NCBI GenBank assembly: GCA_029907465.1
Contig: JARYLV010000007.1
Location: 1 to 64,000 of the forward strand
DNA length: 64,000 bases
Source of the DNA: Methanomassiliicoccales archaeon
GTDB lineage: Archaea > Thermoplasmatota > Thermoplasmata > Methanomassiliicoccales > JACIVX01
Reading direction: 5' to 3'
The notes under the pieces were generated by a model that had not been told where the DNA came from, searched no databases, and was given only the letters and a program-made list of their open reading frames with translations. The stretch's first letter is position 1. The number at the start of each line of letters is the position of its first letter. Positions 1 to 64,000 of the stretch are shown here, piece after piece. The translations under genes were made by a program, and so were the position numbers.

Positions 1-578
1 TGGACAATGAAGTTGGACACCACGCGGCCGTCATTGGGGTGCATCCTCGGGCCGTAGGTGTTGAAGATCCGGGCGACCTTGATCTTCAGCCTGTGCTGGC
101 GATGGTAGTCGAAGAACAACGTTTCGGCGCAGCGTTTTCCTTCGTCGTAGCAGGACCTTCGACCTATGGGATTCACATGCCCCCAGTAGGATTCGTGCTG
201 CGGATGGACTTTGGGATCGCCGTAGACTTCCGATGTGGATGCCTGCAACACCATCGCTTTATTTTTTCTCGCAATTTCCATCAAATTGAAGACGCCAATC
301 GTGTTGATCTTCAGCGTCTTTACAGGGTCCGCCTGGTAATGCACTGGTGAAGCTGGTGACGCCAGATTGATAATAATCTCCGCGCTCACCTCAAAGGGCT
401 CCAGTATGTCATGGTGAAGGAGCTCGAACCCCTCCCTACCGATCAAATGTCTGATGTTCTCCTTTCTTCCAGTGAGTAGATTGTCTACGCAGATAACATC
501 GTATCCGTCCTCAAGAAGTCGATCGCATAGATGAGAGCCGATAAAACCAGCGCCACCTGTGACGAGAACTCGTGTCAT
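1..578 (-). CDS. UDP-glucuronate decarboxylase-like SDR (partial, 3' end beyond window)
   Basis: This is an extended short-chain dehydrogenase that begins at the ATG complementary to 576-578 and runs off the left edge, so about 192 codons are visible. The N-terminus reads [17 protein letters not shown], the NAD-binding Rossmann motif. Further on come [10 protein letters not shown], a YDEGKR motif holding the catalytic Tyr-x3-Lys, and [10 protein letters not shown]. This combination is typical of UDP-xylose synthases, which decarboxylate UDP-glucuronate to UDP-xylose in the cytoplasm. It is divergent from the epimerase at 794 and probably supplies sugar nucleotides for surface glycans. A dTDP-glucose dehydratase is the main alternative, but SCYDEGKR argues for UXS. 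Confidence 0.85.
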
Positions 579-602
579 GCGGTCTGATTATTGCTAACCA
601 CG

Positions 603-612
603 TGTATAACTC
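603..612 (-). promoter_or_regulatory. TATA box for the UXS-like gene
   Basis: On the minus strand the sequence reads gagttatacac, centred about 28 bases before the ATG at 578. That spacing would place the transcript start at or next to the start codon, giving a leaderless mRNA. This is inferred from position only. Confidence 0.4.
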
Positions 613-761
613 TATAGTTTGATGGGGCAGAGGGTGTTTGAGGGCAAAGGCTAAGGATTGAGAGTTTGAGAGGCTCATACAGTGATAGAGGTATTCAATA
701 TCTGGGGAGAAAACTCGTCGATGCGCCTATCCATCCTCGCGGGCAGAATGGTGACTTGACA

Positions 762-771
762 CCTTTATATT
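762..771 (+). promoter_or_regulatory. TATA box for the epimerase gene; supports the GTG 794 start
   Basis: The sequence ctttatattc lies 25-30 bases upstream of GTG 794. A transcript initiated at the usual archaeal distance would start at about 792, so the upstream GTG at 773 would not be included. The gene is therefore probably leaderless and starts at 794. Confidence 0.5.
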
Positions 772-793
772 CGTGAGCGCCTATAACAACAAC

Positions 794-1690
794 GTGAATG
801 TCCTGGTAACAGGTGCGGCAGGACAGCTCGGTTCTTACCTGCTGGACGAACTGTCTCGTGATCACGATGTCCGAGGGATCGACATCAAGTCGCCGAAACT
901 CGAGGCCCATTCAGATATCGTCTCTTTAATGGACATCAGGGATGCTGAGGGCGTGATACGGGAATGTAGCTGGGCCGATGCGGTCGTCCATGCAGCTGCG
1001 CAGGTCAGCGTTGAAAAGAGTATTGAGGACCCGTTGCTAGACGCCGAGATCAATATCATCGGTACGCTCAATTTACTTAAGTCTTCCATTATTGCGGGTG
1101 TCGGTTTGTTCGTTTACATTTCGAGCGCTGCCGTTTATGGTGACCCCAAGTATCTACCTGTCGACGAGGCGCACCCAACGAATCCGAAGTCGCCCTATGG
1201 TATCAGCAAGTTGACAGGGGAGGAATATGTGAGGTCGTTTGGAGAATGTCACGACCTCGATTATTTTATCATCCGACCTTTCAACTTCTATTCACCGAGG
1301 GCGGACCCAAGAAGTCCCTATTCTGGCGTTATTACAAAATTTGTTCAGAGGATCAAGGCTGGCGAGCCGATCGTTATCGAGGGTGATGGCGAGCAGACGA
1401 GAGACTTCATCCATGCGCTCGACGTCGCGCATTTGGTGAAGCTTGCCATTGATTCACCGGTTAGGAACATTACCATGAACTGTGGCTCTGGCAGGGGTAT
1501 CTCGATCAACGAGCTCGCCGATGTGCTCGCATCTATCTGTGGTGACGTGGAAGTCGTGCGTACAAAGTCGAGGGAGGGGGATATCAGGCACAGCGTGGCG
1601 GACATCTCGCTCGCGAGGGATTTCCTCGGCTTCGAGCCGAGAATTTCCCTTCATGAGGGACTAAAGGCCTTTTTCGAAAATGATGAGTGA
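794..1690 (+). CDS. NAD-dependent sugar-nucleotide epimerase (GalE-like extended SDR)
   Basis: About 298 residues. The protein starts VNVLVTGAAGQLGSYL, with the glycine-rich NAD motif at the very N-terminus, which together with the TATA position favours GTG 794 over GTG 773. The catalytic Tyr-x3-Lys is in SPYGISK, with VYISSAAVYGD before it and RPFNFYSPRAD after it. Such enzymes interconvert UDP-hexoses or act as dehydratases; the exact substrate cannot be read from sequence. It is divergent from the UXS-like gene, which suggests both provide activated sugars for the glycosyltransferases found elsewhere in the window. Confidence 0.85.
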   Translation: MNVLVTGAAGQLGSYLLDELSRDHDVRGIDIKSPKLEAHSDIVSLMDIRDAEGVIRECSWADAVVHAAAQVSVEKSIEDPLLDAEINIIGTLNLLKSSIIAGVGLFVYISSAAVYGDPKYLPVDEAHPTNPKSPYGISKLTGEEYVRSFGECHDLDYFIIRPFNFYSPRADPRSPYSGVITKFVQRIKAGEPIVIEGDGEQTRDFIHALDVAHLVKLAIDSPVRNITMNCGSGRGISINELADVLASICGDVEVVRTKSREGDIRHSVADISLARDFLGFEPRISLHEGLKAFFENDE

Positions 1691-1775
1691 TGTCTCAGAT
1701 ATGATCGAATTGGTGCTGCACAGTCATGTGATTCTCAGAAATCAAGGTGCCTGCGATTTATTTTAACTCCAAAAA

Positions 1776-3731
1776 TTATGCAATCGGCAACTCGATGACG
1801 AAACGCGCACCCTTTGTATGATCGCCCTTGATTCTGTCCTCAACCCACACTCTCCCTCCGTAGCGCTCGACGAGCCTCTGCACGATCGCAAGGCCGATGC
1901 CAGTACCCTTTTTCGCTTTGTCTGTGTCGAGGGAGAAGCGCCGGTCGAATATTCTCTCCTTGTACTCATCTGGAATCCCCGGCCCTTGGTCCTCAAAGGC
2001 AACCTTCGCGACTTTCCTTTGAGGGTCAATTGTCAATACAACCGAAACAGGCTGCTGGCCGCTGTATTTCAACGCGTTTGTAATGATGTTGAGAAAAACA
2101 TGTGGCAAGGCGTCGTCTGCAGCGATGAATGTCTCCCTTGCTGACTTCGCATCAAGTCCCTCGACAGTGATGTTTGCATCGCTGTACCGCTGTTTTGCAA
2201 TCTCGATGCTCTTGTCGAGTGCTGCAAGGAGATTTATCGGCTTCATTTCCGTTTCCTTCTTCTCTATGGCGCGAGCAAGTACTCTCACATTTTCGATGAA
2301 TTCAATTAAACGCTGGACTGAGGACATCAACTTTGAGGCATACCTTTGCAGGTTTTCATCGTCCATCTCAGAATCTTTCTTCTTCACAAGGTTGTTGACG
2401 ATCTCACAATACGCGTTTATTGGCATCATAAAATTGACGATATCGTGAAGGATGATGTCACCGTAAAGCCTCAGGGTTTCCAACGATCGTCGCAAGTCTT
2501 CATATAACATGATGTTTTCGTAGGAATAGCCAATGATGATTGATAGCGACTCGAAGAAACTCTTCTCTTCTGGGGTGAATTCTTTGTGACCGTGCGAACA
2601 GACGCAAAAGAATCCGTTGAGCTTCCTTCCCCTAATCGGGACGAACGCGGCAGAGGAGACGTCCTCCAGCTTCTCTCTGAACTTTCCCCCCTCGCTAGGT
2701 GAAACAAAGATGATGTTGTTGCTCTTGATGATTTCCTCTGCAATCTCCTCAGCTATCTGTTCATAATCAGGGACTTTTCTCCTGTCATCATCGCCGAGAC
2801 TGAGGATTTTCTTTGGTTTCATTTCTTCTGTAAAAGAAAAAACGGCCGCTCGATCAAAATTAAAGAAATTGATAGCGATCTCGATTGAAGCTTTCAATGC
2901 TTCCTCTGAACTGAGCGATGAAGTCGCAGCGACACTAATATCATTCAATCTCTTGAGCAGTTCGTTGTGTTTCCTGAGGTTTTTTTCGATTTCGAGCCTC
3001 GAGGTAATATCCTCGCCTATTGCAACAATCCCTGCAATTTTTGATTGCTGGTCATAGAAACCTTTGAAGGTCCATAGGATACTTGCTCTCTTCCCGTGTT
3101 TAGTAGGAATCTCCCACGTCTTTTTAACAATCTCCCCGTTTTCTACCACACGAGTCATGAGTTCTTTGAATTCACCGCGGGCCTCTTGCGGCACGAATTT
3201 TTCTGCGAAATCTGCCTCGATGACCTCATCCTTGCGATAACCGAGGATTATCTCTATACTATGATTGACCAAACTAATTCTTCCGTGGAGATCCATTTCC
3301 ACGATGATCGCAGCAGCCGTCTCGATGATCGTTTCCAAGCGTTTTTTGCTCAGCACGAGTCTTTCTCTGAGTAGTTCTAATGAAGTCATATCCCTGATAA
3401 TCCCCTGGACGAGCAACTCACCGTTTTTTTTCTTAGCGAGCTGGGCATAAATCTCGCATCGCCGTAATTCACCGGCCTTTGAAATTAGGTCAACGAAATA
3501 CCTTGGTTCAGAGGCCTCCCCCCTTATCCTCCTTGAGAATTGTTGGTAGGAAAACCTGCGGGAATCCGGGGTCATGAGGTCGAAGATCGAAGTACCGATG
3601 AGTTCCTCTGGTTCATAGCCAATGATTTCCCGCGTCGCCGGATTAATATAAAGGATCTTTCCAGTTTGATCGATCAGGTAAATGATGTCCTTCGCGCCCT
3701 CAACAATCTTCTTAAAATCAATCCTATGCAT
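1776..3731 (-). CDS. Sensor histidine kinase, PAS-PAS-GAF-HisKA-HATPase
   Basis: A soluble 651-residue kinase. Two PAS domains lie at about residues 8-120 and 135-255 (IIGYEPEELIG and IILGYRKDEVIE type motifs), followed by a GAF domain at about 275-420. The likely phospho-acceptor is the His of ILHDIVNFMMPI near residue 437. The HATPase domain has an N box (FLNIITNALKYS), a G1 box (EDQGPGIPDEY) and a G2 box (KGTGIGLAIV). There is no transmembrane segment, receiver domain or neighbouring response regulator, which is common for archaeal PAS kinases. The signal could be redox or a small ligand bound by PAS or GAF, but the sequence does not say which. Confidence 0.9.
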   Translation of the reverse strand: MHRIDFKKIVEGAKDIIYLIDQTGKILYINPATREIIGYEPEELIGTSIFDLMTPDSRRFSYQQFSRRIRGEASEPRYFVDLISKAGELRRCEIYAQLAKKKNGELLVQGIIRDMTSLELLRERLVLSKKRLETIIETAAAIIVEMDLHGRISLVNHSIEIILGYRKDEVIEADFAEKFVPQEARGEFKELMTRVVENGEIVKKTWEIPTKHGKRASILWTFKGFYDQQSKIAGIVAIGEDITSRLEIEKNLRKHNELLKRLNDISVAATSSLSSEEALKASIEIAINFFNFDRAAVFSFTEEMKPKKILSLGDDDRRKVPDYEQIAEEIAEEIIKSNNIIFVSPSEGGKFREKLEDVSSAAFVPIRGRKLNGFFCVCSHGHKEFTPEEKSFFESLSIIIGYSYENIMLYEDLRRSLETLRLYGDIILHDIVNFMMPINAYCEIVNNLVKKKDSEMDDENLQRYASKLMSSVQRLIEFIENVRVLARAIEKKETEMKPINLLAALDKSIEIAKQRYSDANITVEGLDAKSARETFIAADDALPHVFLNIITNALKYSGQQPVSVVLTIDPQRKVAKVAFEDQGPGIPDEYKERIFDRRFSLDTDKAKKGTGIGLAIVQRLVERYGGRVWVEDRIKGDHTKGARFVIELPIA

Positions 3732-3965
3732 CGAATTTCACCCGCTTATCCTTCTACTTTGATAAGAATCTTTTCAAATGGAGTTCATAAATTTCCCATC
3801 GATAACGATTTGGACTTATATGCTAAATATAAGCGCTTCACCTGGGTGCAATACTTCAGCACTCAGTGAGTGCATGGATCCGTCAACGGAATCCTCTTTG
3901 AAAAAAAGGGGGGAAAGGAGTTTAACGAAAATATTAGCTGACGAAAACCTGCGTGAAGGGTGCTC

Positions 3966-4334
3966 TCAACTATGCTCGGCTTGAGCGCATTCTCTCATGA
4001 GCGCTGCGAAATCGAAATCGTAGTTGTAGTTCTCCGTCGTGCCGTCGTTCATTTCAATTCTAGCTCTAATTCTATTCTTTTCGAAGATGATCTGTGCGAT
4101 CCTGACCTTTGATTGGTAAAGGCTGATCCTCTTGCCAGCTTGCGTCAATCTCCTCTCTGCGCAGATCAGGAGGCCGGCTTTTTCGAGTAAATGGATTTTC
4201 CTGTAACAGGCGGCGATCGGGATTCCAAGGGACTCGCTCAACTCGAAAGCACTCCTCGGCTTAGTCATCGTCGCCAGAAGGATCTTTGCGGAGTATTCAT
4301 CGGTCAACAGGCGTGAGGTTTCAAGAGCATGCAT
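3966..4334 (-). CDS. ArsR-like winged-helix transcriptional regulator
   Basis: A 122-residue DNA-binding protein. Residues 10-75 form a winged helix: ILLATMTKPRSAFELSESLG, then IPIAACYRKIHLLEKAGLL as the recognition helix and wing, then a short wing strand rich in Arg. The C-terminal 45 residues (RIRARIEMNDGTTENY) may dimerise or bind a ligand. No metal-binding cysteine pair is present. A TATA box (tatataaatt, 4366-4375) lies about 36 bases upstream of the start, so the leader is very short. Its targets are unknown; the divergent microprotein at 4633 is one candidate. Confidence 0.75.
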   Translation of the reverse strand: MHALETSRLLTDEYSAKILLATMTKPRSAFELSESLGIPIAACYRKIHLLEKAGLLICAERRLTQAGKRISLYQSKVRIAQIIFEKNRIRARIEMNDGTTENYNYDFDFAALMRECAQAEHS

Positions 4335-4574
4335 ATTTTCACAAATGAGAAAAAGTTCGGGAGGGTATATAAATTATCTCAGGTGATTATCACTTTTGAT
4401 TCTTGTTTTTCCGTGATGCCAGTATTCTAAAATATTGTGAAAATATTCTTACATTTTCGTCGTGAGGAATGAGGTCCTGATTGAATAGCGGCATTACTAA
4501 TCGTGATTCTCATGGCAGAAATCAATACTCCTCTTGATACAATTGTTCCCCAGGTATCATGTCTGTGAACAAAG

Positions 4575-4586
4575 TTTTATATATAT
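4575..4586 (+). promoter_or_regulatory. Strong TATA box upstream of the 26-residue microprotein
   Basis: The run TTTTATATATAT is the best BoxA match in this part of the window. Transcription would begin near 4607, leaving a leader of about 26 bases that contains the GGAGGG site at 4622-4627. This supports expression of a very small gene at 4633. Confidence 0.55.
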
Positions 4587-4632
4587 CAGTCGGTAATATT
4601 TTTTATCACAAAGCCAGATATGGAGGGAAAGA

Positions 4633-4713
4633 ATGACCTGCGGAAAGTGTGGATCGAAGAAGGGAGAAGCAAAGAAGGAAGAAAAGAAGAAGAAGGCGAC
4701 GAAGAAAAAGTAG
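4633..4713 (+). CDS. 26-residue lysine-rich CxxC microprotein
   Basis: A tiny open frame reads MTCGKCGSKKGEAKKEEKKK and ends ATKKK before TAG. It begins with a CGKC motif, able to bind a metal or form a disulfide, and continues as an almost pure Lys/Glu tail. A canonical ribosome site (GGAGGG, 4622-4627) precedes the ATG by 5 bases, and a strong TATA box precedes that. The combination makes a real gene likely despite its size. The basic tail suggests binding to nucleic acid or an acidic partner, but I do not recognise a named family and assign no function. Confidence 0.6.
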   Translation: MTCGKCGSKKGEAKKEEKKKKATKKK

Positions 4714-4948
4714 TTACTGACCTCGCATTGTAATGATTCACGGGGCCGAGTCATATCAACTGTCGCGGTGAGTTTATTCTTTCTTCTCTGTTTTTTCTAT
4801 AACGCCTGGCTCTCGTAGAGTTTTCACTAGCCCCAGACTCGCAGTGGTCATTCCTTATTTGGTATTGATCTTCGCACCGGGTTATGTTTTTCAATAAACT
4901 ATTCTCCGATCCAAATAGTCGAAAGAGAAGAATTGATATCAGGACTTT

Positions 4949-5932
4949 TTAGACATTGAGCTGGCTCGCAGTCCTCCGCCTTGAATCCAATGAGTCCTCT
5001 CTTGGTTCAACCTCCTCGGTCGTTTTCTCGCCTCTCGAAGCGACGTAGATCGCTGCGAAGATCATCGTCGCGCCGATCAATCCTGAAAAATCGAGCGTCT
5101 CGCCGAGTAATAGGCATCCAAGGACCGTCCCGAAGACAGACTCTGAGAGGACGATGGTCGCCGAAGTCGTCGCGCTAATTTTTGTCAGTCCCTTGGCCCA
5201 TAGCAGCGAGGGTATAGAAGTGCAGAGGACGCCAACATAGAGAAGCAATGGTATCGATCCAGGATCGATCGTGAAGTCGTCAACGGTCACTGCCGATAAT
5301 AGGAACAGTGGTATAGGGTAGACGCAGTAGACCCCGAAGACCCACTGATCGTGGCTGAGGTGTCGCATCGCACTCTTCGTCAGAATCCAGATCAGCGCAC
5401 CTGAAGCCGCAGAACCAATGAGCATCGCATCGCCGAGGAACTCGCCCTCGAGGAGTTTAGACAAGTCCCAACCGGTTGTCAGGGATACGAGCCCGACGAT
5501 CCCGACGGTGATGCCAAAAATGCCAGTACGGTTGATCCGCTCACCGAGGAGGAGCGCGGACATCGGAGCTACGAAGACAACGGTGCTGCCGATGATCAGC
5601 GCCCCTTTCGATGCGTTCGTCATCGTCATCCCGATGAATTCGAGGGAGATTGAGACTGCACCGACGACCATCGCTGCCCAGACCTCCCAGCGTCTAAAGA
5701 CTTGGAGGGTAAAGGATCCCCTGATCAATGCGTAGAGGATCGCGATGAGGCCGCCTATCCCGATGACGATAGCCTCGAAGAGGAAGGGGTTGTTCCTCTC
5801 GACGCCGACTTTGATCGCTACGTACGACGTCGCGAACAGCATGCTCGAGAGGAATGTCAGGGCAATAGCACCATTCCTCGTCAACTCCCCTTCTCCTATC
5901 GATGCGGCTTTGAAGACCGGCATCGACACCAC
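4949..5932 (-). CDS. EamA/DMT-family transporter
   Basis: A 327-residue membrane protein with about ten hydrophobic helices arranged as two EamA repeats, roughly residues 20-150 and 165-300. The second repeat contains TTSATIVLSESVFGTVLGCL, typical of the family. The hydrophilic C-terminal tail is rich in Glu, Arg and Ser. DMT proteins export or import small metabolites such as amino acids, nucleosides or sugars; the substrate cannot be told from sequence. The start is uncertain: GTG 5932, GTG 5929 and ATG 5923 are all possible, and no site clearly decides between them. Confidence 0.85.
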   Translation of the reverse strand: MVSMPVFKAASIGEGELTRNGAIALTFLSSMLFATSYVAIKVGVERNNPFLFEAIVIGIGGLIAILYALIRGSFTLQVFRRWEVWAAMVVGAVSISLEFIGMTMTNASKGALIIGSTVVFVAPMSALLLGERINRTGIFGITVGIVGLVSLTTGWDLSKLLEGEFLGDAMLIGSAASGALIWILTKSAMRHLSHDQWVFGVYCVYPIPLFLLSAVTVDDFTIDPGSIPLLLYVGVLCTSIPSLLWAKGLTKISATTSATIVLSESVFGTVLGCLLLGETLDFSGLIGATMIFAAIYVASRGEKTTEEVEPREDSLDSRRRTASQLNV

Positions 5933-6139
5933 CGTGAAGGGGGAATGCCGAGGGGGTTTTTGACATTTTCGATTTTTTTGAAATATTTGCTAATTGAGCT
6001 CCTGGCTCATGCTAACAAATGCCAATAATTCATAGTCGAAACGAGTTTCATCGGGGTGCTCGATCGACCTTTGAGGGAGACATGTTGTGACATCCCCCAT
6101 TATCTTTTGCCCGTTGGTTCCAGGAAATACGATTTTTGG

Positions 6140-6805
6140 TCATTTCTCAGACGAAAAGGCAGAGATGAAACGTTCCCACCTCTTTTTCATTCCTTCTCTG
6201 AGAGAACCAATCTTGAGCGTCGAGGCGATCAACCCTATGAAAATCCCGATGACCGCTCCACCTATGACGTCGAGCGGCCAGTGGACGCCGTAGTAGATCC
6301 TGCCAAAACCGACTGCCATGGCAAAGAGGCCGAGGGGAAGGATCAATTTGGAGTATCTCCTGCCGAGGACTGCAGCGGCTGCGAAGCTCCCCTCAGTGTG
6401 GCCCGAAGGGAACGAAGGGTCCGTGGGCTGGTAAACCGTATGCACATCGTCTAGCACCTCGAAGGGCCTCGGCCTGTCGACGACGTATTTCAAAGTGCCA
6501 CCGACGGCAATATGGATGAGGATCGCGATAAGCAGGTAAAGCGCCATCTCCTTTTTTCCGATAAGCCAGAGGACAAAAATGACGATGAACCAGAAAAAGA
6601 ACGAGCCCATTTCCGCAAAGATCCTGCAGACCGTTTCTAGTGATGGGTTCCAGAGCGCGTTGATCCGCAAGAAGGTCTCGCGGTCCCAAGCGATTGAATT
6701 CTTGTTAAAAATCAGGAGGATGAAGAGTCCGATCATTAAAATGAGTAGGACGGTGAGGAAGCACCTCTCCCTCTCTTTACAAAATTCTCTTATCGTGCAG
6801 TTCAC
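6140..6805 (-). CDS. PAP2-family membrane phosphatase
   Basis: A 221-residue polytopic membrane protein with the full phosphatidic-acid-phosphatase signature: KYVVDRPRPFE, then PSFPSGHTEGS, then GRIYYGVHWPLDV with the active-site His and Asp. Six hydrophobic helices are visible. Such enzymes remove phosphate from lipid phosphates, including polyprenyl diphosphates. Recycling the isoprenoid carrier of surface-glycan synthesis would fit the many glycosyltransferases here, but that is inference. Confidence 0.88.
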   Translation of the reverse strand: MNCTIREFCKERERCFLTVLLILMIGLFILLIFNKNSIAWDRETFLRINALWNPSLETVCRIFAEMGSFFFWFIVIFVLWLIGKKEMALYLLIAILIHIAVGGTLKYVVDRPRPFEVLDDVHTVYQPTDPSFPSGHTEGSFAAAAVLGRRYSKLILPLGLFAMAVGFGRIYYGVHWPLDVIGGAVIGIFIGLIASTLKIGSLREGMKKRWERFISAFSSEK

Positions 6806-6880
6806 CGTATGCCACCTGTTTTCAAAGAATATAAGGAATAGATGAGGCTGGTAATTATGCCTCGCATGCCTGCGACAATG

Positions 6881-6887
6881 TTTAAGT
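6881..6887 (+). promoter_or_regulatory. TATA-like box for the universal stress protein
   Basis: The sequence tttaagt lies about 30 bases before ATG 6915. The expected transcript start is about 6911, so the message would be nearly leaderless. This favours the internal ATG over the earlier in-frame start at 6891. Confidence 0.4.
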
Positions 6888-6914
6888 CTCGTGCATCACA
6901 TTAAGTCAGTGTAC

Positions 6915-7748
6915 ATGTTTGAGAAGATCCTCCTTCCCATCGACTTCTCCCAGCAGTCAATCATGATGCTCGACTGTGTCGCAGAGCTGCGCCAGTTTGG
7001 AGCGGAGATGGTGATCATCCTGCATGTGCTCCCGCCTAAAGGGAGGCTATCCGAGGACCAGAAGAAGACGGCAGAGGAGCTCGTCAACAGGTTGAAGGAG
7101 CGGGGTTTCGATGCGATGTTCAATACTGTCCATGGGAACCCGGTTGACGAGATCCTGGCGCTTGCAGAAAAGGAAGAAGTGACGCTCATCGTCATGGCCT
7201 CGAGCGGCAAGGGGAGGGCGCAGGAGTTCTTCGTCGGCAGCACCTCCTTTGGCGTCGTTAGGAGAACGGGCAAGCCGATGCTCATCGATAAGTTCGAGGT
7301 CATCGAGAAGGATGGGAGCAAGAAGATCAAGCCAGCGTGCACGATGCTCTTCCGCACTGCGCTCGTCCCAATTGACTTCTCGAGGTGCACTTACACCGTC
7401 ATCGACGTTCTCCATCATCTGGCTAAGCGAGGTCTGAAAAAGATCGTCCTCTTTCATGTCATCGAGTCGACGAAGTACAGCGTCTCCTCGGACAAGCGCT
7501 TCGGTGAAGTCAAAAAGAGACTCGAGGAGCTCGAGAAGGACTTGTCGAGCGCTGGTTTCGAGGTCGTCACGCATGTCCATTTCGGCACCCCTGCATACAA
7601 CATTCTCGAGGCAACGAGGGAATTCGACGCCTCGCTCATTATCATCGGCGCGAGTGGCAAGAGTTTTTTGAAGGGGCTGGCGCTCGGTAGCACTTCTGAG
7701 GAGGTCATAAGGAGAGCGACCGTGCCGCTACTCGTGGTCAGGTGCTGA
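6915..7748 (+). CDS. Tandem universal stress protein (two UspA domains)
   Basis: A cytoplasmic protein of about 277 residues made of two UspA domains. The first starts MFEKILLPIDFSQQS and the second FRTALVPIDFSRC. Each ends in the nucleotide-binding pattern: ASSGKGRAQEFFVGSTS in domain 1 and GASGKSFLKGLALGSTSEE in domain 2 (G-x2-G-x9-G-S/T). This suggests ATP binding in both halves. Usp proteins help cells survive stress, usually by unknown mechanisms. It stands alone, ahead of a pair of membrane-protein genes on the same strand. Confidence 0.9.
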   Translation: MFEKILLPIDFSQQSIMMLDCVAELRQFGAEMVIILHVLPPKGRLSEDQKKTAEELVNRLKERGFDAMFNTVHGNPVDEILALAEKEEVTLIVMASSGKGRAQEFFVGSTSFGVVRRTGKPMLIDKFEVIEKDGSKKIKPACTMLFRTALVPIDFSRCTYTVIDVLHHLAKRGLKKIVLFHVIESTKYSVSSDKRFGEVKKRLEELEKDLSSAGFEVVTHVHFGTPAYNILEATREFDASLIIIGASGKSFLKGLALGSTSEEVIRRATVPLLVVRC

Positions 7749-7881
7749 CACTGAGCGGTTTTTTGAGAAAGGCAAAGGTGACTAATTTTTGAATCCTAGC
7801 ACAGCATATTTACTACATTCTTGAAATTGTGCGCAAGTGGCACATGATCATTTAAGTAAATAGATCGCATAATAGAAGGAG

Positions 7882-8490
7882 ATGCATCGCTTTGGTGTTC
7901 AGATTGCCATATCATGGGCATCGGTCATCGCGATTTTTCTCGCGACAGAGTACGCAATCTTTGCCTTCAATCTATTCTGGATTATCATGGGCTTCTGGGC
8001 CCTGTGCATCGCTGTCTTACCTGCAATCATGAGCCGGAGCGTCGCGAGGATCCTCCCTTTCGAGCTCCTCTCCCTCATCACCGTGCCCTTCTTACTCTAC
8101 TTCATCCCTGGAGTCTTCGGACTCGAGAACCAGTTCTATGAGGAATATCTGCTGAGGGCTTCCCAGGTGATGGCGACTTTCCTCATCGGCTTCGTTACAG
8201 TCATTGACCTCCATACTTATACAAGTTTGAGGATGAACAGGGTCTTCGCGGTCGCTTTCACCGTCATGTTGACAATGGCATTGAGCAGTTTTTTCGCGAT
8301 CGGCGACTTCATCAGCGATGCGATTTTCGGTACTCACACACTTGTCAGCAACGACTACCTCATGATGAACCTCCTCTACAGCTCCATCGGCGGTCTCATC
8401 ATGGGTATCGTCTTGTCCATTTACTTGGGGCGCGTGCCGACCGAGCGGCTCCGGCGCTTTGGCATCAGTAGGATCGGTGATGCGAAGTGA
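7882..8490 (+). CDS. Polytopic membrane protein, first of a coupled pair
   Basis: A 202-residue protein with about six hydrophobic segments, starting MHRFGVQIAISWASV. A good ribosome site (agaaggag) lies just before the ATG. The stop codon overlaps the GTG of the next gene as GTGA, so the two are translationally coupled. Its layout resembles the downstream DUF2238-like protein (an early TM hairpin, a long TM pair, a C-terminal TM before a basic tail), and the two may be distant homologues that form a heteromer. No catalytic motif is evident and I do not recognise a family with confidence. Confidence 0.75.
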   Translation: MHRFGVQIAISWASVIAIFLATEYAIFAFNLFWIIMGFWALCIAVLPAIMSRSVARILPFELLSLITVPFLLYFIPGVFGLENQFYEEYLLRASQVMATFLIGFVTVIDLHTYTSLRMNRVFAVAFTVMLTMALSSFFAIGDFISDAIFGTHTLVSNDYLMMNLLYSSIGGLIMGIVLSIYLGRVPTERLRRFGISRIGDAK

Positions 8491-9128
8491 ACAGGACGAA
8501 GGTTGAGAAGTGGCTGGGCCATTTCTTTGAAGGATCGCTTTTCGCGATGTTCCTGTTCGGCCTCTTCAACGGCGATCTGTACGCTGCCTTCTCCGCCCTC
8601 TTCGGCCTCGGCATGGCGATGATCCCCTGGTTTTTAAAGAGGGAGAGGATATTGACGGTGCCGTTCGAGCTGAACCTCTGGATTTTCATCGCGCTCTTCC
8701 TCCACAACCTCGGCGTCCTCGTCAAGTTATATGACACGGTCTGGTGGTGGGACAAGATGACGCACTTCCTCTCGACATCGATGATCGCCGCCTTCGGGTT
8801 CATCGGTGTCGTCATTGTCGATAAGTACGTCGATGCGATCTATCTCCCCCCAAAATTCCTCCCCTTTTTCATCGTCATTTTCGTTGGCGCAATGGGCGTC
8901 CTCTGGGAGATCATCGAATTCGTCCTCGACAAAGCGTTGAACGCCGGTATGCAGTACTCTCTTTCCGACACGGTCATCGATCTCGTCTTCGACAATATCG
9001 CTGGCGTCGTCGTCGCGGTCCTCGGCCCACTGTACCTGCGTTACAGGTCTGTCGACGCGATCGTCGAAGAAATGAATGTCGAAGGCGTCGTCAAGAAAAT
9101 TGCAAACAGAGCTGGAAGGAAAAATTGA
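8487..9128 (+). CDS. DUF2238/YjdF-like membrane protein
   Basis: A 213-residue membrane protein starting at GTG 8487 inside the stop of the previous gene. Six hydrophobic helices are seen. The central motif WWWDKMTHFLS followed by WEIIEFVLDK and DTVIDLVFDNIAG strongly recalls the YjdF/DUF2238 family, with conserved Trp-Asp-Lys-x2-His and Asp residues at the membrane face. The function of that family is not established. The polar residues could bind a metal or a phosphate, but this is inference. It is always read together with its upstream partner because of the 4-base overlap. Confidence 0.75.
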   Translation: MNRTKVEKWLGHFFEGSLFAMFLFGLFNGDLYAAFSALFGLGMAMIPWFLKRERILTVPFELNLWIFIALFLHNLGVLVKLYDTVWWWDKMTHFLSTSMIAAFGFIGVVIVDKYVDAIYLPPKFLPFFIVIFVGAMGVLWEIIEFVLDKALNAGMQYSLSDTVIDLVFDNIAGVVVAVLGPLYLRYRSVDAIVEEMNVEGVVKKIANRAGRKN

Positions 9129-9136
9129 AAAAGCTT

Positions 9137-9457
9137 TTATTGCAAAAATGGAGCGTCAGGTTCCCTGGATTCAAATCTTTTCTCGTTGAAAATGGATTGG
9201 AGCATTGAGAAGCGTGATGGTTTCTGATTAAAGTGATCGTCCCATCCTGAAACAGTTCGAGGACGCTTGAGAACCGCCTGCGATTTATTGGAAAATACCT
9301 CGACCCGAAGCAAGCCATCATAATGGGCATGAATTCCACTGATAAGACTGCTAGAATAGCGGAAAAATGTGATTGCACGATTCTTTACGATCTTTTTTTT
9401 GAGCTCTGCGAAGATGACTGGGGTGAGAAGGGTATCAAAGGATCTGATGGTATTCAT
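9137..9457 (-). CDS. Possible small hypothetical protein
   Basis: A 106-residue frame on the minus strand, convergent with the DUF2238-like gene. It reads MNTIRSFDTLLTPVIFAELK, then a mixed basic region without cysteine or transmembrane segments. A TATA-like stretch (ttatatagataaa on the minus strand, about 9486-9499) lies roughly 35 bases before the start, which is the main reason to keep it. No family is recognised, and it could be a chance frame. Confidence 0.35.
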   Translation of the reverse strand: MNTIRSFDTLLTPVIFAELKKKIVKNRAITFFRYSSSLISGIHAHYDGLLRVEVFSNKSQAVLKRPRTVSGWDDHFNQKPSRFSMLQSIFNEKRFESREPDAPFLQ

Positions 9458-9803
9458 CGACGACGTTCAAATGTAGAGGTACTTTATCTATATAATTGAT
9501 TTTTCTCCATAAGCAAAGTCATACGATACAGGTGCTGCCTGATTCTGGATTCTTATCTTGAAGATTCACGCGTGATTGAATCTGTTGCTCACGAAAGTAA
9601 ACTGTCAATGGACGATCAAGGATGTAAAAATGCGATGGTCGCAAGAGGATTTCCTAATTGATTACGATAACGATGTCTCAGACGCGCACTGGTAATAAAT
9701 TATTTGGTCATTCATTTAGATATCAAGTATTTCAACATGTGATCGTTCTCAGCGTCGTAAATAATTTAGAGATCGGAAAAAAGGGATGGTTATAGCAGTA
9801 GCC
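9458..9803. other. Intergenic stretch, no gene seen
   Basis: About 345 A+T-rich bases with stops in all frames. Apart from the TATA-like sequence near 9490 noted for the small minus-strand frame, I see no conserved element, tRNA or repeat. Confidence 0.5.
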
Positions 9804-10607
9804 TTAGCCATTAATGGCACTCTGGTTTGGTATCACAAATTTCCCCTTTTTCGAAGCTTCTACGACTTCCAGCACTTTTTCATGAGGCCATTTCTTGTCG
9901 TATTTTTTCTTGTCACCAACATCATCAAAATCTTTCATCACTTCTTTTCTTTTATTAAAATGTCCAATATGATATGTTTTAACAAAAGGACATGTGGTGA
10001 TCTTCCATTTATCTGAGAGAATTATTCTAAAGCAAATATCGACATCAGAAAAGGATGTTCGGAACTGCTCATCAAATCTTCCGATGTCTTCCCAACACTC
10101 TTTTCTAATGGCGAAAAGCGATGTAGCCTGGCCGATCATGCCTGGTACGAATTTATTGACTCCGACAATGAAAGGTCTCTGATCAATCGCTTGAGTTATT
10201 TTTCTTAAAAATAAAAAAGGAGAAATATTCAAAATACACATTTTGAAAAAAGTGGGTGAAAAATTACCATATATCCAACCGAGTATATCAGCTGCCCCAA
10301 TTTTGCATTTCTGCCTTATTTTAACCCCAAAATATCCGACATCTGGATATTTCGTTGTGAAATCGATGAGATCCTTAAATGCATTCACATAAGGAAATGA
10401 ATCATAGTCCATTCCTATAACAATATCCGATTCCGCTTCCGAGATCCCTCGGTTCATTGATTTCCCAAAGCTGAACGATGGGGTGCTGTCCTCTATTAAA
10501 ATAGGTCTAAAAGGATACTTCTGCGTATGCTCCAAATGTTGCAAACATTTTTTTGTGGTTTCATCATTCTTGTTTGGAACAGGGATCACCACATCAATAG
10601 CCCTCAT
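9804..10607 (-). CDS. Family 2 glycosyltransferase (GT-A)
   Basis: A 267-residue GT-A enzyme. The N-terminal strand is AIDVVIPVPNKNDETTKKCL. The nucleotide-sugar site is GMDYDSFPY, and the acceptor-side motif is ECWEDIGRFDEQF with FSDVDICFR (the ED/DxD-like motif near residue 205). There is no membrane segment. It transfers a sugar from a nucleotide donor to an unknown acceptor, probably a surface glycan. A decayed relative lies at 58389-59159, which shares the start, the middle and the last 20 codons. No operon partner is seen on either side. Confidence 0.85.
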   Translation of the reverse strand: MRAIDVVIPVPNKNDETTKKCLQHLEHTQKYPFRPILIEDSTPSFSFGKSMNRGISEAESDIVIGMDYDSFPYVNAFKDLIDFTTKYPDVGYFGVKIRQKCKIGAADILGWIYGNFSPTFFKMCILNISPFLFLRKITQAIDQRPFIVGVNKFVPGMIGQATSLFAIRKECWEDIGRFDEQFRTSFSDVDICFRIILSDKWKITTCPFVKTYHIGHFNKRKEVMKDFDDVGDKKKYDKKWPHEKVLEVVEASKKGKFVIPNQSAING

Positions 10608-11021
10608 ATCTTTTCCTCCAGCTTACCCCTTATTACAGATTAGATCCATCTCTTCTCTTGCGTCGTTAGTTCACGATTCCAACCGCCTTGATTGCGAATC
10701 GTGCAAATAAAGATGCGCAACCAAACTGTCCTGAATATACACCGGATCGAATAAATAAATAAAAGATACGATTAAGAAGTCCTTCCCATTCATGTGTCGG
10801 ACGATGGATTTTTTAGCGTCTATGAGTTGACCCGCCATAATTTCGCCAGACTGGTGCAAGTCTTTAGAGAAAGATCAACGCAGCGAGATTCTTTAATGCG
10901 CCTGGAAGGCGAGCAATATTTCTCCGTTCCGTGCTCTGGTATCTTTTCCCTTTGTTGAGCACTGGTATTAATTCATTCATGAAATCCCAATTTTAAAATC
11001 TATGTCTCCCGATTTCCCAGG
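10608..11021. other. Intergenic stretch, no convincing gene
   Basis: About 414 bases between the GT2 gene and the GT4 relic. A 62-codon minus-strand frame (10671-10859) has no ribosome site and unlikely composition. A short run of aaataaat repeats occurs near 10750. Nothing else is recognised. Confidence 0.4.
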
Positions 11022-11028
11022 TTGACGT

Positions 11029-11466
11029 ATGAAAAAAAAAGGATCTTATTCATCAGGCCTCAAGCTGTGAGTTTCACTGAGACCGACCGCATGATTCTCG
11101 AGAAGCACTTCGAGGTGAAGGCGATCGATTTCGGATTTTTTGCGAAGAACCCCCTAAGTTTTCTTGGGAACATTTATCGAACGATCATAGGGGTAACCTG
11201 CGCGGACGGCGTATTCATTTGGTTTGCTGACTTCCACGTGTTATTGCCGATCATTCTTTCGAAATGTCAGTGGAGAAAAACGATTGTCGTCATTGGAGGA
11301 TACAAAGTAGCTAAAGTGCCAGAAATCGAGTACGGCGGGATGCCGAGTCGGAGGACACGGTGGATAAAGAGATAAGGGAACGATAGCGCGCCAGAGGGTC
11401 ATCGAGAAGTTCAGCATCGCTGAAAGGGAAAAGAAGCTCCTCGAGTTGATCAAGCGAGATCTTTGA
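11029..11466 (+). pseudogene. Relic of a GT4 glycosyltransferase (frameshift plus large internal deletion)
   Basis: After the ATG at 11029 comes a run of nine A. With ten A the frame would read MKKKRILFIRPQAV and continue into a typical GT4 N-terminus (FAKNPLSFLGNIYRTIIG, VFIWFADFHVLLP, KTIVVIGGYK). As it stands the ATG is out of frame. The donor-binding half is missing: the N-terminal frame stops at 11375, and only a GT4-like C-terminal helix (RVIEKFSIAEREKKLLELIK) remains at 11389-11466 in another frame. Roughly 200 or more codons are lost compared with the usual 350-400. A dead gene is the simplest reading. Confidence 0.75.
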
Positions 11467-11600
11467 AGAGAACTGATCCGAATGCATTCACCCCTTCTCT
11501 GCTAAATCGACTCGTGATTGAGGACATCTTTTCGTCTTTGAGGAGTCTCGACAAGGTGTTATTGATCAACCCTCCTCATAAAAGCGCTCTCAATCCCTCT

Positions 11601-12989
11601 TTAAAATATCAAAGCTGGTGGTACCATGAGCACGAGGAAGAGAGAGACTGCGAAAGCCGTCTTGAAAGTCTTGGCATCAGCTGAGATGAAGGGCATCATA
11701 AGGACAATCGGCTGAACGATCGCGAGGATGAAGAGCTGCACGCCGCCGATGAGAATGGTATTCGCCATCAGTGTCCCAACGCTCCTGATCGTCGTAACTG
11801 ACGCGAAATTCATGACGAAGAGGGATTCAACGGCGACGACGAAGACCACGACGATGATTGTGTATGATGCAATCTTCGCGATGATTGGCCTCTCGCTCAA
11901 TATGTCCGACGCGAAATTCCTCACCAGCCAGGCAATCAATGCGACGATGCCGAGGACTAGGAGTTGCGTGCCTGCTGTGTTGACAGTCGAAGCGGTGATC
12001 CCCCCGATGCTCTGCACGTTAGCTGGTGAAGCAAGCCCCATCACGAGCAACCCTTCCGACGCGATCGCAATCGATGCAACGATAGAGATAATCTCGGCAA
12101 ATCTTGTCCTCAACAGGTTCTCTTTGCTGAGTATCCAGAGCGAAGCGGAAAGGAGGCCGAGGGCGAAGAGCTGTGCGCCGCTCGCGACGACCGTCCTCTC
12201 AAGAATGCCGCCGATCCCATCGATCGTCATCCTGCCGCATTTTATTGCGAGGATGATTCCCTCGATGGCGATGATGATTGAAATAACGACTGAGAGGATG
12301 CGGACAGCCCGCTGTCCCGAGATCTTCCGCCCCTTGATCGCGATGGCCCCATCTTTTAGGGACCAGGCGCAGAGGAGGATGAGGGCGAGGACGAGTAATT
12401 GGATTCCAGCGTATGTGAACGTCGACTCCCTGATCCCGCCGATCCCCTCGATTGATGTCCTGCCGGCTATGCTGATGACGAAGAGCCCTTCTGCTGCGAG
12501 TGCCGTCGAGACGATAATCCCGAGGATCCTTGTAAGACCGATTGTCCTGAGCGGTGTGTCGGCGAAGCGCGATGTCAGCAAGCCGCCAACACCGAGTACA
12601 AAGAGCTGACAGCCAGCAGCGCCCACCCAAAACTTCCTGATCCCGCCGATCCCTTCCCATTGGACAGCACCGGCCATCGATGCGATCACGATCCCCTCGA
12701 CAGCGATGACCGTCGCGATGAGGAACGGGAGGATTGTGAAAAAAAGGGAGAGAAGTTCACGCCTCTTGCCCATCCCCCAGTCCCTTTTTCTCAACCAGAA
12801 TGAAACGATGAAGAGGAGGCCGAGGACGAAGAGCTGCAACCCGCCCAGGGAAACCGTTGTTTCCTTGATCCATCCGATCCCGTCAACCTTCATTGGAGCG
12901 GCGAGGTTCAGGAGGGCCAGACCTTCAATAATGATGATAATACCGATGATGATCGCGATCAGGTTGACAGCCCGTGGAATCTTCACCAA
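11601..12989 (-). CDS. Membrane protein built from six tandem repeats of unknown family
   Basis: A 462-residue integral membrane protein made almost entirely of six copies of a unit of about 70 residues. Each unit has a hydrophobic helix carrying an invariant Glu (IIEGLALL, AVEGIVIA, AAEGLFVI, AIEGIILA, ASEGLLVM, AVESLFVM). A short polar link with an IGGI-like turn follows, then a second helix with the motif GxQLxxLG/A. Twelve helices would result. Basic linkers (KRRE, KGRK) separate some units. Buried Glu residues in repeated helix pairs suggest ion or proton handling, but I recognise no named family. The gene is on the same strand as the DUF1616 gene upstream, about 100 bases away. Confidence 0.8.
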   Translation of the reverse strand: MVKIPRAVNLIAIIIGIIIIIEGLALLNLAAPMKVDGIGWIKETTVSLGGLQLFVLGLLFIVSFWLRKRDWGMGKRRELLSLFFTILPFLIATVIAVEGIVIASMAGAVQWEGIGGIRKFWVGAAGCQLFVLGVGGLLTSRFADTPLRTIGLTRILGIIVSTALAAEGLFVISIAGRTSIEGIGGIRESTFTYAGIQLLVLALILLCAWSLKDGAIAIKGRKISGQRAVRILSVVISIIIAIEGIILAIKCGRMTIDGIGGILERTVVASGAQLFALGLLSASLWILSKENLLRTRFAEIISIVASIAIASEGLLVMGLASPANVQSIGGITASTVNTAGTQLLVLGIVALIAWLVRNFASDILSERPIIAKIASYTIIVVVFVVAVESLFVMNFASVTTIRSVGTLMANTILIGGVQLFILAIVQPIVLMMPFISADAKTFKTAFAVSLFLVLMVPPALIF

Positions 12990-13092
12990 TCTCCTCTCCC
13001 GATGTGTGCGACATTTAACTGCGTTTATGAATAAATGTTTTGTCTTGATGCATCAAATTTGTTATCACCTTTCATTTCTTCGTCCAAAAGTA

Positions 13093-14076
13093 TCATTCCT
13101 CCACATTCATCGAAAGGTTGAGTGAGAGAATCCTGCCTTCGATTGCGTCAACAATCCTTGACCCCATGCCACTGTCCACATGGTCCTGATATTTGATGCC
13201 CTCGAAAGGTTGTTGATCTTTGAAAAGGAGGAACCACATCTTATATTGCCCTGGCATTTCGAGAGAGAAGTTGTAGCGGAGCTCCCACTGCGGCGTCCAG
13301 TTACCCTCGAGGTTGACTGGTGTGTGTGCGAGTGAGACAGAGAAGGAATCGAAGAAGTACATGTGGTTGACGACAGTTGTGTTGTTGACGAAGCTCGAGT
13401 CGACGAGCCAGATCTCGACGGCGTAGTTGACCTCGCGGTACTCATGATTCGCGATGCCGATGATGATCGTTGCGTTCTCTCCGACGGTCAAGTTCGTCGG
13501 ATAGTTGTGCGCCTTGCCATCTGGCCCCAATATATAGAACTCGGTGAACTTCTCCCCCTGCTTCGGCACAGCGATTACATAGACCAGAGCGATCAGACTT
13601 GCTGCGATCGAGATGACGAGGATGATGTTGAGAGCGCGGTCAATTTTCGTCCCTCCTTTGAGATTCTTTCTGACGTAGTGTACGACCGCTGGGAGCTGCA
13701 CTGGTAAGAAGGGCTCTTTAGCCCCCTTTCTCCGATAATAAGCGGTGAAGGAAAAGAGAATATTGAAGGCAGAGACGCTCGCGAGTATGGGATCGAGCCG
13801 GATGCCGAAGGGCGTATAGTTAAGGCCGAGGCCGATGAGCGGTGTGATGGCAATACTCAGTCCAAAGGAAAGGGCGACCCTCTCGACAAGATCGATGCTC
13901 TCCTTCTCAGGGAAAAGGGTTGCGATGAGTACATAACCTGGAAAGAAGAGGATGAAGGGGAGGCCTATGACAATCCTGAGGGGGTTGTCTGGCAGGAGGT
14001 AGACAATCGGGATAAGAATTCCTGTCAAAAGAACGATTGACGCGAGATCCCAGTGCCTTCTCAGTTCTTCCTTCAT
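13093..14076 (-). CDS. DUF1616-family membrane protein with external domain
   Basis: A 327-residue protein. Residues 10-105 carry four hydrophobic helices with the DUF1616 hallmark GLPFILFFPGYVLIATLFP and a following ERVALSFGLS. A fifth helix at about 150-172 (ILVISIAASLIALVYVIAV) leads to an external C-terminal domain of about 145 residues with several N-x-S/T sequons (NLT, NAT, NTT, NWT, NFS). This is the usual archaeal DUF1616 architecture; its function is unknown, although such proteins often lie near glycan or surface-layer genes. The sequons suggest that the outer domain is itself N-glycosylated. Confidence 0.85.
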   Translation of the reverse strand: MKEELRRHWDLASIVLLTGILIPIVYLLPDNPLRIVIGLPFILFFPGYVLIATLFPEKESIDLVERVALSFGLSIAITPLIGLGLNYTPFGIRLDPILASVSAFNILFSFTAYYRRKGAKEPFLPVQLPAVVHYVRKNLKGGTKIDRALNIILVISIAASLIALVYVIAVPKQGEKFTEFYILGPDGKAHNYPTNLTVGENATIIIGIANHEYREVNYAVEIWLVDSSFVNNTTVVNHMYFFDSFSVSLAHTPVNLEGNWTPQWELRYNFSLEMPGQYKMWFLLFKDQQPFEGIKYQDHVDSGMGSRIVDAIEGRILSLNLSMNVEE

Positions 14077-14210
14077 CTGACTGGAAACTCCGCGTTCGAT
14101 ATTTATTGTTTGTCATCTAGATGAAAATGTTTTTGAAAAGGTGTCGCAACCATTGTGTCCTATCGGTCGGGAGGATTGTTTAATAGGGGTGAAAAAAATC
14201 ACCTCTCCAC

Positions 14211-14996
14211 ATGCGGAGAAAGGTCTTCCTTCTGATCCCTATCATCCTTATCACAGTCGCAGAGTCATTCTTTTTCATCAAGTCATTTGAGACGACCCTG
14301 CTGGTCCACGGGATCAACCTCCTCTTCTGTGTCCTTTTTCCCCTTTTTTTAAAAGAGAGCACAACGCTGTGCCAGTCATTTTCCTTAGTCTCCGTCCTCA
14401 GAATGCTCAATATCGGCATGCCGGTCTTCTTCACAATGACGATCTACTGGCTCCCATTCATCTACGGGGCGGCGATCCTCGCCGCGTATTTTGTAGTAAA
14501 GAAGGAAGAGAACCTCAGATTGAGGGAAAGGATAGCGAGGGCAGTCAGCTTCTTCTCGTCGCAGAAGAGAAAATACCCCGTGTACTTATGCGCAGGCGTC
14601 GTCATCGGCCTCGTCCTGGCGAACGCCGAGTTCTCTGTTTTGAAAGCCGAGAGCCTCATCCCCTCGCTCGATCTTTTTAATCTATTCGTACTCGCGGTCG
14701 TCATGTTTCTCTTCGTCGGCTTTGGCGAAGAGCTCATCTTCCGTTTTATACTCCAGACAAGGCTTGAGAAGGAAATCGGGAAGTATAACGGTCTTTTCCT
14801 CGCCTCCTTCGTCTTCATGACGATGCACTCCGGCTACTCTTCAATCCCTTACCTCGTCTTCGTGTTCATCGTCGGGCTCATCCTCGGTTACGCGTTTTAC
14901 CGGACGAGGAGCCTCTTCCTCGTCACGGTCATCCACGGATCGATCAACTTCTTCCTCTTCTCGCTGATCCCGCATGGTTACCTTGCGTTTACCTGA
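14211..14996 (+). CDS. CPBP-family intramembrane metalloprotease (Rce1/Abi-like)
   Basis: A 261-residue polytopic protein with about eight hydrophobic helices. The CPBP motifs are present in order: GEELIFRFIL (EExxxR), FVFMTMHSG (FxxxH) and HGSINFF (HxxxN), which bind the catalytic metal in the membrane. Family members cleave CAAX-like or peptide substrates, or act in bacteriocin immunity; the substrate here is unknown. It is divergent from the DUF1616 gene with about 130 bases between them, and the start ATG 14211 gives a clean N-terminus (MRRKVFLLIPIILI). Confidence 0.85.
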   Translation: MRRKVFLLIPIILITVAESFFFIKSFETTLLVHGINLLFCVLFPLFLKESTTLCQSFSLVSVLRMLNIGMPVFFTMTIYWLPFIYGAAILAAYFVVKKEENLRLRERIARAVSFFSSQKRKYPVYLCAGVVIGLVLANAEFSVLKAESLIPSLDLFNLFVLAVVMFLFVGFGEELIFRFILQTRLEKEIGKYNGLFLASFVFMTMHSGYSSIPYLVFVFIVGLILGYAFYRTRSLFLVTVIHGSINFFLFSLIPHGYLAFT

Positions 14997-15307
14997 TTAA
15001 GACGGGTGCCAGTGTGATAGCGCTTTGCAGAAGGGCCATGCATGGCAGTCCCAACTCCATTGATTAATGGAAGGGGTAACGATTGATCAGACACCCTCCT
15101 CTTACTTTACATAATGTTTTTTCGTCTCACGCCTGTGATGCTTCCTGCCATTCTTTTGAACAATCCCCAAAGTGGATTTCGAAAGAACATAATCGAATGT
15201 GATCTTATTGCGCAAAATCGTGTTTTCTCCGCCGAGAAGCAAAACTGCTTTCTCGGGAATGATAAAATCTTTAAGACGTTAAGATCGATGACTTAACGGG
15301 GGTGAAA
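14997..15307. other. Intergenic region with a promoter for the DapA-family gene
   Basis: About 310 bases without a gene. Near its right end, atctttaagacg (15267-15278) resembles a BoxA about 30 bases before the ATG at 15308, and gggggtg just before the ATG can serve as ribosome site. Nothing else is recognised. Confidence 0.4.
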
Positions 15308-16243
15308 ATGGATCCCGAAAAGTTTCGAGAGAAGTGCAAGGGGGTATTGACGCTGGTCCCGACGGCCTTCAAGAAGAATTATGAACTGGATCTTGAGGCC
15401 TTGAGGGAGCACGTGAGGTATCTCGCAGAGAATCGGGTGACGGCAGTGATCCCGGCTGGTAGCACGGGCGAGTTTTCTTCGATGAGTGAGGAGGAGATCA
15501 AGAAGGTGATTTCTGCGACTGTGGATGAGGTGAACGGGAAGACGATGGTCGTCGCTGGGACGGCGCACAGCGGAACGCATGAGACTATTAAGTTGACAAA
15601 GTACGCGGAGGATGTAGGGTGCGACGCAGTGATGATCGTCACGCCATATTACTTCAAGGAGGTCGAAGAGGGCATTTTCCAGCACTACAAGATGGTCGCC
15701 GATAGTGTCGATATCGCCATCATGCCTTACAATAACCCGTGGGTGACAAGCGGTGTCATTTACAGCTACCGCCTCGTCGAGCGCTTTGCCAAGGAGGTTC
15801 CGAACATCACAGCGCTCAAGGACGTGACGGGGAACTCCGCGTATGTCCTTGAATTGCTCAGGCGCGTCGGGGACAAGATCGCCATTCTGCCGTACGCTGA
15901 GACGGAGCACACGATGCTCTGCTATTTATTAGGATGTCCCGGTACGATTTCCCTCCTTTCAAACATCGCGCCGAAGGAGTCGATCGAACTGTGGAAAGCG
16001 GCATATCTTGAAAAGGACGCGAAGAAGGCGATGGCGATCCTCGATAAATTCGAAGGGTTCAACCGGTTGATGAACAGGTTGATCATGGAAAAGGGGATAC
16101 CGGCGTATCTCCACACGATCAAGCACGCCCTCACGCTCCTCGGAAGACCTTGTGGACTCCCGATGCGGCCTCCCGCTCAACCCTTGAGGGAGAACGAGGT
16201 CGAGGAGCTGAGGCAGGCGTTGATCAGAATGGGGCTCATGTGA
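15308..16243 (+). CDS. DapA/N-acetylneuraminate-lyase family aldolase
   Basis: A TIM-barrel enzyme of about 311 residues. The substrate carboxylate loop is AGSTGEFSSM, the catalytic Tyr is in MPYNNPW, and the Schiff-base Lys is in ITALKDVTGN. These residues define class I aldolases that join or split pyruvate with an aldehyde: dihydrodipicolinate synthase, neuraminate lyase or KDG aldolase. With no lysine-pathway neighbours, dihydrodipicolinate synthase is not assured, and a sugar-acid aldolase is equally possible. ATG 15308 is preferred to GTG 15302 because the purine-rich gggggtg would be too close to the latter. Confidence 0.85.
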   Translation: MDPEKFREKCKGVLTLVPTAFKKNYELDLEALREHVRYLAENRVTAVIPAGSTGEFSSMSEEEIKKVISATVDEVNGKTMVVAGTAHSGTHETIKLTKYAEDVGCDAVMIVTPYYFKEVEEGIFQHYKMVADSVDIAIMPYNNPWVTSGVIYSYRLVERFAKEVPNITALKDVTGNSAYVLELLRRVGDKIAILPYAETEHTMLCYLLGCPGTISLLSNIAPKESIELWKAAYLEKDAKKAMAILDKFEGFNRLMNRLIMEKGIPAYLHTIKHALTLLGRPCGLPMRPPAQPLRENEVEELRQALIRMGLM

Positions 16244-16650
16244 TTGGGAGATTGCTTTCGAAGTGTCCGCTATCAAATTGCGCGGCTTGAACGATCATAA
16301 CGGCCCATCGAATGCCCGGCACTGTTTCCCCCCTTTCTTCCTTTTTTTACTGGCGCGATAAGTTCCGAGAGGCCACGGCGTCCTCTTGCATACTCCTCCT
16401 GACCCGTTGCGGCTGCGATTGAGGGCCGGGAGAGGATCGCAGATCTTAAAAAGACCCAACTATGTTAGTCGTGCTTCGTCAATTGCACGTTTGTGCTCAC
16501 CGTATTTGACGGATATGGTATCCTTTTTAATCTCTGGAATTGACAGGGCCGTTATCATTCACCGTGTCATTGGCGTCTGCTTCACACGTCAGAGATGATA
16601 TGGAGACCACAATCTTTTTAACAGAAAGGATGAATACATGTGAGGGAAGC
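16244..16650. other. Intergenic region; promoter of the small membrane protein
   Basis: About 400 bases. A T-rich ctttttaac (16614-16622) sits about 30 bases before ATG 16651 and may be its BoxA. An in-frame extension to 16540 exists but lacks both ribosome site and plausible composition. Nothing else is recognised. Confidence 0.4.
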
Positions 16651-16935
16651 ATGCTTTCGACCATTGTGACCGTGACAAGCACCTCTTCAAGCACGAGCGC
16701 CGTGTCGAGCGCAGCGTCCAGTGCAATCTCGATGACGACGGCCATCTCGATCGGCATCGGGGGCGCGCTCATCGCCATCTTCCTCATACTCTTCCTCGCC
16801 TCTAAGGAGCTCATCACCGCTTCTTCGCTTAAATCGAAAAAGGTCCTCGACTCCCTGAACTCCGTCATCGCGCCACTTTTAATCGTCTTCGCGCTGACCG
16901 TCATCTTTAAGGTTATGGAAGTCCTCGCCGCCTGA
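16651..16935 (+). CDS. Small membrane protein with Ser/Thr-rich N-terminus
   Basis: About 94 residues. The first 28 are almost all Ser, Thr, Ala and Val (TVTSTSSSTSAVSSAASSA). A hydrophobic helix follows (IGIGGALIAIFLILFLA), then a short basic loop (SLKSKKVL) and a second helix (VIAPLLIVFALTVIFKVM). GAGGG lies 4 bases before the ATG. The outward Ser/Thr segment may be O-glycosylated or lie in the envelope. No family is recognised. A perfect T-rich hairpin downstream (17039-17058) may end the transcript. Confidence 0.65.
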   Translation: MLSTIVTVTSTSSSTSAVSSAASSAISMTTAISIGIGGALIAIFLILFLASKELITASSLKSKKVLDSLNSVIAPLLIVFALTVIFKVMEVLAA

Positions 16936-17038
16936 GCCTTCACCCTCTTCCTCCCTCCTCACAGCCTTTACAAATCCTTCAATCAATTTTCAAAAACAAT
17001 GAGAATTCTTCGCTCTCCCCCTCACTGAAAAATTGAAT

Positions 17039-17058
17039 AATTTTTTTTGAAAAAAATT
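17039..17058 (+). terminator. T-rich hairpin after the small membrane protein
   Basis: AATTTTTTT and AAAAAAATT are perfect complements separated by two bases, and the left arm is a T-run typical of archaeal terminators. It lies about 100 bases past the stop at 16935. The role is inferred from sequence only. Confidence 0.35.
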
Positions 17059-17215
17059 CACATCGCTTGATGCCCTCAGCTCTTCATCTTGATTATAAAT
17101 ATCACTGCTCCTGTAAGAGAATCGTTATAAACGATGAAAGAGAATATATTTTGCTGAAAAGGGGACGACCTAGCTTTTTTCTGGGATTCTTTTTTTGGCA
17201 TATAGGAGAAAGGGG

Positions 17216-17536
17216 GTGAAACTTGTGGCGATATTCGTGACTTTCTGGAAGCTCAATCCAGGTGTGCCTCCGGCTGAGGTCTCAAGAATCGCGGCGACTT
17301 TGCTGCAGAAGGGCCTTTACCCGCCTGCGGGTGTGAAGGTGCTCGCGTGGTATCTCTGTCCTGGCGGGAAAGGCGTATCGATCGTCGATATTCCAAACGG
17401 CGACTCCGCGACGGCATTCAAGAGCTGGCTTGCGTGGGTCATGGAAAAGGCGGTCTTCTCTGAATACGAGGCGATGCCGGCCATTACCGCGGAGGAAGCG
17501 ATAAAGATGGTTGCCGCACAGGCTGGGAAGGGGTGA
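17216..17536 (+). CDS. Small DUF3303-like protein
   Basis: About 106 residues from GTG 17216, chosen because GGAG at 17205-17208 sits 7 bases upstream. It reads VKLVAIFVTFWKLNPGVPP, later LLQKGLYPPAGVKVLAWYL and GGKGVSIVDIPNGDSATAF. The alternating strands and helices resemble the ferredoxin-like alpha/beta barrel of DUF3303. No catalytic residues are evident. A strong oligo-T stretch follows the gene. Function unknown; it appears to be transcribed alone. Confidence 0.65.
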   Translation: MKLVAIFVTFWKLNPGVPPAEVSRIAATLLQKGLYPPAGVKVLAWYLCPGGKGVSIVDIPNGDSATAFKSWLAWVMEKAVFSEYEAMPAITAEEAIKMVAAQAGKG

Positions 17537-17562
17537 GCGCTTCATCGTTCTTACAAATCCCC

Positions 17563-17576
17563 TTTTTTATTTTTTT
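17563..17576 (+). terminator. Oligo-T terminator after the DUF3303-like gene
   Basis: The run ttttttatttttt follows the stop codon by about 26 bases. Archaeal RNA polymerase stops at such T-tracts without needing a hairpin. Confidence 0.5.
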
Positions 17577-17788
17577 GGATCTTTATTGTCGCTATTAAGA
17601 AATTAAAGGGAGTGCTGAAACAATGAGGGGATATGATCTGATGTCCCCTTTTTTGAATTCTTGTATTGAATTGAATAGAATAAGATCATTGTTGGCCTTG
17701 CAATCACCTCCGTTTTGTCTCTTATTGCTGTTTTTGAAAGGAAGTGGAGGCGATTCTTGAATCCAGCAATTCCCGTGCTAAACCTATC

Positions 17789-17814
17789 ATCCCTCACTTT
17801 TTCAATTGAGGGAT
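17789..17814. repeat. Perfect inverted repeat upstream of the glycan island
   Basis: ATCCCTCA (17789-17796) and TGAGGGAT (17807-17814) are exact complements with a ten-base spacer. The element lies about 100 bases before the first glycosyltransferase gene and could be an operator or an RNA hairpin. I cannot tell which. Confidence 0.4.
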
Positions 17815-17911
17815 TTCAATCAATAGATTTCTATTAAAGACATTTATCGTAGATGCGAAAATTTATGAATGACATTCTCTATCACGTTTGATAATCACGG
17901 GGGAAGTCATT

Positions 17912-18799
17912 TTGGGTGAAACGATCGTCGCGCTCATTCCAGCTTATAACGAGGAGTTGACGATCGGGAGTGTTGTTCTTGAAACGAGAAGATATGTTGA
18001 CGAGGTCATCGTCGTCGATGATGGATCCTCTGATGCAACGGCGGAAATCGCGAAGCTGGCAGGGGCGATCGTCGTCAGGAATGAAGTCAATGGGGGGAAG
18101 GCGAATGCGCTGAAGCGGGGGTTCGAAGAATTAAAAGGGAGAGACCTTTCGGCGGTCGTTCTTTTGGACGCGGACGGCCAGCACGCGCCGCAGGAGATTC
18201 CTAAAATCCTCGAACCAGTTTTGAAGGGGAAGGCCGATCTCGTCATCGGATCGAGGTTTATGAACTCGGATAATGACATTCCAGCTTATCGACACCTGGG
18301 GCAGGTCATTCTCAATGTCGTCACGAATATGGGGACGAAGCAGAGGATCAGCGATTCGCAGTCTGGTTTCAGGGCGTTGAGCGTGTCGGCCGTCAGGAGC
18401 CTCGATTTCTTCTCCCGCGGGTATTCGGTTGAATCGGACATGCTCATTTATCTGTCAGAGAAGGGCATGAGGATCAAGGAGGTCCCGATCACCTCGAGAT
18501 ACGAGGTGCCGAAGGGGCATAAGAAGAATCCATTCGCCCATGGGCTTGAAGTTTTCGCAAGGGTTCTGAGAATTGTCAGCCAAAAGAGACCGCTCCTGAT
18601 CATCGGCGTCCCGGGTTTTATTATATTTCTAACAGGATTGATTCTCGGTTTCCTCAGTCTCATCGAGATCACGCTTTTTGGATGGGGGTGGCTGTTCCAG
18701 ACGGTGCTCGCTGCATTCTTGTTCATCATAGGCATGGTGCTCGGGATTACTTCATTGACATTGAATGCGATCGCAATGATGCTGGCAGAGAGACATTAA
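17912..18799 (+). CDS. Dolichol-phosphate-mannose-synthase-like GT2 with two C-terminal TM helices
   Basis: About 295 residues. The start at TTG 17912 follows a CGGGGGAAG site at 6 bases and gives MGETIVALIPAYNEELTIG. The GT-A core shows VIVVDDGSSDATAEIA, LLDADGQH (DxD) and DSQSGFRALS, all typical of polyprenyl-phosphate sugar transferases. Two membrane helices (about 225-250 and 262-290) anchor it. It would load a sugar on the lipid carrier from a nucleotide donor. It opens the glycan island and is separated from the next gene by about 160 bases. Confidence 0.88.
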   Translation: MGETIVALIPAYNEELTIGSVVLETRRYVDEVIVVDDGSSDATAEIAKLAGAIVVRNEVNGGKANALKRGFEELKGRDLSAVVLLDADGQHAPQEIPKILEPVLKGKADLVIGSRFMNSDNDIPAYRHLGQVILNVVTNMGTKQRISDSQSGFRALSVSAVRSLDFFSRGYSVESDMLIYLSEKGMRIKEVPITSRYEVPKGHKKNPFAHGLEVFARVLRIVSQKRPLLIIGVPGFIIFLTGLILGFLSLIEITLFGWGWLFQTVLAAFLFIIGMVLGITSLTLNAIAMMLAERH

Positions 18800-18959
18800 A
18801 GAGAGGTAATGGTTGTTAAAGGAAGGAATCAAGTATCGATTCATGCCATTCCAGTGGCGTTGTATTTCAAAAATGGGGGTGTGTCAGGAAAGAAATGAAA
18901 ACTAAATCAACAAGTTTCTGATGAGGCTTTGGTTAAACAATAAGGGAGATGAGAAGCAG

Positions 18960-20117
18960 ATGGGAGTTGCCCGGGAAACAAGTGTGATCATAGTCACCCA
19001 CAATCACGCACGATACATTGAAAAATGTCTGGGAACCGTGATTGAGAACAATCCGCTGGAAATCATCATCGTCGATAATGATTCATCAGACGGCACTCCC
19101 CAGCTGGTGAAAGAAAATTTCTCAACGTTAGAAATTATCGACTTGGAAGAGTATCTTGGAAGCGACAAACGCGAGGATCCATCAATCCACCGTTCAGAAT
19201 TTTCGTCTAGGAATATGCAAAGAGGAAGCGAATTCTGCGAAAATCCCATTGAAGATTTCACTTCGAGCCAGAACGAAAGAAAGCCACGAATAAAGCTCAT
19301 TCTGTCTCCCAATAACAGAGGATACGGTGCTGGCAATAATCTCGGGGTGCGGTACGCAGAAGGAAAATATATCGTCGTGCTGAATCCTGATACTGTGGTA
19401 GAAAAGAATTGGCTGGAGGAATTGGTAAAACCCCTGGAAACATCAGAGAAAACGATAACGACGCCGAAAATCCTTCTTTATGATGGCTCAGCCATCAACA
19501 CATGCGGAAACATCAACCACTTCACAGGGCTGACATTTACACGAGGACTGAATGAAGATCCGGGGAAATATGATGTTCCAGAAGAGGTTAGCGGTTTTTC
19601 GGGGTGCTGTTTTGCGATGAGAAAAGATCACTTTGAGGAACTCGGAGGTTTTGACGAGAATTTCTTTGTGTATAACGAGGATTCGGATCTCTCGTGGCGT
19701 GCCCATTTGAGGGGATTTAAAATACTTTATGTGCCAACATCTATCGTTAAACATGCTTATCAACTGAATGTCTCTCCAGAAAAACTGTATCACCTGGAGA
19801 GAAACAGATATCTCATTTTGAGAAAGTATCTATCTCGAAAAGATCTTTTTATTCTTCTCCCGTCCATGGTGATGGCCGAGGTGCTTACTTGGGGGTACGC
19901 ATTGAGAAAGGGATCTGGATGGGCGAAATGGAAGTTATTAGCTGTGATGGATGGATTGAGAATTGTGGTGAAAAAAGAGGAGGGCGATGGAAATCGGTTA
20001 TTTCAGAGATTGAGCAAGACCATACCCGTTGAACACCTTGCCCATAACGGAATAGAAAGAATGGTCAATATGTTTGCCAACAGCGTTTTCAAATGGAACG
20101 TGGGGGTAACGATGTGA
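18960..20117 (+). CDS. Family 2 glycosyltransferase (rhamnosyltransferase-like)
   Basis: About 385 residues from ATG 18960; the upstream extension to 18921 lacks a ribosome site. The GT-A core has TSVIIVTHNHARYIEKCL, IIVDNDSSDGTPQL, VVLNPDTVVEKNWLEEL and GGFDENFFVYNEDSDLSWR (the ED motif). A basic C-terminal region with a membrane-seeking segment follows. An unusual polar insertion of about 45 residues sits between the first beta-alpha units (residues 60-105). The stop overlaps the next gene as GTGA. Members add rhamnose or similar sugars to polysaccharides; the donor here is unknown. Confidence 0.88.
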   Translation: MGVARETSVIIVTHNHARYIEKCLGTVIENNPLEIIIVDNDSSDGTPQLVKENFSTLEIIDLEEYLGSDKREDPSIHRSEFSSRNMQRGSEFCENPIEDFTSSQNERKPRIKLILSPNNRGYGAGNNLGVRYAEGKYIVVLNPDTVVEKNWLEELVKPLETSEKTITTPKILLYDGSAINTCGNINHFTGLTFTRGLNEDPGKYDVPEEVSGFSGCCFAMRKDHFEELGGFDENFFVYNEDSDLSWRAHLRGFKILYVPTSIVKHAYQLNVSPEKLYHLERNRYLILRKYLSRKDLFILLPSMVMAEVLTWGYALRKGSGWAKWKLLAVMDGLRIVVKKEEGDGNRLFQRLSKTIPVEHLAHNGIERMVNMFANSVFKWNVGVTM

Positions 20118-20557
20118 AAATAGCTCTGGTGTGTTCCCACGGCGGACACTTATCGGAAATGCTTCTTCTCATGGAAGCATTTGAGGGCCACGAAGTGTTT
20201 TTCATCACATATCAAAGTCCGAGGACTATAGCTTTGAAACATAAGAAATATCTCCTGGAAAACATAGGGACGAATCCACTTAAGATGTTGCATGCGTTTG
20301 CTAAGATTCTTATTATATTTGTAAAGGAGAGACCAGGGCTGGTAATCAGCACGGGTTCAGAAATAGCGATTCCAGCTTTCATCCTTGCAAAACTTTTGCG
20401 AATAAGAACTGTATTCATTGAAAGCTGGTGCAGAGTTAAGACCAAGTCTGGCACTGGAAAGATTCTCTATCACATTGCTGATTTATTTCTAGTTCAGTGC
20501 CCTGAACTTGCTAGAATATATGGGAAAAGGGCGTTGTACAGAGGGGCGGTAATATAG
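20114..20557 (+). CDS. Alg14/PssD-like membrane subunit of a UDP-sugar transferase
   Basis: About 147 residues. GTG 20114 overlaps the previous stop and is preceded by GGGGG. The sequence VKIALVCSHGGHLSEMLLL, VFFITYQSPR, VISTGSEIAIPAFILAKLL and FIESWCRVKT matches the Alg14 fold, with a central hydrophobic helix that tethers it to the membrane. Alg14 recruits the catalytic partner Alg13, which is encoded by the next gene. Together they add the second sugar, GlcNAc in eukaryotes or glucuronate in the bacterial PssDE pair, to a lipid-linked glycan. Confidence 0.88.
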   Translation: MKIALVCSHGGHLSEMLLLMEAFEGHEVFFITYQSPRTIALKHKKYLLENIGTNPLKMLHAFAKILIIFVKERPGLVISTGSEIAIPAFILAKLLRIRTVFIESWCRVKTKSGTGKILYHIADLFLVQCPELARIYGKRALYRGAVI

Positions 20558-20559
20558 AA

Positions 20560-21039
20560 ATGATCTTTGTGACGGTCGGTACCCATAATCAGGGTTTCGA
20601 GAGGCTCATAAAGAAGATGGATGAGATAGCTGGGAAGATTGATCAAGAGGTTGTCATGCAAATTGGTTCCACGGATTATGAGCCGAAAAATGCCAAATGG
20701 TTCAAATTCATAGAGAGTGAGGATGATGTTCTAGGGTACTATGAAAAGGCGGACGTTATCGTGGCTCATGCTGGAGCAGGTACTCTTTTGACTGCGTTAT
20801 CCCTTGGAAAAAGAGTTATCGTGGTTCCGAGATTGAAAAAGTTTGAGGAGCATATAGACGATCAGCAGATTGAGCTGGCTGAAGCCTTATCTCGAGAAGG
20901 AAAAATAATAGCGGTTTACGACATTGAAGAGCTTGAAAGAGCTCTTAGGGAAGTCAAGAAGCTGGAACCCGCTGCGGTGGAAAGGGATATGAGATTGATT
21001 GAGTTCTTAAAGGAGTATATTAGAGGACTGGAAAAATGA
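20560..21039 (+). CDS. Alg13/PssE-like catalytic subunit (GT28 C-terminal domain)
   Basis: A 159-residue protein equal to the donor-binding half of a GT28 enzyme: MIFVTVGTHNQGFERLI, then VIVAHAGAGTLLTALSLG, then VIVVPRLKKFEEHIDDQQ. The HAGAGT and HxxDQQ motifs bind the UDP-sugar. It starts two bases after the Alg14-like gene and overlaps the next gene by ATGA, so a one-to-one complex with the Alg14-like subunit is very likely. The split two-subunit form is typical of archaea, eukaryotes and some capsule loci. Confidence 0.9.
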   Translation: MIFVTVGTHNQGFERLIKKMDEIAGKIDQEVVMQIGSTDYEPKNAKWFKFIESEDDVLGYYEKADVIVAHAGAGTLLTALSLGKRVIVVPRLKKFEEHIDDQQIELAEALSREGKIIAVYDIEELERALREVKKLEPAAVERDMRLIEFLKEYIRGLEK

Positions 21040-22157
21040 GAATCTGCATGGTAATCTCGGTCCCCTTTCCTCCCGAGGAGGGGATTGGATATCATGTTTA
21101 CAATCTCTCAAAAAAACTAATAGAAAGAGGACATGAAGTTGCTGTAATTACCCGAGGCAAATTGAAAATCGAAAAGATGCGTTTGGATGGTATAGATGTC
21201 TTAAAGGCACCATTTATCCCCTTATATCCTTTTCATATATCGATTCATGGATACTTCCTTAATAAATTATTTAAAAAAATCGAGAAGAATTTTGATCTAG
21301 TTCATATACACACGCCGCTATCGCCTATTGTAAGAACCACACTTCCGATCGTTAGTACGATTCACGGTTCAATGGTGGAAAATGCTCGTGCAGTTGAGGT
21401 TGTGGATTTAAAATCGTTTGGAACAAAAATACTGACTAGAATTGTCAGTTACCCACTAATTATGAAATTGATTAATATATCCGACGTAGTTACCACGGTG
21501 TCCGAATCTGTTTCTGAAGAATTAAAGAATTATTACGCAGACAATAACGTGATTGTTGTTGGAAATGGAATAGATCTGACACTATTTTCACCTCCAAAGC
21601 AGAAAAAAAATGAAAATTATATTTTCTACGCAGGTCGTATAAGCTATGGTAAAGGTTTGTTTGACCTTTTTGAGGCTGCAAAACGGGTCTGTCAGAGGTA
21701 TAATATTAAATTTATGCTGGCAGGTAAAGGGGAACTGGAAGGAAGATTAAGGGAAAAAGCAAAGAAAGACGGATTGCACGACAAATTTCTGCTTTTGGGG
21801 CACATTAACCAAAAAGAATTGGTACACCTCTATCAAAATGCGACTGTCTTTGTTATGCCATCACATTATGAGGGACTGCCAACTGTTCTTCTCGAGGCGA
21901 TGGCGTGCGGTCTTCCGGTGGTGGCAACAGACGTTTGTGGTAACAGAGATGTTGTGAATAATGGAAAAAACGGCTTACTCGTTCCTCCCAAATCAGCTCA
22001 GAAAATGGCTGAGGCTATATCCATGCTTCTTGAAGATAAAGATCTAAGGATAAAGCTTGGAAGGAATGCAAGGAAAACTGTCGAGGAGAAGTACACATGG
22101 GACGTGGTTACTGACAATGTCCTGAATGCTTATCACCTTGCGAGGGATGCCAGATGA
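21036..22157 (+). CDS. GT4-family glycosyltransferase
   Basis: A 373-residue GT-B enzyme. The N-terminal acceptor domain starts MRICMVISVPFPPEEGIGYH, with DLVHIHTPLSP and VSTIHGSMV. The C-terminal donor domain has IFYAGRISYGKGLFDLFEA, then VFVMPSHYEGLPTVLLEAMA, the E-x7-E motif of GT4 retaining enzymes, and GLPVVATDVCGNRDVV. It overlaps both neighbours by ATGA. The sugar is unknown. Its bases are A+T-richer than the first genes of the island. Confidence 0.9.
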   Translation: MRICMVISVPFPPEEGIGYHVYNLSKKLIERGHEVAVITRGKLKIEKMRLDGIDVLKAPFIPLYPFHISIHGYFLNKLFKKIEKNFDLVHIHTPLSPIVRTTLPIVSTIHGSMVENARAVEVVDLKSFGTKILTRIVSYPLIMKLINISDVVTTVSESVSEELKNYYADNNVIVVGNGIDLTLFSPPKQKKNENYIFYAGRISYGKGLFDLFEAAKRVCQRYNIKFMLAGKGELEGRLREKAKKDGLHDKFLLLGHINQKELVHLYQNATVFVMPSHYEGLPTVLLEAMACGLPVVATDVCGNRDVVNNGKNGLLVPPKSAQKMAEAISMLLEDKDLRIKLGRNARKTVEEKYTWDVVTDNVLNAYHLARDAR

Positions 22158-23338
22158 ATGTTTGTTTCATATGTTTTGATTTCAGGAAAGAAAATGTTAG
22201 AAGACAACCTTGGAAGTATGTTTATGAGATAAGCCAGAGACTGGCCCAAAAGGGCTTGGAAGTGGTTGTAATAACAGACACATTTGAGACTGAGCTCGAT
22301 GGTGTAAGAATCCGTAATGTGAAAAAAATATCATCTCCTTTTGGAGTAAGAGAAGAACTTGTTGAAGCGATTAATGAAGAGAATCCAGATGTTGTAATAA
22401 CACTTCTCGGAATAACCAGTTTTTTGAGTCTTTATGGCTTGAGAGAGCGAGTTAATAAGCCGATTATAGGAATCCTCACAAGTCCTATTTACTCGCTTAG
22501 AGAGGTTATGGCGGTAGGAGCGGGAGAATTCATCAGACATATCAATTATTTGGCGATACATATCGCCGGGGCACTGATTCCTCGTTTTATTATAAGAAAA
22601 AGTGCCATGCAGTATGACTACATAGTAACCTTAAGCGATGAGAACAGAAAAAGATTAGAAAGAATCGGGGTAAGGAGTAAGCTAACAACGATACGGCCAG
22701 GAGTGAATGATGGTTTTCCAAAACCTCCAATTGAAGAGAAAGTAAAGAAGATAAGAGAGAAAATTAACCAAGATGACCTACCGCTGATAATGTACTTTAC
22801 CTCACCATTGACGCTTAGAGGAACTGATACATTAGTGAGGGCATTTGCAAAGGTCAGGAAAACTATACCATCCAAACTGCTCATTCTCTCAAGACTTGAA
22901 CACGAAGAACTGATGAAGGAAGAGCGAGTGCTAAGAGAAATAGCAATAAAAGGTGCAATTTCTGACTCAGTAGAAATACTTTCTGAAGTACTGACACCAG
23001 AAGAAGTGAAAGCATACATTTCAGTAGCAGACATTATCTCACTTCCTTTCAAGTTAGTTGTATCTGATGTCCCTGTAAGCATTCTTGAATCTATGGCGCT
23101 TGGTAAGCCTGTGATATCGACCAGAGTTGCGAGCATACCGGAAATGCTTGAAGGAAGAGGTATAATAGTGAAACCAAACGATCCAGAAGAACTATGCAAT
23201 GCTATCATTAAGTTGCTTGAAGACAGAGAGCTTTGCTTAAAACTTGGAGAGGAGAGCAGGAAGTATATGGAAAGGTACCCACAATGGGGCGAGTCCGCAG
23301 AGCAGTTTTACAAATTGATTAGGGAATTGGTGAGATGA
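22154..23338 (+). CDS. GT4-family glycosyltransferase
   Basis: A 394-residue GT-B enzyme. It begins MNVCFICFDFRKENVRRQPW, and the donor domain carries LIMYFTSPLTLRGTDTLVRA, ADIISLPFKLVVSDVPVSIL and ESMALGKPVISTRVASIPEM. The E-x7-E region is changed (LVVSDVPVSILESMA), with one acidic residue replaced by Asp-Val, so donor specificity may differ from the upstream GT4. A hydrophobic stretch near residues 105-140 may touch the membrane. Overlaps both neighbours by 4 bases. Confidence 0.85.
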   Translation: MNVCFICFDFRKENVRRQPWKYVYEISQRLAQKGLEVVVITDTFETELDGVRIRNVKKISSPFGVREELVEAINEENPDVVITLLGITSFLSLYGLRERVNKPIIGILTSPIYSLREVMAVGAGEFIRHINYLAIHIAGALIPRFIIRKSAMQYDYIVTLSDENRKRLERIGVRSKLTTIRPGVNDGFPKPPIEEKVKKIREKINQDDLPLIMYFTSPLTLRGTDTLVRAFAKVRKTIPSKLLILSRLEHEELMKEERVLREIAIKGAISDSVEILSEVLTPEEVKAYISVADIISLPFKLVVSDVPVSILESMALGKPVISTRVASIPEMLEGRGIIVKPNDPEELCNAIIKLLEDRELCLKLGEESRKYMERYPQWGESAEQFYKLIRELVR

Positions 23339-23976
23339 AGCCTAGACTAATTTGCATAATTGGACCTGACGGCACGGGGAAAACAACACAAGCAAAACTA
23401 TTAGTTGAAAAATTAAGAAAAAAAGAGGTCGATTGCGATTACAAATGGATGCGTTTTCATCACTTTTTTTCCCTACCGGTACTCGCGCTTGCCCGCCTGA
23501 TGGGTTTAAGCGAAGTTAAAACATCAAAAAATGGAAGAATAATAGGTTATCACTATTTTTATAAATCAAAAATGATATCAAAATTGTATACTGGTCTTTT
23601 ATTTCTAGACACCTTGAGCTTCACTATGATGAAGGTTTATATCCCAATGAAATTACTTAAAAAAACCGTGGTCTGCGATCGTTTCATACACGACACTTTA
23701 ATTGATTTGGCAGTCTCGACAGGAGATAAGAGTGTTTATAATTCAAAAATGGGCAAGCTATTCATAAAATTGATACCAGAAGATGCGAAGACATTCATGT
23801 TAATTACAGATGAGGACGTATTGAGAGAAAGAAGAGAAGATGTTATGGAAGATAAGACATTAGAAATTAAAATCGATCTATATATGAGGCTGGCTCAACA
23901 ATTCAAGATAACAATGATGGAAGCAAATTTACCTATTGAGGAAATTCAGAATACTCTATTGAGGGCTATTGAATGA
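23335..23976 (+). CDS. Thymidylate-kinase-like P-loop kinase in a glycan operon
   Basis: A 213-residue protein beginning MKPRLICIIGPDGTGKTTQA (Walker A). It has a VVCDRFIHDTLIDLA motif matching the DR-x-x-D of dTMP kinases, and a basic LID-like segment (LRERREDVMEDKTLE). Its middle part contains unusual hydrophobic stretches (HHFFSLPVLALARLMG). Located inside a glycosyltransferase operon, it may phosphorylate a sugar, a lipid or a nucleotide rather than dTMP. Such kinase-like genes are known in polysaccharide loci, but their substrates are mostly undetermined. Confidence 0.8.
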   Translation: MKPRLICIIGPDGTGKTTQAKLLVEKLRKKEVDCDYKWMRFHHFFSLPVLALARLMGLSEVKTSKNGRIIGYHYFYKSKMISKLYTGLLFLDTLSFTMMKVYIPMKLLKKTVVCDRFIHDTLIDLAVSTGDKSVYNSKMGKLFIKLIPEDAKTFMLITDEDVLRERREDVMEDKTLEIKIDLYMRLAQQFKITMMEANLPIEEIQNTLLRAIE

Positions 23977-24632
23977 AAAGAATCGGCATAAGTTTCAGTG
24001 AATTCCATAAAAAGTTGGCAAAAGGGAGGGAGTTTCCCCCGATTATTAAAGTGCCGATATTGACCATATCATCGTGGTTGTTTCAAGGAATCCTTTACAT
24101 GGATCGCACTGAAAGAGTATTTAAAATACTGTTGGATATTCTGTTTTTCGTACCATTCTATTGTTTAATCTTGCTATTTAATTGCGGGATACCTGGGATA
24201 CTTGTATCATTTGCAATGGCACATACTTTGAATTGGGTATTCAATAGTCATATATTTGTTTTAATGAAAAATTTGAATTTGAAAAAAACCGAACCTGAAC
24301 GTTTCAATCAATATCTGGAAAGACTACAGAAAAGGATCAAAAGTGAACGTAGCATCATTTGGGCCGGAGTTTTTGGAAGCTTGGCTAGAGGTGAATTTAA
24401 AGAGACTTCGGATCTAGATGTTAGACTCGTAAGGAAGCCAGGATTAATTAATGGTGTGAGAGCGTGCTTTTTTGCGATGAGAGAGAGAGTATGGGCAACA
24501 ATTGGTAAATTTCCACTTGACATTTATGTTTTGGATAACATAGGTACTACAAACAGACATATTGATAAGAATGAAATTGGAAAAGTGATAGTGCTGTATG
24601 ATCCATGTAAAATTTTGAAAGGAGTGATTTAA
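23973..24632 (+). CDS. Membrane-anchored MNT-type nucleotidyltransferase
   Basis: A 219-residue protein in two parts. Residues 45-90 hold one long hydrophobic hairpin (ILLDILFFVPFYCLILLF and GIPGILVSFAMAHTLNWVF). Residues 115-215 form a minimal nucleotidyltransferase: VFGSLARGEFKETSDLDVRL gives the G-S-x9-D-x-D motif, and PLDIYVLD supplies the third Asp. The fusion to a membrane hairpin inside a glycan operon suggests transfer of a nucleotidyl or phosphosugar group to a membrane-bound acceptor, or modification of a neighbouring protein. ATGA overlap with the kinase-like gene couples the two. Confidence 0.8.
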   Translation: MKRIGISFSEFHKKLAKGREFPPIIKVPILTISSWLFQGILYMDRTERVFKILLDILFFVPFYCLILLFNCGIPGILVSFAMAHTLNWVFNSHIFVLMKNLNLKKTEPERFNQYLERLQKRIKSERSIIWAGVFGSLARGEFKETSDLDVRLVRKPGLINGVRACFFAMRERVWATIGKFPLDIYVLDNIGTTNRHIDKNEIGKVIVLYDPCKILKGVI

Positions 24633-25810
24633 ATGAAAGTGGCGATCGCATATAATTATGACCCATCAAACTTAAGGGGTGGAGGTGGAATTACTTATGT
24701 CCACAATCTGCTAAAGGAGCTACTTAATAAAGCTGAGGAAGTAGTTTTGTTTGGATGCAAATTATCGGAAAATCAAACTTTCAGACATTCTAATTTAGAA
24801 TTCATACCGGTGTTAAGAGGAACAGATGATTGGTGGAAATTTTTGATAAATCTTCCTCGTCGCATAAAATCTGCGAATGTTCGAAAATATTACATAATCC
24901 ATACCCATCATCCCCCAACCATGTATCCCTTTACTCGCATTACCTCAGATAATCCAAAAATATGCACTTTTCATGGCGTACCTTTAGATTGGGTCAAAAT
25001 CAATTATCGATATCTCCATCCTTTTGTTGGACCGGTGTATAAATTTGTTGAGAGACGCATAATCGAGAACGTGGATGCAATTACTACTGCAGGAATATAT
25101 CCACAAATGGGATTAAAAAAAAGATATCCTAATTTAGATTTAGATAAAAAATATGGGTAATACCGAGTGGTGTTGATTTAGATAAATTTAGGCCGATGGA
25201 TAAGAACAAATTAAAAGAAAAGTATAACCTCTGCAGATTCGATAATATAATCTTATTCGCAGAGCGACTTTCAGAAGTAAAGAATTTGAAACTGTTGTTA
25301 GAGAGTTTTGCATTGGTTGAGAATACATTAGAAGATATAGCTCTTGTAATTGCCGGGCGAGGAGATAAAGAATGGGAAATAAAACTGCTTTCCCAAAAAA
25401 TGGATATCAAGAATGTCATTCTTACTGGAGAAGTAAGTCCTGAGAAAATGCCAGAGATTTACAATTGTGCAGACGTTGTCGCTCTCACTTCTTGGTATGA
25501 GGCCAGTCCTACTGTGGTAAAAGAAGCGTTAGCATGCGGAGTACCTGTTGTTTCAACGAATGTAGGTGATGTGAGTGAGATAATTACTGATCCACAGTTA
25601 GGCACTGTTGTCGATGAATATGATGAGAAACTCTTCGCAGATGCTTTGATAAAAACCATTGAGATGACTAAAGCAATACCGGAAGAGGTCAGAAAGAAAT
25701 GCCGAGAAATAGCTTTAGAACGATTTGGTTTCAACAAAGTGGCAAAAGAATTCTTGGCTGTTTATGAGAAAGCAATGACTATGAGGGGAGCAAAAATAAA
25801 AACTAAATGA
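24633..25810 (+). pseudogene. GT4 glycosyltransferase interrupted by a frameshift in an A-run
   Basis: The reading frame from ATG 24633 (GGAGTG site at 24621) encodes a GT4 N-terminal domain (NLRGGGGITYVHNLLKELL, IHTHHPPTMYP, CTFHGVPLDWV) and ends at TAA 25158-25160. The donor domain continues in the +2 frame, from KIWVIPSGVDLDKFRPM through LFAERLSEVKNLKLLLESF to SWYEASPTVVKEALACG and the stop at 25810. One extra A in the run at 25146-25151 would rejoin them into about 392 residues. Either the gene is recently broken or the assembly lost a base. It would end the forward glycan operon. Confidence 0.8.
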
Positions 25811-26285
25811 GACCGAATGTGCACGGAATTAGTAAATCCCATTGCTTCAAAATCTATTTCAATGCGCCCCATGCATTGACTTATATTCTTTTTTTCCAGT
25901 GCGCCATATTGGATCTATGAGAGAATCTTGAAAAACACCCATTTCTGATTTAATAGAGAATGCCAGATTTTGATGATTCGATTGATCTATAGCGGTCTCA
26001 ATATATATGAATGAGACCTAGCGAGTTTTAACATGGGATTTTTCAAAAATATTTCGTTCTCACCAAAGCAATTTCAATTTCATGGGTTTCGCAATGACAT
26101 CTTTGTGGTAATTTCTCTAGTTCCATATTTTAAATGGATACCAGCTGCTATCGGTCTAGAATTCGGCAGGTGCTTTCCAAGTAGCTTGAAGCATTTCATT
26201 AGTTTTTTCCTGATCTATCGAAACGGTCTAATAAGTCAATTTCTTCCATGACTATTGGGTCAACGCCAAAATCGATCGTCAATGT
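25811..26285. other. Intergenic region between convergent glycan operons
   Basis: About 475 A+T-rich bases. A 72-codon plus-strand frame (26033-26251) has no family match that I can see and poor composition. No terminator hairpin, tRNA or mobile element is recognised. Confidence 0.4.
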
Positions 26286-27512
26286 TCAACTCTTGTTTCT
26301 TACTATTCTCTCAAGTAATTGCATCTCGATTTTAATCCTTGAGTCCCAATTACGACTATCGATTATCGTCTTTCTGGCGTTTCGTCCGAGTTCGTCTCTC
26401 AACGCCTCGTTTTGATAGAGTTGCAGTAAAGCCTTCGCAAAGCCATCTATATCGTTTGGTGGTACCAATATTCCGTTATAATTGCATCTAATCAAACTTC
26501 TCGTTCTTCCTGCATCAAAGGCTACAACAGCACGGCCACAAGACATAGCTTCCTGGATGGATAGGTTTAGATTGGATTTCAACGAAGTTCCGACTACTAC
26601 ATCGGCTATCCGCAAGTAATCGCGTACTTCTTTAGTAGTCTTTCTCCCCTTAAATTCGACCAAGTGATTAATATTCTCTTTTTCGACCAATTCTTCAAGC
26701 CCAGCTCTTTGTTTTCCATCGCCGATAATAATAAACTTAGCGGTTCTCTGGCCTTTCGGGTTCCCATAATGATTCAATTCCTCTAAGAATTTCTTAAACG
26801 CAAGAATGCCTAGGTCTACCCTTTTGAAGGAATCAAGCCTCTGAGTCGACAAAATTGTGAAAATATCATTTTTTTTTCTATCACCGCATGGACTAAAGAA
26901 ATCAGTGTCGATAGCATGGTATACAACTTCATGAAGAATTCCATGCTTTTTGTACAGGGTTAACGTTTCTTCAAGTTCCCCACCATCATCAACTATAAGG
27001 AGAAAATTTGGTTTACTGAATTTGAAAAAGAACGGAGCTAATCTTTCCATGAGTGCACTCCTAATACTTATTTTAAATGGATTGGAGCTATGCTGTAATA
27101 TGACTAGTGGAATGCGGACATTCGATTTCTTCAGGTGCCAGCCGATCATTGCCCCAAGAAGTGTTCCATGTACGTATACAATATCGAAGTCCTTTGAATT
27201 TTCTTCAATCTTTTTCGATACGGATTTTGAATAAATCCAAATTTTGAAAGGGGCTACCGGGAGTTTCAATTGTTTAAACCGCTCGAGATTTTCCGGATAG
27301 TATACCTTTGCAATAGGAACTTCAAATGAATTTTCAAAGTCTCCATCCTTAATATTTTTTGATGGTGCGATGATTAGTTGTTTTTTCAATAAAGAGTTCA
27401 TTTTTCGTGATAATTCAATCGGGTGTGTAATCGACCCTCCAATTGCAGGAGGAAGGCCATCGACGACTCGAATCAGTGATATCCCATCAATCAAACGGCT
27501 CTCGTCAACCAT
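26286..27512 (-). CDS. GT4-family glycosyltransferase
   Basis: A 408-residue GT-B enzyme. N-terminal motifs are VVDGLPPAIGGSITHPIELS and DIVYVHGTLLGAMIGWHLK. Donor-domain motifs are ILSTQRLDSFKRVDLGILAF, IADVVVGTSLKSNLNLSIQE and AMSCGRAVVAFDAGRTRSLI. The usual E-x7-E is altered to S-x7-E (SLKSNLNLSIQEAMS), so the donor site may be unusual. Its start overlaps the end of the large membrane protein gene by 22 bases, so the two are one operon pointing opposite to the rest of the island. Confidence 0.85.
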   Translation of the reverse strand: MVDESRLIDGISLIRVVDGLPPAIGGSITHPIELSRKMNSLLKKQLIIAPSKNIKDGDFENSFEVPIAKVYYPENLERFKQLKLPVAPFKIWIYSKSVSKKIEENSKDFDIVYVHGTLLGAMIGWHLKKSNVRIPLVILQHSSNPFKISIRSALMERLAPFFFKFSKPNFLLIVDDGGELEETLTLYKKHGILHEVVYHAIDTDFFSPCGDRKKNDIFTILSTQRLDSFKRVDLGILAFKKFLEELNHYGNPKGQRTAKFIIIGDGKQRAGLEELVEKENINHLVEFKGRKTTKEVRDYLRIADVVVGTSLKSNLNLSIQEAMSCGRAVVAFDAGRTRSLIRCNYNGILVPPNDIDGFAKALLQLYQNEALRDELGRNARKTIIDSRNWDSRIKIEMQLLERIVRNKS

Positions 27513-29284
27513 ACGTTACCCTCAATATTCGTATAAATCCTATCTGAGGATGTATCAAAGTTCATTTTGGTAAAATCATCTTTCGAAAATCTATTCGCTG
27601 TTTTCCAGATTGTACTGTACGTGATCCTATCAATCTTGTTAATTACTATATACCTATCCTCTTCCAGCACTTCTCCAAGTTCTTTAGACTTATTGTATCC
27701 AAAATGGTCTGGTATGATGAGTTTGCCTGGAACAACAACATCTCTGAAAATAGTGCCGCAAATCATATCAGCATACCTCAAGGGTGATGAGAGTATTGAC
27801 GAGATGCCGATTTGGGTATGTTTCTTTGAAATAATCCATTCATATGTAATGATGTCGCTATTAGATATTTCAGCATTTGGCTTCAATGAATAAGGTGAGG
27901 GATGCAGAGCCAGAATACTTAGTGTTGACGCAATTAAGAGAACTAAGCTGAAGACGGTTGCAATGATCTTTTTTCTGCATTTTCTTCTATTAATTAGACA
28001 ATACACAAGACCCATAAATACTGGTGTGAAGATCATTGTGTAAGCAAGTGATCGATCTCCCCCAATTAGAATAAGGCCAGGAACAAGATCAAATGTAGCG
28101 CAGGCATATATCGCAAAGGCAAACATGGAAAATGCATATAACGAGAATAGTGGAATCTTATGAGCCAACACCTCTTTCTTTAATTTTAAGATCCCCAATA
28201 ATCCAATGAATGAAATTGCTAACAATATCAAATTATGACCTATAACCTTCGCAATATAGATGAGGAATTGCCAATCACTCCATCCTAATTTCTGCAAGGC
28301 CGCATCTACTTTGCCAAGAAAGCTCGGACCTTCGCCAGCAGTTATTGCAAGCCACAGGGCTTCTAAGCCATGATGAAATTGCTTGAAAGCGAAGATCCAA
28401 ATAAAGAATCCGATTAATATTATTAATATAAAGTTAATGGTTCTTTTTGGCAACTCATTCATAGTCGATCTTTGTTTTTTCGAAAAATTGGAGATTATCA
28501 ACGCTATGATTCCAAACGAAAACACCAATATGATTAAATAAAGTGCAGATAGGGGATGAAAGAAAACGAAAGTAATTGAGAGAATTATTGCCATGAGGGA
28601 GAATTGAACTGCGTGGTCTTTGTTAGACCTTATAAAAAGGTATATGAAAAGAGGAATGAAGTGGATGCTCCAACCGTTGGGCATTAAGTATAGTTCGTAG
28701 CCAGTATAAAGTACGGAAGCGGCAACGATCGCAGCGATCGTACAGATTTTTCTTTCATAGAAAATAGTTCTTGCAATTAAGTAAATCGATAGAACATAAA
28801 ATGTGGAGGTAATAGCGGTGAAATAGTTTCCAATGAGATGAATAGGGACCGATGCTATCATCGATAAAGAAGAAATAAGAATATGTGTAATTGGATAATA
28901 ATTCTCTTGATAAAAGTACCCCGTTAATATTATATCCTTCGTGTAACCGATTTGCGTCATGTGGTCCCCGCCAAGAGCGTAGGAGCCTCTCAAGAACGGT
29001 AACCATTGAACAACTAGTATATTCAAAATGATCACTATCATGCCAGCTATCCATAGATATGAACGGTTCTCATCTTTCCGTAAATATTCAGACAACACTG
29101 TGGCAATGCCGATGAAGATATTAGCAACCAACATTAACCAGATGATCAGAGGAACTTCGCTGTATAACGAGAGTTCATAGCTCTTCATCGGATTCATGGA
29201 AATTAAAATCAGAATAACCACATTACTAATGAAAGCGTAAATCAAGATCAATTTCTTGAGATGTGATGCATGAAGGTCTACCAT
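27491..29284 (-). CDS. Large polytopic membrane protein of a glycan operon (possible GT-C or flippase)
   Basis: A 597-residue protein with about 12-14 hydrophobic helices, then an external C-terminal domain of about 110 residues. Between helices 3 and 4 lies GGDHMTQIGYTKDIILTGYF, an external loop with acidic residues such as those that bind metal or lipid-phosphate donors in GT-C transferases. This makes a dolichol-linked sugar transferase or polymerase plausible. No sequence motif proves it, and a transporter is the alternative. Operon partner: the GT4 at 26286-27512. It has marked A+T-rich codon use. Confidence 0.75.
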   Translation of the reverse strand: MVDLHASHLKKLILIYAFISNVVILILISMNPMKSYELSLYSEVPLIIWLMLVANIFIGIATVLSEYLRKDENRSYLWIAGMIVIILNILVVQWLPFLRGSYALGGDHMTQIGYTKDIILTGYFYQENYYPITHILISSLSMIASVPIHLIGNYFTAITSTFYVLSIYLIARTIFYERKICTIAAIVAASVLYTGYELYLMPNGWSIHFIPLFIYLFIRSNKDHAVQFSLMAIILSITFVFFHPLSALYLIILVFSFGIIALIISNFSKKQRSTMNELPKRTINFILIILIGFFIWIFAFKQFHHGLEALWLAITAGEGPSFLGKVDAALQKLGWSDWQFLIYIAKVIGHNLILLAISFIGLLGILKLKKEVLAHKIPLFSLYAFSMFAFAIYACATFDLVPGLILIGGDRSLAYTMIFTPVFMGLVYCLINRRKCRKKIIATVFSLVLLIASTLSILALHPSPYSLKPNAEISNSDIITYEWIISKKHTQIGISSILSSPLRYADMICGTIFRDVVVPGKLIIPDHFGYNKSKELGEVLEEDRYIVINKIDRITYSTIWKTANRFSKDDFTKMNFDTSSDRIYTNIEGNVWLTRAV

Positions 29285-30073
29285 CCATTTTCTCCGTAAT
29301 ACAATTACTATTGATAATGTTTTTTTATTTGGTTCAATTCATTTTTTGCGTTCAATTGAAATGCAAAGAAAATTCACCAAGACTAATCCAATCCAGCTTA
29401 AGTATGTGATCTGTTATGTACTACATTTTCCCATAATCAAGAGATCAAGCGATACATATTCACTATTGTAAACAGCCTCATTTTCAATCTCATGATCTCT
29501 GGCGGTTGTACTTCCCCACCAAATTTCTAGTGCATTCATTGCGGACAAAGTAAGCTTGCAAGAAGGTGCCAATTACATCAATTTCAGCGAAATCCCGAAT
29601 GGAAAGCATCCCGCATCCTTTCTTCTTCTTTCCAAATCTCATTTAGAAATCTTCCTTCGGAGCTCGATGTTGTTCGACATGTCATTCGAAATTCGCAAAG
29701 AACCATGAAGTCCTCTCTCTACATTCCAACTCATTCAATGGATATCTTTCGATCAAGATGAGGTTTTACGGCGCCGAGCCAAGACGTTCAAGTTATTTTC
29801 CGGTGGCTGATGAGCTTTTATTAACGAATCCGTTTCTGGCATCATCGCCTTTGGTGATCGACATAATATAGTTATTATGTTTGTTAATTATATTGCAAAT
29901 GTCGATATTTTTATCGAATCGGGATAGAAACGCGGTGTAGATGTCTGATGAAAGAATTTCTCGATAACTTTTTTCTTATATTATAAGAATAATCGAAGAT
30001 TTCCAATCATTGAAGACAAAAAATCCTTTCTGATCGGATGGCTTCCAATATTGATAGTTTCTAGCAGCAGAAA
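29285..30073. other. 789-base noncoding region with three perfect palindromes
   Basis: No convincing gene lies here. A 37-codon plus-strand frame begins at ATG 29759 but has no ribosome site. Three palindromes at 29861-29880, 29902-29917 and 29973-29989 are the clear structure. The region divides the glycan island from the two HTH genes. Confidence 0.5.
29861..29989. repeat. Cluster of three perfect palindromes
   Basis: ACATAATA-tagt-TATTATGT (29861-29880), TCGATA-tttt-TATCGA (29902-29917) and TTCTTATA-t-TATAAGAA (29973-29989) are each exact complements. They have different sequences, so this is not a simple repeat family. They could be operators for HTH proteins nearby or bidirectional terminators. 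Their density within 130 bases is striking. Confidence 0.5.
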
Positions 30074-30667
30074 TCACTTTCTTTCAAAAGATCCCGCATC
30101 ACCCCTCTCCCGGCTGCACTGATCGAGTAAACGCAGCATGACTGCGAGCATCTCATTCTGACCTCGCATCATACTTGTTAAGAAATCAGCCAAACGAGAC
30201 GGGAAATAGGCAGGGCAGAACGCACACATCGACTTGTGCTTTTCGACTCGAAGAAAGTAAACCCCCCTCTCTTTCTTCATATCCCAGCCTTTTATCGGAC
30301 TCTTCCAGAAAAAGGACGTGCAGTAACCGTCATCCGTCATGCGAACGCATGTCCACCCGAGATCTCTTCTAAACCTATTGTTAAGCGATATCTCAAGCAT
30401 CTTCTTGATCTCGAGCAATTCCTTAATGTCTTCCTCGCGCTTATCAGATCCGTTTCGGGCGACTATTGAACTCCTTAACATTTGTATTTCTCTTTCTAAC
30501 TCTAAAATTCTCCTTTCCAAAGTTCCGCTCCGTCCGTCGTTCTCGCCCTCCCCGTCCGCACGGAGAATTCTAGCTATCTGCGTGAAGCTCTTCCGGTATT
30601 TCTTGGCTAGTTGCCTGTAGGTCGCACCATCCTCGTAATCCTTCCTTATCAGCTCTTCAACATTCAT
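30074..30667 (-). CDS. HTH protein with coiled coil and cysteine domain
   Basis: A 197-residue protein. Residues 1-40 form a homeodomain-like helix-turn-helix (IRKDYEDGATYRQLAKKYRK then SFTQIARIL). Residues 48-95 form a charged coiled coil. The C-terminal half has four cysteines in LGWTCVRMTDDGYC and HKSMCAFCPAYF, a likely zinc or Fe-S site. I do not recognise a named family. It probably dimerises through the coil and binds DNA. It faces another HTH gene at 30896 across a divergent promoter region, and both use the same style of HTH. Confidence 0.75.
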   Translation of the reverse strand: MNVEELIRKDYEDGATYRQLAKKYRKSFTQIARILRADGEGENDGRSGTLERRILELEREIQMLRSSIVARNGSDKREEDIKELLEIKKMLEISLNNRFRRDLGWTCVRMTDDGYCTSFFWKSPIKGWDMKKERGVYFLRVEKHKSMCAFCPAYFPSRLADFLTSMMRGQNEMLAVMLRLLDQCSRERGDAGSFERK

Positions 30668-30895
30668 TCGCTATCATCTCAGTGTATCGTTATCCTGCTA
30701 TCTTCAATGTTACTCTGCTACTTTAAGGTTTCCTTTGAGCTTACTACTCAGTTTATGGGATCCTCCACCATCCTTGTAATCGTCCAGAACGCACAAGTAG
30801 TATTGTCTATCCAGCAGGCTTCACCTCAGAAACCGCGATGTAGTATTGATAGTAATCTTTATAGTATCATGATTCAATACTCTACTCGATTGAAA

Positions 30896-31357
30896 ATGGT
30901 CGTCAGAAGTGAAGAAGAGCTGAAGGAACTCCTCGATCAGGAATGGAAGCTTTACTTTCACAGCAGGGTAAAGCGTTGGTATTTATACAAAGGGGCAAAG
31001 GAACGCAGAATCGTAGGCAGAAATCTCGATAATCTCTGCGAGAGCCTTCACGAAGGGAAGAGTGGCATTGCGGTGGCCGAGATTCATAGAATGAGGCTCG
31101 AAGGACGAACCCTTTCACAAATCGCTGCTGAGACAGGGATCAGCGAGAGGGCAGTCGCAAACGCTATGGATAGGGAGGAAGATGAAGTTATAAAACCGAG
31201 GGAATCCGTCGAAGTCAGAATAGAGTCAGGAGAAAATTTAGAACAAGGGGTGAGTGTTGACTCTCTGATAGCAGTGGGTCTGGTGCCGTTCTTCTCCATT
31301 GGAATTGTTGGTCTTTGGACTATTGGGAACTGGCTAATGGGGAAATTTGGGGGATAG
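30896..31357 (+). CDS. HTH protein with C-terminal membrane anchor
   Basis: About 153 residues. ATG 30896 is preferred because a TATA-like ctttatag (30857-30864) would start transcription close to it; longer frames to 30611 overlap the divergent gene and are unlikely. An N-terminal alpha/beta part (WYLYKGAKERRIVGRNLDNL) is followed by an HTH (MRLEGRTLSQIAAETGISE and RAVANAMDREED), an acidic linker and a final hydrophobic helix (LVPFFSIGIVGLWTIGNWLM). The anchor would place a DNA-binding domain at the membrane. Function unknown. Confidence 0.7.
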   Translation: MVVRSEEELKELLDQEWKLYFHSRVKRWYLYKGAKERRIVGRNLDNLCESLHEGKSGIAVAEIHRMRLEGRTLSQIAAETGISERAVANAMDREEDEVIKPRESVEVRIESGENLEQGVSVDSLIAVGLVPFFSIGIVGLWTIGNWLMGKFGG

Positions 31358-31802
31358 GAACCGGATTGCGAGGTTAAAGAAAGCATTTTTGAGGGTTCAT
31401 AAGCCAGGGTTTATCTCCTATTCGTTCAAGAATCTTTAATAGAAATCCCCGAAACGCTTTGAGACGCCCTAATGCAATAAAACTCGTCGCCGTCACAGAA
31501 CGATTCTTAATTTTTCCGATGCACTTCACCTCATTTTGTCATTACCTCAAGTGCCAGATGGAGTGTGATTCTCTTAGTCGACATTGATAGGCTTTGCAAG
31601 CCCATTTCTCAGAAATCAGGGACGATAACATGGATAGAGTTGAGGATAAACGAAGTGTCAACAGGAAATGGCAGAACAGAGGGTTTTCAAAGCTCTCAAG
31701 GGAAAGGCGTTGAAATGAAAGATCAAAAAGCATGCGAACTTGTTGAGCTTGCAAGTCATAAATCATGAAATCAAGAGGTTATTCAAGGAATAATCCTCGA
31801 AT
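31358..31802. other. Intergenic region, no gene seen
   Basis: About 445 bases between the anchored HTH gene and a convergent GT4. Frames of 60-75 codons occur on both strands but show neither ribosome sites nor sensible composition. Confidence 0.4.
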
Positions 31803-33002
31803 TCATTTTCCTGAATATTCCGATCTCTTTGCGCGGCGCAATTCATTCCTCTGCAAGATTTGTTCAAAGATCGCCAACACTTCCCTTCCGTATTTCTCCT
31901 CGCTGAAATGCTCTGTCGCCCACCTCTCTCCGTTAGCCCCCATCTCCTTCGCGATGTCAGGATGCTCCAGTAAATACAAGATTTTCTCCGCCAGTTCCAC
32001 ATAGTTCCCTGGTGTATACAAGAGGCCGTTGAAGTTCTCGCGGATCAGCTCGGTGGTCCCGCCACTCCTCGCTCCGATTACTGGTTTCCCAGCCCGCATC
32101 GCCTCGACGGTGACGCGGCCGAAGGCCTCCATCCTTGAACATACAAGCACGATATCGACGCACCGCATTACTTCGATCGCATTCGGAATGTAGCCAAGGA
32201 AAGTCACATGGTCTTCCAGATGATTTTCATTGATTAAGTGATCGAGATATTCCTTGTATTTGGGGCTCCCCTTACCGACGATGTAAAGATGTGCCTTTAT
32301 CCCCTTTCGGATCAGTTCTCCAATCGCCCTTATCGCATCCTCCTGCCCTTTTCCCTCTTGTAAGGTACCGACAATCGCCAATTGGATAATTCCTTCTCTA
32401 ATACATTGCTCTCGGAATTCCTTCAAACGAGGGGAAGTTTCGAGGGGATTGAGAAAAGAAATTGGGTAATAAACGACCCTCATCTTTTCATCGGGAATAA
32501 ATCGTCGGTATTTTTCGGCGACGGCGTGGGAGCAAGCGATGCATGCCGTTGAGAGTTTGTTTATCAAGTGCAAAGAAATTCTTGGACCTAGAATGTAAAT
32601 CAATCTGTGATCTTCGTATCCGAATTCGTGAATATACCAGATGTGTGGTGCATTGAATATCTTTGCAGCAAAGGCACCAGCGCATACGGTTATCGTGTTG
32701 GCGACAATGATATCAGGATTCCACTTCTTCAATTGTCTGACGACTAGCGGAATCGCAGCAAAGCTGAATATAATTCTGTACACGCGTCTCCAAAGTGGCA
32801 AAGTCTCGCTGGCTGTCCACCATCTGTACGGAATCACCTTGAAATGTACGCCACGCTTCTCCAGTTCCTTGATGATCGGACCGGAGGCAGGTAGCATCGC
32901 AAAACACTCAACACCTCTGTTTCTCAAAGCATCGATTAATTCAAGATTAGCCCTTTCCGCACCGCCCAGGGCTGGTGAATGCAAGACGAAGCAGACCCTC
33001 AT
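31803..33002 (-). CDS. GT4-family glycosyltransferase
   Basis: A 399-residue GT-B enzyme starting MRVCFVLHSPALGGAERANL, with IWYIHEFGYED and CSHAVAEKYRR in the acceptor domain. The donor domain shows LAIVGTLQEGKGQEDAIRAI, DIVLVCSRMEAFGRVTVEAM (E-x7-E) and GKPVIGARSGGTTELI. It is a retaining transferase of unknown sugar, standing alone between the HTH genes and the nuclease-like gene. Its base composition is less A+T-rich than the main glycan island. Confidence 0.88.
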   Translation of the reverse strand: MRVCFVLHSPALGGAERANLELIDALRNRGVECFAMLPASGPIIKELEKRGVHFKVIPYRWWTASETLPLWRRVYRIIFSFAAIPLVVRQLKKWNPDIIVANTITVCAGAFAAKIFNAPHIWYIHEFGYEDHRLIYILGPRISLHLINKLSTACIACSHAVAEKYRRFIPDEKMRVVYYPISFLNPLETSPRLKEFREQCIREGIIQLAIVGTLQEGKGQEDAIRAIGELIRKGIKAHLYIVGKGSPKYKEYLDHLINENHLEDHVTFLGYIPNAIEVMRCVDIVLVCSRMEAFGRVTVEAMRAGKPVIGARSGGTTELIRENFNGLLYTPGNYVELAEKILYLLEHPDIAKEMGANGERWATEHFSEEKYGREVLAIFEQILQRNELRRAKRSEYSGK

Positions 33003-33199
33003 GTTATCATCTTTGTGGCAACAGATGGGACGGGTACAATTAGACTTCGATTCTTTTAGAGGTTTTGCTAGTCAAGACACACAATACAACTACCTCTTAC
33101 CGTAGGCCAAGTGAACCAGAATCGAAATGTAATAGAAAGAATGATATTACGCCTGTCAAATTCTTCGTTTATATTGTGTTACATGGAGGAGGATTGGTA

Positions 33200-33873
33200 A
33201 TGATTCGATTTGAGGAGGAAGTTGCGGAACGTTGGTATGCCATCAGAGGATACTTAACGGCTCGGAATGTGATTTATGGTGCTCCAAAGAAAAGTAAGGG
33301 CGGCAAGGGTAGGGGAGAGATAGACATTCTTGCGTTAGTTTTATAGAAAATGAAAATGAAGATAAAAACAAGAATAAGAATGAAAATTTAAATGAGAATT
33401 GCTCAGTGAAAGACAGGGTGTTGTGTGAAATCGGAGTGGGCGTTGCGTCCAGTTTCCCCTATAAACCTGAATATGAGGCTAAATGTATAATTAAAAAATT
33501 CTTTTCAAAGGGGGCCCACGAGAAAGCGGTGGAGTATTTAAGTTCATCCGATTACAGATGCCAGTTCGTTACCAGCCCTTTTAGAGATAGCTGGGACAAA
33601 TTGCTTGAAGAAAGTTTACAGCGTCTCGGTGCGAAGCTCGTTAAGGTGACATACTCTGGCGCAGATGAAGCAAAGATCGAAGTCGCATATACCCCAAAAG
33701 ATGGCGGATTGGAGATCGGGTTTGATGATAAGGACCCAAGGGTGATCGAGATTGTTCCATTCCCTGCGATAATTAAGGAGTTAAAAAAGGAATTTGAGGA
33801 ACGGAACCTTTTGACGAAGGACTTTGCGGATCCAATAATGCGTTCTATTCAATGGCTGTGTTTTAAAAAGTAA
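33200..33873 (+). pseudogene. Restriction-endonuclease-like gene broken in a T-run
   Basis: ATG 33200 follows a GGAGGAGG site. Frame one reads FEEEVAERWYAIRGYLTARN, then GGKGRGEIDILAL, and stops at TAG 33344. The +2 frame carries on as FIENENEDKNKNKNEN, a low-complexity linker, then DRVLCEIGVGVASSFPYKPE to TAA 33871-33873. One more T in the run at 33339-33342 would join them into about 224 residues. The pattern of an N-terminal Glu, GEIDILA and CEIG resembles a PD-(D/E)xK nuclease, although the expected Lys is Gly. A recent break or a lost base in assembly are both possible. The nearby DUF262/HNH gene suggests a defence context. Confidence 0.6.
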
Positions 33874-34016
33874 TGAAGTCTCTGAAACTGATAACAAGAA
33901 TTCCTAGGTTTGATCTGTACTTTGGAATGTAAGCGAACACAAGTGTCATAATCATTTTGAAATTTCTACGAATCGTTCTCTCAATGGCGCATACATAATG
34001 AAAAGAAAAAACGATC

Positions 34017-35852
34017 TCACTCGAAATACCTGAGCAGTGTCGATGGCTGTTGCACTTTCTCAGCGATAGCCACAGTCTCGCTCCCTTCGGGGTAACTGGA
34101 GTCGACGAGCCTCATGAATCCCGACCTGATAACATTGGCCATGCGCTTCCTCCGCTCCTCGAGAAAATCGAAGTAATCCATATCATACCAACCTTCCCAA
34201 AGGGCATGGTAGCTGTACATCTCTTTCAGTTGCTGTTCAGTAAATCTCTTTTCGATTTCTGGGACATATTCCTTCGGTGCTTTGTCGGAAATCGCGATAT
34301 TGTCAGTCCACTCAATCAGTGTGTAGTTTGCAGTTTGATTGATCGAAGGTATATCAACGATGCCGCATTTTTCCAAGTAGTTTCGGGGAAAGAGGTGGTG
34401 GAGCTCGAGGGGAGATTTCGGTCCTCTCACCGATGGATCCAGCAGATCATTGACCTTCATATCAGAGAAGAGGACGGGTGCATTGAGGACGGAGAGAGCG
34501 GCGATGTATGCGAATCTCGCCGGACTTCTCGAAGCACTCGTCGCGAGTTCATTCGGTAGCGTGATACTCCAGAAGTCCTCGGTGAGGACCGCTTCCATTT
34601 CCCGCTTCAAGATCCTCACGAATTCGTCAGGATCACCGGTGTTCCTCAGGTATTTTAGATCCTGTTCAAGACGACTTTCGGGGGAACCAGTATATCTTCC
34701 TGTGAGAAGTGACATGAATGTCCAGGCAGCGATAATCCTCCGGAGCGTTTTTATCTCTAGACCAAAATCCCTCTTTCCGATGAGCCAGAGGGCATAGGCG
34801 TAGAAGAGCGTGTTGGGGGAAGAGATGTAACTGCCGCTCCTGAACCCGGCGTGGACAGGCGTCTTCAGAAACTCATGCCAGTTTAGAAGATCCAGTGTAT
34901 ATTTCTGCGCCTCTTTGAGCAAATTAAGGTTTTTAATTCTTTCTTCTTCAGAGTACTCCCTCGTCTGCAGATTTCTGCCTCTCAAAAGAGAATAGACCGT
35001 GTCTAGTCTCCCCCGTCTGAAGCCCAACGCGATGACTGCGCGGAGGAGCTGGTCTGGAGTCGGATTGATGAAGCGGTTGAAGGGAGTCGCTGAAGTCTTT
35101 CCGGGATGCCTGGCATCCTCACAGAACTTTTCCAGTTCGTCCCTCCCTTCGCTCCAGTAAACGGACATAAGGGTGAGTATGAAATCTGATTGGTTGAGGG
35201 TCACACCTGCGCTGTTTATTCGTACAAAGATCTCAGACATCTCTTCGTCCGGTATGCTCGATGCCAGTTCGAGACACGTAAGAGGATAATTGATCAAGTT
35301 GTACAGCCGGTTTATCGCCCTGTATACCTTCTCTTCGATTTCGTTGTTTATCTCTCTCTTTTCCTTGAGCCGGGTGAGATATTCTTTCACGAAGGCGTAC
35401 TCCCCAGATGAACCTGACCAAATCCTGCTTATGTCAGGTATCCAGTCCGGGTTCTTCATGATTGCACTGTCTGTCACATCGAACTTTTCTTCCAGCGGGT
35501 TGAAGGCGATATTGATTTTTCGGGAATCGTAATTCTTCCAGATGATGTTCTTCCCTTTAATGACGGCATAAAGCGAAGTCAAACGCTGCTGTCCATCAAT
35601 AATTAACAACCGTGGATACTTCTGCTTCCCTTCTACACCGATTTGCCTAGAAAATTCATCCGTCGCATTTTCCCAGAACAGGAAATATCCGATAGGGTAT
35701 CCTCTATACATCGAGTCAAACAAATCCCTGACCTTTGTGTTCTTCCAGATAAATGGCCTCTGAATATCGGGTAGGGCGATCTCGCCCATCTCGATATCGT
35801 TCACTATCTTAATTACAGTATAATCCACCTTCCTGAAGCATACTTGATCCAT
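34017..35852 (-). CDS. GmrSD-type DUF262/DUF1524 (HNH) protein
   Basis: A 611-residue protein. The N-terminal DUF262 (ParB/Srx-like NTPase) domain shows DIQRPFIWKNTKVRDLFDSM and LLIIDGQQRLTSLYAVIKG. The C-terminal region, about residues 490-560, contains ELHHLFPRNYLEKCG and NQTANYTLIEWTDN, the His-His-x-Phe-Pro and Asn residues of a DUF1524 HNH nuclease. This single-chain arrangement is that of GmrSD, a type IV restriction enzyme that cuts DNA with modified (glucosylated) cytosine. Antiviral defence is the likely role. No methylase is nearby, in keeping with type IV systems. Confidence 0.85.
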   Translation of the reverse strand: MDQVCFRKVDYTVIKIVNDIEMGEIALPDIQRPFIWKNTKVRDLFDSMYRGYPIGYFLFWENATDEFSRQIGVEGKQKYPRLLIIDGQQRLTSLYAVIKGKNIIWKNYDSRKINIAFNPLEEKFDVTDSAIMKNPDWIPDISRIWSGSSGEYAFVKEYLTRLKEKREINNEIEEKVYRAINRLYNLINYPLTCLELASSIPDEEMSEIFVRINSAGVTLNQSDFILTLMSVYWSEGRDELEKFCEDARHPGKTSATPFNRFINPTPDQLLRAVIALGFRRGRLDTVYSLLRGRNLQTREYSEEERIKNLNLLKEAQKYTLDLLNWHEFLKTPVHAGFRSGSYISSPNTLFYAYALWLIGKRDFGLEIKTLRRIIAAWTFMSLLTGRYTGSPESRLEQDLKYLRNTGDPDEFVRILKREMEAVLTEDFWSITLPNELATSASRSPARFAYIAALSVLNAPVLFSDMKVNDLLDPSVRGPKSPLELHHLFPRNYLEKCGIVDIPSINQTANYTLIEWTDNIAISDKAPKEYVPEIEKRFTEQQLKEMYSYHALWEGWYDMDYFDFLEERRKRMANVIRSGFMRLVDSSYPEGSETVAIAEKVQQPSTLLRYFE

Positions 35853-36584
35853 TCATGTCCCCCTTATTCGTTCGGGAAATGTGGAACGTTTGACCCCCAC
35901 CATGAGTTATTCCAAACAAATAATGAGTTTTATAAATATAAATTATTGCCATTGTTATCTCGCCCTGGACGAAAATGACAGATCGTTATATCGATTAAGC
36001 GTCTTCAGGGTTATTACTTCAATTTTCATTTTTCCGTTTTTGGAGATACCAGTGCTACTTGCCGTTGATAACTGTCATCACTGCATCATTCCCTGCAATC
36101 TCATCAGTTGAAGGGCAATTCGATGATTCATTCCTTCACATCACGTGCTTGTTTCAGTCATATTGAGAAAGCTAGGCGATCCGCATGTATAACTCTTTCA
36201 TGATTCACATTCCCAATTCCTGATGAAGATCTTTCCGTGCGACCGTCGTCCAATCCTTTCTTGATCAAAGATTAAGCAACGCGCTCATCGCATGCATTTC
36301 ATCAATCAAGTGCGGAATAATCGCTCCTTGGTCGAACGAAATGATAATACCCTTCAAACGAGGGTCTCAGTCGATTGTAGCTGTGTGATCGACAACACGT
36401 CCTCTAAATCTGGATTCTACTTTGAGAATCAAGGATCGGCCGGCATATCGAATCAATCGAATAATTTTTGCATACCAGTTTCTTTCTAAATTCACTTCAT
36501 GATAATCAAGAAATCAACTTCTTTTAGGTCAAAAGAAATACAGGATTTGTACATCCCTATCACCTGAAATCGGGAGTCGAGAAT
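35853..36584. other. 732-base noncoding region
   Basis: A+T-rich stretch between the GmrSD-type gene and the transglutaminase-like gene. Short frames on both strands lack ribosome sites. No repeat, tRNA or mobile element is recognised. Confidence 0.4.
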
Positions 36585-37628
36585 ATGGCAGAAGGGAATG
36601 GTCCTCTCGCGCAGGGCAGCGATGTGACGCCCTCAAGTGATTTGCAACCTCCCCAGAAAGGGAAAAAAGTGCAGGTTGTCGCGGCAATCGCTGTCGTCAT
36701 CGTCCTCGTCGTTGCGGTCGTCATTGTCGTCGAGAACATGTCATTTCTTTTTAACATCGGCAAAGAAAAAGAGATTGCCCCGGTTTATCCCGAAGAATCG
36801 GCCATCATCACAAATTCCACCCCGACTTTCGAGTGGGAGGGCATCCCTGGTATTTCCTCTTACCGCTTTCAGTTATCCCTAGACATCGATTTTGACCACC
36901 CGATAATCGACATCGTTGTCAACGGCACCTCTTATACGATCGATCATCCGCTCGAGGAGAATAGATCATACTTTTGGCGGTTGATGCCTTATGATACCGA
37001 TGAGGCGGAGTGGACACCGGTATGGGACTTCTTCATCGGCTACAATGTTTTCACGCGGACATACAATTGGGAATACGAGGGAAACTCATGGTCGCTTACA
37101 GTCAACATCCCTGGTGATGATTATTACGAGTACAGCACGAGAGCTCGCTCCTCGAATTACGCATCGTATGTCATATCTAATGACCCGGTGATCTATCAGC
37201 TGGCATACAAGCTGAACAATATGGCGGAGAAAGAAGGTTATGAGAACACACTGAAGGCAGAGTTCGTGCTCGCCTTCGTTCAATCCCTCCCATACTTCTA
37301 TGACAACGAGAGCAAAGGTGTGGTTGAATACCCCAGGTATCCCATTGAAACGCTCGTTGACAACGGTGGCGATTGCGAGGACACCGCGATCCTCTTCGTT
37401 TCGCTGATACAGACGGAGGTTCTGAATTTCGACGGTATCCTCTTGCTCTTCACGGGCGACCCGAGTCACATGGCCGCGGGTATCTGGGTAGATTCCTCGA
37501 TCCCTGGCGTCTATTATTTCTATCACGATAAGAGCTATTACTACTGCGAGACGACAAGCGAGGGGTGGGGGATCGGTGAAGTGCCCGGAGATTACGAAGG
37601 TCGGTCGGCGAGAGTCATCGATTGCTGA
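36585..37628 (+). CDS. Membrane-anchored transglutaminase-like extracellular protein
   Basis: 347 residues. A Pro/Gln-rich cytosolic start is followed by one helix (residues 27-49, AIAVVIVLVVAVVIVV). Outside the cell there is an Fn3/Ig-like domain (SAIITNSTPTFEWEGIPGIS, YFWRLMPYDTDE) and a transglutaminase-like domain with NGGDCEDTAILFVSLI (active Cys), PSHMAAGIW (His) and YYYCETTSEGWGIGEVP. Similar proteins cleave or cross-link peptides, or are inactive scaffolds. A close paralogue lies at 60755-61792 with the same architecture. Sequons (NST, NGT, NRS) suggest N-glycosylation. Confidence 0.85.
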   Translation: MAEGNGPLAQGSDVTPSSDLQPPQKGKKVQVVAAIAVVIVLVVAVVIVVENMSFLFNIGKEKEIAPVYPEESAIITNSTPTFEWEGIPGISSYRFQLSLDIDFDHPIIDIVVNGTSYTIDHPLEENRSYFWRLMPYDTDEAEWTPVWDFFIGYNVFTRTYNWEYEGNSWSLTVNIPGDDYYEYSTRARSSNYASYVISNDPVIYQLAYKLNNMAEKEGYENTLKAEFVLAFVQSLPYFYDNESKGVVEYPRYPIETLVDNGGDCEDTAILFVSLIQTEVLNFDGILLLFTGDPSHMAAGIWVDSSIPGVYYFYHDKSYYYCETTSEGWGIGEVPGDYEGRSARVIDC

Positions 37629-37649
37629 CATGCATCCTTTATTTGATCT

Positions 37650-37656
37650 TTTTTTA
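37650..37656 (+). terminator. Oligo-T terminator after the transglutaminase-like gene
   Basis: A run of seven T within atcttttttta, about 22 bases after the stop codon at 37628, fits an archaeal terminator. Confidence 0.4.
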
Positions 37657-37757
37657 TTGCTCTCATCGATTGAAAATATATTGGAGCCAGAAAATCCTCT
37701 CCGATGACTAGATGAAAAGGCTAAAATCCAGAGGAATGATATCGGAGTCGGGCTTAA

Positions 37758-38477
37758 ATGACCTCCTGCCGACTTCTCTTTCATGTTCACACGCACCACT
37801 CGGCGGACGCAGTTCTTTCACCAGAGACTATTGTCAGATATTGCTCAAAAAATGGTATTGAGATTGTCGCGATCTGCGATCACGATTTCTTATTGCCGCA
37901 CAGGGAAAGAATTGCGCTTGAGGAGAAATACGGTGTGAGGATCATCCCAGCGATTGAATACTCGACGGAGAACGGGGACATCATCGGCCTGTTCATCGAA
38001 GAAGCATGCGAGTCGCACCGCTGTGATGAAGTCCTCCTCGATATCAGGAAACAAACGGGTATCGCAGTGTTGCCACATCCAATGCGCGGTCACCGCCTCG
38101 AGAAGATCAATATGGCGATGATCGATGCCATCGAGGTTTTCAACGGCCGTTGCGATGCGCATGAGAACAGTCTTGCAGCCGAGAAGAACACCATATGGAA
38201 GAAAATCGGATTAGCTGGATGTGACGCGCATTTCCCGTGGGAGCTCGGTATCGCCGTCAATATAATCAATCTCCCAGATGAGAATGATCTCGATGATGAT
38301 GAGGCACTCAAAAAATCGATTCTTTCATCACCCTGCATAGAAATTGAAGGAAGGGGGATGCCGAGGCTCAACACTTCATTTTCCCTTTTGATCAAGGCGA
38401 TAAAGAAGAGATCGATGAAAGCGCTCAAAGATAGTTTACCTATGGTAAAAAAGTCGAAAGGGACGAGCGACCGATAA
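37758..38477 (+). CDS. PHP-domain metal-dependent phosphoesterase
   Basis: A 239-residue PHP protein. Metal ligands appear in order: HVHTHHSADAV (HxH), AICDHDFLL (DHD), AIEYSTENG (Glu), VLPHPMRGH (His), and GCDAHFPWELG (DxH). These bind two or three metals, and members hydrolyse phosphoesters such as histidinol phosphate or nucleotide monophosphates. It has no His-biosynthesis neighbours, so the substrate is open. It is probably cytosolic, and its C-terminal helix is basic. Confidence 0.85.
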   Translation: MTSCRLLFHVHTHHSADAVLSPETIVRYCSKNGIEIVAICDHDFLLPHRERIALEEKYGVRIIPAIEYSTENGDIIGLFIEEACESHRCDEVLLDIRKQTGIAVLPHPMRGHRLEKINMAMIDAIEVFNGRCDAHENSLAAEKNTIWKKIGLAGCDAHFPWELGIAVNIINLPDENDLDDDEALKKSILSSPCIEIEGRGMPRLNTSFSLLIKAIKKRSMKALKDSLPMVKKSKGTSDR

Positions 38478-39016
38478 ACATGCGGTCAGATCCAGAGCGG
38501 CAATCGCTTTGATCATTCACATAGATCAGTATGTTTTCAAGAATCATTCCAGTATGGGCGTATCGGATCCAAAGATCTTTTCAAGTGCTGAGCCCTCGCA
38601 TCTTCTTCTCGGTATATCCAGACAGACAATTTCTTGATTAATGGCGAGATCCAACGTTTTGCCAACAACAATCGATCTCCCCGTACAGAGAAGATCATGA
38701 AGAGATGCACCACTAGAATATATCCATTCCGTTGGAAATTTTGGGACACACCGAATATGAATTTCGAGACAGTTTTGCAAATTGGCAAATTACTCCGTAT
38801 CATAGTCCCGTATGATACATCACAAATATCAACAAAATTCGCTGCGTGATTTCTTTTCTCAAACGGTAGCCAGACGTTATAATTATAACGGCAAAGGATC
38901 GATCATCATTGGAAGAAATACCTCCTAACTGGCGTTCACCATCGTGAAGGAAAGGTTTATTATTCCAGTAGCGAAGTTCTTTCATAAACTTAACGAGGAT
39001 AAAGGGGTGAGCATTG
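38478..39016. other. Intergenic region with TATA-like element for the small gene at 39017
   Basis: About 540 bases. The sequence aggtttattatt (38953-38964) may be a BoxA for the downstream gene, with aaaggggtgag just before the start codon. Minus-strand frames at 38537-38803 lack support. Confidence 0.4.
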
Positions 39017-39235
39017 GTGGTAGAGGTCGAAATCAGCTTTGGGGTGCCAGAGGAAATCGTGTCCGTGGTGAAGGAGAAGTTCAAGAACGAGAAGGAAAAC
39101 AACCTTCGCGTTACGTTGCCAAATCCAAGACACCCGCCATACTACGCAGCAGGTGACCCGCGCGCGACCCCTCAGAAGATTACTTTCGAAGGCAAGGAGT
39201 ACTGGGTCTGGCGCGTGACGCCTGGAAAGAAATGA
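39017..39235 (+). CDS. Small acidic/basic protein of unknown family
   Basis: About 72 residues from GTG 39017 (TTG 39014 is possible). GGGGTG at 39004-39009 is a usable ribosome site. It reads VVEVEISFGVPEEIVSVVKE, a strand and a helix, then RVTLPNPRHPPYYAAGDPRA and KEYWVWRVTPGKK. There are no cysteines or membrane segments. The compact shape with a conserved-looking Pro/Tyr-rich loop suggests a real stable fold, but I do not recognise it. A T-rich terminator follows at 39301. Confidence 0.6.
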   Translation: MVEVEISFGVPEEIVSVVKEKFKNEKENNLRVTLPNPRHPPYYAAGDPRATPQKITFEGKEYWVWRVTPGKK

Positions 39236-39634
39236 TTTCACGAGGTCGGTATATCCAGAAGATTTAATGGGAAATCCTTTGGTCCAAACCCTTCCTTTCC
39301 TTTTTTTATTAAGTTATCGGAAATCCAAAGTCCTCTCGAGTGGCGGTGCGAAGTTACTTTAAAGCTAGGGGAAATCAAAGGGCTCAAGTCTATTCTCGTA
39401 AACATCGCCTACTTTGTTAAGGGGGCTATTTCTCTCAGACTCTGGTTATGCATTACTCTTGTGGCCTCATTTATCTGGGCTTTGATTCTCCCCATTCACA
39501 AGCTTTTCTTAATCGGGAAATTTCCTTCAAAGGAAAAGATTCATTACGATATCTTATGATTCAGGAGTGAGAGGCATTGTTTTTTCCACGGTTTCCAGCC
39601 TCTAAAACCAGGAAACCGGGGGGAGAGGAATTTG
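39236..39634. other. Intergenic region with terminator and operon promoter
   Basis: About 400 bases. A T7 run at 39301-39307 may stop the upstream gene. No clear TATA box for the downstream operon was identified, although cgatatcttatgattc near 39549 is a candidate. Confidence 0.4.
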
Positions 39635-40288
39635 ATGCTGGATGTTACCAGCAGTGCTGATAAATGGATGGAGATTCTTCGTCCCTATCTGCGGGATTTC
39701 CGTCGAGAGAGAATATCCTTTGATCCAAAGAAATCCGCCCTCATGGTCATCGACATGCAGCGTTTTTTCCTCGACCCCCGGTCCCATGCATACCTCCCCA
39801 CTGCAAGTCAGATCATCAAGAATGTTCGAGAATTACTGCACGCTTACCGGGAATCCTCGCTTCCAGTCATTTTCACAAGACATGCCCTCCTGCAAAACGA
39901 AGACCCAGGGGTGATGGGCAGGTGGTGGCGCGATGTTATTCGCGAGGAAGACGCGATGTCTTCGATCGTTGAGGAATTGAAGCCATTACCCGATGAAATA
40001 GTGATCAGGAAGACGCGGTACAGCGCGTTCGCAGATACAGACCTCAAACAGATATTGAGAAATCTCGGGGTTACACAATTGGTCGTCACAGGTGTAATGA
40101 CACACCTCTGCTGTGAGACAACGGCCCGCGAGGCCTTCGTCCGCGATTTCGATGTCTTCTTCGTCATCGACGCGACGGCGACGAAAAATGAAGACCTCCA
40201 TCTCTCGAGTTTGAAGACTTTGGCTGATGGGTTCGCCATTCCTGTCAAGAGTGAGGAGGTGGTCGCTTGGATAAAGCAAAGGAAGTGA
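39635..40288 (+). CDS. Isochorismatase-fold cysteine hydrolase
   Basis: About 217 residues; ATG 39635 or TTG 39632 both follow a GGGGGAG site. The catalytic triad is complete: Asp in ALMVIDMQRFFLDP, Lys in VIRKTRYSAF, and Cys in GVMTHLCCETTAREAF. Members hydrolyse nicotinamide, isochorismate, ureidoacrylate or similar compounds; the substrate here is not fixed by motif. It is the first gene of a three-gene operon: its end overlaps the flavoprotein gene by 22 bases. Confidence 0.88.
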   Translation: MLDVTSSADKWMEILRPYLRDFRRERISFDPKKSALMVIDMQRFFLDPRSHAYLPTASQIIKNVRELLHAYRESSLPVIFTRHALLQNEDPGVMGRWWRDVIREEDAMSSIVEELKPLPDEIVIRKTRYSAFADTDLKQILRNLGVTQLVVTGVMTHLCCETTAREAFVRDFDVFFVIDATATKNEDLHLSSLKTLADGFAIPVKSEEVVAWIKQRK

Positions 40289-41175
40289 CTGTCATTGGGG
40301 CGGGACCAGCTGGTATCGCAGCGGCGATATATCTGAAAAGAGCGGGTCATGATCCTTTGCTATTGGACAAAAAAGGTCCTGGGGGTCTGATCGTCAACGC
40401 GAATCTCATCGAGAACTATCCAGGTTTCCCCGGAGGTATTGATGGTCCTTCACTCAGAAATCGTTTTGTCGAACAGATGCAGTCCCTTGGCGTCTCCGTC
40501 ACTCGAGCACATGTAAAGAGAATCAGCCGCGTCCATAAGATCTTCCGCGTCGAGACGGACAACGGAGATTACGATTCCCTTGTCATCATTGTCGCCACAG
40601 GCACGCGCCCTAAGAGAATAAGAATGAAGGGTGCGAAGGCGCTCGAGGGAAAGAAGGTCTTCTACGACCTGGAAGGGGTGCTCGCGAATAATATCGTTGA
40701 TGGAAGGATCATCGTCGTTGGCGGCGGGGACATCGCATTCGATTACGCGATTAACTTGCGAGAACGTGGGTGGAAGGTGAAGATCGTGTCACGGTCGACG
40801 CCGCGGTGCCTACCGCTCCTCTGGAAGCGAGCGGAAGAAAAAGGGATTGATGTGTTGGTCGGATATTCACCTGTTGAAGTCCTTGACAAAGATGATTCGC
40901 TCGTTCTCCTTTGCAATTCTCATGGGGAATCGAAGGAGGTCGAGGGGGACAGACTTTTGATCGCCTGTGGCAGAGTGCCCAATCTCGAGGTACTCGATTC
41001 AAGGCTGCGGAGAAATCTTTGGAGAAGGGGGTTGCCAGAAACCGGGGTTCCAGGTCTTTATCTCGTCGGGGACGTCGCGCGGAAGCGGTATCGCCAAGCT
41101 GGCATTGCGGTCGGCGATGGTATACTGGCAGCCATGATGGCCGATTCATATCTGAAAAAAGGGGGAAGAAGATGA
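40267..41175 (+). CDS. Thioredoxin-reductase-like flavoprotein lacking the CxxC
   Basis: 302 residues from TTG 40267, which follows a GGAGG site by 6 bases. The FAD motif is VTVIGAGPAGIAAAIYLKRA. The nucleotide motif is IIVVGGGDIAFDYAI, and the C-terminal FAD contact is GVPGLYLVGDVARK. In true thioredoxin reductases a CxxC pair precedes the second Rossmann motif; here that place reads FYDLEGVLANNIV, with no cysteine at all. So it cannot act as a disulfide reductase, and is more like a ferredoxin or flavin-linked NAD(P)H oxidoreductase that feeds the next gene. Its stop overlaps the radical SAM start (ATGA). Confidence 0.85.
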   Translation: MDKAKEVTVIGAGPAGIAAAIYLKRAGHDPLLLDKKGPGGLIVNANLIENYPGFPGGIDGPSLRNRFVEQMQSLGVSVTRAHVKRISRVHKIFRVETDNGDYDSLVIIVATGTRPKRIRMKGAKALEGKKVFYDLEGVLANNIVDGRIIVVGGGDIAFDYAINLRERGWKVKIVSRSTPRCLPLLWKRAEEKGIDVLVGYSPVEVLDKDDSLVLLCNSHGESKEVEGDRLLIACGRVPNLEVLDSRLRRNLWRRGLPETGVPGLYLVGDVARKRYRQAGIAVGDGILAAMMADSYLKKGGRR

Positions 41176-42170
41176 GGGTCCTTGCTGAATACGGGAATGA
41201 GGAGATCGCGAAGGTTTATGTCGTCCAATTAAGGGAAGACGAGGCAGGTAACGGGAAATCCCGGAAGTACGTCGTTGAGTGTGTCGAGTCCGTCCAGCCC
41301 CCGATCCCGAGGGAGAAAAAATGGGTTCTCATCGTTTCGACGATGTTCGGCTGTCCGATCAAATGCAAATTCTGCGACGCTGGTGGCGATTATCTCGGGA
41401 AACTGACAGCGGAGGAGATCCTCGCGCAGATCGCCTACATAGTGCGCCGCAGATTCCCGGACAATTATGTGCCTATCCCCAAATTCAAGATCCAGTTCGC
41501 AAGGATGGGGGAACCGTCGCTGAACCCCGCGGTCCTCGAGGCGATGCGTCGTCTTCCAGAGATTTTAGACGCCCCTGGACTGAATGTTTCTCTCTCAACG
41601 ATCGCACCAAAGACCAATACCGCGGAAAAGTTCTTTGAGGAGCTCATTGAAATCAAAGAGCAATACTACTCGCGAGGAAGATTCCAGTTGCAGTTCTCGA
41701 TACACACGACTGATGTTGATAAAAGAAATGAACTGATCCCGATCAAGAAGTGGTCATTCGAAGAGATCGCCGCCTACGGCGATCGTTTCAGTTCACCAGA
41801 AAGCGGGGATAAAAAGGTGACCTTGAACTTTGCACCAGCAGTTGGGTATCCCCTTGATGCAAAGGTCATCCGCAAACACTTCGACCCCTCGAAATTCATT
41901 ATCAAGATTACCCCACTGAACCCGACGGTGCGATCGCACGAGCAGTCGCTTCAGTCGTTGATCGACCCGTATGACTCAAAGAGTTCGCAGCGAGTTGTCG
42001 AGATGTTTGAAAAAGAAGGGTTCGAGGTTATCCTCAGCATCGGGGAACTGGAGGAAAACAAGATCGGGAGCAACTGCGGTCAGTATGTCCAGAGGGCGAT
42101 CCATTCTCGTGCGAAACCGGAGAGCAGCTATGACCTCGAGAAATACGGTGTGAGAATTTTTCCGTCATGA
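41172..42170 (+). CDS. RlmN/Cfr-like radical SAM protein
   Basis: A 332-residue protein starting at ATG 41172 after a GGGGGAAG site. The radical SAM cluster motif is FGCPIKCKFCDAGG (C-x3-C-x2-C). The next motifs are QFARMGEPSLNP and VSLSTIAP. Near the end SNCGQYV provides a lone Cys like the methyl-carrying Cys of RlmN. This matches the RlmN/Cfr family, which methylates adenine in rRNA or tRNA, although several archaeal members have unknown targets. The upstream NAD(P)H flavoprotein would be a plausible electron donor for its reduced cluster. Confidence 0.85.
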   Translation: MRVLAEYGNEEIAKVYVVQLREDEAGNGKSRKYVVECVESVQPPIPREKKWVLIVSTMFGCPIKCKFCDAGGDYLGKLTAEEILAQIAYIVRRRFPDNYVPIPKFKIQFARMGEPSLNPAVLEAMRRLPEILDAPGLNVSLSTIAPKTNTAEKFFEELIEIKEQYYSRGRFQLQFSIHTTDVDKRNELIPIKKWSFEEIAAYGDRFSSPESGDKKVTLNFAPAVGYPLDAKVIRKHFDPSKFIIKITPLNPTVRSHEQSLQSLIDPYDSKSSQRVVEMFEKEGFEVILSIGELEENKIGSNCGQYVQRAIHSRAKPESSYDLEKYGVRIFPS

Positions 42171-42568
42171 GGATTCTTCAGACGATAATTTTATGTGCGT
42201 GTTACTGTTGAAAAACGATTTGGACGGTTGAATTCTCTTTGACCTCGCTTCTCATTTAATCAAAATTGACATCTTTTTTTATTTTTTTCCCTGCCATAAA
42301 ATTTTGGCCTAGGACGGGATAAATCATTCTATCAATATTTTCAAGAAATCACATCCATTGAAAAATTTCAAACAATCTCATTTGCGCTCCTTCCGAATAT
42401 TACCGACAATACGTATTGTTACGCGAGACCGGTTTCGATCGTGTTGGTAGATTCCCATTCGAACCTTTTCATTCACAAGTCGATCAACGAATCAAGAATG
42501 ACAAAATCGACAAGTTCTCATATTACCAACACTCTGTTTTCATATCGAATAAAACGGGAGGTCGTTAC
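42171..42568. other. Intergenic region with oligo-T terminator
   Basis: About 400 bases. A T-rich stretch at 42274-42288 probably ends the radical SAM operon. An in-frame extension of the tautomerase to 42416 is not supported. Nothing else is recognised. Confidence 0.4.
42274..42288 (+). terminator. Oligo-T terminator after the radical SAM operon
   Basis: The run tttttttattttttt lies about 100 bases after the stop. It is the kind of T-tract that ends archaeal transcripts. Confidence 0.45.
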
Positions 42569-42772
42569 GTGCCGATTGTTAACGTCTACGTGTGGAAAGG
42601 GTTCTCTGATGGGGCGAAGCGGAAGGTAATATCCGGTGTCACGGAGGTCTTCGTAAACCTTGGGATCCCCGCGCAGGCGGTCGAGGTCGTGATCCAAGAG
42701 GTCCCGATGGAGAACTGGGGAGTTGGCGGGGAACAAGCGAGTGAGAAATTCAAGCAGACAAGAATACCGTGA
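42569..42772 (+). CDS. 4-oxalocrotonate tautomerase-like protein
   Basis: A 67-residue protein. GTG 42569 is chosen because GGGAGG (42556-42561) sits 7 bases upstream and because the next codon is Pro. Tautomerases need Pro at position 2 after Met removal as the catalytic base, so VPIVNVYVWKGF fits exactly. The rest (KVISGVTEVFVNLGI, VVIQEVPMENWG) is the family beta-alpha-beta unit. Members interconvert enol and keto acids; the substrate is unknown. It seems to be a lone gene. Confidence 0.85.
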   Translation: MPIVNVYVWKGFSDGAKRKVISGVTEVFVNLGIPAQAVEVVIQEVPMENWGVGGEQASEKFKQTRIP

Positions 42773-43249
42773 AGATGCACCGCCAGTTTATCGACGTGCA
42801 CAAAATGCTCGCCGTCATGGATCACAGTGACTTGTCCTTTGTCCTCTCAGTATCAAAATCCCATAAGAGACTCCGCACAACGCAATTCACGGAAATTTGA
42901 ACGCGTATTCAAGGATATTCAAAATTAGACGGGCGAGTGTAAAGATATCTAGGAAAACCCGAAAAAGGATGAAACCAGGAAATAATGGCCTTTCAAATCT
43001 CAGGTGAAATGCGCACCCATGAAGGATTCAAACGCGTAATAAGAGAAGGGAAAACTGTCTTCATTAGTCATGAATCGATTTCTTTTTGGGTGGCGATAGG
43101 TAGACGATTCTTCTTGTTTCACATAACTCGTAAATGCAGAGTATCGCTCTCAACGAGAGCCTCTTCTTGTCTCACCCTCGATGGGATCATGGTGGCCGAT
43201 TGATATTCAGTAGCGGGCAAAGAAGTACATGGTAGAGATCGAAGAGGGA
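42773..43249. other. Intergenic region before the ABC operon end
   Basis: About 477 bases between the tautomerase and the convergent ABC transporter operon. A 72-codon plus-strand frame (42985-43203) is weak. No hairpin or repeat is recognised. Confidence 0.4.
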
Positions 43250-44029
43250 CTAATCAGTCGGCGAGACCAGGATCACATTATATGACTGAGTCCTCTCGTT
43301 ATACACGATGTCGACATCGACGTGGAAGACCTCCCTGATTTTTTCCGGCGTCAGGACATCTTGCACCTGTCCAGCCGAATGTACTTTCCCAGCACTGAGA
43401 AGGAGGAGTCGGTCGCAGTATCGGGCGGCTAAATTGAGGTCGTGCGAGACGAGAATCGTTATCAAGTCCTTTTCCTTCGTAATTCTTTTGACCATTTCCA
43501 GCACTTCGAGCTGGTGGTTGACGTCCAAATGGAGAGTCGGTTCATCGAGTAAAAGGACTTCGGGTTCCTGTGCGAGTGCCCTTGCGATGATCACCCTCTG
43601 CAGCTCCCCGCCACTCAATTCGTCAATCGCCCTCTCACACAGGTGCAGGGTGCCCGTCATCTCCATCGCATTCGTGACAATCTCAAAGTCACGCGGGCTC
43701 TCGCCGCTCAACGCGTCGATGTGTGGAAACCTCCCCATCAGAACGACGTCGAACACCGTGAAGGGGAAGGTGGTGAAGCGCTGCGGGACGACGCCGATCT
43801 TCTTTGCGATCTCCGCCCGCTGGAGTTGGGATAAATCGGTACCATCGATCAGGACCGTCCCCGCCTTCGGCTTCAGCGTCTGGTTGATGCACCTGAGCAG
43901 CGTCGTCTTTCCAGACCCGTTAGGACCAATGACGCCGAGGATTTCCCCCTCCCTCGCATCAAAGCTCACATCCTCCAGGGCCTTGATGCTTTCGTAGGAG
44001 AAGCTGATGTTCTTGATGTTGAGGAGCAA
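43250..44029 (-). CDS. ABC transporter ATPase, FecE/BtuD type
   Basis: A 259-residue ATPase. TTG 44029 gives LLLNIKNISFSYESIKAL; no earlier start in frame is better. Walker A is GPNGSGKTTLL, the signature is LSGGELQRV, and Walker B is EVLLLDEPTLHLDV with the H-loop in LVSHDL. This belongs to the iron-siderophore/cobalamin/hemin family. It powers the permease encoded just upstream (six bases apart). The operon order is binding protein, radical SAM, permease, ATPase. Confidence 0.92.
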   Translation of the reverse strand: MLLNIKNISFSYESIKALEDVSFDAREGEILGVIGPNGSGKTTLLRCINQTLKPKAGTVLIDGTDLSQLQRAEIAKKIGVVPQRFTTFPFTVFDVVLMGRFPHIDALSGESPRDFEIVTNAMEMTGTLHLCERAIDELSGGELQRVIIARALAQEPEVLLLDEPTLHLDVNHQLEVLEMVKRITKEKDLITILVSHDLNLAARYCDRLLLLSAGKVHSAGQVQDVLTPEKIREVFHVDVDIVYNERTQSYNVILVSPTD

Positions 44030-44035
44030 AGCAGA

Positions 44036-45091
44036 TCACCATCCCATGATTCTTTTCCTCTTGCGCAGGAGGTAAAGGAAAAAGGGGACACCGAGGAGCG
44101 CTGTGATCACGCCGACTGGTAACTCCGTCGGCTCAATGATCGTACGCGCGAGCGTGTCGACCCAGATGAGGAAAATCGCGCCGACGATGCAGGAAGACGG
44201 CGTAAGAATGCGGTGATCTGGTCCGACGACGATCCTCATCATGTGCGGTATGATAAGGCCTACGAAACCGATGATCCCGCAGACGGATACCGCAGCTGCG
44301 GTGACGAGGGAGACGAGGACGAGGATTATCTTTTTGAAGGTCTCCACTTCGAGTCCCAAGTTCGTCGCTGTCTCCTCTCCCATCAGGATTAGGTTCAAAT
44401 GCCTGTTGAAGAGGGAGATCGCGATGATGCCGAAGACGATCAGGGGAGCTGCGATGGCGAACTTGTCCCAGTCGCTTGTCCAGAACCCCCCCATTAGCCA
44501 GAAAACGATCGTGCTCAGTTTTTCGCCCGCAACATACTGCATGAAGGAGACGAGAGCTGAAAAGAGTGAGCCGACTGCGATTCCCGTCAGCAACAGAGTC
44601 TCCAAAGGAGTCCTCCCGTTGACTTTGGCGATTTCGTAGACGAGGAAGATGGTTATGAGGGCGAATATGAACGCCATCAACGGGATCGAATAGATGCTCG
44701 CCATGACTGTGAACCCGCCGACGATCGCGAGTGATGCGCCGAAGGCCGCACCCGACGAGATACCGAGGATGTAGGGGCTCGCCATCGGGTTTCTGAACAG
44801 GGCCTGCATCGCGGCCCCCGCAACCGAAAGCGCGGCCCCGACGAGTCCGCTGATGAGGACCCTCGGCAATCGTACATCGAGGACGATCACGTTGTAAATC
44901 GGTGGCCACGGCTCAGAAGAATGCGTTGCGCCGAAGAGGATTTTTATGACGGTCAGCGGCGCTATCTTGACGGGCCCGATGCAGATCGATGAGATAATCG
45001 TCAGGAAGAGCGCCACGGATAATCCGAGGAGTATCAGCGCTCGTCGGAGTCTTCTCCGGGCGTACAAATCATCGATACCAGGTCCTTTCAC
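44036..45091 (-). CDS. ABC transporter permease, FecCD/BtuC family
   Basis: A 351-residue permease with about ten helices, starting at GTG 45091 directly after the TAG stop of the radical SAM gene. Family motifs include RLPRVLISGLVGAALSVAGA, FRNPMASPYILGISSGAAFG and GFVGLIIPHMMRI, which contacts the ATPase. A homodimer would form the pore. Substrates of this family are corrinoids, hemin, siderophores and molybdate; the sequence does not decide between them. All four genes are on one strand with almost no spacing. Confidence 0.92.
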   Translation of the reverse strand: MKGPGIDDLYARRRLRRALILLGLSVALFLTIISSICIGPVKIAPLTVIKILFGATHSSEPWPPIYNVIVLDVRLPRVLISGLVGAALSVAGAAMQALFRNPMASPYILGISSGAAFGASLAIVGGFTVMASIYSIPLMAFIFALITIFLVYEIAKVNGRTPLETLLLTGIAVGSLFSALVSFMQYVAGEKLSTIVFWLMGGFWTSDWDKFAIAAPLIVFGIIAISLFNRHLNLILMGEETATNLGLEVETFKKIILVLVSLVTAAAVSVCGIIGFVGLIIPHMMRIVVGPDHRILTPSSCIVGAIFLIWVDTLARTIIEPTELPVGVITALLGVPFFLYLLRKRKRIMGW

Positions 45092-45805
45092 CTAGGCCAC
45101 CACTGCACTCTTGAAGCGCGGATCGACGGCCCTCAAATTCCGTAACATTTCAGGGGTCAGACAGGAAAAGGTCACATTCGATAAATATTTGCTGGCGAGG
45201 CGGGCAGCGTGCTCAACTTCTTCAGGTCTTGTGCCCCTCCATGGGGCATTTGGCACTGGGACATAGCCTACGATGTGATACGGAATCGTTTGATCGATGC
45301 CTGCGATGAATTTCGCTATTCTCTCTATCTCGTCGCAGTCAATGTACTGGGGAATAAGAACGCTGCTTGCTTCCAGTTTAATTCCCCTCTTGTACATTCT
45401 TTCGAAGTTCTTTAGCACCTCGTCGTTTGGAACGCCTGTGTATTCAACATGGATCTTGTTCGAGTGCGCCTTGATGCTCACAGAGACCGCGTCTATGTTT
45501 GCTGGCGGCATCATGGAACCGTTTGAATGGCCGATCTTCGTATATGCGTGGAGTTCTTCGTGACAGAACCGTGCTGTCTCTGGGAGATCGGGATTTGTCG
45601 TCGGCTCGCCTCCGAGGAAGTGAACTCTCTCTGGGCCGAGCTTCAGCAATATCTCTTTTATTTCCTCCACGCCAATAAACCGATTGGTTTGTCTGCGTGT
45701 TCCAATGACGCCATACGCGCAGCCTGCGCAGCGGAAATTGCAGCCCCAGTTATAGAGGTTCGCTCTCTTGAACTCCTGGGAGTATGTGACCATGTAAATG
45801 GTCAT
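45092..45805 (-). CDS. Radical SAM protein embedded in an ABC transporter operon
   Basis: A 237-residue protein. The cluster motif is NWGCNFRCAGCAYGV (C-x3-C-x2-C), followed by VHFLGGEPTTNPDLP (GGEP), GHSNGSM and AVSVSIKAHSN. This matches the small PflA-like radical SAM group that activates or modifies other molecules. GAGG lies about 7 bases before ATG 45805, so it is properly translated. The start overlaps nothing, lying 14 bases after the binding-protein gene, and its stop abuts the permease start. No SPASM or partner domain is seen. A role in modifying or releasing the imported chelate is plausible but unproven. Confidence 0.85.
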   Translation of the reverse strand: MTIYMVTYSQEFKRANLYNWGCNFRCAGCAYGVIGTRRQTNRFIGVEEIKEILLKLGPERVHFLGGEPTTNPDLPETARFCHEELHAYTKIGHSNGSMMPPANIDAVSVSIKAHSNKIHVEYTGVPNDEVLKNFERMYKRGIKLEASSVLIPQYIDCDEIERIAKFIAGIDQTIPYHIVGYVPVPNAPWRGTRPEEVEHAARLASKYLSNVTFSCLTPEMLRNLRAVDPRFKSAVVA

Positions 45806-45819
45806 GACGTGATCCTCTG

Positions 45820-46761
45820 TTATCCGAAGAGCTCAGGGTGGAACCATTGTGCGAACTGTTCGAGCCCCAGCACAAGTCGAGGGCTCGCTGTGACCCATCC
45901 GCTCTCGATCGCATAAACACGGTCATCTTTCACAGCATCGATGTTCTGCCAACCCTCCCTGTTCTTGATCTCATCGACGGAGGCACCATAGCTCACCACC
46001 ACGATGACATCGGGGTTTTTCTCGATGATGTACTCATTGCTGAGTATTGGGTATCTGACCGACTCGTTGGCAGCGATGTTGATGCCTCCCGCCATCGAGA
46101 TCAGTTCATTGGTAAACGTACCAGGGCCGACTGTCTTGAGAGCGGTGCCCAGCTCATAGTATACCAGAGGTTTTTCTTCATTAATAAGATTCAAGACCTT
46201 TTCTGCGATGGCGTCGATCCTCATCTCCATCTCCGAGATCACCGCGTCCGCCTCCACGGATTTCCCGACGAGCGCTCCGACCGTCTTTATAAGGTTGTAA
46301 ACATCCGAAACATTCTGAGGGTTAACCGTGACGACTGGAATTCCCAGGTCTCCGATCCTCTTGTTCACGTCCGTGTTATACCACCATGCGAATACGATGT
46401 CTGGATGGAGACTGACGATGAGTTCCATATTCGGGTTTGAAGCTTTTCCGACGTTCGTCTTATTGAAAATATCGACCGGATAGTCTTCGAGCTGGCCTGG
46501 AGCCCCCTCAAATGTCTCATTACCCGAAAGGGCATAATCGACGCTCGATTGATCGACCCCCACGAGCTTGTCACCAGCGCCAATTGCGTAGATGATCTCG
46601 GTACAGGCCGCAGAAAGTGAAACGATTCGTTCGACAGAAGTCCCCTCTTGCCCAGTTTCAGGGGTCAAAACCTTTGCAAAAAGGTATCCACCACCGAATG
46701 AACCTATAATCACCGCGACGATGATCACCGCATAAACGATTTTTGCATTGCTTTTGTTCAT
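45820..46761 (-). CDS. Membrane-tethered substrate-binding protein, TroA/BtuF type
   Basis: About 313 residues from ATG 46761, after a GGTGGCG site. A hydrophobic N-terminal helix (IVYAVIIVAVIIGSFGGGYL) anchors it outside the membrane. The class III binding fold follows: RIVSLSAACTEIIYAIGAGD, VSLHPDIVFAWWYNTDVN and NPDVIVVVSYGAS. The family binds corrinoids, hemin or ferric chelates. It is the first gene of the ABC operon. Confidence 0.9.
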   Translation of the reverse strand: MNKSNAKIVYAVIIVAVIIGSFGGGYLFAKVLTPETGQEGTSVERIVSLSAACTEIIYAIGAGDKLVGVDQSSVDYALSGNETFEGAPGQLEDYPVDIFNKTNVGKASNPNMELIVSLHPDIVFAWWYNTDVNKRIGDLGIPVVTVNPQNVSDVYNLIKTVGALVGKSVEADAVISEMEMRIDAIAEKVLNLINEEKPLVYYELGTALKTVGPGTFTNELISMAGGINIAANESVRYPILSNEYIIEKNPDVIVVVSYGASVDEIKNREGWQNIDAVKDDRVYAIESGWVTASPRLVLGLEQFAQWFHPELFG

Positions 46762-47667
46762 ATATCGCCACCTATGGGACAATTCGGTGTTAACCCTGCC
46801 GGCATTGGAATGTTTTTTGTGGCTTGAATAACACCTTTTTGCGAATAGTAATACCCTTCAATAAATCTTTTTGTCGAACGCACGCCTTTGCTCCTGGTTG
46901 TTGAGTTCCGAGTGAATTTTCGAATGAAAGCTATCAATACAAGATAGAATTGTACGACGTCCATATCAACCGTTTCTGTAATAATATGCTGAGACTTTCT
47001 TGGGTATGTCAACATTAATGAGAGATTGTAATTTGGTTGTCATTTGACGCTGTTGCCTAAAGATTTATAAGAGGTGAGTGCCTTATCCGTAACACGAAAT
47101 CTCAAAAAGTAATAAGAAAATCATATAAGGTTATCGGATTTCGCCGTAGCGCAAGGATTTGCTTTGAAGTCTGCCGATGAATATCCTCATATCGACTAAT
47201 GGTCACGATGAATTGCGCATTGGGCCATCGTGGCTCCGATCCGGCACGGAACCTTCGCTCCCTCCTGTCCCCTTTGCCCTCGGGATTCGGAGTCCCTGGC
47301 CCTTCACATCTAATTTCTCGAGTACTGCTTCTGATCCTCTCCTAGGCAAGAATGATTGTTTTCCGATTCATTATCATGTTCCGATTGAATCAATTTTCCT
47401 TTTATGATTCGCATTACTTTCTGATTTCAGACTGTGGACTCTACTTTCTGCGTACTGCGGTGTTTCAAGTCCTTCAATTCTTCTGTGGCGCCGGAAATTG
47501 AGATACGATATGAAACAATATGAAAATATGGCTCCCAGTGGAAGTCCGTGAGGACTGACGAAAGGGGAGTTGCGTCCCCCTCCCTGAAATGTGGAAATAT
47601 CCTGTTATCGATATCCTACGCGATTGAAAGATACGCGATAACGAAGGTACTCGCAAGGTCGATCTGT
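46762..47667. other. 906-base noncoding region with possible structured RNA
   Basis: A clear BoxA (agatttataag, 47062-47072) is followed by a foldable stretch at 47133-47178. Frames at 47177-47407 and others have shadow-like composition. This is the longest gene-free stretch in the window. Confidence 0.4.
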
Positions 47668-48648
47668 ATGAAGTCATCGGTTATCATTACTTCATATAAT
47701 AGAAGTTGGGCCCTCCCTCATTGTTTGGGGAGTCTTGCAACGCAGTCTCTCCTTCCTGATGAGGTCATTGTCGTCCTGAAGCCGTCTGGAGACGGCAGCG
47801 AAGAGATAATCGATGAACATGGTGACAATCTGCCCATCAGGACGATTATTCAAAAAGAGGGCAATGTGGCGGTGGCGGCCGCAATGGGCATCGAGGCCGC
47901 GAATGGCGATTTACTAATTTTCATCGATGACGATGCTGTTGCTCATAGAGAGTTCATTGAGCGATACTCCCGCCTCTTTTCCCAATTGCAGAATCCAGGT
48001 GGGCTCACTGGTGTTGTCTTCTCTCAACCTTATGGCGGAGAAGGCGACATGGAGCTCCAGATAGGTTCGATTCAACCGCGTAGGTCACCTAAACGCACAC
48101 TCTCTTTTCGCCGACCGCTCTCTGCATATAGAAAATACGACGAATGGATCACAGTCTCGGGGCATCATTCACGGCACACAATCGATTTGGATGGTCCCAT
48201 GGGATCAATTCTATCACCGCTCCTGATGGGTTGTAACATGGCATTGCTGAAGACTGCGGTCGATGACTGTCCGCTCGCTCAATTGTATGGAAGAAGCAAA
48301 TCGTGCCTCCGATATGAGAGCCTTCTCGCTCTCTGGGCGAGGCTGAAAGGTTACGAGACGTATATATGCCTCGATGTTCACCGTGCACCGATTGTCTGGC
48401 ATCTCGTCCACGATTCATCCACATTATCGAGGGGGAAGGGGTTCAAAGGGGAATTCTGGCGCTATACAGACGATTCTTCCTTTTATTTCAAATTGAAGAA
48501 ACTGGGTCTTGACGTTTCATTTTTCGATTACTCTCTCTTTTCACTGACGGATGTTGTCGGAACACTCCTTTCTGAGCCACGAAAATTCTTGCCAAGAAGT
48601 CTTGCGGCTGGATATACATTCTTAACAAGGTTGATTGGACATTACTGA
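47668..48648 (+). CDS. Family 2 glycosyltransferase
   Basis: About 326 residues. ATG 47668 gives MKSSVIITSYNRSWALPHCL, the GT-A start; the frame extends upstream to 47548 but that part is not GT-like. A DDD-type site (LLIFIDDDAVAHREFIERY) binds the nucleotide sugar and metal. Near the middle GPMGSILSPLLMGCNMALLK is the acceptor loop. Cytoplasmic, with a hydrophobic C-terminal segment that may meet the membrane. Donor unknown. It lies alone, divergent from the ABC operon. Confidence 0.85.
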   Translation: MKSSVIITSYNRSWALPHCLGSLATQSLLPDEVIVVLKPSGDGSEEIIDEHGDNLPIRTIIQKEGNVAVAAAMGIEAANGDLLIFIDDDAVAHREFIERYSRLFSQLQNPGGLTGVVFSQPYGGEGDMELQIGSIQPRRSPKRTLSFRRPLSAYRKYDEWITVSGHHSRHTIDLDGPMGSILSPLLMGCNMALLKTAVDDCPLAQLYGRSKSCLRYESLLALWARLKGYETYICLDVHRAPIVWHLVHDSSTLSRGKGFKGEFWRYTDDSSFYFKLKKLGLDVSFFDYSLFSLTDVVGTLLSEPRKFLPRSLAAGYTFLTRLIGHY

Positions 48649-49039
48649 AAAGCACTTGCGAATTCAACTCGTTAATCTATTTGTTTGAGTCCATTGTTAC
48701 TGTGCGTCAATACGAAATTGAGATCGCCATAAAGTCAGTCCAGGCCCTTTAGGTCTGCATCTCGCGCAATCAATTGAAAGGGTTTTATTGTGTGCGGTTT
48801 TTATTGTGGAATTCAATTTGAAAATATCACTCGTACTTCGGTCCCTGATTATCTTCTCTGATCTTTTTTCGAATTACAAAGCTACTGATCACTCTCCTCT
48901 TGAAAAGGATTGCAAGAATCCCACCGATAGTAACTCGTTCCTTTTTCATCGTCTTGCCGGAATTACATGTGACATCACTTGGTTTCTCACAAAAACAAAT
49001 GATGGAGAGATCGGAGAGGGATCTTGATTACAAGAATTT
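48649..49039. other. Intergenic region between convergent GT2 and hydrogenase genes
   Basis: About 390 A+T-rich bases without a supported gene. No hairpin of note was seen. Confidence 0.4.
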
Positions 49040-50467
49040 TTATCGTGAATTTCTGTCGATGAGTCTGCCATCGGCATCGTATAACTCGAAGTCGATGCCC
49101 CTACTGCCAAACGAGTGTGAAGCGCAGCTGAGGCAGGGATCGTAAGCGCGGATGACGGCCTCGACGCGGTTGAGCATCCCCTCGGTCAGCTTCTTCGCGT
49201 TAACATATTTTTTTGCGACTTCCGTCACAGCCCTGTTGAAGGCCACATTGTTGTGCCCTGTTGCAATGATGAGGTTAACCCATGTAATGAGACCGTTCTC
49301 GTCGACTTTATAGTGGTGGATAAGAGTGCCTCGAGGTGCCTCAGCCACTCCGATTCCTTCTGAACGGCTAACCTCAGCCTTCGCCCACACTCGATCTGCA
49401 TATGTCTCTGGTTCACTGAGAATCTCTTCGGCCCTTTCGAGGCAAAAGAGGATCTCAATGAGGCGCGCGTAATGGTATAGGAAAGAACTCTCCACGATCC
49501 CATTCTTTCCGAACTTCCTGAATTCTTTGATCTCTTCGTCAGCGAGTGGCGTGCCGCACCGCTTCGCGATGTTGAGCCTTGCGAGCGGGCCGACCCGGTA
49601 GCTTCCGCCAGGGTAGCCCAGCGGCTTGTAATAAGGGAATTTCATATACGACCACGGCTCAACCGCCTCCGCGATGAATTCCTTGTATTTCGTTGGATCG
49701 AGGGAATCGGCGATCACTTCTCCTTGGTAATCAATGATCTTCAATAGCCCGTCGTAATGTTCGAGTTCGCCATCTGGTGTGATAAGTCCCATGTAATTCG
49801 AGGGGAAGTTGCCAAGATGCTCGATTTCCTCGTCAAAACGCTGAAGCATATTCCTAAATTTCTCTAGCGTAGAAATCGTGATGTTCTTTGCCTCTGGCAG
49901 ATCGGCAGCGATCCTTTCCCCTTTTTCTTTCGTCAGCGGCCACCTGACGCCACCTGGCACGATCCAATCGCTTGAATGAATCCTTTTCCCTGCAAGTCTC
50001 TCAATGATCTCCTGGCCAAACTTCCGTAACTTGATCCCGTTCTTTGCGATTTCTGGATCGCTCTCGATAAGCCCGAAAATATTCCTCTTTTCAATATCTG
50101 CATCCATGCCAAAGAGGAGATCTGGAAAAGAAAGGTAGAAGAAGCTGAGCGTGTGCGATTGGATAATCTGGCCCATGTGCATGAGTCGCCGGAGTCTTAC
50201 CGCTGCTTCAGGGATCGTTACAGAAACGAGGGCATCGCACGCCTTCGCCGACGCGATCAAATGGCTAACAGGACAAATACCGCATGCCCTCGAGGTGATG
50301 CTCGGCATCTCGTAATATGGACGACCTTCGCAGAACTTTTCGAACCCACGGAAGAAATTGATCTGGAATCTTGCATCTTTCACAGACCCATCATCATCGA
50401 GAAAGATCGTCACTTTGGCATGTCCTTCAATTCTCGTCACGGGGTTGATCGTAATTTCTTTTACCAT
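49040..50467 (-). CDS. hoxH: [NiFe] hydrogenase large subunit, HoxH-like
   Basis: 475 residues; ATG 50467 follows a GGAGGG site. The Ni-Fe centre is coordinated by the four cysteines of SRACGICPVSH (residues about 60-70) and DPCLSCASH near the C-terminus. A 24-residue tail after that His would be removed by a maturation protease. The N-terminal INPVTRIEGHAKV is typical. The short L2 motif and the neighbouring diaphorase genes place it in group 3d-like NAD-reducing hydrogenases. It oxidises H2 or evolves it in the cytoplasm. No maturation protease (HoxW-like) is in the window. Confidence 0.92.
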   Translation of the reverse strand: MVKEITINPVTRIEGHAKVTIFLDDDGSVKDARFQINFFRGFEKFCEGRPYYEMPSITSRACGICPVSHLIASAKACDALVSVTIPEAAVRLRRLMHMGQIIQSHTLSFFYLSFPDLLFGMDADIEKRNIFGLIESDPEIAKNGIKLRKFGQEIIERLAGKRIHSSDWIVPGGVRWPLTKEKGERIAADLPEAKNITISTLEKFRNMLQRFDEEIEHLGNFPSNYMGLITPDGELEHYDGLLKIIDYQGEVIADSLDPTKYKEFIAEAVEPWSYMKFPYYKPLGYPGGSYRVGPLARLNIAKRCGTPLADEEIKEFRKFGKNGIVESSFLYHYARLIEILFCLERAEEILSEPETYADRVWAKAEVSRSEGIGVAEAPRGTLIHHYKVDENGLITWVNLIIATGHNNVAFNRAVTEVAKKYVNAKKLTEGMLNRVEAVIRAYDPCLSCASHSFGSRGIDFELYDADGRLIDRNSR

Positions 50468-50478
50468 GGGAGACCCTC

Positions 50479-51012
50479 CTATCCAAACTTCGCCTTCCCC
50501 TCCATCTCCGGTTTTCGCCCGGCGAGGAGTTCCGTTAAGACATAAGTGATGAGAGACGCCGGCGGAGGACAGCCTGGTATGAAGTGGTCGACTTCCACAA
50601 TCTCATGAAGGGGATGCGCTTTTTTCAACAAGGGCGTGACCTCTGAAGGGATCTGTGGTGTGGTATCAGCGAGTTCTAAATATGCTCTCTTCAGCACCGC
50701 CTGGTCCCCCTCTCTCAAAGCGTTCCTCAGCGATGTGACATTACCATGGACGGCGCAGTCGCCGAGGGCGATCAGCTGTTTTGTCCTCTTCCTCGCGACT
50801 TCAATCAACTCGAGTTGCTCCTCGTTCCCAACCGCCCCCTCGACGATCGTGATATCCACATTTTCCGGAAATTCTTTCACGTCGATGAGCGGGGAATAGA
50901 CGAATTGCACGAGCTTCGCCAACTCCATCAAAAATTCGTCCTGGTCGAGGAATGACATGTGACAGCCTGAACAACCGCTGAGCCAAATGGTCGCTACCCT
51001 GACTTTATTCAA
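50479..51012 (-). CDS. hoxY: [NiFe] hydrogenase small subunit, HoxY-like
   Basis: 177 residues from TTG 51012. It carries WLSGCSGCHMS, LIALGDCAVHGN and FIPGCPPP, the four cysteines that bind the proximal [4Fe-4S] cluster. It lacks the C-terminal extra cluster domain found in periplasmic or F420-linked enzymes, as in HoxY. It sits between the Ni-Fe subunit and HoxU and passes electrons from one to the other. Its start overlaps the end of hoxU by 8 bases. Confidence 0.92.
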   Translation of the reverse strand: MNKVRVATIWLSGCSGCHMSFLDQDEFLMELAKLVQFVYSPLIDVKEFPENVDITIVEGAVGNEEQLELIEVARKRTKQLIALGDCAVHGNVTSLRNALREGDQAVLKRAYLELADTTPQIPSEVTPLLKKAHPLHEIVEVDHFIPGCPPPASLITYVLTELLAGRKPEMEGKAKFG

Positions 51013-51712
51013 ACGCCGATCGCCTCCTCTCGGTGATAAATTTCGCCACTTCTTTGTCCTTCGTGGAGGAGAGCGCCTCTCCCTTCACATAGATCGCCCC
51101 GACTGGACAGACCTTCGCGCATTTCCTACAGCCCGTACAGGAGGTGGCATTTTTCCAGTTCTCGTTGAGGTCTATCACGACTTGTGTCTCCTTACCGCGG
51201 AGCATGAGGTCGAGCGTGTGGACACCTTCGATTTCATCACAAACCCGAATGCAGCGGGTGCAGAGGATGCACCTGTTCCGATCGATGACGAGATATGCGT
51301 GTGTGAGATCGACACTGAGTTCAGGCCAGTCGCGCTCGAAAATGAGCTGGTCGACGCCCAGTTCGCTTGCCAGTGATTGGAGTTCGCAGGCACCATTCGC
51401 CACACAGACTGAGCATATATGTGCCCTTTCGGAGAGTAAGAGCTGGAGGGCCATTTTCCTGTACTCCTTCAGCCGGTCAGAATTCGTTGTGACCTCCATG
51501 CCCTGGCCGACTGGTGTCGTACAGGCTGGAAAGACTTTTGGTGACCCCTTGATCTCAACGAGGCAAAGGCGACATCCGCCGTAGTCCTTCACCCCCTCCA
51601 AATGGCAGAGAGTGGGGATTTTGATCCCGTTCGCCATGGCAGCGTCGAGGATCGTCGTACCATCTGGAACCTCGACCGCCCTGCCATCAATAGTCAATCT
51701 GACTGATTTCAT
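51005..51712 (-). CDS. hoxU: Diaphorase iron-sulfur subunit, HoxU-like
   Basis: 235 residues with three cluster regions: a plant-type [2Fe-2S] domain (TLCHLEGVKDYGGCRLC and ACTTP), a NuoG-type His/Cys motif (RAHICSVCVANGACELQ), and two [4Fe-4S] ferredoxin motifs (RCILCTRCIRVCDE and SCTGCRKCAKVCP). It is the wire between the flavin subunit and the hydrogenase. It starts at ATG 51712, inside the ATGA overlap with hoxF. Confidence 0.92.
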   Translation of the reverse strand: MKSVRLTIDGRAVEVPDGTTILDAAMANGIKIPTLCHLEGVKDYGGCRLCLVEIKGSPKVFPACTTPVGQGMEVTTNSDRLKEYRKMALQLLLSERAHICSVCVANGACELQSLASELGVDQLIFERDWPELSVDLTHAYLVIDRNRCILCTRCIRVCDEIEGVHTLDLMLRGKETQVVIDLNENWKNATSCTGCRKCAKVCPVGAIYVKGEALSSTKDKEVAKFITERRRSAFE

Positions 51713-53352
51713 GACCCCTCCGCACCCATATCACATCTCCCCGTCGGACACTTTTTGTCGAGGATATGCGCCATGTACTCTTCCTTAAAATAGCGGATCG
51801 TCGTGAGAACGGGATTCGGGGCTGTCTGGCCGAGGCCGCAGAGGCTCGCCTCTTTGATGTATTCGCCAACCTTTGCGAGGAGATCGATGTCCTTTTCGAC
51901 CCCTTTCGCATGTCCGATCCTTTCGAGGATTTTCCTCACTTTGACGAGCCCGACACGGCAGGGCGTACACTTGCCACAGGATTCGTCGACGCAGAAGTCG
52001 ATGAAGAATTTCGCCGTGTCGACCATACAGGATTCATCATCGAGCACGACGATGCCGCCAGACCCCATGATCGCGCCCGCTTTCGTCAGCGACTCGTAAT
52101 CGATAGGGAGGTGGAGCTGCGATTCTGGCAGACAACCACCGGAAGGGCCTCCGACAAGAACCGCTTTGAATCTTCTTCCATCTGGTACGCCACCTCCAAT
52201 CTCAAACACCACCTCCTTGAGCGTGATCCCCATCGGGACCTCGATGAGGCCGGGGTTCTTAATTTTGCCAGTGAGCGAGAAACATTTCGTCCCAGGGCAA
52301 TGTGGTACTCCGATCTTCGAAAACCATTCCCCTCCGTTGAGCACGATGAGAGGAATATTTGCGAGTGTCTCGACATTCTGAATCAATGTCGGTTTTCCCC
52401 AAAGGCCAGATGACGCGGGGTAAGGCGGGCGGGGACGGGGCATAGCTCTCATCCCCTCGATGGAAGCGAGGATCGCCGTTTCCTCCCCCGCGATAAAGGC
52501 GCCCGCTCCCAGGCGCAGCTCAAGATCAAAATTCAAATCCGTTCCGAGTATTTTCTCGCCAAGTAGACCAAGTGATTTGGCCTGTTGTATCGCCTTCTTG
52601 AGCGTCTCGATAGCGAGCGGGTATTCAGCCCTCGTATACAAATATCCCTTTTCGGCCTTGAGCGCGTAAGACGCGATGATCATCCCCTCTATAATCGCGT
52701 GAGGATCCGCTTCAGCAAGCGTCCTATTGGCGAATACGCCTGGGTCGCCCTCATCTAGATTCCCTATGATGTACTTCGGAGAACCGGCCGCCTTCGATAC
52801 GAATTTCCATTTCTGTCCTGTCTGGAAGCCAGCACCACCGCGCCCCCTCAATCCGCTCTTGAAGACCTCGTTGATGACGTCGTCTTCACTCATTTTTGTG
52901 AGACATTTGACGAGTGCGGCGTAACCTCCACGCGATATGTATTCACGGATATCAAGGGGGTCCATTTTGCCAGCGTTCCTCAGTACGAGCCTTTTTTGTT
53001 TTGAGAAGAATTCCGGAACGCTGTAGAGGAATCGTTTCAGGGGTATGCCCCGGATCACATGCTCCTCAACGATCTCCCGCGCGCTTTCCGGTGTAACACC
53101 CTCGTAAAAATAATCGCCAGGCTCGATGAGGACCACTGGACCAGCCGAACATGTTCCTGGGCATCCCGTTCTCGCGACTTTGCACTGGTCTTCCAGACCA
53201 AGTTCCTTAACCGCTCTCTCGAATGATTTAAGGACTTTCAAAGCGCCGAGCGAGATGCAGCTGCTCGAGCAGCAGACGTTGATTCTATACCTGAACCTTT
53301 TCTGTTTTTCCCGTTCTTCTTCTGCGATCTTCTCAATGTCTTCGACCTTCAG
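51709..53352 (-). CDS. hoxF: Diaphorase flavin subunit, HoxF-like, with CTG start
   Basis: About 547 residues if started at CTG (complement of 53350-53352). The frame upstream of TTG 53241 encodes RINVCCSSSCISLGA, the first half of a thioredoxin-like [2Fe-2S] domain whose second half, TGCPGTCSAGP, lies after it. This upstream part contains no ATG, GTG or TTG. GGGGGAG stands four bases before CTG, which overlaps the hoxE stop as CTGA. NADH and FMN motifs are GRGGAGFQTGQKW and IIGNLDEGDPGVFANR; the [4Fe-4S] cysteines are in ESCGKCTPCRVGL and ASLCGLGQ. It oxidises NADH or reduces NAD+. Confidence 0.9.
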   Translation of the reverse strand: MKVEDIEKIAEEEREKQKRFRYRINVCCSSSCISLGALKVLKSFERAVKELGLEDQCKVARTGCPGTCSAGPVVLIEPGDYFYEGVTPESAREIVEEHVIRGIPLKRFLYSVPEFFSKQKRLVLRNAGKMDPLDIREYISRGGYAALVKCLTKMSEDDVINEVFKSGLRGRGGAGFQTGQKWKFVSKAAGSPKYIIGNLDEGDPGVFANRTLAEADPHAIIEGMIIASYALKAEKGYLYTRAEYPLAIETLKKAIQQAKSLGLLGEKILGTDLNFDLELRLGAGAFIAGEETAILASIEGMRAMPRPRPPYPASSGLWGKPTLIQNVETLANIPLIVLNGGEWFSKIGVPHCPGTKCFSLTGKIKNPGLIEVPMGITLKEVVFEIGGGVPDGRRFKAVLVGGPSGGCLPESQLHLPIDYESLTKAGAIMGSGGIVVLDDESCMVDTAKFFIDFCVDESCGKCTPCRVGLVKVRKILERIGHAKGVEKDIDLLAKVGEYIKEASLCGLGQTAPNPVLTTIRYFKEEYMAHILDKKCPTGRCDMGAEGS

Positions 53353-53876
53353 TTTTCTCCCCCAGCGAATTTCTTAATTCTTTCCAGAACGCCTTCTTTT
53401 GTCGCTTTGCCGATGACCTCATCGTCGACTATTACATTCGGCGCCATTGCGCACGCACCGATGCAACGCGTGATGAATAGAGTAACTCTTCCGTCTGGAG
53501 TGGACTTTCCCCTCTCGACCCCAAGCTCGCGCTCGATTGCCACGAGAATCTCACCTGCACCCTTGACATAGCATGCTGTCCCCATGCACGGCGTGATGAT
53601 GTGTTCCCCAGGCTTCCTCAGCCTGAAAAAATTGTAAAATGTCGCAGCGCCATAGACCTGGCTAGGAGCGACGTGTAGTCTCTCAGCAATGAGGATCAAG
53701 ATCTTCCTGTCGAGGTACCCAAAGATCTCCTGTGCCTTCTGGAGCACTTCGAGCAAAGCGCTCCGATCGTAATCATGTTCTTCCATTAGCTTCTCGAGCT
53801 TTGCCACCAATTTTTCTCTGATCAAGATATCGCTACCAGTGTGAGTACTCTCTACTGTTTTTTCATTACCTGTCAA
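53349..53876 (-). CDS. hoxE: Diaphorase [2Fe-2S] subunit, HoxE-like
   Basis: 175 residues from TTG 53876, after an AGGGTG site. A thioredoxin-like [2Fe-2S] fold is shown by TPCMGTACYVKGA (C-x4-C) and RCIGACAMAPNV (C-x3-C). Such NuoE/HoxE subunits accept electrons in Hox hydrogenases and may bifurcate with a ferredoxin. It is followed by hoxF with a four-base overlap. Confidence 0.92.
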   Translation of the reverse strand: MTGNEKTVESTHTGSDILIREKLVAKLEKLMEEHDYDRSALLEVLQKAQEIFGYLDRKILILIAERLHVAPSQVYGAATFYNFFRLRKPGEHIITPCMGTACYVKGAGEILVAIERELGVERGKSTPDGRVTLFITRCIGACAMAPNVIVDDEVIGKATKEGVLERIKKFAGGEN

Positions 53877-53903
53877 GTCAACACCCTATCACTTGCTAGA
53901 GAA

Positions 53904-54143
53904 TCAATACCATTCGAAAGCCCTCATGCACTCGAAACCGTTGATGAAATTAACGCACGGAAAAGATGTGCACTCGTCGCAAGTCAATCCTTTTCTTTGG
54001 CAACAGTCTCGAATCGCACAGCTCTCCTTTTCGGAACATCCTGGGCATCCATATCCCTCGGTTTCTTTAATTCTATTGTACACACACCACGTGCAGTCTA
54101 GCCCGCAAGGGCAGGAACAGCCCAGTCTATTCAAAGCTACCAA
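53904..54143 (-). CDS. Cysteine-rich DUF3795-like protein leading the hydrogenase operon
   Basis: 79 residues with 12 cysteines, starting at TTG 54143 after GGGGGGT. The pattern CSCPCGLDCTWC, then GCPGCSEKESC, then IRDCCQRKG and CDECTSFPC is the DUF3795 arrangement: CGLDC, CPGC, IRxC and FPC. It is short compared with usual members but complete at both ends. It probably binds zinc or Fe-S. It lies 27 bases upstream of hoxE on the same strand, so it is likely cotranscribed. Function unknown. Confidence 0.8.
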   Translation of the reverse strand: MVALNRLGCSCPCGLDCTWCVYNRIKETEGYGCPGCSEKESCAIRDCCQRKGLTCDECTSFPCVNFINGFECMRAFEWY

Positions 54144-54884
54144 TTAACCCCCCATCTCCTTCGGTCTAATTTTTTTACAGACCTTTTCGATTATAAATTT
54201 TGTGTTTTTGGTTTATGATAATGTAACAAATGAATTAGCATTCAATACGTCCAGATCTATTACCCTCATGTCGCTGTACTTCTCATTTTCGAAGCTTGAA
54301 ATCAAGAAAGATCTTCATCGAAGGGACACAGCGATTAGGTTCCCTCCTCCTCATTCAAAGAATATCAACATCGTTCTCTCTGTGATTGGATTACCGAGAA
54401 CCCGCCTTTCCCAGTATCCCTTTTTGCGGCTTTGCGATCATTTGCGTCTCTTATCTGCGTATCTCGTTTGGTGGTGGGACACCTTCTCGATCGATCTTAC
54501 GCTTACAGACTGTGGTATGAATGGAATTTGAACAACGGTTACTCGTGATAAATTTTGAAACATCTGGATCACAGAGAAGAGACATACATGATCAACAAGA
54601 TGCCGCACGAAATTATCGTTCAATTCCAATAGAGGGAAGCTCATCCGTTTTAGTGACAATTTGCTCAATGAAAGGTGAAGTATTCGCAGAGTTGTATGGA
54701 CTGAGGCTGGTGTGTTCCTATTCATGTTAGGGATAAATTAAAACGAATTTGTTAGAACGTCGAAAGTTTGCGAGAATGCACCTCTGTCGTTCACCGAAAG
54801 CATTGTAGTAAGAGTTCCGACCAGTTTACATTGTAGCTTCAATTCAAATCTGATATTTCGCCGATCCACCGATATCTGTTGCAG
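54144..54884. other. 741-base noncoding region
   Basis: A+T-rich stretch upstream of the hydrogenase operon and downstream of a kinase gene. It must hold the operon promoter: a T-rich box near 54190-54200 (gattataaatttt) lies about 50 bases before the TTG at 54143. Frames on both strands lack support. Confidence 0.45.
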
Positions 54885-56699
54885 TCAGTTATATGCTTTG
54901 AATCGATGTGGCGGCACGTGGATGACGAATTTCACACCCTCCATACCGATTTCTTCGACGTGCATATTGTTGATCGAGAGGATATCTTTGATCAGATAGA
55001 GTCCTTTCCCACCGCCTCTGACAAGGGAGGACTCAAAGATATTTTCGCCCCTCTGTTTCTTAATCCCAGGCCCATTATCCTCGTATATGATATTCAGTTC
55101 GTCATCCGAAATGTTCGCAGATATCGAAATACGAGTCGCTGTCTTGGCGTGTTTCAGTGTGTTGTGCATTAAATTGTAAAATACTTTCCAGATCATGCTG
55201 TCTGAAAAGATGAAGATACTTCGCAATTTTTCGTCGATATGAACATCAATCCCCTCGAAATCAAGCTGGGAAAGCGCTTTCTCAATCGGATCTATGAGTT
55301 TCATCCATACGGGCGCCTCTTTGCCTAAGTCTTCCATTTCCTTCGTGAATTCCAGGTGCTCCCCGATCCGTCTGGTGGCATGTTCAATTTTGTCAAGACA
55401 GTGATCCAAGGGGATTTTATTGGACGGCATTCTAATGAGGTCGAGATATCCCTGGATAACTGCCAATTGGTTCAAAATGTCATGTCTTGTGAGCCTAAAC
55501 AACAGATTGAGCTTCAGATTAGCCAAGCGCAATGCATTTTCCATATCCTTTTGATGGGTGATGTCTGTCCCAGTGCAAAAGATACGTTCAACGGTCCCAT
55601 CTTCGCCAAATCTCGGCATCTTTGTGACCCAGATACACCTTGGTTTCCCATCTGGCCCGGGCATCCACTCTTCTTGAGCGATCTTTTCGCCAGAAAAAGC
55701 CTTCTTGTTGCCCTCGATACATCTTTCGCATATCTCCTTCGGGATGATTTCGCGTAGTTTCCTTCCGATAATCTCTTCTTTCTTCCGCCCCAAAAATTCC
55801 GCACGAGCCCTGTTAACGAGCCCATACGTCTCTGGGTCTGTGGCATACCAGACCATCGTGTCGATGTTGTCAAGAAGCATCATGTGTTCTTCAGCCATTT
55901 CCTTGAGTTCCTTCGTTGTCCTCTTCAACTCGGTCACATCGATGATCGAAATGACGGATTCTTTTGTTCCAGGGATCGGGGAGACTATCATCTCACACTC
56001 TTTTATCTCGCCTTTTTTCGTCAGGAGATTAAATTCGTGTCTACGAGGGGCACCTCTGTGAAACTCCATGACCTTATCCCAATCTACATGAGTGTGACGC
56101 TCCGCAATTCTTTCCCTCTCCTCCACGGCAATGATGTCTGTGATGTTCAAACGCCCCTCCATCTCTTTCTTTGAATAACCAGTAAGACGTTCAACTTCTT
56201 CGTTTGCGAGCAATATCCTCATGTCCTCGTCGACTATCATCGTGGCGGTGCCTGTGTTTTCAAAGATCGTACGATATCGTTCTTCACTCCTCCTCAATAC
56301 CACTTCTTTTTCCTTCAGCTCCGAGATTTCAAGCGTTAACTCAATAGCGCCAATGATATTTCCCTCATCGTCTTTCATAGGCCATCCAGTTATAGCCCAC
56401 CATCGGCCATCAGGGGTCATGATCTCGCCGCTGCATGAAATTCCATCCTCTATCGCCCTGCTTACAGGGCAGTTTTCACATGGAGCCGTCCTGTGGTGCC
56501 AGATCTCGTAACAGAATCTCCCGATCAGTTCGTCTTGTGGCTTTCCAGCAGAATCGGCAGCCGCTTTATTTAACCAGATGATGCGTTTTTCTTTGTCCTG
56601 ATAGATCACGTGCTCCTTCAAGTTGTTAAAAATAGCCTCTATTTGTTTATTTGATTTCAGCGCCCCACCTTCAATCATTTTTTCTCCGGATATTGTCAC
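54885..56699 (-). CDS. Sensor histidine kinase with three PAS domains
   Basis: 604 residues, soluble. Three PAS domains occupy about 20-130, 140-265 and 270-395; the first contains a Cys-rich loop (HHRTAPCENCPVSRAIEDG) that might bind a metal or heme. The kinase core has LLFRLTRHDILNQLAVIQGY (His near 415), VFYNLMHNTLKHAK (N box), YEDNGPGIKKQ (G1) and GGGKGLYLIKDILS (G2). No receiver or response regulator is near it. Redox or ligand sensing is likely; it may control the nearby hydrogenase, but there is no direct evidence. Confidence 0.9.
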   Translation of the reverse strand: MTISGEKMIEGGALKSNKQIEAIFNNLKEHVIYQDKEKRIIWLNKAAADSAGKPQDELIGRFCYEIWHHRTAPCENCPVSRAIEDGISCSGEIMTPDGRWWAITGWPMKDDEGNIIGAIELTLEISELKEKEVVLRRSEERYRTIFENTGTATMIVDEDMRILLANEEVERLTGYSKKEMEGRLNITDIIAVEERERIAERHTHVDWDKVMEFHRGAPRRHEFNLLTKKGEIKECEMIVSPIPGTKESVISIIDVTELKRTTKELKEMAEEHMMLLDNIDTMVWYATDPETYGLVNRARAEFLGRKKEEIIGRKLREIIPKEICERCIEGNKKAFSGEKIAQEEWMPGPDGKPRCIWVTKMPRFGEDGTVERIFCTGTDITHQKDMENALRLANLKLNLLFRLTRHDILNQLAVIQGYLDLIRMPSNKIPLDHCLDKIEHATRRIGEHLEFTKEMEDLGKEAPVWMKLIDPIEKALSQLDFEGIDVHIDEKLRSIFIFSDSMIWKVFYNLMHNTLKHAKTATRISISANISDDELNIIYEDNGPGIKKQRGENIFESSLVRGGGKGLYLIKDILSINNMHVEEIGMEGVKFVIHVPPHRFKAYN

Positions 56700-57014
56700 A
56701 TTCTAAATATTTTATTGTTTTAGTATCAACCTTGATTATTGCGTGATTTACCTTTCTTAACGGCCATTGATTGAGTAACTAGTAATATGGAATCGTATGA
56801 GATCGATTTGGAATACTAATGAGGCTGTTGTAAATTCGGTTACCGATACATTTGACGTAATTTATTCAATCATTAGCGTGCAAGTGAGAAGTGGCATCGA
56901 CCTTTTTCTTCACTGAAGAATTGCAAATTCGACTTATCAATGAAATTCTCATTCATGCATTATTGCGCCAACTGCTTCGTTTTATAAGAAAAGGTCACCA
57001 GCAGTTTTCAGGAA
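56700..57014. other. Divergent promoter region
   Basis: About 315 A+T-rich bases between the kinase and the SPASM gene. A TATA-like gttttataagaa (56979-56990) lies about 30 bases before TTG 57015. Nothing else is recognised. Confidence 0.45.
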
Positions 57015-58121
57015 TTGATCCCAAAATTGAATATAAAAAGAAAGCACATAATTGATGACAACCTAAAATCATACAAATCTTCTGCAATGATCCCCCGCGA
57101 CGCACCAATTCACGTCGGATGGCAATGCACGAACGAATGCAACCTAGAATGCGTTCACTGCTATGCCAGCGCTGGCCATCGGTCATTGAACGAACTCGAT
57201 ACAAAGGAAGCGCTGAAGCTCATCGAGTCTGTGGCTGACCTCGGGGCTAAGAGCATTGTCTTTACGGGGGGAGAACCCCTGATGAGGAAGGATCTTTTCG
57301 AACTAGTCGGTTTTGCAAGAGATCATCATCTTTTCGCGATCATCGCCACCAATGGCATCCTGATCGACAGGGATATCGCTAAATTCTTCAAAAAATCAAG
57401 GGTCGCGGTCGCGATTAATCTGCCGACTTTAGACGAACGCTCCAGCGAAATTTTCACCGGAGTTTTCAATTCTCATAACGCACGGATGAAAGGATTGATG
57501 TATTGCTTAGAAGAGGGGGTGCCAACGAGCGTCGGAATCGCCGTAACAAACCTCAATTTAAATGAGATTGTTCGTGTGATCGATTTTTCGCGTGAAAAGA
57601 GAATCAATTGCGACGTGTTGGCAACAATTCCCGTCGGGAGGGCATCGTCCTCCCTTTTACCTCCTGTGAGCGAATACGAAGAGCTGCTCGTGGATATACT
57701 GGACCGTTATTCTGCGATCCCCATGAACGCAATCGATCGAGCGAGCGAAACGCATGTTTCTGTGTACGAGCCTGTTTACGCAAGGGTCATTCAAGAAAGA
57801 AGGAACGAGGAGTTTTCCAGGCTCTGTAGCCTCGGCAACGCAATGCATGTAATGGAGGACGGGTCAGTGAGGTCGTGCGTTTACATGCCGATGAGCTTCG
57901 GAAATATCAGGAGAAAGGAACTGGCAACGATATGGAAGGAAATCAGGGGATCAAAAAAGCTCGCGGAGCTACAGGACCCTCACCGATTAAAGGGTGCCTG
58001 CGGAGAATGCGAAGATCGCGAGATTTGTGGTGGATGCAGGGCGAGGGCATACGCCATAAAGGGTGACCCTTTTGATGAAGACCCAGTTTGCACGAGATGT
58101 TTCACGGAGGCACAATGTTGA
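57015..58121 (+). CDS. Radical SAM/SPASM protein, AhbC/AhbD-like
   Basis: Up to 368 residues. The N-terminal cluster is HVGWQCTNECNLECVHCY (C-x3-C-x2-C), with VFTGGEPLMRKDLFE and GIAVTNLNLNE. The C-terminal SPASM domain has FSRLCSLGNAMHVMEDGSV, RSCVYMPMSFGNI and a cysteine cluster in CGECEDREICGGCRARAYA and CTRC. This layout is that of heme d1/alternative heme pathway enzymes (AhbC, AhbD) and of peptide-modifying SPASM enzymes. No heme-pathway partner is next to it, so the substrate is open. The start could be TTG 57015 or ATG 57087; the TATA box favours the former. Confidence 0.85.
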   Translation: MIPKLNIKRKHIIDDNLKSYKSSAMIPRDAPIHVGWQCTNECNLECVHCYASAGHRSLNELDTKEALKLIESVADLGAKSIVFTGGEPLMRKDLFELVGFARDHHLFAIIATNGILIDRDIAKFFKKSRVAVAINLPTLDERSSEIFTGVFNSHNARMKGLMYCLEEGVPTSVGIAVTNLNLNEIVRVIDFSREKRINCDVLATIPVGRASSSLLPPVSEYEELLVDILDRYSAIPMNAIDRASETHVSVYEPVYARVIQERRNEEFSRLCSLGNAMHVMEDGSVRSCVYMPMSFGNIRRKELATIWKEIRGSKKLAELQDPHRLKGACGECEDREICGGCRARAYAIKGDPFDEDPVCTRCFTEAQC

Positions 58122-58388
58122 AGATGGATAGCGATCTCGAATCGTTTTCTAAGGTGCTCAGGTCATCGTGAAACTGCGAATAAAAAATGGTTCTCTTCTT
58201 TGTCTATATAAATCGTATAGGGGACATATAATAAAAAAATCGCGGAATGTATTTTTGATAACGGGGGAGGCTGTTGAGGTATGCTGGTCAGGAACTCAAT
58301 ACTCAAAAAATCTGCACTTCGGCTGAATTAGGTTATCGTATGGCTATGGTCACAAATGCGCGCTGCTCGATTATCGTTCTCGGGAGTA

Positions 58389-59159
58389 ATGATTCCGAAG
58401 CCTGCTGATGTTCTCGTTCAAGTTGCTGGTAGAAATGACAAAATCACGAAGAAGTGCCTTGCGCATCTCAAAGGGACCCAAAAATATCCCTACGATATCC
58501 TCTTGCTGGAGGAAAAGGGACCTTATTTTCCTATGGCAAATCGATGAGCATGGGTATCACGCAAGCGGAGTCGGAAATGTCTAGGGATGGATTCCGATTC
58601 TTTTCCTAAACCGGGAGCGATAGATACACCCATGGGATCTACACAAAATTATCCCAACACCGGGATATTTTGCGCAAAGATCAGGGATTTTGGATTTGTT
58701 GAGGGCACTGGTGGTTTTTGTTCGAACAATCCAGTTGATCTCTTGCGAATGTTCTTCTTGACAAGAGCTCGCTTTTTTGGTCTCAAAATTGCAAAAAAGC
58801 GTGGTTTGTTCTGTAGGACGTCCAATTCACGAAGCGTCTTGTCGATGGAATAGTCGGTCAGGTGACATCTTTCTTTGCCCTTTGAAGGAATGTTGGGAAA
58901 ACGTAAGTGGATTTGATAAACGATTTAAAATTGCCTATTCTGGCGCTGATTTTTGTTCCAGGATTTTGCTAATCTGAAAACCAGTATATCACTTGCTGTC
59001 TTGATGCAATTGTTTCACATCTCGGCCATGTTATAACATATAATGAGAATATGACTTGGTCAAACAAAGAGTCTGAAGAATCATTCAAGCAAAAATGGCC
59101 TCACGATAAAATCCTGCAAGTATTAGGGGCGTCAAAACGAGGTAAAATCATAATCTGAT
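58389..59159 (+). pseudogene. Decayed GT2 gene related to the one at 9804-10607
   Basis: A site CGGGAG precedes ATG 58389. The first frame (PADVLVQVAGRNDKITKKCL, HLKGTQKYPYDILLLEEKG) matches the N-terminus of the intact GT2, then breaks. Further segments match in other frames: TQAESEMS, MGSTQNYPNTGIFCAKIRD, FALCKECWENVSGFDKRFK and finally KWPHDKILQVLGASKRGKII before TGA 59157-59159. At least three frame changes and two in-frame stops interrupt it. The match runs the full length, so this is a decayed copy rather than a chance similarity. Confidence 0.8.
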
Positions 59160-59200
59160 AGATATCAAAGAGACGATGAGAAGCGCCTAAAAAGAGGATT

Positions 59201-60226
59201 TTAGTTCCCGTCAAGGGACCTGTAGACTTGCATAGTTTTGACTGCAATGTCGTCCCAATCGAGGCCATCCGCGATTTTTCGACTCATTTCCCCCATCTTT
59301 TTTGCCGTCTCGACATCGATTGATTTTATTACCTGGATCATTTCACCAGGGGTTTCGCAGAGATAACCGTTGATACCATTGCTGACTAACTCATTTAGAT
59401 TCCCCTTGTCGGTCGAGATTATCGCCTTCGCATAGCTCATCGCGTGGATCACGCTCCCAGATGTCGTGATATCGTCATATGGCATGAAGAAAATATCAGC
59501 GGCGGCAAAGTAATCGTGCGTTTTGTCTGGCGTCACATAGTTTAGATTAACAATCAGTCTATTCTTTAGCGTATCCTCCTGTCTAAGGATGTATTCTTTA
59601 ATCGCACGATCTCTGCATTGCCCAGCCATTATTCCGATATAATTTGAAGGCAATTGCTTAAGAACCTCGATGAACGTCCTTATCCCTTTATTCCACCGGT
59701 TTGGAGGAAACATGAGAAGCACAATTTTCTCTTCCGGAATCCCCAGTCGACGACGTGCCGAATTTCTCTCGCGTAATTCCACATATTCGTTAAAATTCCC
59801 ATGCGGAATTACGTAAAGTGGAAGGGAGTCTCCATAGAGTTCCTGGAATTCGCGCTTCGTTCTTTCACAGTGTACGATCCCAGCGTCAGCCCAATCGGCG
59901 ATATATCTCATTGCGATGAAATCTCTATCATCGCCGAATTGAGGTTTGTGAGGTCTAAGATTGTGTATAGTCCAAACCATCTTTATTCCATAGTTGTCGC
60001 ACAACTTTCTTACAGGAGCTATCAAATGATACCAGTTGAATGGAATCCAATGTAGATGGAGAATATCGAATCCGTCTCTTTTGGCCTTTATTAATTTTAG
60101 AAACGAAAGAGGAAATTGTTTGCCGAACCAAGGCACGAGGCGTACTTCAGCTCCATTTTTTGTTAGATGACGTACTAAGGACCTGATATAGATCGATTTA
60201 GAGTCCGGACAAATCATGACGCGCAT
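59201..60226 (-). CDS. GT4-family glycosyltransferase
   Basis: About 341 residues from ATG 60226, which gives MRVMICPDSKSIYIRSLVRH; the longer start at 60250 adds eight unneeded residues. GT-B motifs are DILHLHWIPFNWYHL and VWTIHNLRPHKPQFGDD in the acceptor half, and LMFPPNRWNKGIRTFIEVLK, AADIFFMPYDDITTSGSVIH in the donor half. The usual E-x7-E is replaced by D-x-x-T-SGSVIHAMS, as in some GT4 enzymes related to GDP-mannose or capsule transferases. Near-convergent with the decayed GT2 gene, which suggests a broken glycan gene pair. Confidence 0.85.
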   Translation of the reverse strand: MRVMICPDSKSIYIRSLVRHLTKNGAEVRLVPWFGKQFPLSFLKLIKAKRDGFDILHLHWIPFNWYHLIAPVRKLCDNYGIKMVWTIHNLRPHKPQFGDDRDFIAMRYIADWADAGIVHCERTKREFQELYGDSLPLYVIPHGNFNEYVELRERNSARRRLGIPEEKIVLLMFPPNRWNKGIRTFIEVLKQLPSNYIGIMAGQCRDRAIKEYILRQEDTLKNRLIVNLNYVTPDKTHDYFAAADIFFMPYDDITTSGSVIHAMSYAKAIISTDKGNLNELVSNGINGYLCETPGEMIQVIKSIDVETAKKMGEMSRKIADGLDWDDIAVKTMQVYRSLDGN

Positions 60227-60754
60227 TCTCTTAACCTCGAATTTATTCACGACTCATTAATATTGTGTAATATAGACCCTGGAACCAACACTCTCACTGA
60301 TTTATCGCAAGAGCAACTGATGGTGTCGTATTGATCTAGGTATACCTGATTCGAATCAAAAACCTGTTTCACATCGACAACCTATGATGTAAAGTTGAAA
60401 CATGACGACGCATGAGTTTTAAAGACTCCTTCTTCGCTCGAGGATTTCTCTCTTTCCGCGCTCTTGGGGTTGTTTCGTAGTGTCTTCGCCTTTGGGGGGA
60501 ATCCAGTCTCATCACGACTTCCACAACTATCTTAAAATCAGGTTAGGGAATGTTACTCCCGTAAGACCCCATGTATGATACAAATCTCTCGGTATTCTTT
60601 CACCTGGTCATATCTAGATTATTAGGTAATCAATTTCAATGATGCATTTTCTTGAGACTCTTCACACCAAAAACAGATAAAAAAAAATGCTAAAAAGGTG
60701 ACAATTCTCAAGCAGTACCATCTCTTTTCATCCTTAGTGGAATGATAGGCCAAT
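60227..60754. other. 528-base noncoding region
   Basis: Between the GT4 start and the end of the second transglutaminase-like gene. Short frames only. No repeat or RNA gene is recognised. Confidence 0.4.
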
Positions 60755-61792
60755 TTAGCAATTAATAATCTGAGGCGCATTACCCTGTATGTCCTCTGGC
60801 ACTTCACCTATAATCCACCCAGGGCTCGTCGTCTCGCAGTAATAGTAATACTTTCCGTTGAAAAAATACGATGTGCCCGGGAGCGAATGATCACACCAGA
60901 TACCCGCGGCCATGTGGCTAGGACCCCCCTCAAAAAGGAGGAGAACGCCGTCAAATTTGAGGATGGATGTCTGGATCAGCGAGACAAAAAGGATTGCGGT
61001 GTCCTCGCAATCCCCGCCACCGTCAACGAGCGTTTCGACAGGGTATCTGGGATACTCAATAGCGCCCTTCGTTTCTTGATCCGAAAGATACTCTAGGCTT
61101 TGCACAAAAGAGAGGACGAATTCCGCCTTCCTGTATTTTGTAAACATCGCTTTTTCCGCAAGCTCATTGAGCTTGAATGCGAGGTCCCGGATCGAGGAAT
61201 CGTCCGATTTGACATATGAAGCGTAATTCGGTAACCGGGTGCGCATACTATATTCATAATATTCCTGGCCAGGAATATTAATGGTTATTGTGTAATAGTT
61301 GACACCGTAACTCCATTCAAAGGTCCTTGTGAATACATCATGCCCCAAAAAGAAATCCCAGGTCCTGCTCCACTCTCCTTCTCCATTGCCGATCGGCATA
61401 ACACGCCAGAAATACGTACAATTCTCTGCCAAAGGCTCTAGCATAACAAAGGAGGTATCGTTTACAACCTCATCCACCAGTAATACCTCAAAATTAAAAG
61501 TTCTGCTCAGCTGGATCTCATATGATTCAATATTCCTAAGCGCAGTCCACTCGAATCTCGGCGTCGAGTTCGTGATAATGGAGGACTCGGCGGGGTAAAT
61601 GGGACTGATCTCTTTGCTCTCAAGAAGATCGAAAAGAATTGGTAGCCCTTTCGGAACCGCGATGAAGGCAAACAATATTGTGATAACAATGAGTAAGGCC
61701 GTAAACGTCCTCCTCCCCCTCTTCTTATGAGGAAATGGTACGTTCTGGCGATTGTTCGTATTGATTCTCTGATCAGGAGGCAGACCATTCAT
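60755..61792 (-). CDS. Membrane-anchored transglutaminase-like protein (paralogue of 36585-37628)
   Basis: About 345 residues from ATG 61792, preceded by a TATA box that would start transcription next to it. An N-terminal basic tail, a helix (RRTFTALLIVITILFAFIAV), an Fn3/Ig-like domain (SSIITNSTPRFEWTALRNIE) and a transglutaminase-like domain with GGGDCEDTAILFVSLI, PSHMAAGIW and YYYCETTSPGWIIGEVP. The order, spacing and catalytic residues match the paralogue closely. N-x-S/T sites are present. Likely external; its target is unknown. Confidence 0.85.
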   Translation of the reverse strand: MNGLPPDQRINTNNRQNVPFPHKKRGRRTFTALLIVITILFAFIAVPKGLPILFDLLESKEISPIYPAESSIITNSTPRFEWTALRNIESYEIQLSRTFNFEVLLVDEVVNDTSFVMLEPLAENCTYFWRVMPIGNGEGEWSRTWDFFLGHDVFTRTFEWSYGVNYYTITINIPGQEYYEYSMRTRLPNYASYVKSDDSSIRDLAFKLNELAEKAMFTKYRKAEFVLSFVQSLEYLSDQETKGAIEYPRYPVETLVDGGGDCEDTAILFVSLIQTSILKFDGVLLLFEGGPSHMAAGIWCDHSLPGTSYFFNGKYYYYCETTSPGWIIGEVPEDIQGNAPQIINC

Positions 61793-61821
61793 GATTCTAA
61801 CTTTCAATAATTTGACAATGC

Positions 61822-61829
61822 CATATAAT
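61822..61829 (-). promoter_or_regulatory. TATA box for the transglutaminase-like paralogue
   Basis: On the minus strand attatatg lies about 30-37 bases before ATG 61792. Transcription would start near 61799, giving a near-leaderless message and supporting that start over the one at 61852. Confidence 0.45.
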
Positions 61830-61993
61830 GCCATTTGTGTGAATGGAATCATTCTCAGAATTCTAAATTATTCACCGTGCGGGAAAGTAAGTATTTTCTC
61901 AATGGTGTGACCAACTTTGCAGCAATCAGAAAGGTAAAAATTGAAAAAAGAAAAAAGGTAAATCTCGTATCAATAATTTTCAACAGATATTGG

Positions 61994-62932
61994 ATGGACT
62001 CTTTGAAATCAAAGTTCATTGGCTGCCTTGTCGGGACTGCAATCGGTGATGCACTTGGGCGCCGATTCGAGGGCCATTGGTTGCCTGAGACACTTGATCA
62101 GGGATTTACTGGCAGGTGGACGGACGACACGCACATGATGATCGGGGTCGCAGAATCGCTGATCGAGATGAAAGGATTCGACGGCGATCACATGGCGAGG
62201 ACTTTTATCAGAAATTATGAATACGAGCCTTGGAGGGGCTATGCAAGTGGACCTCCAAGGGTCTTCAAAATGATTAAATCGGGGATGCGGTGGGACGAGG
62301 CAGCGAGGCAGCTCTTTGGCGGTGTGGGATCGTACGGGAACGGTGCTGCAATGAGGGTTGCACCAGTCGCCCTCCTTTACCATGGCGATGTCGAGAAATT
62401 GCGTGAAGTTGCATATGCGCAGGGGAGTATCACTCACGCGCATAAGCTCGGCATAGAGGGCGCTGCATTGCAGGCGTATGCAATCGCACTGGCACTGAGA
62501 TTGAGTGAGTCTACCGATTTCGATCCGCAGTGTCTTATTTTGAAGCTTAAGGAATTTACCGATGAGGAAGTATACCGGGTCAAGATTGAAAGGATTAGAG
62601 AACTGCTCACCGGCGGAACCAAGGCGAAGATCATCAGGGAGCTGGGTCACGGGATAGAGGCGTTTAATTCGGTTCCGACGGCAATTTTTTCGTTTCTCGC
62701 CAACTGGAAGAGCTTTGAGGATGCCGTGCGCTACGCCGTCAGTCTCGGTGGCGATGCCGATACTATCGGTGCGATGACTGGTGCTATCAGTGGTGCGTAC
62801 CACGGGATTGAAAGAATTCCTCAGCGATGGAGAGAATGCGTTGAAAGGAGGGAATACATCGAGACTCTGGGAGAAAAATTGTATGAGCTATGGGCGTTAT
62901 CCAATAATTCTGAGCGATTCCGTTTCAAATGA
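61994..62932 (+). CDS. ADP-ribosylglycohydrolase family protein
   Basis: About 312 residues from ATG 61994, since the conserved core begins there (KFIGCLVGTAIGDALGRRFE). Two magnesium sites are formed by GRWTDDTHMMIGV and SLGGDADTIGAMTGAISGAY. The family (DraG, ARH) removes ADP-ribose from Arg, Ser or nucleic acid, or hydrolyses related nucleosides. It has no obvious ADP-ribosyltransferase neighbour. Divergent from the transglutaminase-like gene; the 53 codons upstream in frame have no ribosome site. Confidence 0.9.
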   Translation: MDSLKSKFIGCLVGTAIGDALGRRFEGHWLPETLDQGFTGRWTDDTHMMIGVAESLIEMKGFDGDHMARTFIRNYEYEPWRGYASGPPRVFKMIKSGMRWDEAARQLFGGVGSYGNGAAMRVAPVALLYHGDVEKLREVAYAQGSITHAHKLGIEGAALQAYAIALALRLSESTDFDPQCLILKLKEFTDEEVYRVKIERIRELLTGGTKAKIIRELGHGIEAFNSVPTAIFSFLANWKSFEDAVRYAVSLGGDADTIGAMTGAISGAYHGIERIPQRWRECVERREYIETLGEKLYELWALSNNSERFRFK

Positions 62933-63265
62933 GATTGGAGTATCGAACCAAATTGCTCAACTTCTTCAAACGTGAATGAAGGGCGCAGGCCGATAGTTCT
63001 AGAATGCTGTTCAAAATCCCTTTATCATCACGTTACTTTTCTTCTAGTTTCAATCAACTTCCTTAGCTTTACAAGTATAATCCCAGAATTTCGCAATCAT
63101 CTTCCCTTCTGCGTCCTCCCTTTGCAATTTAGTCTATTAACACGCGAATCTACGTGATTGCATCTGTAAGCGTAACAATTAATAGCGAGTTATACAATTT
63201 CTTATTCGAAAATAGCCCCTATTGTTCCTTATGGGACGATAGGAAAAATCGGTGGGGAGATAAAA
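62933..63265. other. Intergenic region, no gene seen
   Basis: About 333 A+T-rich bases. A TATA-like ttatacaatttc near 63190 is 75 bases from the next start. Nothing else is recognised. Confidence 0.4.
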
Positions 63266-63844
63266 TTGCATAAAGTGGCAGTTTTCATCGATAATGGTTA
63301 TTTTTCAAAAGTATTAAAACAAGATTTTGGCCAGCCGAGAATCGATTATGAGCGTTTTTCTGACATTCTATGTGGGGATGACGACAGGTTCCGAACCTAT
63401 GTTTACGATTGCCCGCCCTATCAAAGTTCAATACCTACGGATGAAGAAAGACAAAGGAAATCGCAAGCGGATAAATTCTTTCACTCACTCCAACAGCTTT
63501 CGAGATTTGTTGTAAGATTGGGTAAATTAAGGAAAATCGACGGTCGCGGGGGATTCGAACAAAAGGGAGTCGACGTCCTTCTTTCTATCGATCTCGTGTC
63601 TCTTAGCTCGACCAGAATATTCACCAAAGCAATTCTGGTGACAGGCGATAGCGACTTTGTTCCGGCCATTTGCATGGCTAGAGAAACAGGCGTGCTCGTG
63701 GAGTTATAGTATTCTTCCTCGCTTTACGTTAGCAATGACCTATATCAGGCGTGTGATGATCGATTTGTCATTACAAAGGAAATCATTGACAATTCTCGTC
63801 TCCCACCTCGAAAATCGTCTATTAGCCGAAACGAACGGCATTGA
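63266..63844 (+). pseudogene. NYN-domain (PIN-like) protein with an in-frame TAG
   Basis: The start at 63266 gives VAVFIDNGYFSKVLKQDFG with the first Asp of the NYN site; KGVDVLLSIDLVSLS and LVTGDSDFVPAICMA complete the acidic residues of a nuclease that acts on RNA. The frame then meets TAG at 63707-63709 in GVLVEL-stop. The same frame goes on as YSSSLYVSNDLYQACDDRFV and ITKEIIDNSRLPPRK up to TGA 63842-63844, which fits the normal NYN C-terminus. So either a recent nonsense mutation or read-through of TAG is present. Total length would be about 192 residues. Confidence 0.7.
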
Positions 63845-64000
63845 AGTTCTCATATCACTCTATCATCGAGCTAGTAGCTCTGGCTCCTGGGTTTTCATGG
63901 TGGGTGATTTCGCCTCAAAAACGAAACAAGATCGGGGATATGTTTTTTAATGACCTCCTCATTGGCAATTCAAAATACTACATTTCAGGCTCAGGGTGCG

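Follow-up and report, generated by a model that had tools for sequence, protein, structure and literature searches.

Tandem four-helix modules with reciprocal Glu-Gln coupling in an undescribed membrane protein of Methanomassiliicoccales and their linkage to DUF1616

The window analysed here is a stretch of 64,000 nucleotides from a Methanomassiliicoccales archaeon (contig JARYLV010000007.1). It carries on one strand the gene of a repetitive membrane protein and, directly upstream of it, the gene of a DUF1616 protein. The features are the following, Glu and Gln being numbered by residue.

11601..12989, minus strand: gene of the tandem four-helix membrane protein, 462 aa with 13 predicted helices; stop codon at 11601-11603
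12549..12989, minus strand: module 1 (units 1 and 2, helices 1-4), from the unit alignment; coupled columns Glu22-Gln128 and Glu98-Gln52
12099..12548, minus strand: module 2 (units 3 and 4, helices 5-8), modelled alone; Glu167-Gln273 and Glu243-Gln197
11682..12098, minus strand: module 3 (units 5 and 6, helices 9-12), from the unit alignment; Glu312-Gln418 and Glu388-Gln342
11607..11675, minus strand: C-terminal 13th helix, with a conserved Pro and the end LVPPALIF; residues 439-461 in the model
13093..14076, minus strand: DUF1616 membrane protein, 327 aa (PF07760, E = 1.1e-84), 103 bases upstream

The open reading frame starts with TTG, a GTG three bases further on being equally likely. In five pairs of relatives dN/dS lies between 0.18 and 0.26, indicating that the gene is under purifying selection. 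A charge count that assumes an inside N-terminus gives 23 K+R on the inner and 10 on the outer side, an excess that places the N-terminus and the linkers between units inside the cell. The outer loops are short, with 12-13 residues of the IEGIGGI type. A preliminary description of the locus had reported a long antisense frame and put it down to the regularity of the repeats. The frame does exist (297 codons from stop to stop), but an equal or longer one arises in 28% of synonymous shuffles and 30% of codon-order shuffles. The repeats are hence not its cause, and we rejected it as a second gene because its length is within what shuffles yield. Beyond the stop codon of the repeat gene, positions 11022-11466 of the plus strand hold a short frame of 117 aa followed by an out-of-frame tail, IEKFSIAEREKKLLELIKRDL, which resemble the two termini of a glycosyltransferase-type gene that has decayed and lost its central part; this fragment had no match in Pfam.

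The six units of the protein align with a mean pairwise BLOSUM62 score of 1.60, against -0.43 +/- 0.07 in segment-wise shuffles (28 SD), which bears out the six units with E-G/S-L/I and G-x-Q-L motifs described previously. The Glu of units 1-6 stands at residues 22, 98, 167, 243, 312 and 388, followed by G or S and then L or I, and the Gln of G-x-Q-L at residues 52, 128, 197, 273, 342 and 418, that is, 30 residues further on in 6/6 units. The spacing between units alternates, however, as 76/69/76/69/76, and the self-correlation of the protein peaks at 145 residues, which makes two units the true period.

Relatives confirm this period. We collected 29 non-redundant open frames, 25 of them intact; the other four, set aside by inspection, are pieces of two split genes (L026 and L027) and L025, whose first unit is degenerate. 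Eleven of the intact relatives have four units, 13 have six and one has eight, giving 9, 13 or 17 helices, the extra C-terminal helix being common to all three forms in the alignments. The two units of a pair, A and B, also differ: column 35 is T in 51 A units and aromatic in 4, whereas in B units it is W, Y or F in 38 and T in 13 (p = 3e-13). The presence of only 4, 6 or 8 units, together with this A/B difference, indicates that the ancestral block is a four-helix A-B pair gained or lost whole; the 4-unit form of a same-family genome matches units 3-6 of the window protein at 42%. The gene thus encodes three four-helix pairs in tandem, followed by a 13th helix. Six units are present, as the six-fold repeat of the preliminary description had it, but they are not equivalent, and the spread of unit number that it had proposed to survey runs to 4, 6 or 8 within Methanomassiliicoccales. 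In L026 and L027, from two assemblies of family f6, a frame break splits a 4-unit gene in two, through either decay or assembly error.

The repeat gene was found in 27 of 61 genomes (the nearest 60 and its own) and, using a profile of the 4-unit forms, in 28 of 147 genomes of Methanomassiliicoccales; the latter search gave 29, from which a marginal match in G403 was not counted. It is absent from the two other genomes of the window genus. Class and phylum samples of other Thermoplasmatota yielded no clear full-length relative, with one marginal single-unit match (E = 2.6e-6) in the same-class genome G101. Phyla beyond Thermoplasmatota were covered by a one-pattern scan only, and a wider distribution is possible. 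Searches of virus and plasmid collections gave no match, the viral one being made with exact peptide patterns of the window protein, and hence there is no sign of a mobile element. Most relatives come from metagenome assemblies.

Neither single proteins nor profiles found a credible match in Pfam, NCBIfam, PHROGs, PADLOC or PDB sequences. Full-length AlphaFold modelling, with the window and the named-contig loci as alignment rows, gave 13 helices (pLDDT 70.9, pTM 0.71), and module 2 alone, with 26 module rows, gave four helices (pLDDT 84.9, pTM 0.80) with short strands in both outer loops. Foldseek found nothing with E < 0.001 for the full-length model, which is of moderate quality, in the PDB and viral structures (best PDB TM-score 0.24). 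For the module, LRRC8, sarcospan, connexin and Fc-epsilon RI beta were among the first matches, with E-values from about 0.04 upwards, none below 0.03, and with soluble four-helix proteins interspersed; the membrane part of LRRC8 reached a probability of 0.99-1.00 and a query TM-score of 0.59-0.62, and sarcospan was also high (top range 0.96-1.0). The modelled module may therefore resemble tetraspan bundles weakly. Like these proteins it has four helices and strands in the outer loops, but it shares no sequence relation with them and lacks a large outer domain, and its modules, unlike theirs, are fused in tandem, each being an A-B duplication with reciprocal Glu-Gln coupling. The large outer loop with a CCG motif that defines tetraspanins proper is absent, the loops here having 12-13 residues. 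These searches support a membrane protein of no known family, undescribed to date in Methanomassiliicoccales, and agree with the earlier remark that the unit suggested no known transporter family.

To assess whether the Glu and Gln residues are kept or lost together, sites were scored in classes, Glu (column 12) as E, Q or D and Gln (column 42) as Q, E or N; most coupled sites are literally E and Q. Between the partner hairpins of one module, both residues were present at 94 sites and both lost at 32, with Glu only at 4 and Gln only at none, a concordance of 126/130 sites (p = 2e-26). In contrast, Glu and Gln of the same unit were uncoupled (p = 0.82), as were those of adjacent units from different modules (p = 1.0), and distant units were nearly so (phi 0.1). 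Shared ancestry of the protein alone is hence an inadequate explanation, as it would couple these pairs too. The p-values assume independent sites, which is corrected in part by a thinned set and by a tree. In 31 modules thinned to <45% identity the same counts were 41/18/3/0 (p = 7e-13). On a quick tree of the C-terminal four units, parsimony reconstructed every Glu change on a branch shared with a Gln change, with nine joint losses, one joint regain and three Gln-only losses.

Among all column pairs of the module, APC-corrected mutual information ranked A12-B42 first (z 6.7) and A42-B12 second (z 6.3). With the reciprocal couplings as the two strongest column pairs, it is probable that two Glu-Gln contacts join the hairpins of each module, one between TM1 and TM4 and the other between TM3 and TM2. 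In the module model Glu is set back from the outer end by 8 residues in helix 1 and by 7 in helix 3, and Gln stands 9 residues after the outer start of both helix 2 and helix 4; this like depth makes a direct contact across the bundle plausible. The conservation moment on a helical wheel gave p = 0.06 for helix 1 and p = 0.01 for helix 2, the key residues lying off the main conserved face. Glu residues facing lipid without order, a possibility raised in the preliminary description, are unlikely given their coupling to the Gln of the partner hairpin.

Each relative retains 2 to 7 Glu-Gln sites, none of those examined falling below two. The six-Glu array is not conserved as a whole, since single sites drop out. 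Hydrophobic or small residue pairs, for example F/L, V/V or I/F, occupy the lost sites, as fits a bundle core, and Gln replaces Glu in 5/130 units. Genus g5 has a second, 4-unit paralogue (L044:1291-2220 and L045:1198-2157) in which Glu occurs in A hairpins only and Gln (or Glu) in B hairpins only, leaving one coupled site per module.

We then considered the neighbouring gene. A close DUF1616 orthologue (>200 bits) is present in 26/28 genomes with the repeat gene and in 9/119 without it (p = 4e-19). This co-occurrence is partly confounded by phylogeny, although it persists outside f2, a large family without the repeat gene: 26/28 carriers against 2/16 enumerated non-carriers (p = 1e-7). Where both genes lie on one contig, they are less than 15 kb apart in 19/20 genomes; G000, G003 and G045, which represent two families, have them side by side on one strand. 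DUF1616 is hence likely to be a functional partner of the repeat protein. Around the two genes, several families carry genes for CAAX protease, universal stress protein, glycosyltransferases, flippase and PAP2. A DUF1616 protein of Haloferax is N-glycosylated (PMC8241124), which places the DUF1616 domain outside the cell. In family f2, two DUF1616 proteins rich in N-x-S/T sequons (L110:5062-7023 and L111:4208-5764) have an outer domain repeated two or three times, and their genomes lack the repeat membrane protein.

The setting differs in two genera of family f3. In genus g5 the 6-unit gene lies 11-14 kb from DUF1616, in a run (L052:5354-10452 and syntenic g5 loci) of a corrinoid protein, an ArsR-type regulator, the 6-unit gene and a hydantoinase-A-like ASKHA protein, then URO-D-type methyltransferases, with a RACo-like activator near; this run may be an undescribed methyl-transfer cluster. 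In genus g13 the repeat gene stands beside DUF308 and URO-D genes, the DUF308 (HdeD-like) gene adjoining the 6-unit gene in two genomes (L059:5454-6122 and L061:9150-9719). A methyltransferase-cluster partner was rejected as a general role, since no genus other than g5 and g13, both of family f3, shows this setting.

The explanation that we favour, to which we give about an even chance, is that the protein consists of tandem four-helix modules held by Glu-Gln clasps and has a role in the envelope together with DUF1616, rather than being a transporter with one path. Duplication relates the two hairpins, A and B, that make up each module. The Glu of helix 1 would reach the Gln of helix 4, and the Glu of helix 3 the Gln of helix 2, at the same depth, the two side-chain contacts clasping the bundle with pseudo-twofold symmetry. 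Growth has proceeded by whole modules, two, three or four per chain, with one extra helix at the end. With less certainty, the role of the protein in the cell envelope may be to give structure or to interact with lipids, in concert with the DUF1616 surface protein encoded next to it; the small outer loops, with their IEGIGGI-type turns and short strands, would be the face turned towards DUF1616. Our results demonstrate the module architecture, the whole-module growth, the reciprocal coupling and the DUF1616 linkage. The coupling is nonetheless silent on the role of the contact, as a cation or proton site would give an equal pattern. In the tetraspanin CD81, a four-helix bundle, an intramembrane cavity with the polar residues Asn18 and Glu219 binds cholesterol (PMC7863897), and by analogy a lipid ligand is a third possibility for the Glu-Gln sites.

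The alternative that survives best, although we consider it on the unlikely side, is that protons or sodium ions bind at each Glu-Gln site, the protein being an ion-coupled carrier or channel of largely independent four-helix units. V/F-type ATPase rotor subunits are duplicated and fused in some archaea, with the Glu lost in some copies. The ATP-synt_C rotor (c/K subunit) likewise has two helices per unit, an intramembrane Glu and a Gln. In the Na+ ATPase of E. hirae, Glu139 and Gln110 of the rotor subunit NtpK hold Na+ within the membrane in a duplicated four-helix bundle (PMC2359735). Both NtpK ligands come from one hairpin, however, whereas in the repeat protein Glu lies in the first helix and the coupled Gln in the partner hairpin. 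In favour of this reading, at least two sites are kept in every protein examined, and the corrinoid/methyltransferase setting of the g5 gene would suit a permease and, with DUF1616 11-14 kb off, counts against the envelope role that we favour. On the other hand, many single sites are replaced by hydrophobic pairs in proteins that are retained, the Gln found in place of Glu in 5/130 units is unable to carry a proton alike, the helix number varies (9/13/17), and the models have no significant structural similarity to any transporter. A more specific form, in which each module holds two reciprocal cation or proton sites and the chain covalently joins up to seven or eight sites in an array that does not rotate, their number being tuned by module gain and site deletion, strikes us as doubtful.

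A conventional secondary transporter, with a single central path formed by all units and lined by Glu, is improbable. Thirteen helices and a regular intramembrane Glu would be in keeping with it, but the helix number shifts by whole modules in close relatives (4 against 6 units), coupling is confined to the module with none between modules, and the full-length model found no transporter, as its best PDB match shows. The shared ion path of six regular Glu suggested at the outset fares no better, with 4, 6 or 8 units and only 2 to 7 sites kept: a chain whose modules vary in number and whose sites are lost one at a time fits autonomous four-helix modules better than a pathway common to all, so that a single path lined by six Glu is unlikely.

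Kinship with HdeD (DUF308, PF03729) or the ATP synthase c subunit, diverged past sequence detection, was rejected and seems to us very improbable: both are built of two-helix units and a DUF308 gene adjoins the repeat gene in two g13 genomes, but profile comparison was no better than with control families (hhalign probability 0.6-0.7% for DUF308 and 0.1% for PF00137, against 0.0-3.8% for unrelated families), neither family appears among the Pfam matches of 21 members up to E 10, the DUF308 members examined have shorter units without intramembrane Glu/Gln motifs, and the genome of the window has no DUF308 match and an ordinary c subunit elsewhere (C9:54556-54735), and no ATPase genes were noted next to the repeat gene.

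The repeat gene thus represents an undescribed membrane protein family in an abundant order of methanogens, with a clean internal record of a four-helix block repeated two, three or four times. Its buried polar pair, whose two residues have gone or come back together on about ten branches, is a natural experiment on the intramembrane role of Glu and Gln, addressing whether such pairs serve a helix bundle as structural ties or as ion sites. It also offers a first way into DUF1616, a family of archaeal surface proteins whose function is unknown.

Follow-up and report, generated by a model that had tools for sequence, protein, structure and literature searches.

A conserved set of genes for a cysteine hydrolase, a CxxC-less flavoprotein and an RlmN-like radical SAM protein, often found beside one-carbon genes in archaea and bacteria

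The window analyzed here, a stretch of 64,000 nucleotides from a Methanomassiliicoccales archaeon, carries three overlapping genes in a row, encoding a cysteine hydrolase (A), a flavoprotein (B), and an RlmN-like radical SAM protein (C; Table 1). The first-pass annotation, made from the sequence alone, had described three open reading frames overlapping by 22 and 4 bases, and both the coordinates and the overlaps are borne out. Pfam searches placed A in Isochorismatase (6e-47), B in Pyr_redox_2 (PF07992; 1.3e-36), and C in Radical_SAM (7e-8), and the scores of all three stayed well under the equivalog cut-offs of named enzymes. An alternative in-frame TTG for gene A lies at 39632.

Table 1. 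Positions of the three genes, their overlaps, and the residues discussed in the text
Feature	Position in window	Strand	Remarks
Gene A, isochorismatase-fold cysteine hydrolase, 217 aa	39635..40288	+	ATG start; PF00857
Gene A, catalytic triad	D40 39752-39754, K126 40010-40012, C159 40109-40111	+	
Gene B, FAD/NAD(P)H flavoprotein, thioredoxin-reductase fold without CxxC, 302 aa	40267..41175	+	TTG start inside A
Gene C, RlmN-like radical SAM protein, 332 aa	41172..42170	+	ATG start; PF04055
Gene C, cluster cysteines	C61 41352-41354, C65 41364-41366, C68 41373-41375	+	
Gene C, C-terminal cysteine C302	42075-42077	+	
A/B overlap, 22 bp	40267..40288	+	exactly 22 bp in 6/6 order members compared (the window and five others)
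B/C overlap, 4 bp, ATGA	41172..41175	+	direct sequence reading

Gene C shares the radical SAM fold and the CxxxCxxC motif with RlmN and other class A methylases. Its PDB relatives by sequence are RlmN and Cfr, and for its predicted model (pLDDT 90.9) the nearest structures among the matches listed are RlmN (Z 24.7-26.3) and Cfr (Z 19.4). The three cluster cysteines and C302 are invariant in 90 aligned rows (the alignments and motif counts exclude rows with partial genes), PF04055 scores above its cut-off, and a C-terminal CG motif is found in 90/90 proteins. C302 aligns to the ACGQ of Cfr and matches the methyl-carrier cysteine (C355 of RlmN) in position.

Two features set C apart from these methylases. 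First, superposed on RlmN 5hr6 (Z 26.3, rmsd 2.9, 271 residues), model residues 1-311 fall on chain residues 80-364, and C is predicted to correspond to RlmN minus its first 79 residues, that is, without the N-terminal helical domain; only 50-67 residues precede the cluster motif in C, against 110-149 in RlmN. Second, the resolving cysteine (C118 of RlmN, C105 of Cfr), present in 18/18 RlmN controls, is found in 0/90 C proteins, which at this site (position -7) carry I, L, M, V, T, or N in 90/90 cases (Ile54 in the window). According to PMC9692996, RlmN and Cfr require this residue to resolve their covalent adduct with RNA. The tree of 110 rows, whose bootstrap is not fully settled, places C and RlmN on the two sides of one branch with support of 100/100 and with 4.9 and 5.1 changes per column on the inner branches. 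Scores against the named models are low, at 45.8 bits for the RlmN equivalog TIGR00048 (cut-off 290) and 34.1 and 38.9 bits for the Cfr models TIGR04432 (cut-off 550) and NF000424 (cut-off 530). Among 201 sampled Chloroflexota genomes, a true C (E below 1e-100) occurs in only four, and the next matches, mostly RlmN-like, begin at 5e-24.

Because C forms a separate clade and misses the resolving cysteine, it is not RlmN and departs from class A methylases in one of their defining features; it may still work as they do as far as the methyl-cysteine step. The missing cysteine would mean that another base takes its place, that the substrate needs none, or that the product leaves by hydrolysis, and, taken together with the missing N-terminal domain, it implies that C probably acts on a small molecule and not on RNA. 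The first-pass annotation had suggested a small-molecule pathway rather than only rRNA methylation, and these two absences lend that proposal indirect support.

Gene B has the fold of thioredoxin reductases, which are also its PDB relatives by sequence: its predicted model (pLDDT 95.8) matches thioredoxin reductase 5mh4 over its whole length (Z 34.0, rmsd 2.3, 294 residues). The low-molecular-weight enzyme TrxB has the same two-domain FAD/NAD(P)H fold and motifs as B but carries a redox-active CxxC in its NADPH domain, which B lacks, and against TIGR01292 B scores 183 bits (cut-off 343). The first-pass annotation had noted both dinucleotide motifs and the absent CxxC, and had concluded that B cannot be a thioredoxin reductase, a conclusion that homologues retaining CxxC would have refuted. 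No such homologue was found, as 0/88 B proteins have a CxxC at this site, and the conclusion holds as an inference. A conserved F-Y-E/D occupies the site instead (F in 62, Y in 62, and E or D in 71 of 88 proteins). Ferredoxin/flavodoxin-NADP reductases of the FNR2/YumC type, which are thioredoxin-reductase-like and not known to carry CxxC either, share the fold with B in the model comparison and would be a functional analogy for it, although their representative 8c16 (Z 26.3) is a weaker match than the true thioredoxin reductase (Z 26 vs 34), and the match lists for B and C, which give the best matches, leave room for families outside them. Unlike that type, the clade of B appears only with C in our class panel. 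The window's genome encodes two further relatives of B, one with CASC and one without CxxC, so that lack of the motif is in itself nothing unusual, whereas the strict tie of B to C is.

Gene A belongs with the isochorismatase-like hydrolase superfamily, to which its fold and catalytic D-K-C triad are common; D40, K126, and C159 are invariant in a 65-row alignment. Its best solved relatives in the PDB by sequence, 2fq1 and 3irv, represent isochorismatases and cysteine hydrolases. The closest of them, EntB (2fq1), has a glycine at the site of C159, a feature of isochorismatases in the strict sense that A does not share, whereas 3irv keeps the cysteine. Given cysteine in A where EntB has glycine, A looks like a Cys-nucleophile amidohydrolase and not an isochorismatase proper. 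It has the fold family and the triad of the isochorismatase-family cysteine hydrolases (3irv, RutB, and biuret hydrolase) and falls far below the equivalog cut-offs of the named members (BiuH, 79 vs 370; RutB, 76 vs 378).

Within the window's own order, C is encoded in 8/61 genomes (nine pass E 1e-3, of which one with a short, weak match was left out), and in 7/7 further genomes its neighbors are A and B, with the gene order unchanged. In one of these seven (G021) a contig end cuts C, and at one locus (L016) B as called has a shorter N-terminus. Across the class Thermoplasmata, C occurs in 71/400 genomes. Stretches encoding C numbered 397 in a scan of named genomes, and the best 80 of these 397, which we examined, come from Thermoplasmata and from many bacterial groups, namely Acetothermia, Chloroflexi, Eisenbacteria, Krumholzibacteria, Aminicenantes, Thermotogota, Latescibacterota, Cloacimonadota, Zixibacteria, Planctomycetes, and others, with one Heimdallarchaeota record.

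Gene order was compared in 78 C loci with enough flank, after dropping three from genomes already represented and four with identical C; of the 101 loci that remained, 23 had flanks too short for the comparison. The order was A-B-C in 66 loci, C-A-B in 3 (family f11), B-C in 7, and C alone in 2; A and B together adjoin C in 69 and B does so in 76, while A is missing beside C in 9 and B in 2. By the terms of the first-pass annotation, a gene order that is not conserved would have refuted it; the set is kept in 69/78 loci, though permuted in one lineage. We then compared panels of 40 of the 71 C-positive and 40 of the 329 C-negative class genomes, mostly the more complete ones and with 20 of the window's order among the negatives. 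B of this clade (at least 225 bits with the B profile) was present in 38/40 C-positive genomes, two of the 38 as partial matches, and in 0/40 C-negative ones, where the best score was 213.5. With the same profile, no clade-level B was found in two of the 40 C-positive genomes (G090 and G236), the latter having a fragment beside C. Pairwise evolutionary distances of A, B, and C correlate across 59 common loci (mirror-tree r 0.71, 0.71, and 0.80; 0/2000 permutations reach that), with the reservation that rows are related and that these counts are not independent events.

Shared loci, co-occurrence, and distance correlation together mean that the three genes move and evolve as a unit, with the tightest bond between B and C. 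A-B-C is a genuine, widespread module of known folds in many anaerobic archaea and bacteria. Our literature search for this gene combination found no published description, and the module is apparently undescribed so far. C differs from RlmN and Cfr also in this company, as it has a near-obligate flavoprotein partner and a usual hydrolase partner. Because B accompanies C so closely (76/78 loci; 38/40 vs 0/40 genomes), the suggestion of the first-pass annotation that B feeds electrons to the cluster of C gains weight; the pairing is observed, and from it we infer the transfer itself.

Two other readings of the set bear on this partnership. In one, B is a third catalytic step that oxidizes or reduces a heterocyclic substrate, while ferredoxin reduces C. 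The conserved F-Y-E/D in place of CxxC could be a substrate site, yet B stays with C even without A (the seven B-C loci), as expected for a redox partner, although this would hold equally for a pathway enzyme; on balance, we judge a catalytic B rather unlikely. In the other, C methylates an adenosine of rRNA or tRNA and recognizes the RNA in a new way, with B as its reductase and A incidental. RlmN and Cfr as the nearest structures among the matches listed would agree with this, as would the mean column identity, which is higher in C (55%) than in A (41%) or B (33%), a pattern common for enzymes of universal substrates. An RNA methylase is harder to reconcile with a protein that has neither the N-terminal helical domain nor the resolving cysteine of its 18 RlmN controls, that is distributed patchily even within Thermoplasmata, that shares Chloroflexota genomes such as G424, G431, and G457 with a second, RlmN-like match, and that has A with it in 69/78 loci, and we consider this reading unlikely.

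The neighborhood of the module adds a link to one-carbon metabolism that goes beyond the first-pass annotation. Genes from a set of 21 one-carbon queries occur in 36/105 C loci compared with 2/18 RlmN control loci, an enrichment that is partly circular because the queries were taken from C loci, many of them short, and all controls come from Chloroflexota; the other 69/105 loci have none of the 21, and the 105 include three near-duplicates. In Chloroflexi and Thermoplasmata, C lies amid clusters of CODH/ACS, MetF/V, AcsE, and CooC genes (neighbors were named partly by eye, with Pfam for ten of them). In Anaerolineales, for example, A-B-C sits between DUF3786 and two CooC-like ATPases and adjoins CODH/ACS, AcsE, and MetF/MetV-like genes, and in Thermoplasmata family f23 it sits among FolC, a PurN-like formyltransferase, a RACo-like activator, CooC, and CdhD/E. 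Elsewhere, C has near it MttB and a corrinoid protein (six loci), FolP (three loci), FolP with FolC, PurN, and PurH (one locus), CooC (two loci), threonine aldolase (four loci), an imidazolonepropionase-like gene (three loci), or PurE/PurC/PurD-like genes (one locus). At one of the threonine aldolase loci (the Thermosipho-like L081), a radical SAM gene, assigned by Pfam, stands beside A and might, as a tentative guess, encode a lipoyl synthase.

Presence of the Wood-Ljungdahl gene CdhD, counted by hand as strong at E below 1e-30, follows C in part. In Thermoplasmata, strong CdhD is found in 29/71 C-positive and 48/329 C-negative genomes, and is absent from 42/71 C-positive ones; outside the class (50 of the 80 loci, namely the bacterial ones together with L079), CdhD is present in 24/50 C-positive genomes, including 13/13 Chloroflexi loci. 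Of the 201 sampled Chloroflexota, 35 have CdhD, and so do three of the four C-positive genomes in that sample, G522 being the one without. These patterns raise the possibility that A-B-C matures or repairs a Wood-Ljungdahl enzyme (CODH/ACS or its corrinoid protein) and does not act on a small molecule. In Chloroflexi, Thermoplasmata, and Acetothermia, the module adjoins or is embedded among genes for CODH/ACS or CooC, C stands beside CooC in a Syntrophaceae genome, and strong CdhD accompanies C in 8/8 own-order genomes as well as in all of those Chloroflexi loci. Against this, 52 C-positive genomes are without strong CdhD, only 10 of them with CooS over its cut-off, and both CdhD and CooS are missing from the Aciduliprofundum-like family f18, which has all three genes of the module. 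With 42/52 CdhD-less C-positive genomes also without CooS, we rejected CODH or CODH/ACS maturation as the general role and kept it as a local context; overall, maturation or repair of such an enzyme seems quite unlikely.

Corrinoid-dependent neighbors (MttB and CODH/ACS), together with a FecCD/BtuF-type importer near the window's triplet, also brought cobamides into consideration. RlmN produces 2-methyladenosine, and corrinoids are known that carry 2-methyladenine as a ligand; by analogy with RlmN chemistry, A-B-C could make 2-methyladenine as the cobamide lower ligand (factor A). Attachment of a lower ligand needs CobS, which is rarer in C-positive (8/40) than in C-negative (24/40) genomes and is missing from the window's own genome, and lower-ligand synthesis was rejected on this count, with hardly any probability left to it. 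A missing folate step was likewise rejected as the gap that A-B-C fills: in the class panel, FolD (74/80 genomes) and DHPS (79/80) are present with and without C. Being near-universal, these two genes do not single out folate by co-occurrence, and their presence regardless of C means that the module fills no gap there and adds something. Taken together, the neighbors are suggestive of a tie between the module and H4folate one-carbon metabolism, though not everywhere.

We tentatively favor, at somewhat less than an even chance, a reading in which B is the dedicated NAD(P)H reductase of C and A-B-C modifies a small molecule of H4folate-dependent one-carbon metabolism. NAD(P)H would reduce the FAD of B, which would then reduce the cluster of C or the oxidized end of its cycle. 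C would bind a [4Fe-4S] cluster and SAM and cleave the latter, and C302, by homology, would be loaded with the SAM-derived methyl group. C would next add this carbon to a small, sp2-type substrate and release the product by a route other than that of RlmN, and A would open or trim an amide of the substrate or product. A more specific version, in which C, with its one cysteine, moves the SAM-derived carbon via C302 onto a pterin or folate, with B as reductase and A as amidase, is improbable as it stands; its product could be H4folate methylated at a carbon, or H4folate with a methylene unit on its nitrogen, and the latter would call for no resolving base. That C could be a methanopterin-type methylase is only an idea. 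A parallel in the type of enzyme is MJ0619, a radical SAM enzyme that was once proposed as a pterin methylase and proved to be a tetraether lipid synthase (PMC9433317).

If the pterin or folate version is true, C would represent a new kind of radical SAM one-carbon chemistry, and the module would stand for an unrecognized modified one-carbon carrier, or a route for carbon from SAM to folate, across anaerobic archaea and bacteria. The reassignment of MJ0619, as described in PMC9433317, reopened the identity of the pterin C-methylase, for which C is one candidate family outside methanogens. Should C work without the resolving cysteine of RlmN and Cfr, the picture of class A radical methylation would change, and the substrate might even stay covalently attached to purified C and so become directly findable. 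The module is present in many candidate phyla, often in or beside the carbon-fixing Wood-Ljungdahl genes.

In the Anaerolineales, a DUF3786 protein is encoded upstream of A, the cysteine hydrolase gene of the triplet, either immediately or at short distance, at four of the compared loci (L065, L074, L083, and L098), and this arrangement sits within the Wood-Ljungdahl clusters of that order. In family f11, the permuted order C-A-B is followed by a creatininase-like gene, named by eye. In a Thermosipho-like genome (L081) an additional radical SAM gene abuts A and a threonine aldolase gene comes after C, the RlmN-like gene.

Further features in the window and at compared loci
Locus	Feature	Position	Strand
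Window	Protein with GmrSD-type restriction endonuclease N-domain	34017-35852	-
Window	Tautomerase-family ORF, TTG start	42416-42772	+
Window	ABC importer, FecCD/BtuF-type	43250-46782	-
Window	Radical SAM gene in importer region	45092-45805	
Window	NAD-linked (Hox-like) hydrogenase operon	49040-53876	-
L081	Additional radical SAM gene	5765-6664	
L135	Creatininase-like gene	8215-8970	
L138	Creatininase-like gene	9429-10184	

Within the window, reading the tautomerase-family ORF from TTG gives ~50 additional N-terminal residues, and its true start may lie farther inside. The radical SAM gene of the importer region stands between the permease and binding-protein genes; a FecCD-like gene is also close to the triplet in four loci sharing the window's gene order (L014, L016, L017, and L018), and the window's genome lacks CobS. 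Finally, large and small NiFe hydrogenase subunits adjoin NuoE/F/G-like subunits in the last window operon tabulated, that of an NAD-linked (Hox-like) hydrogenase.
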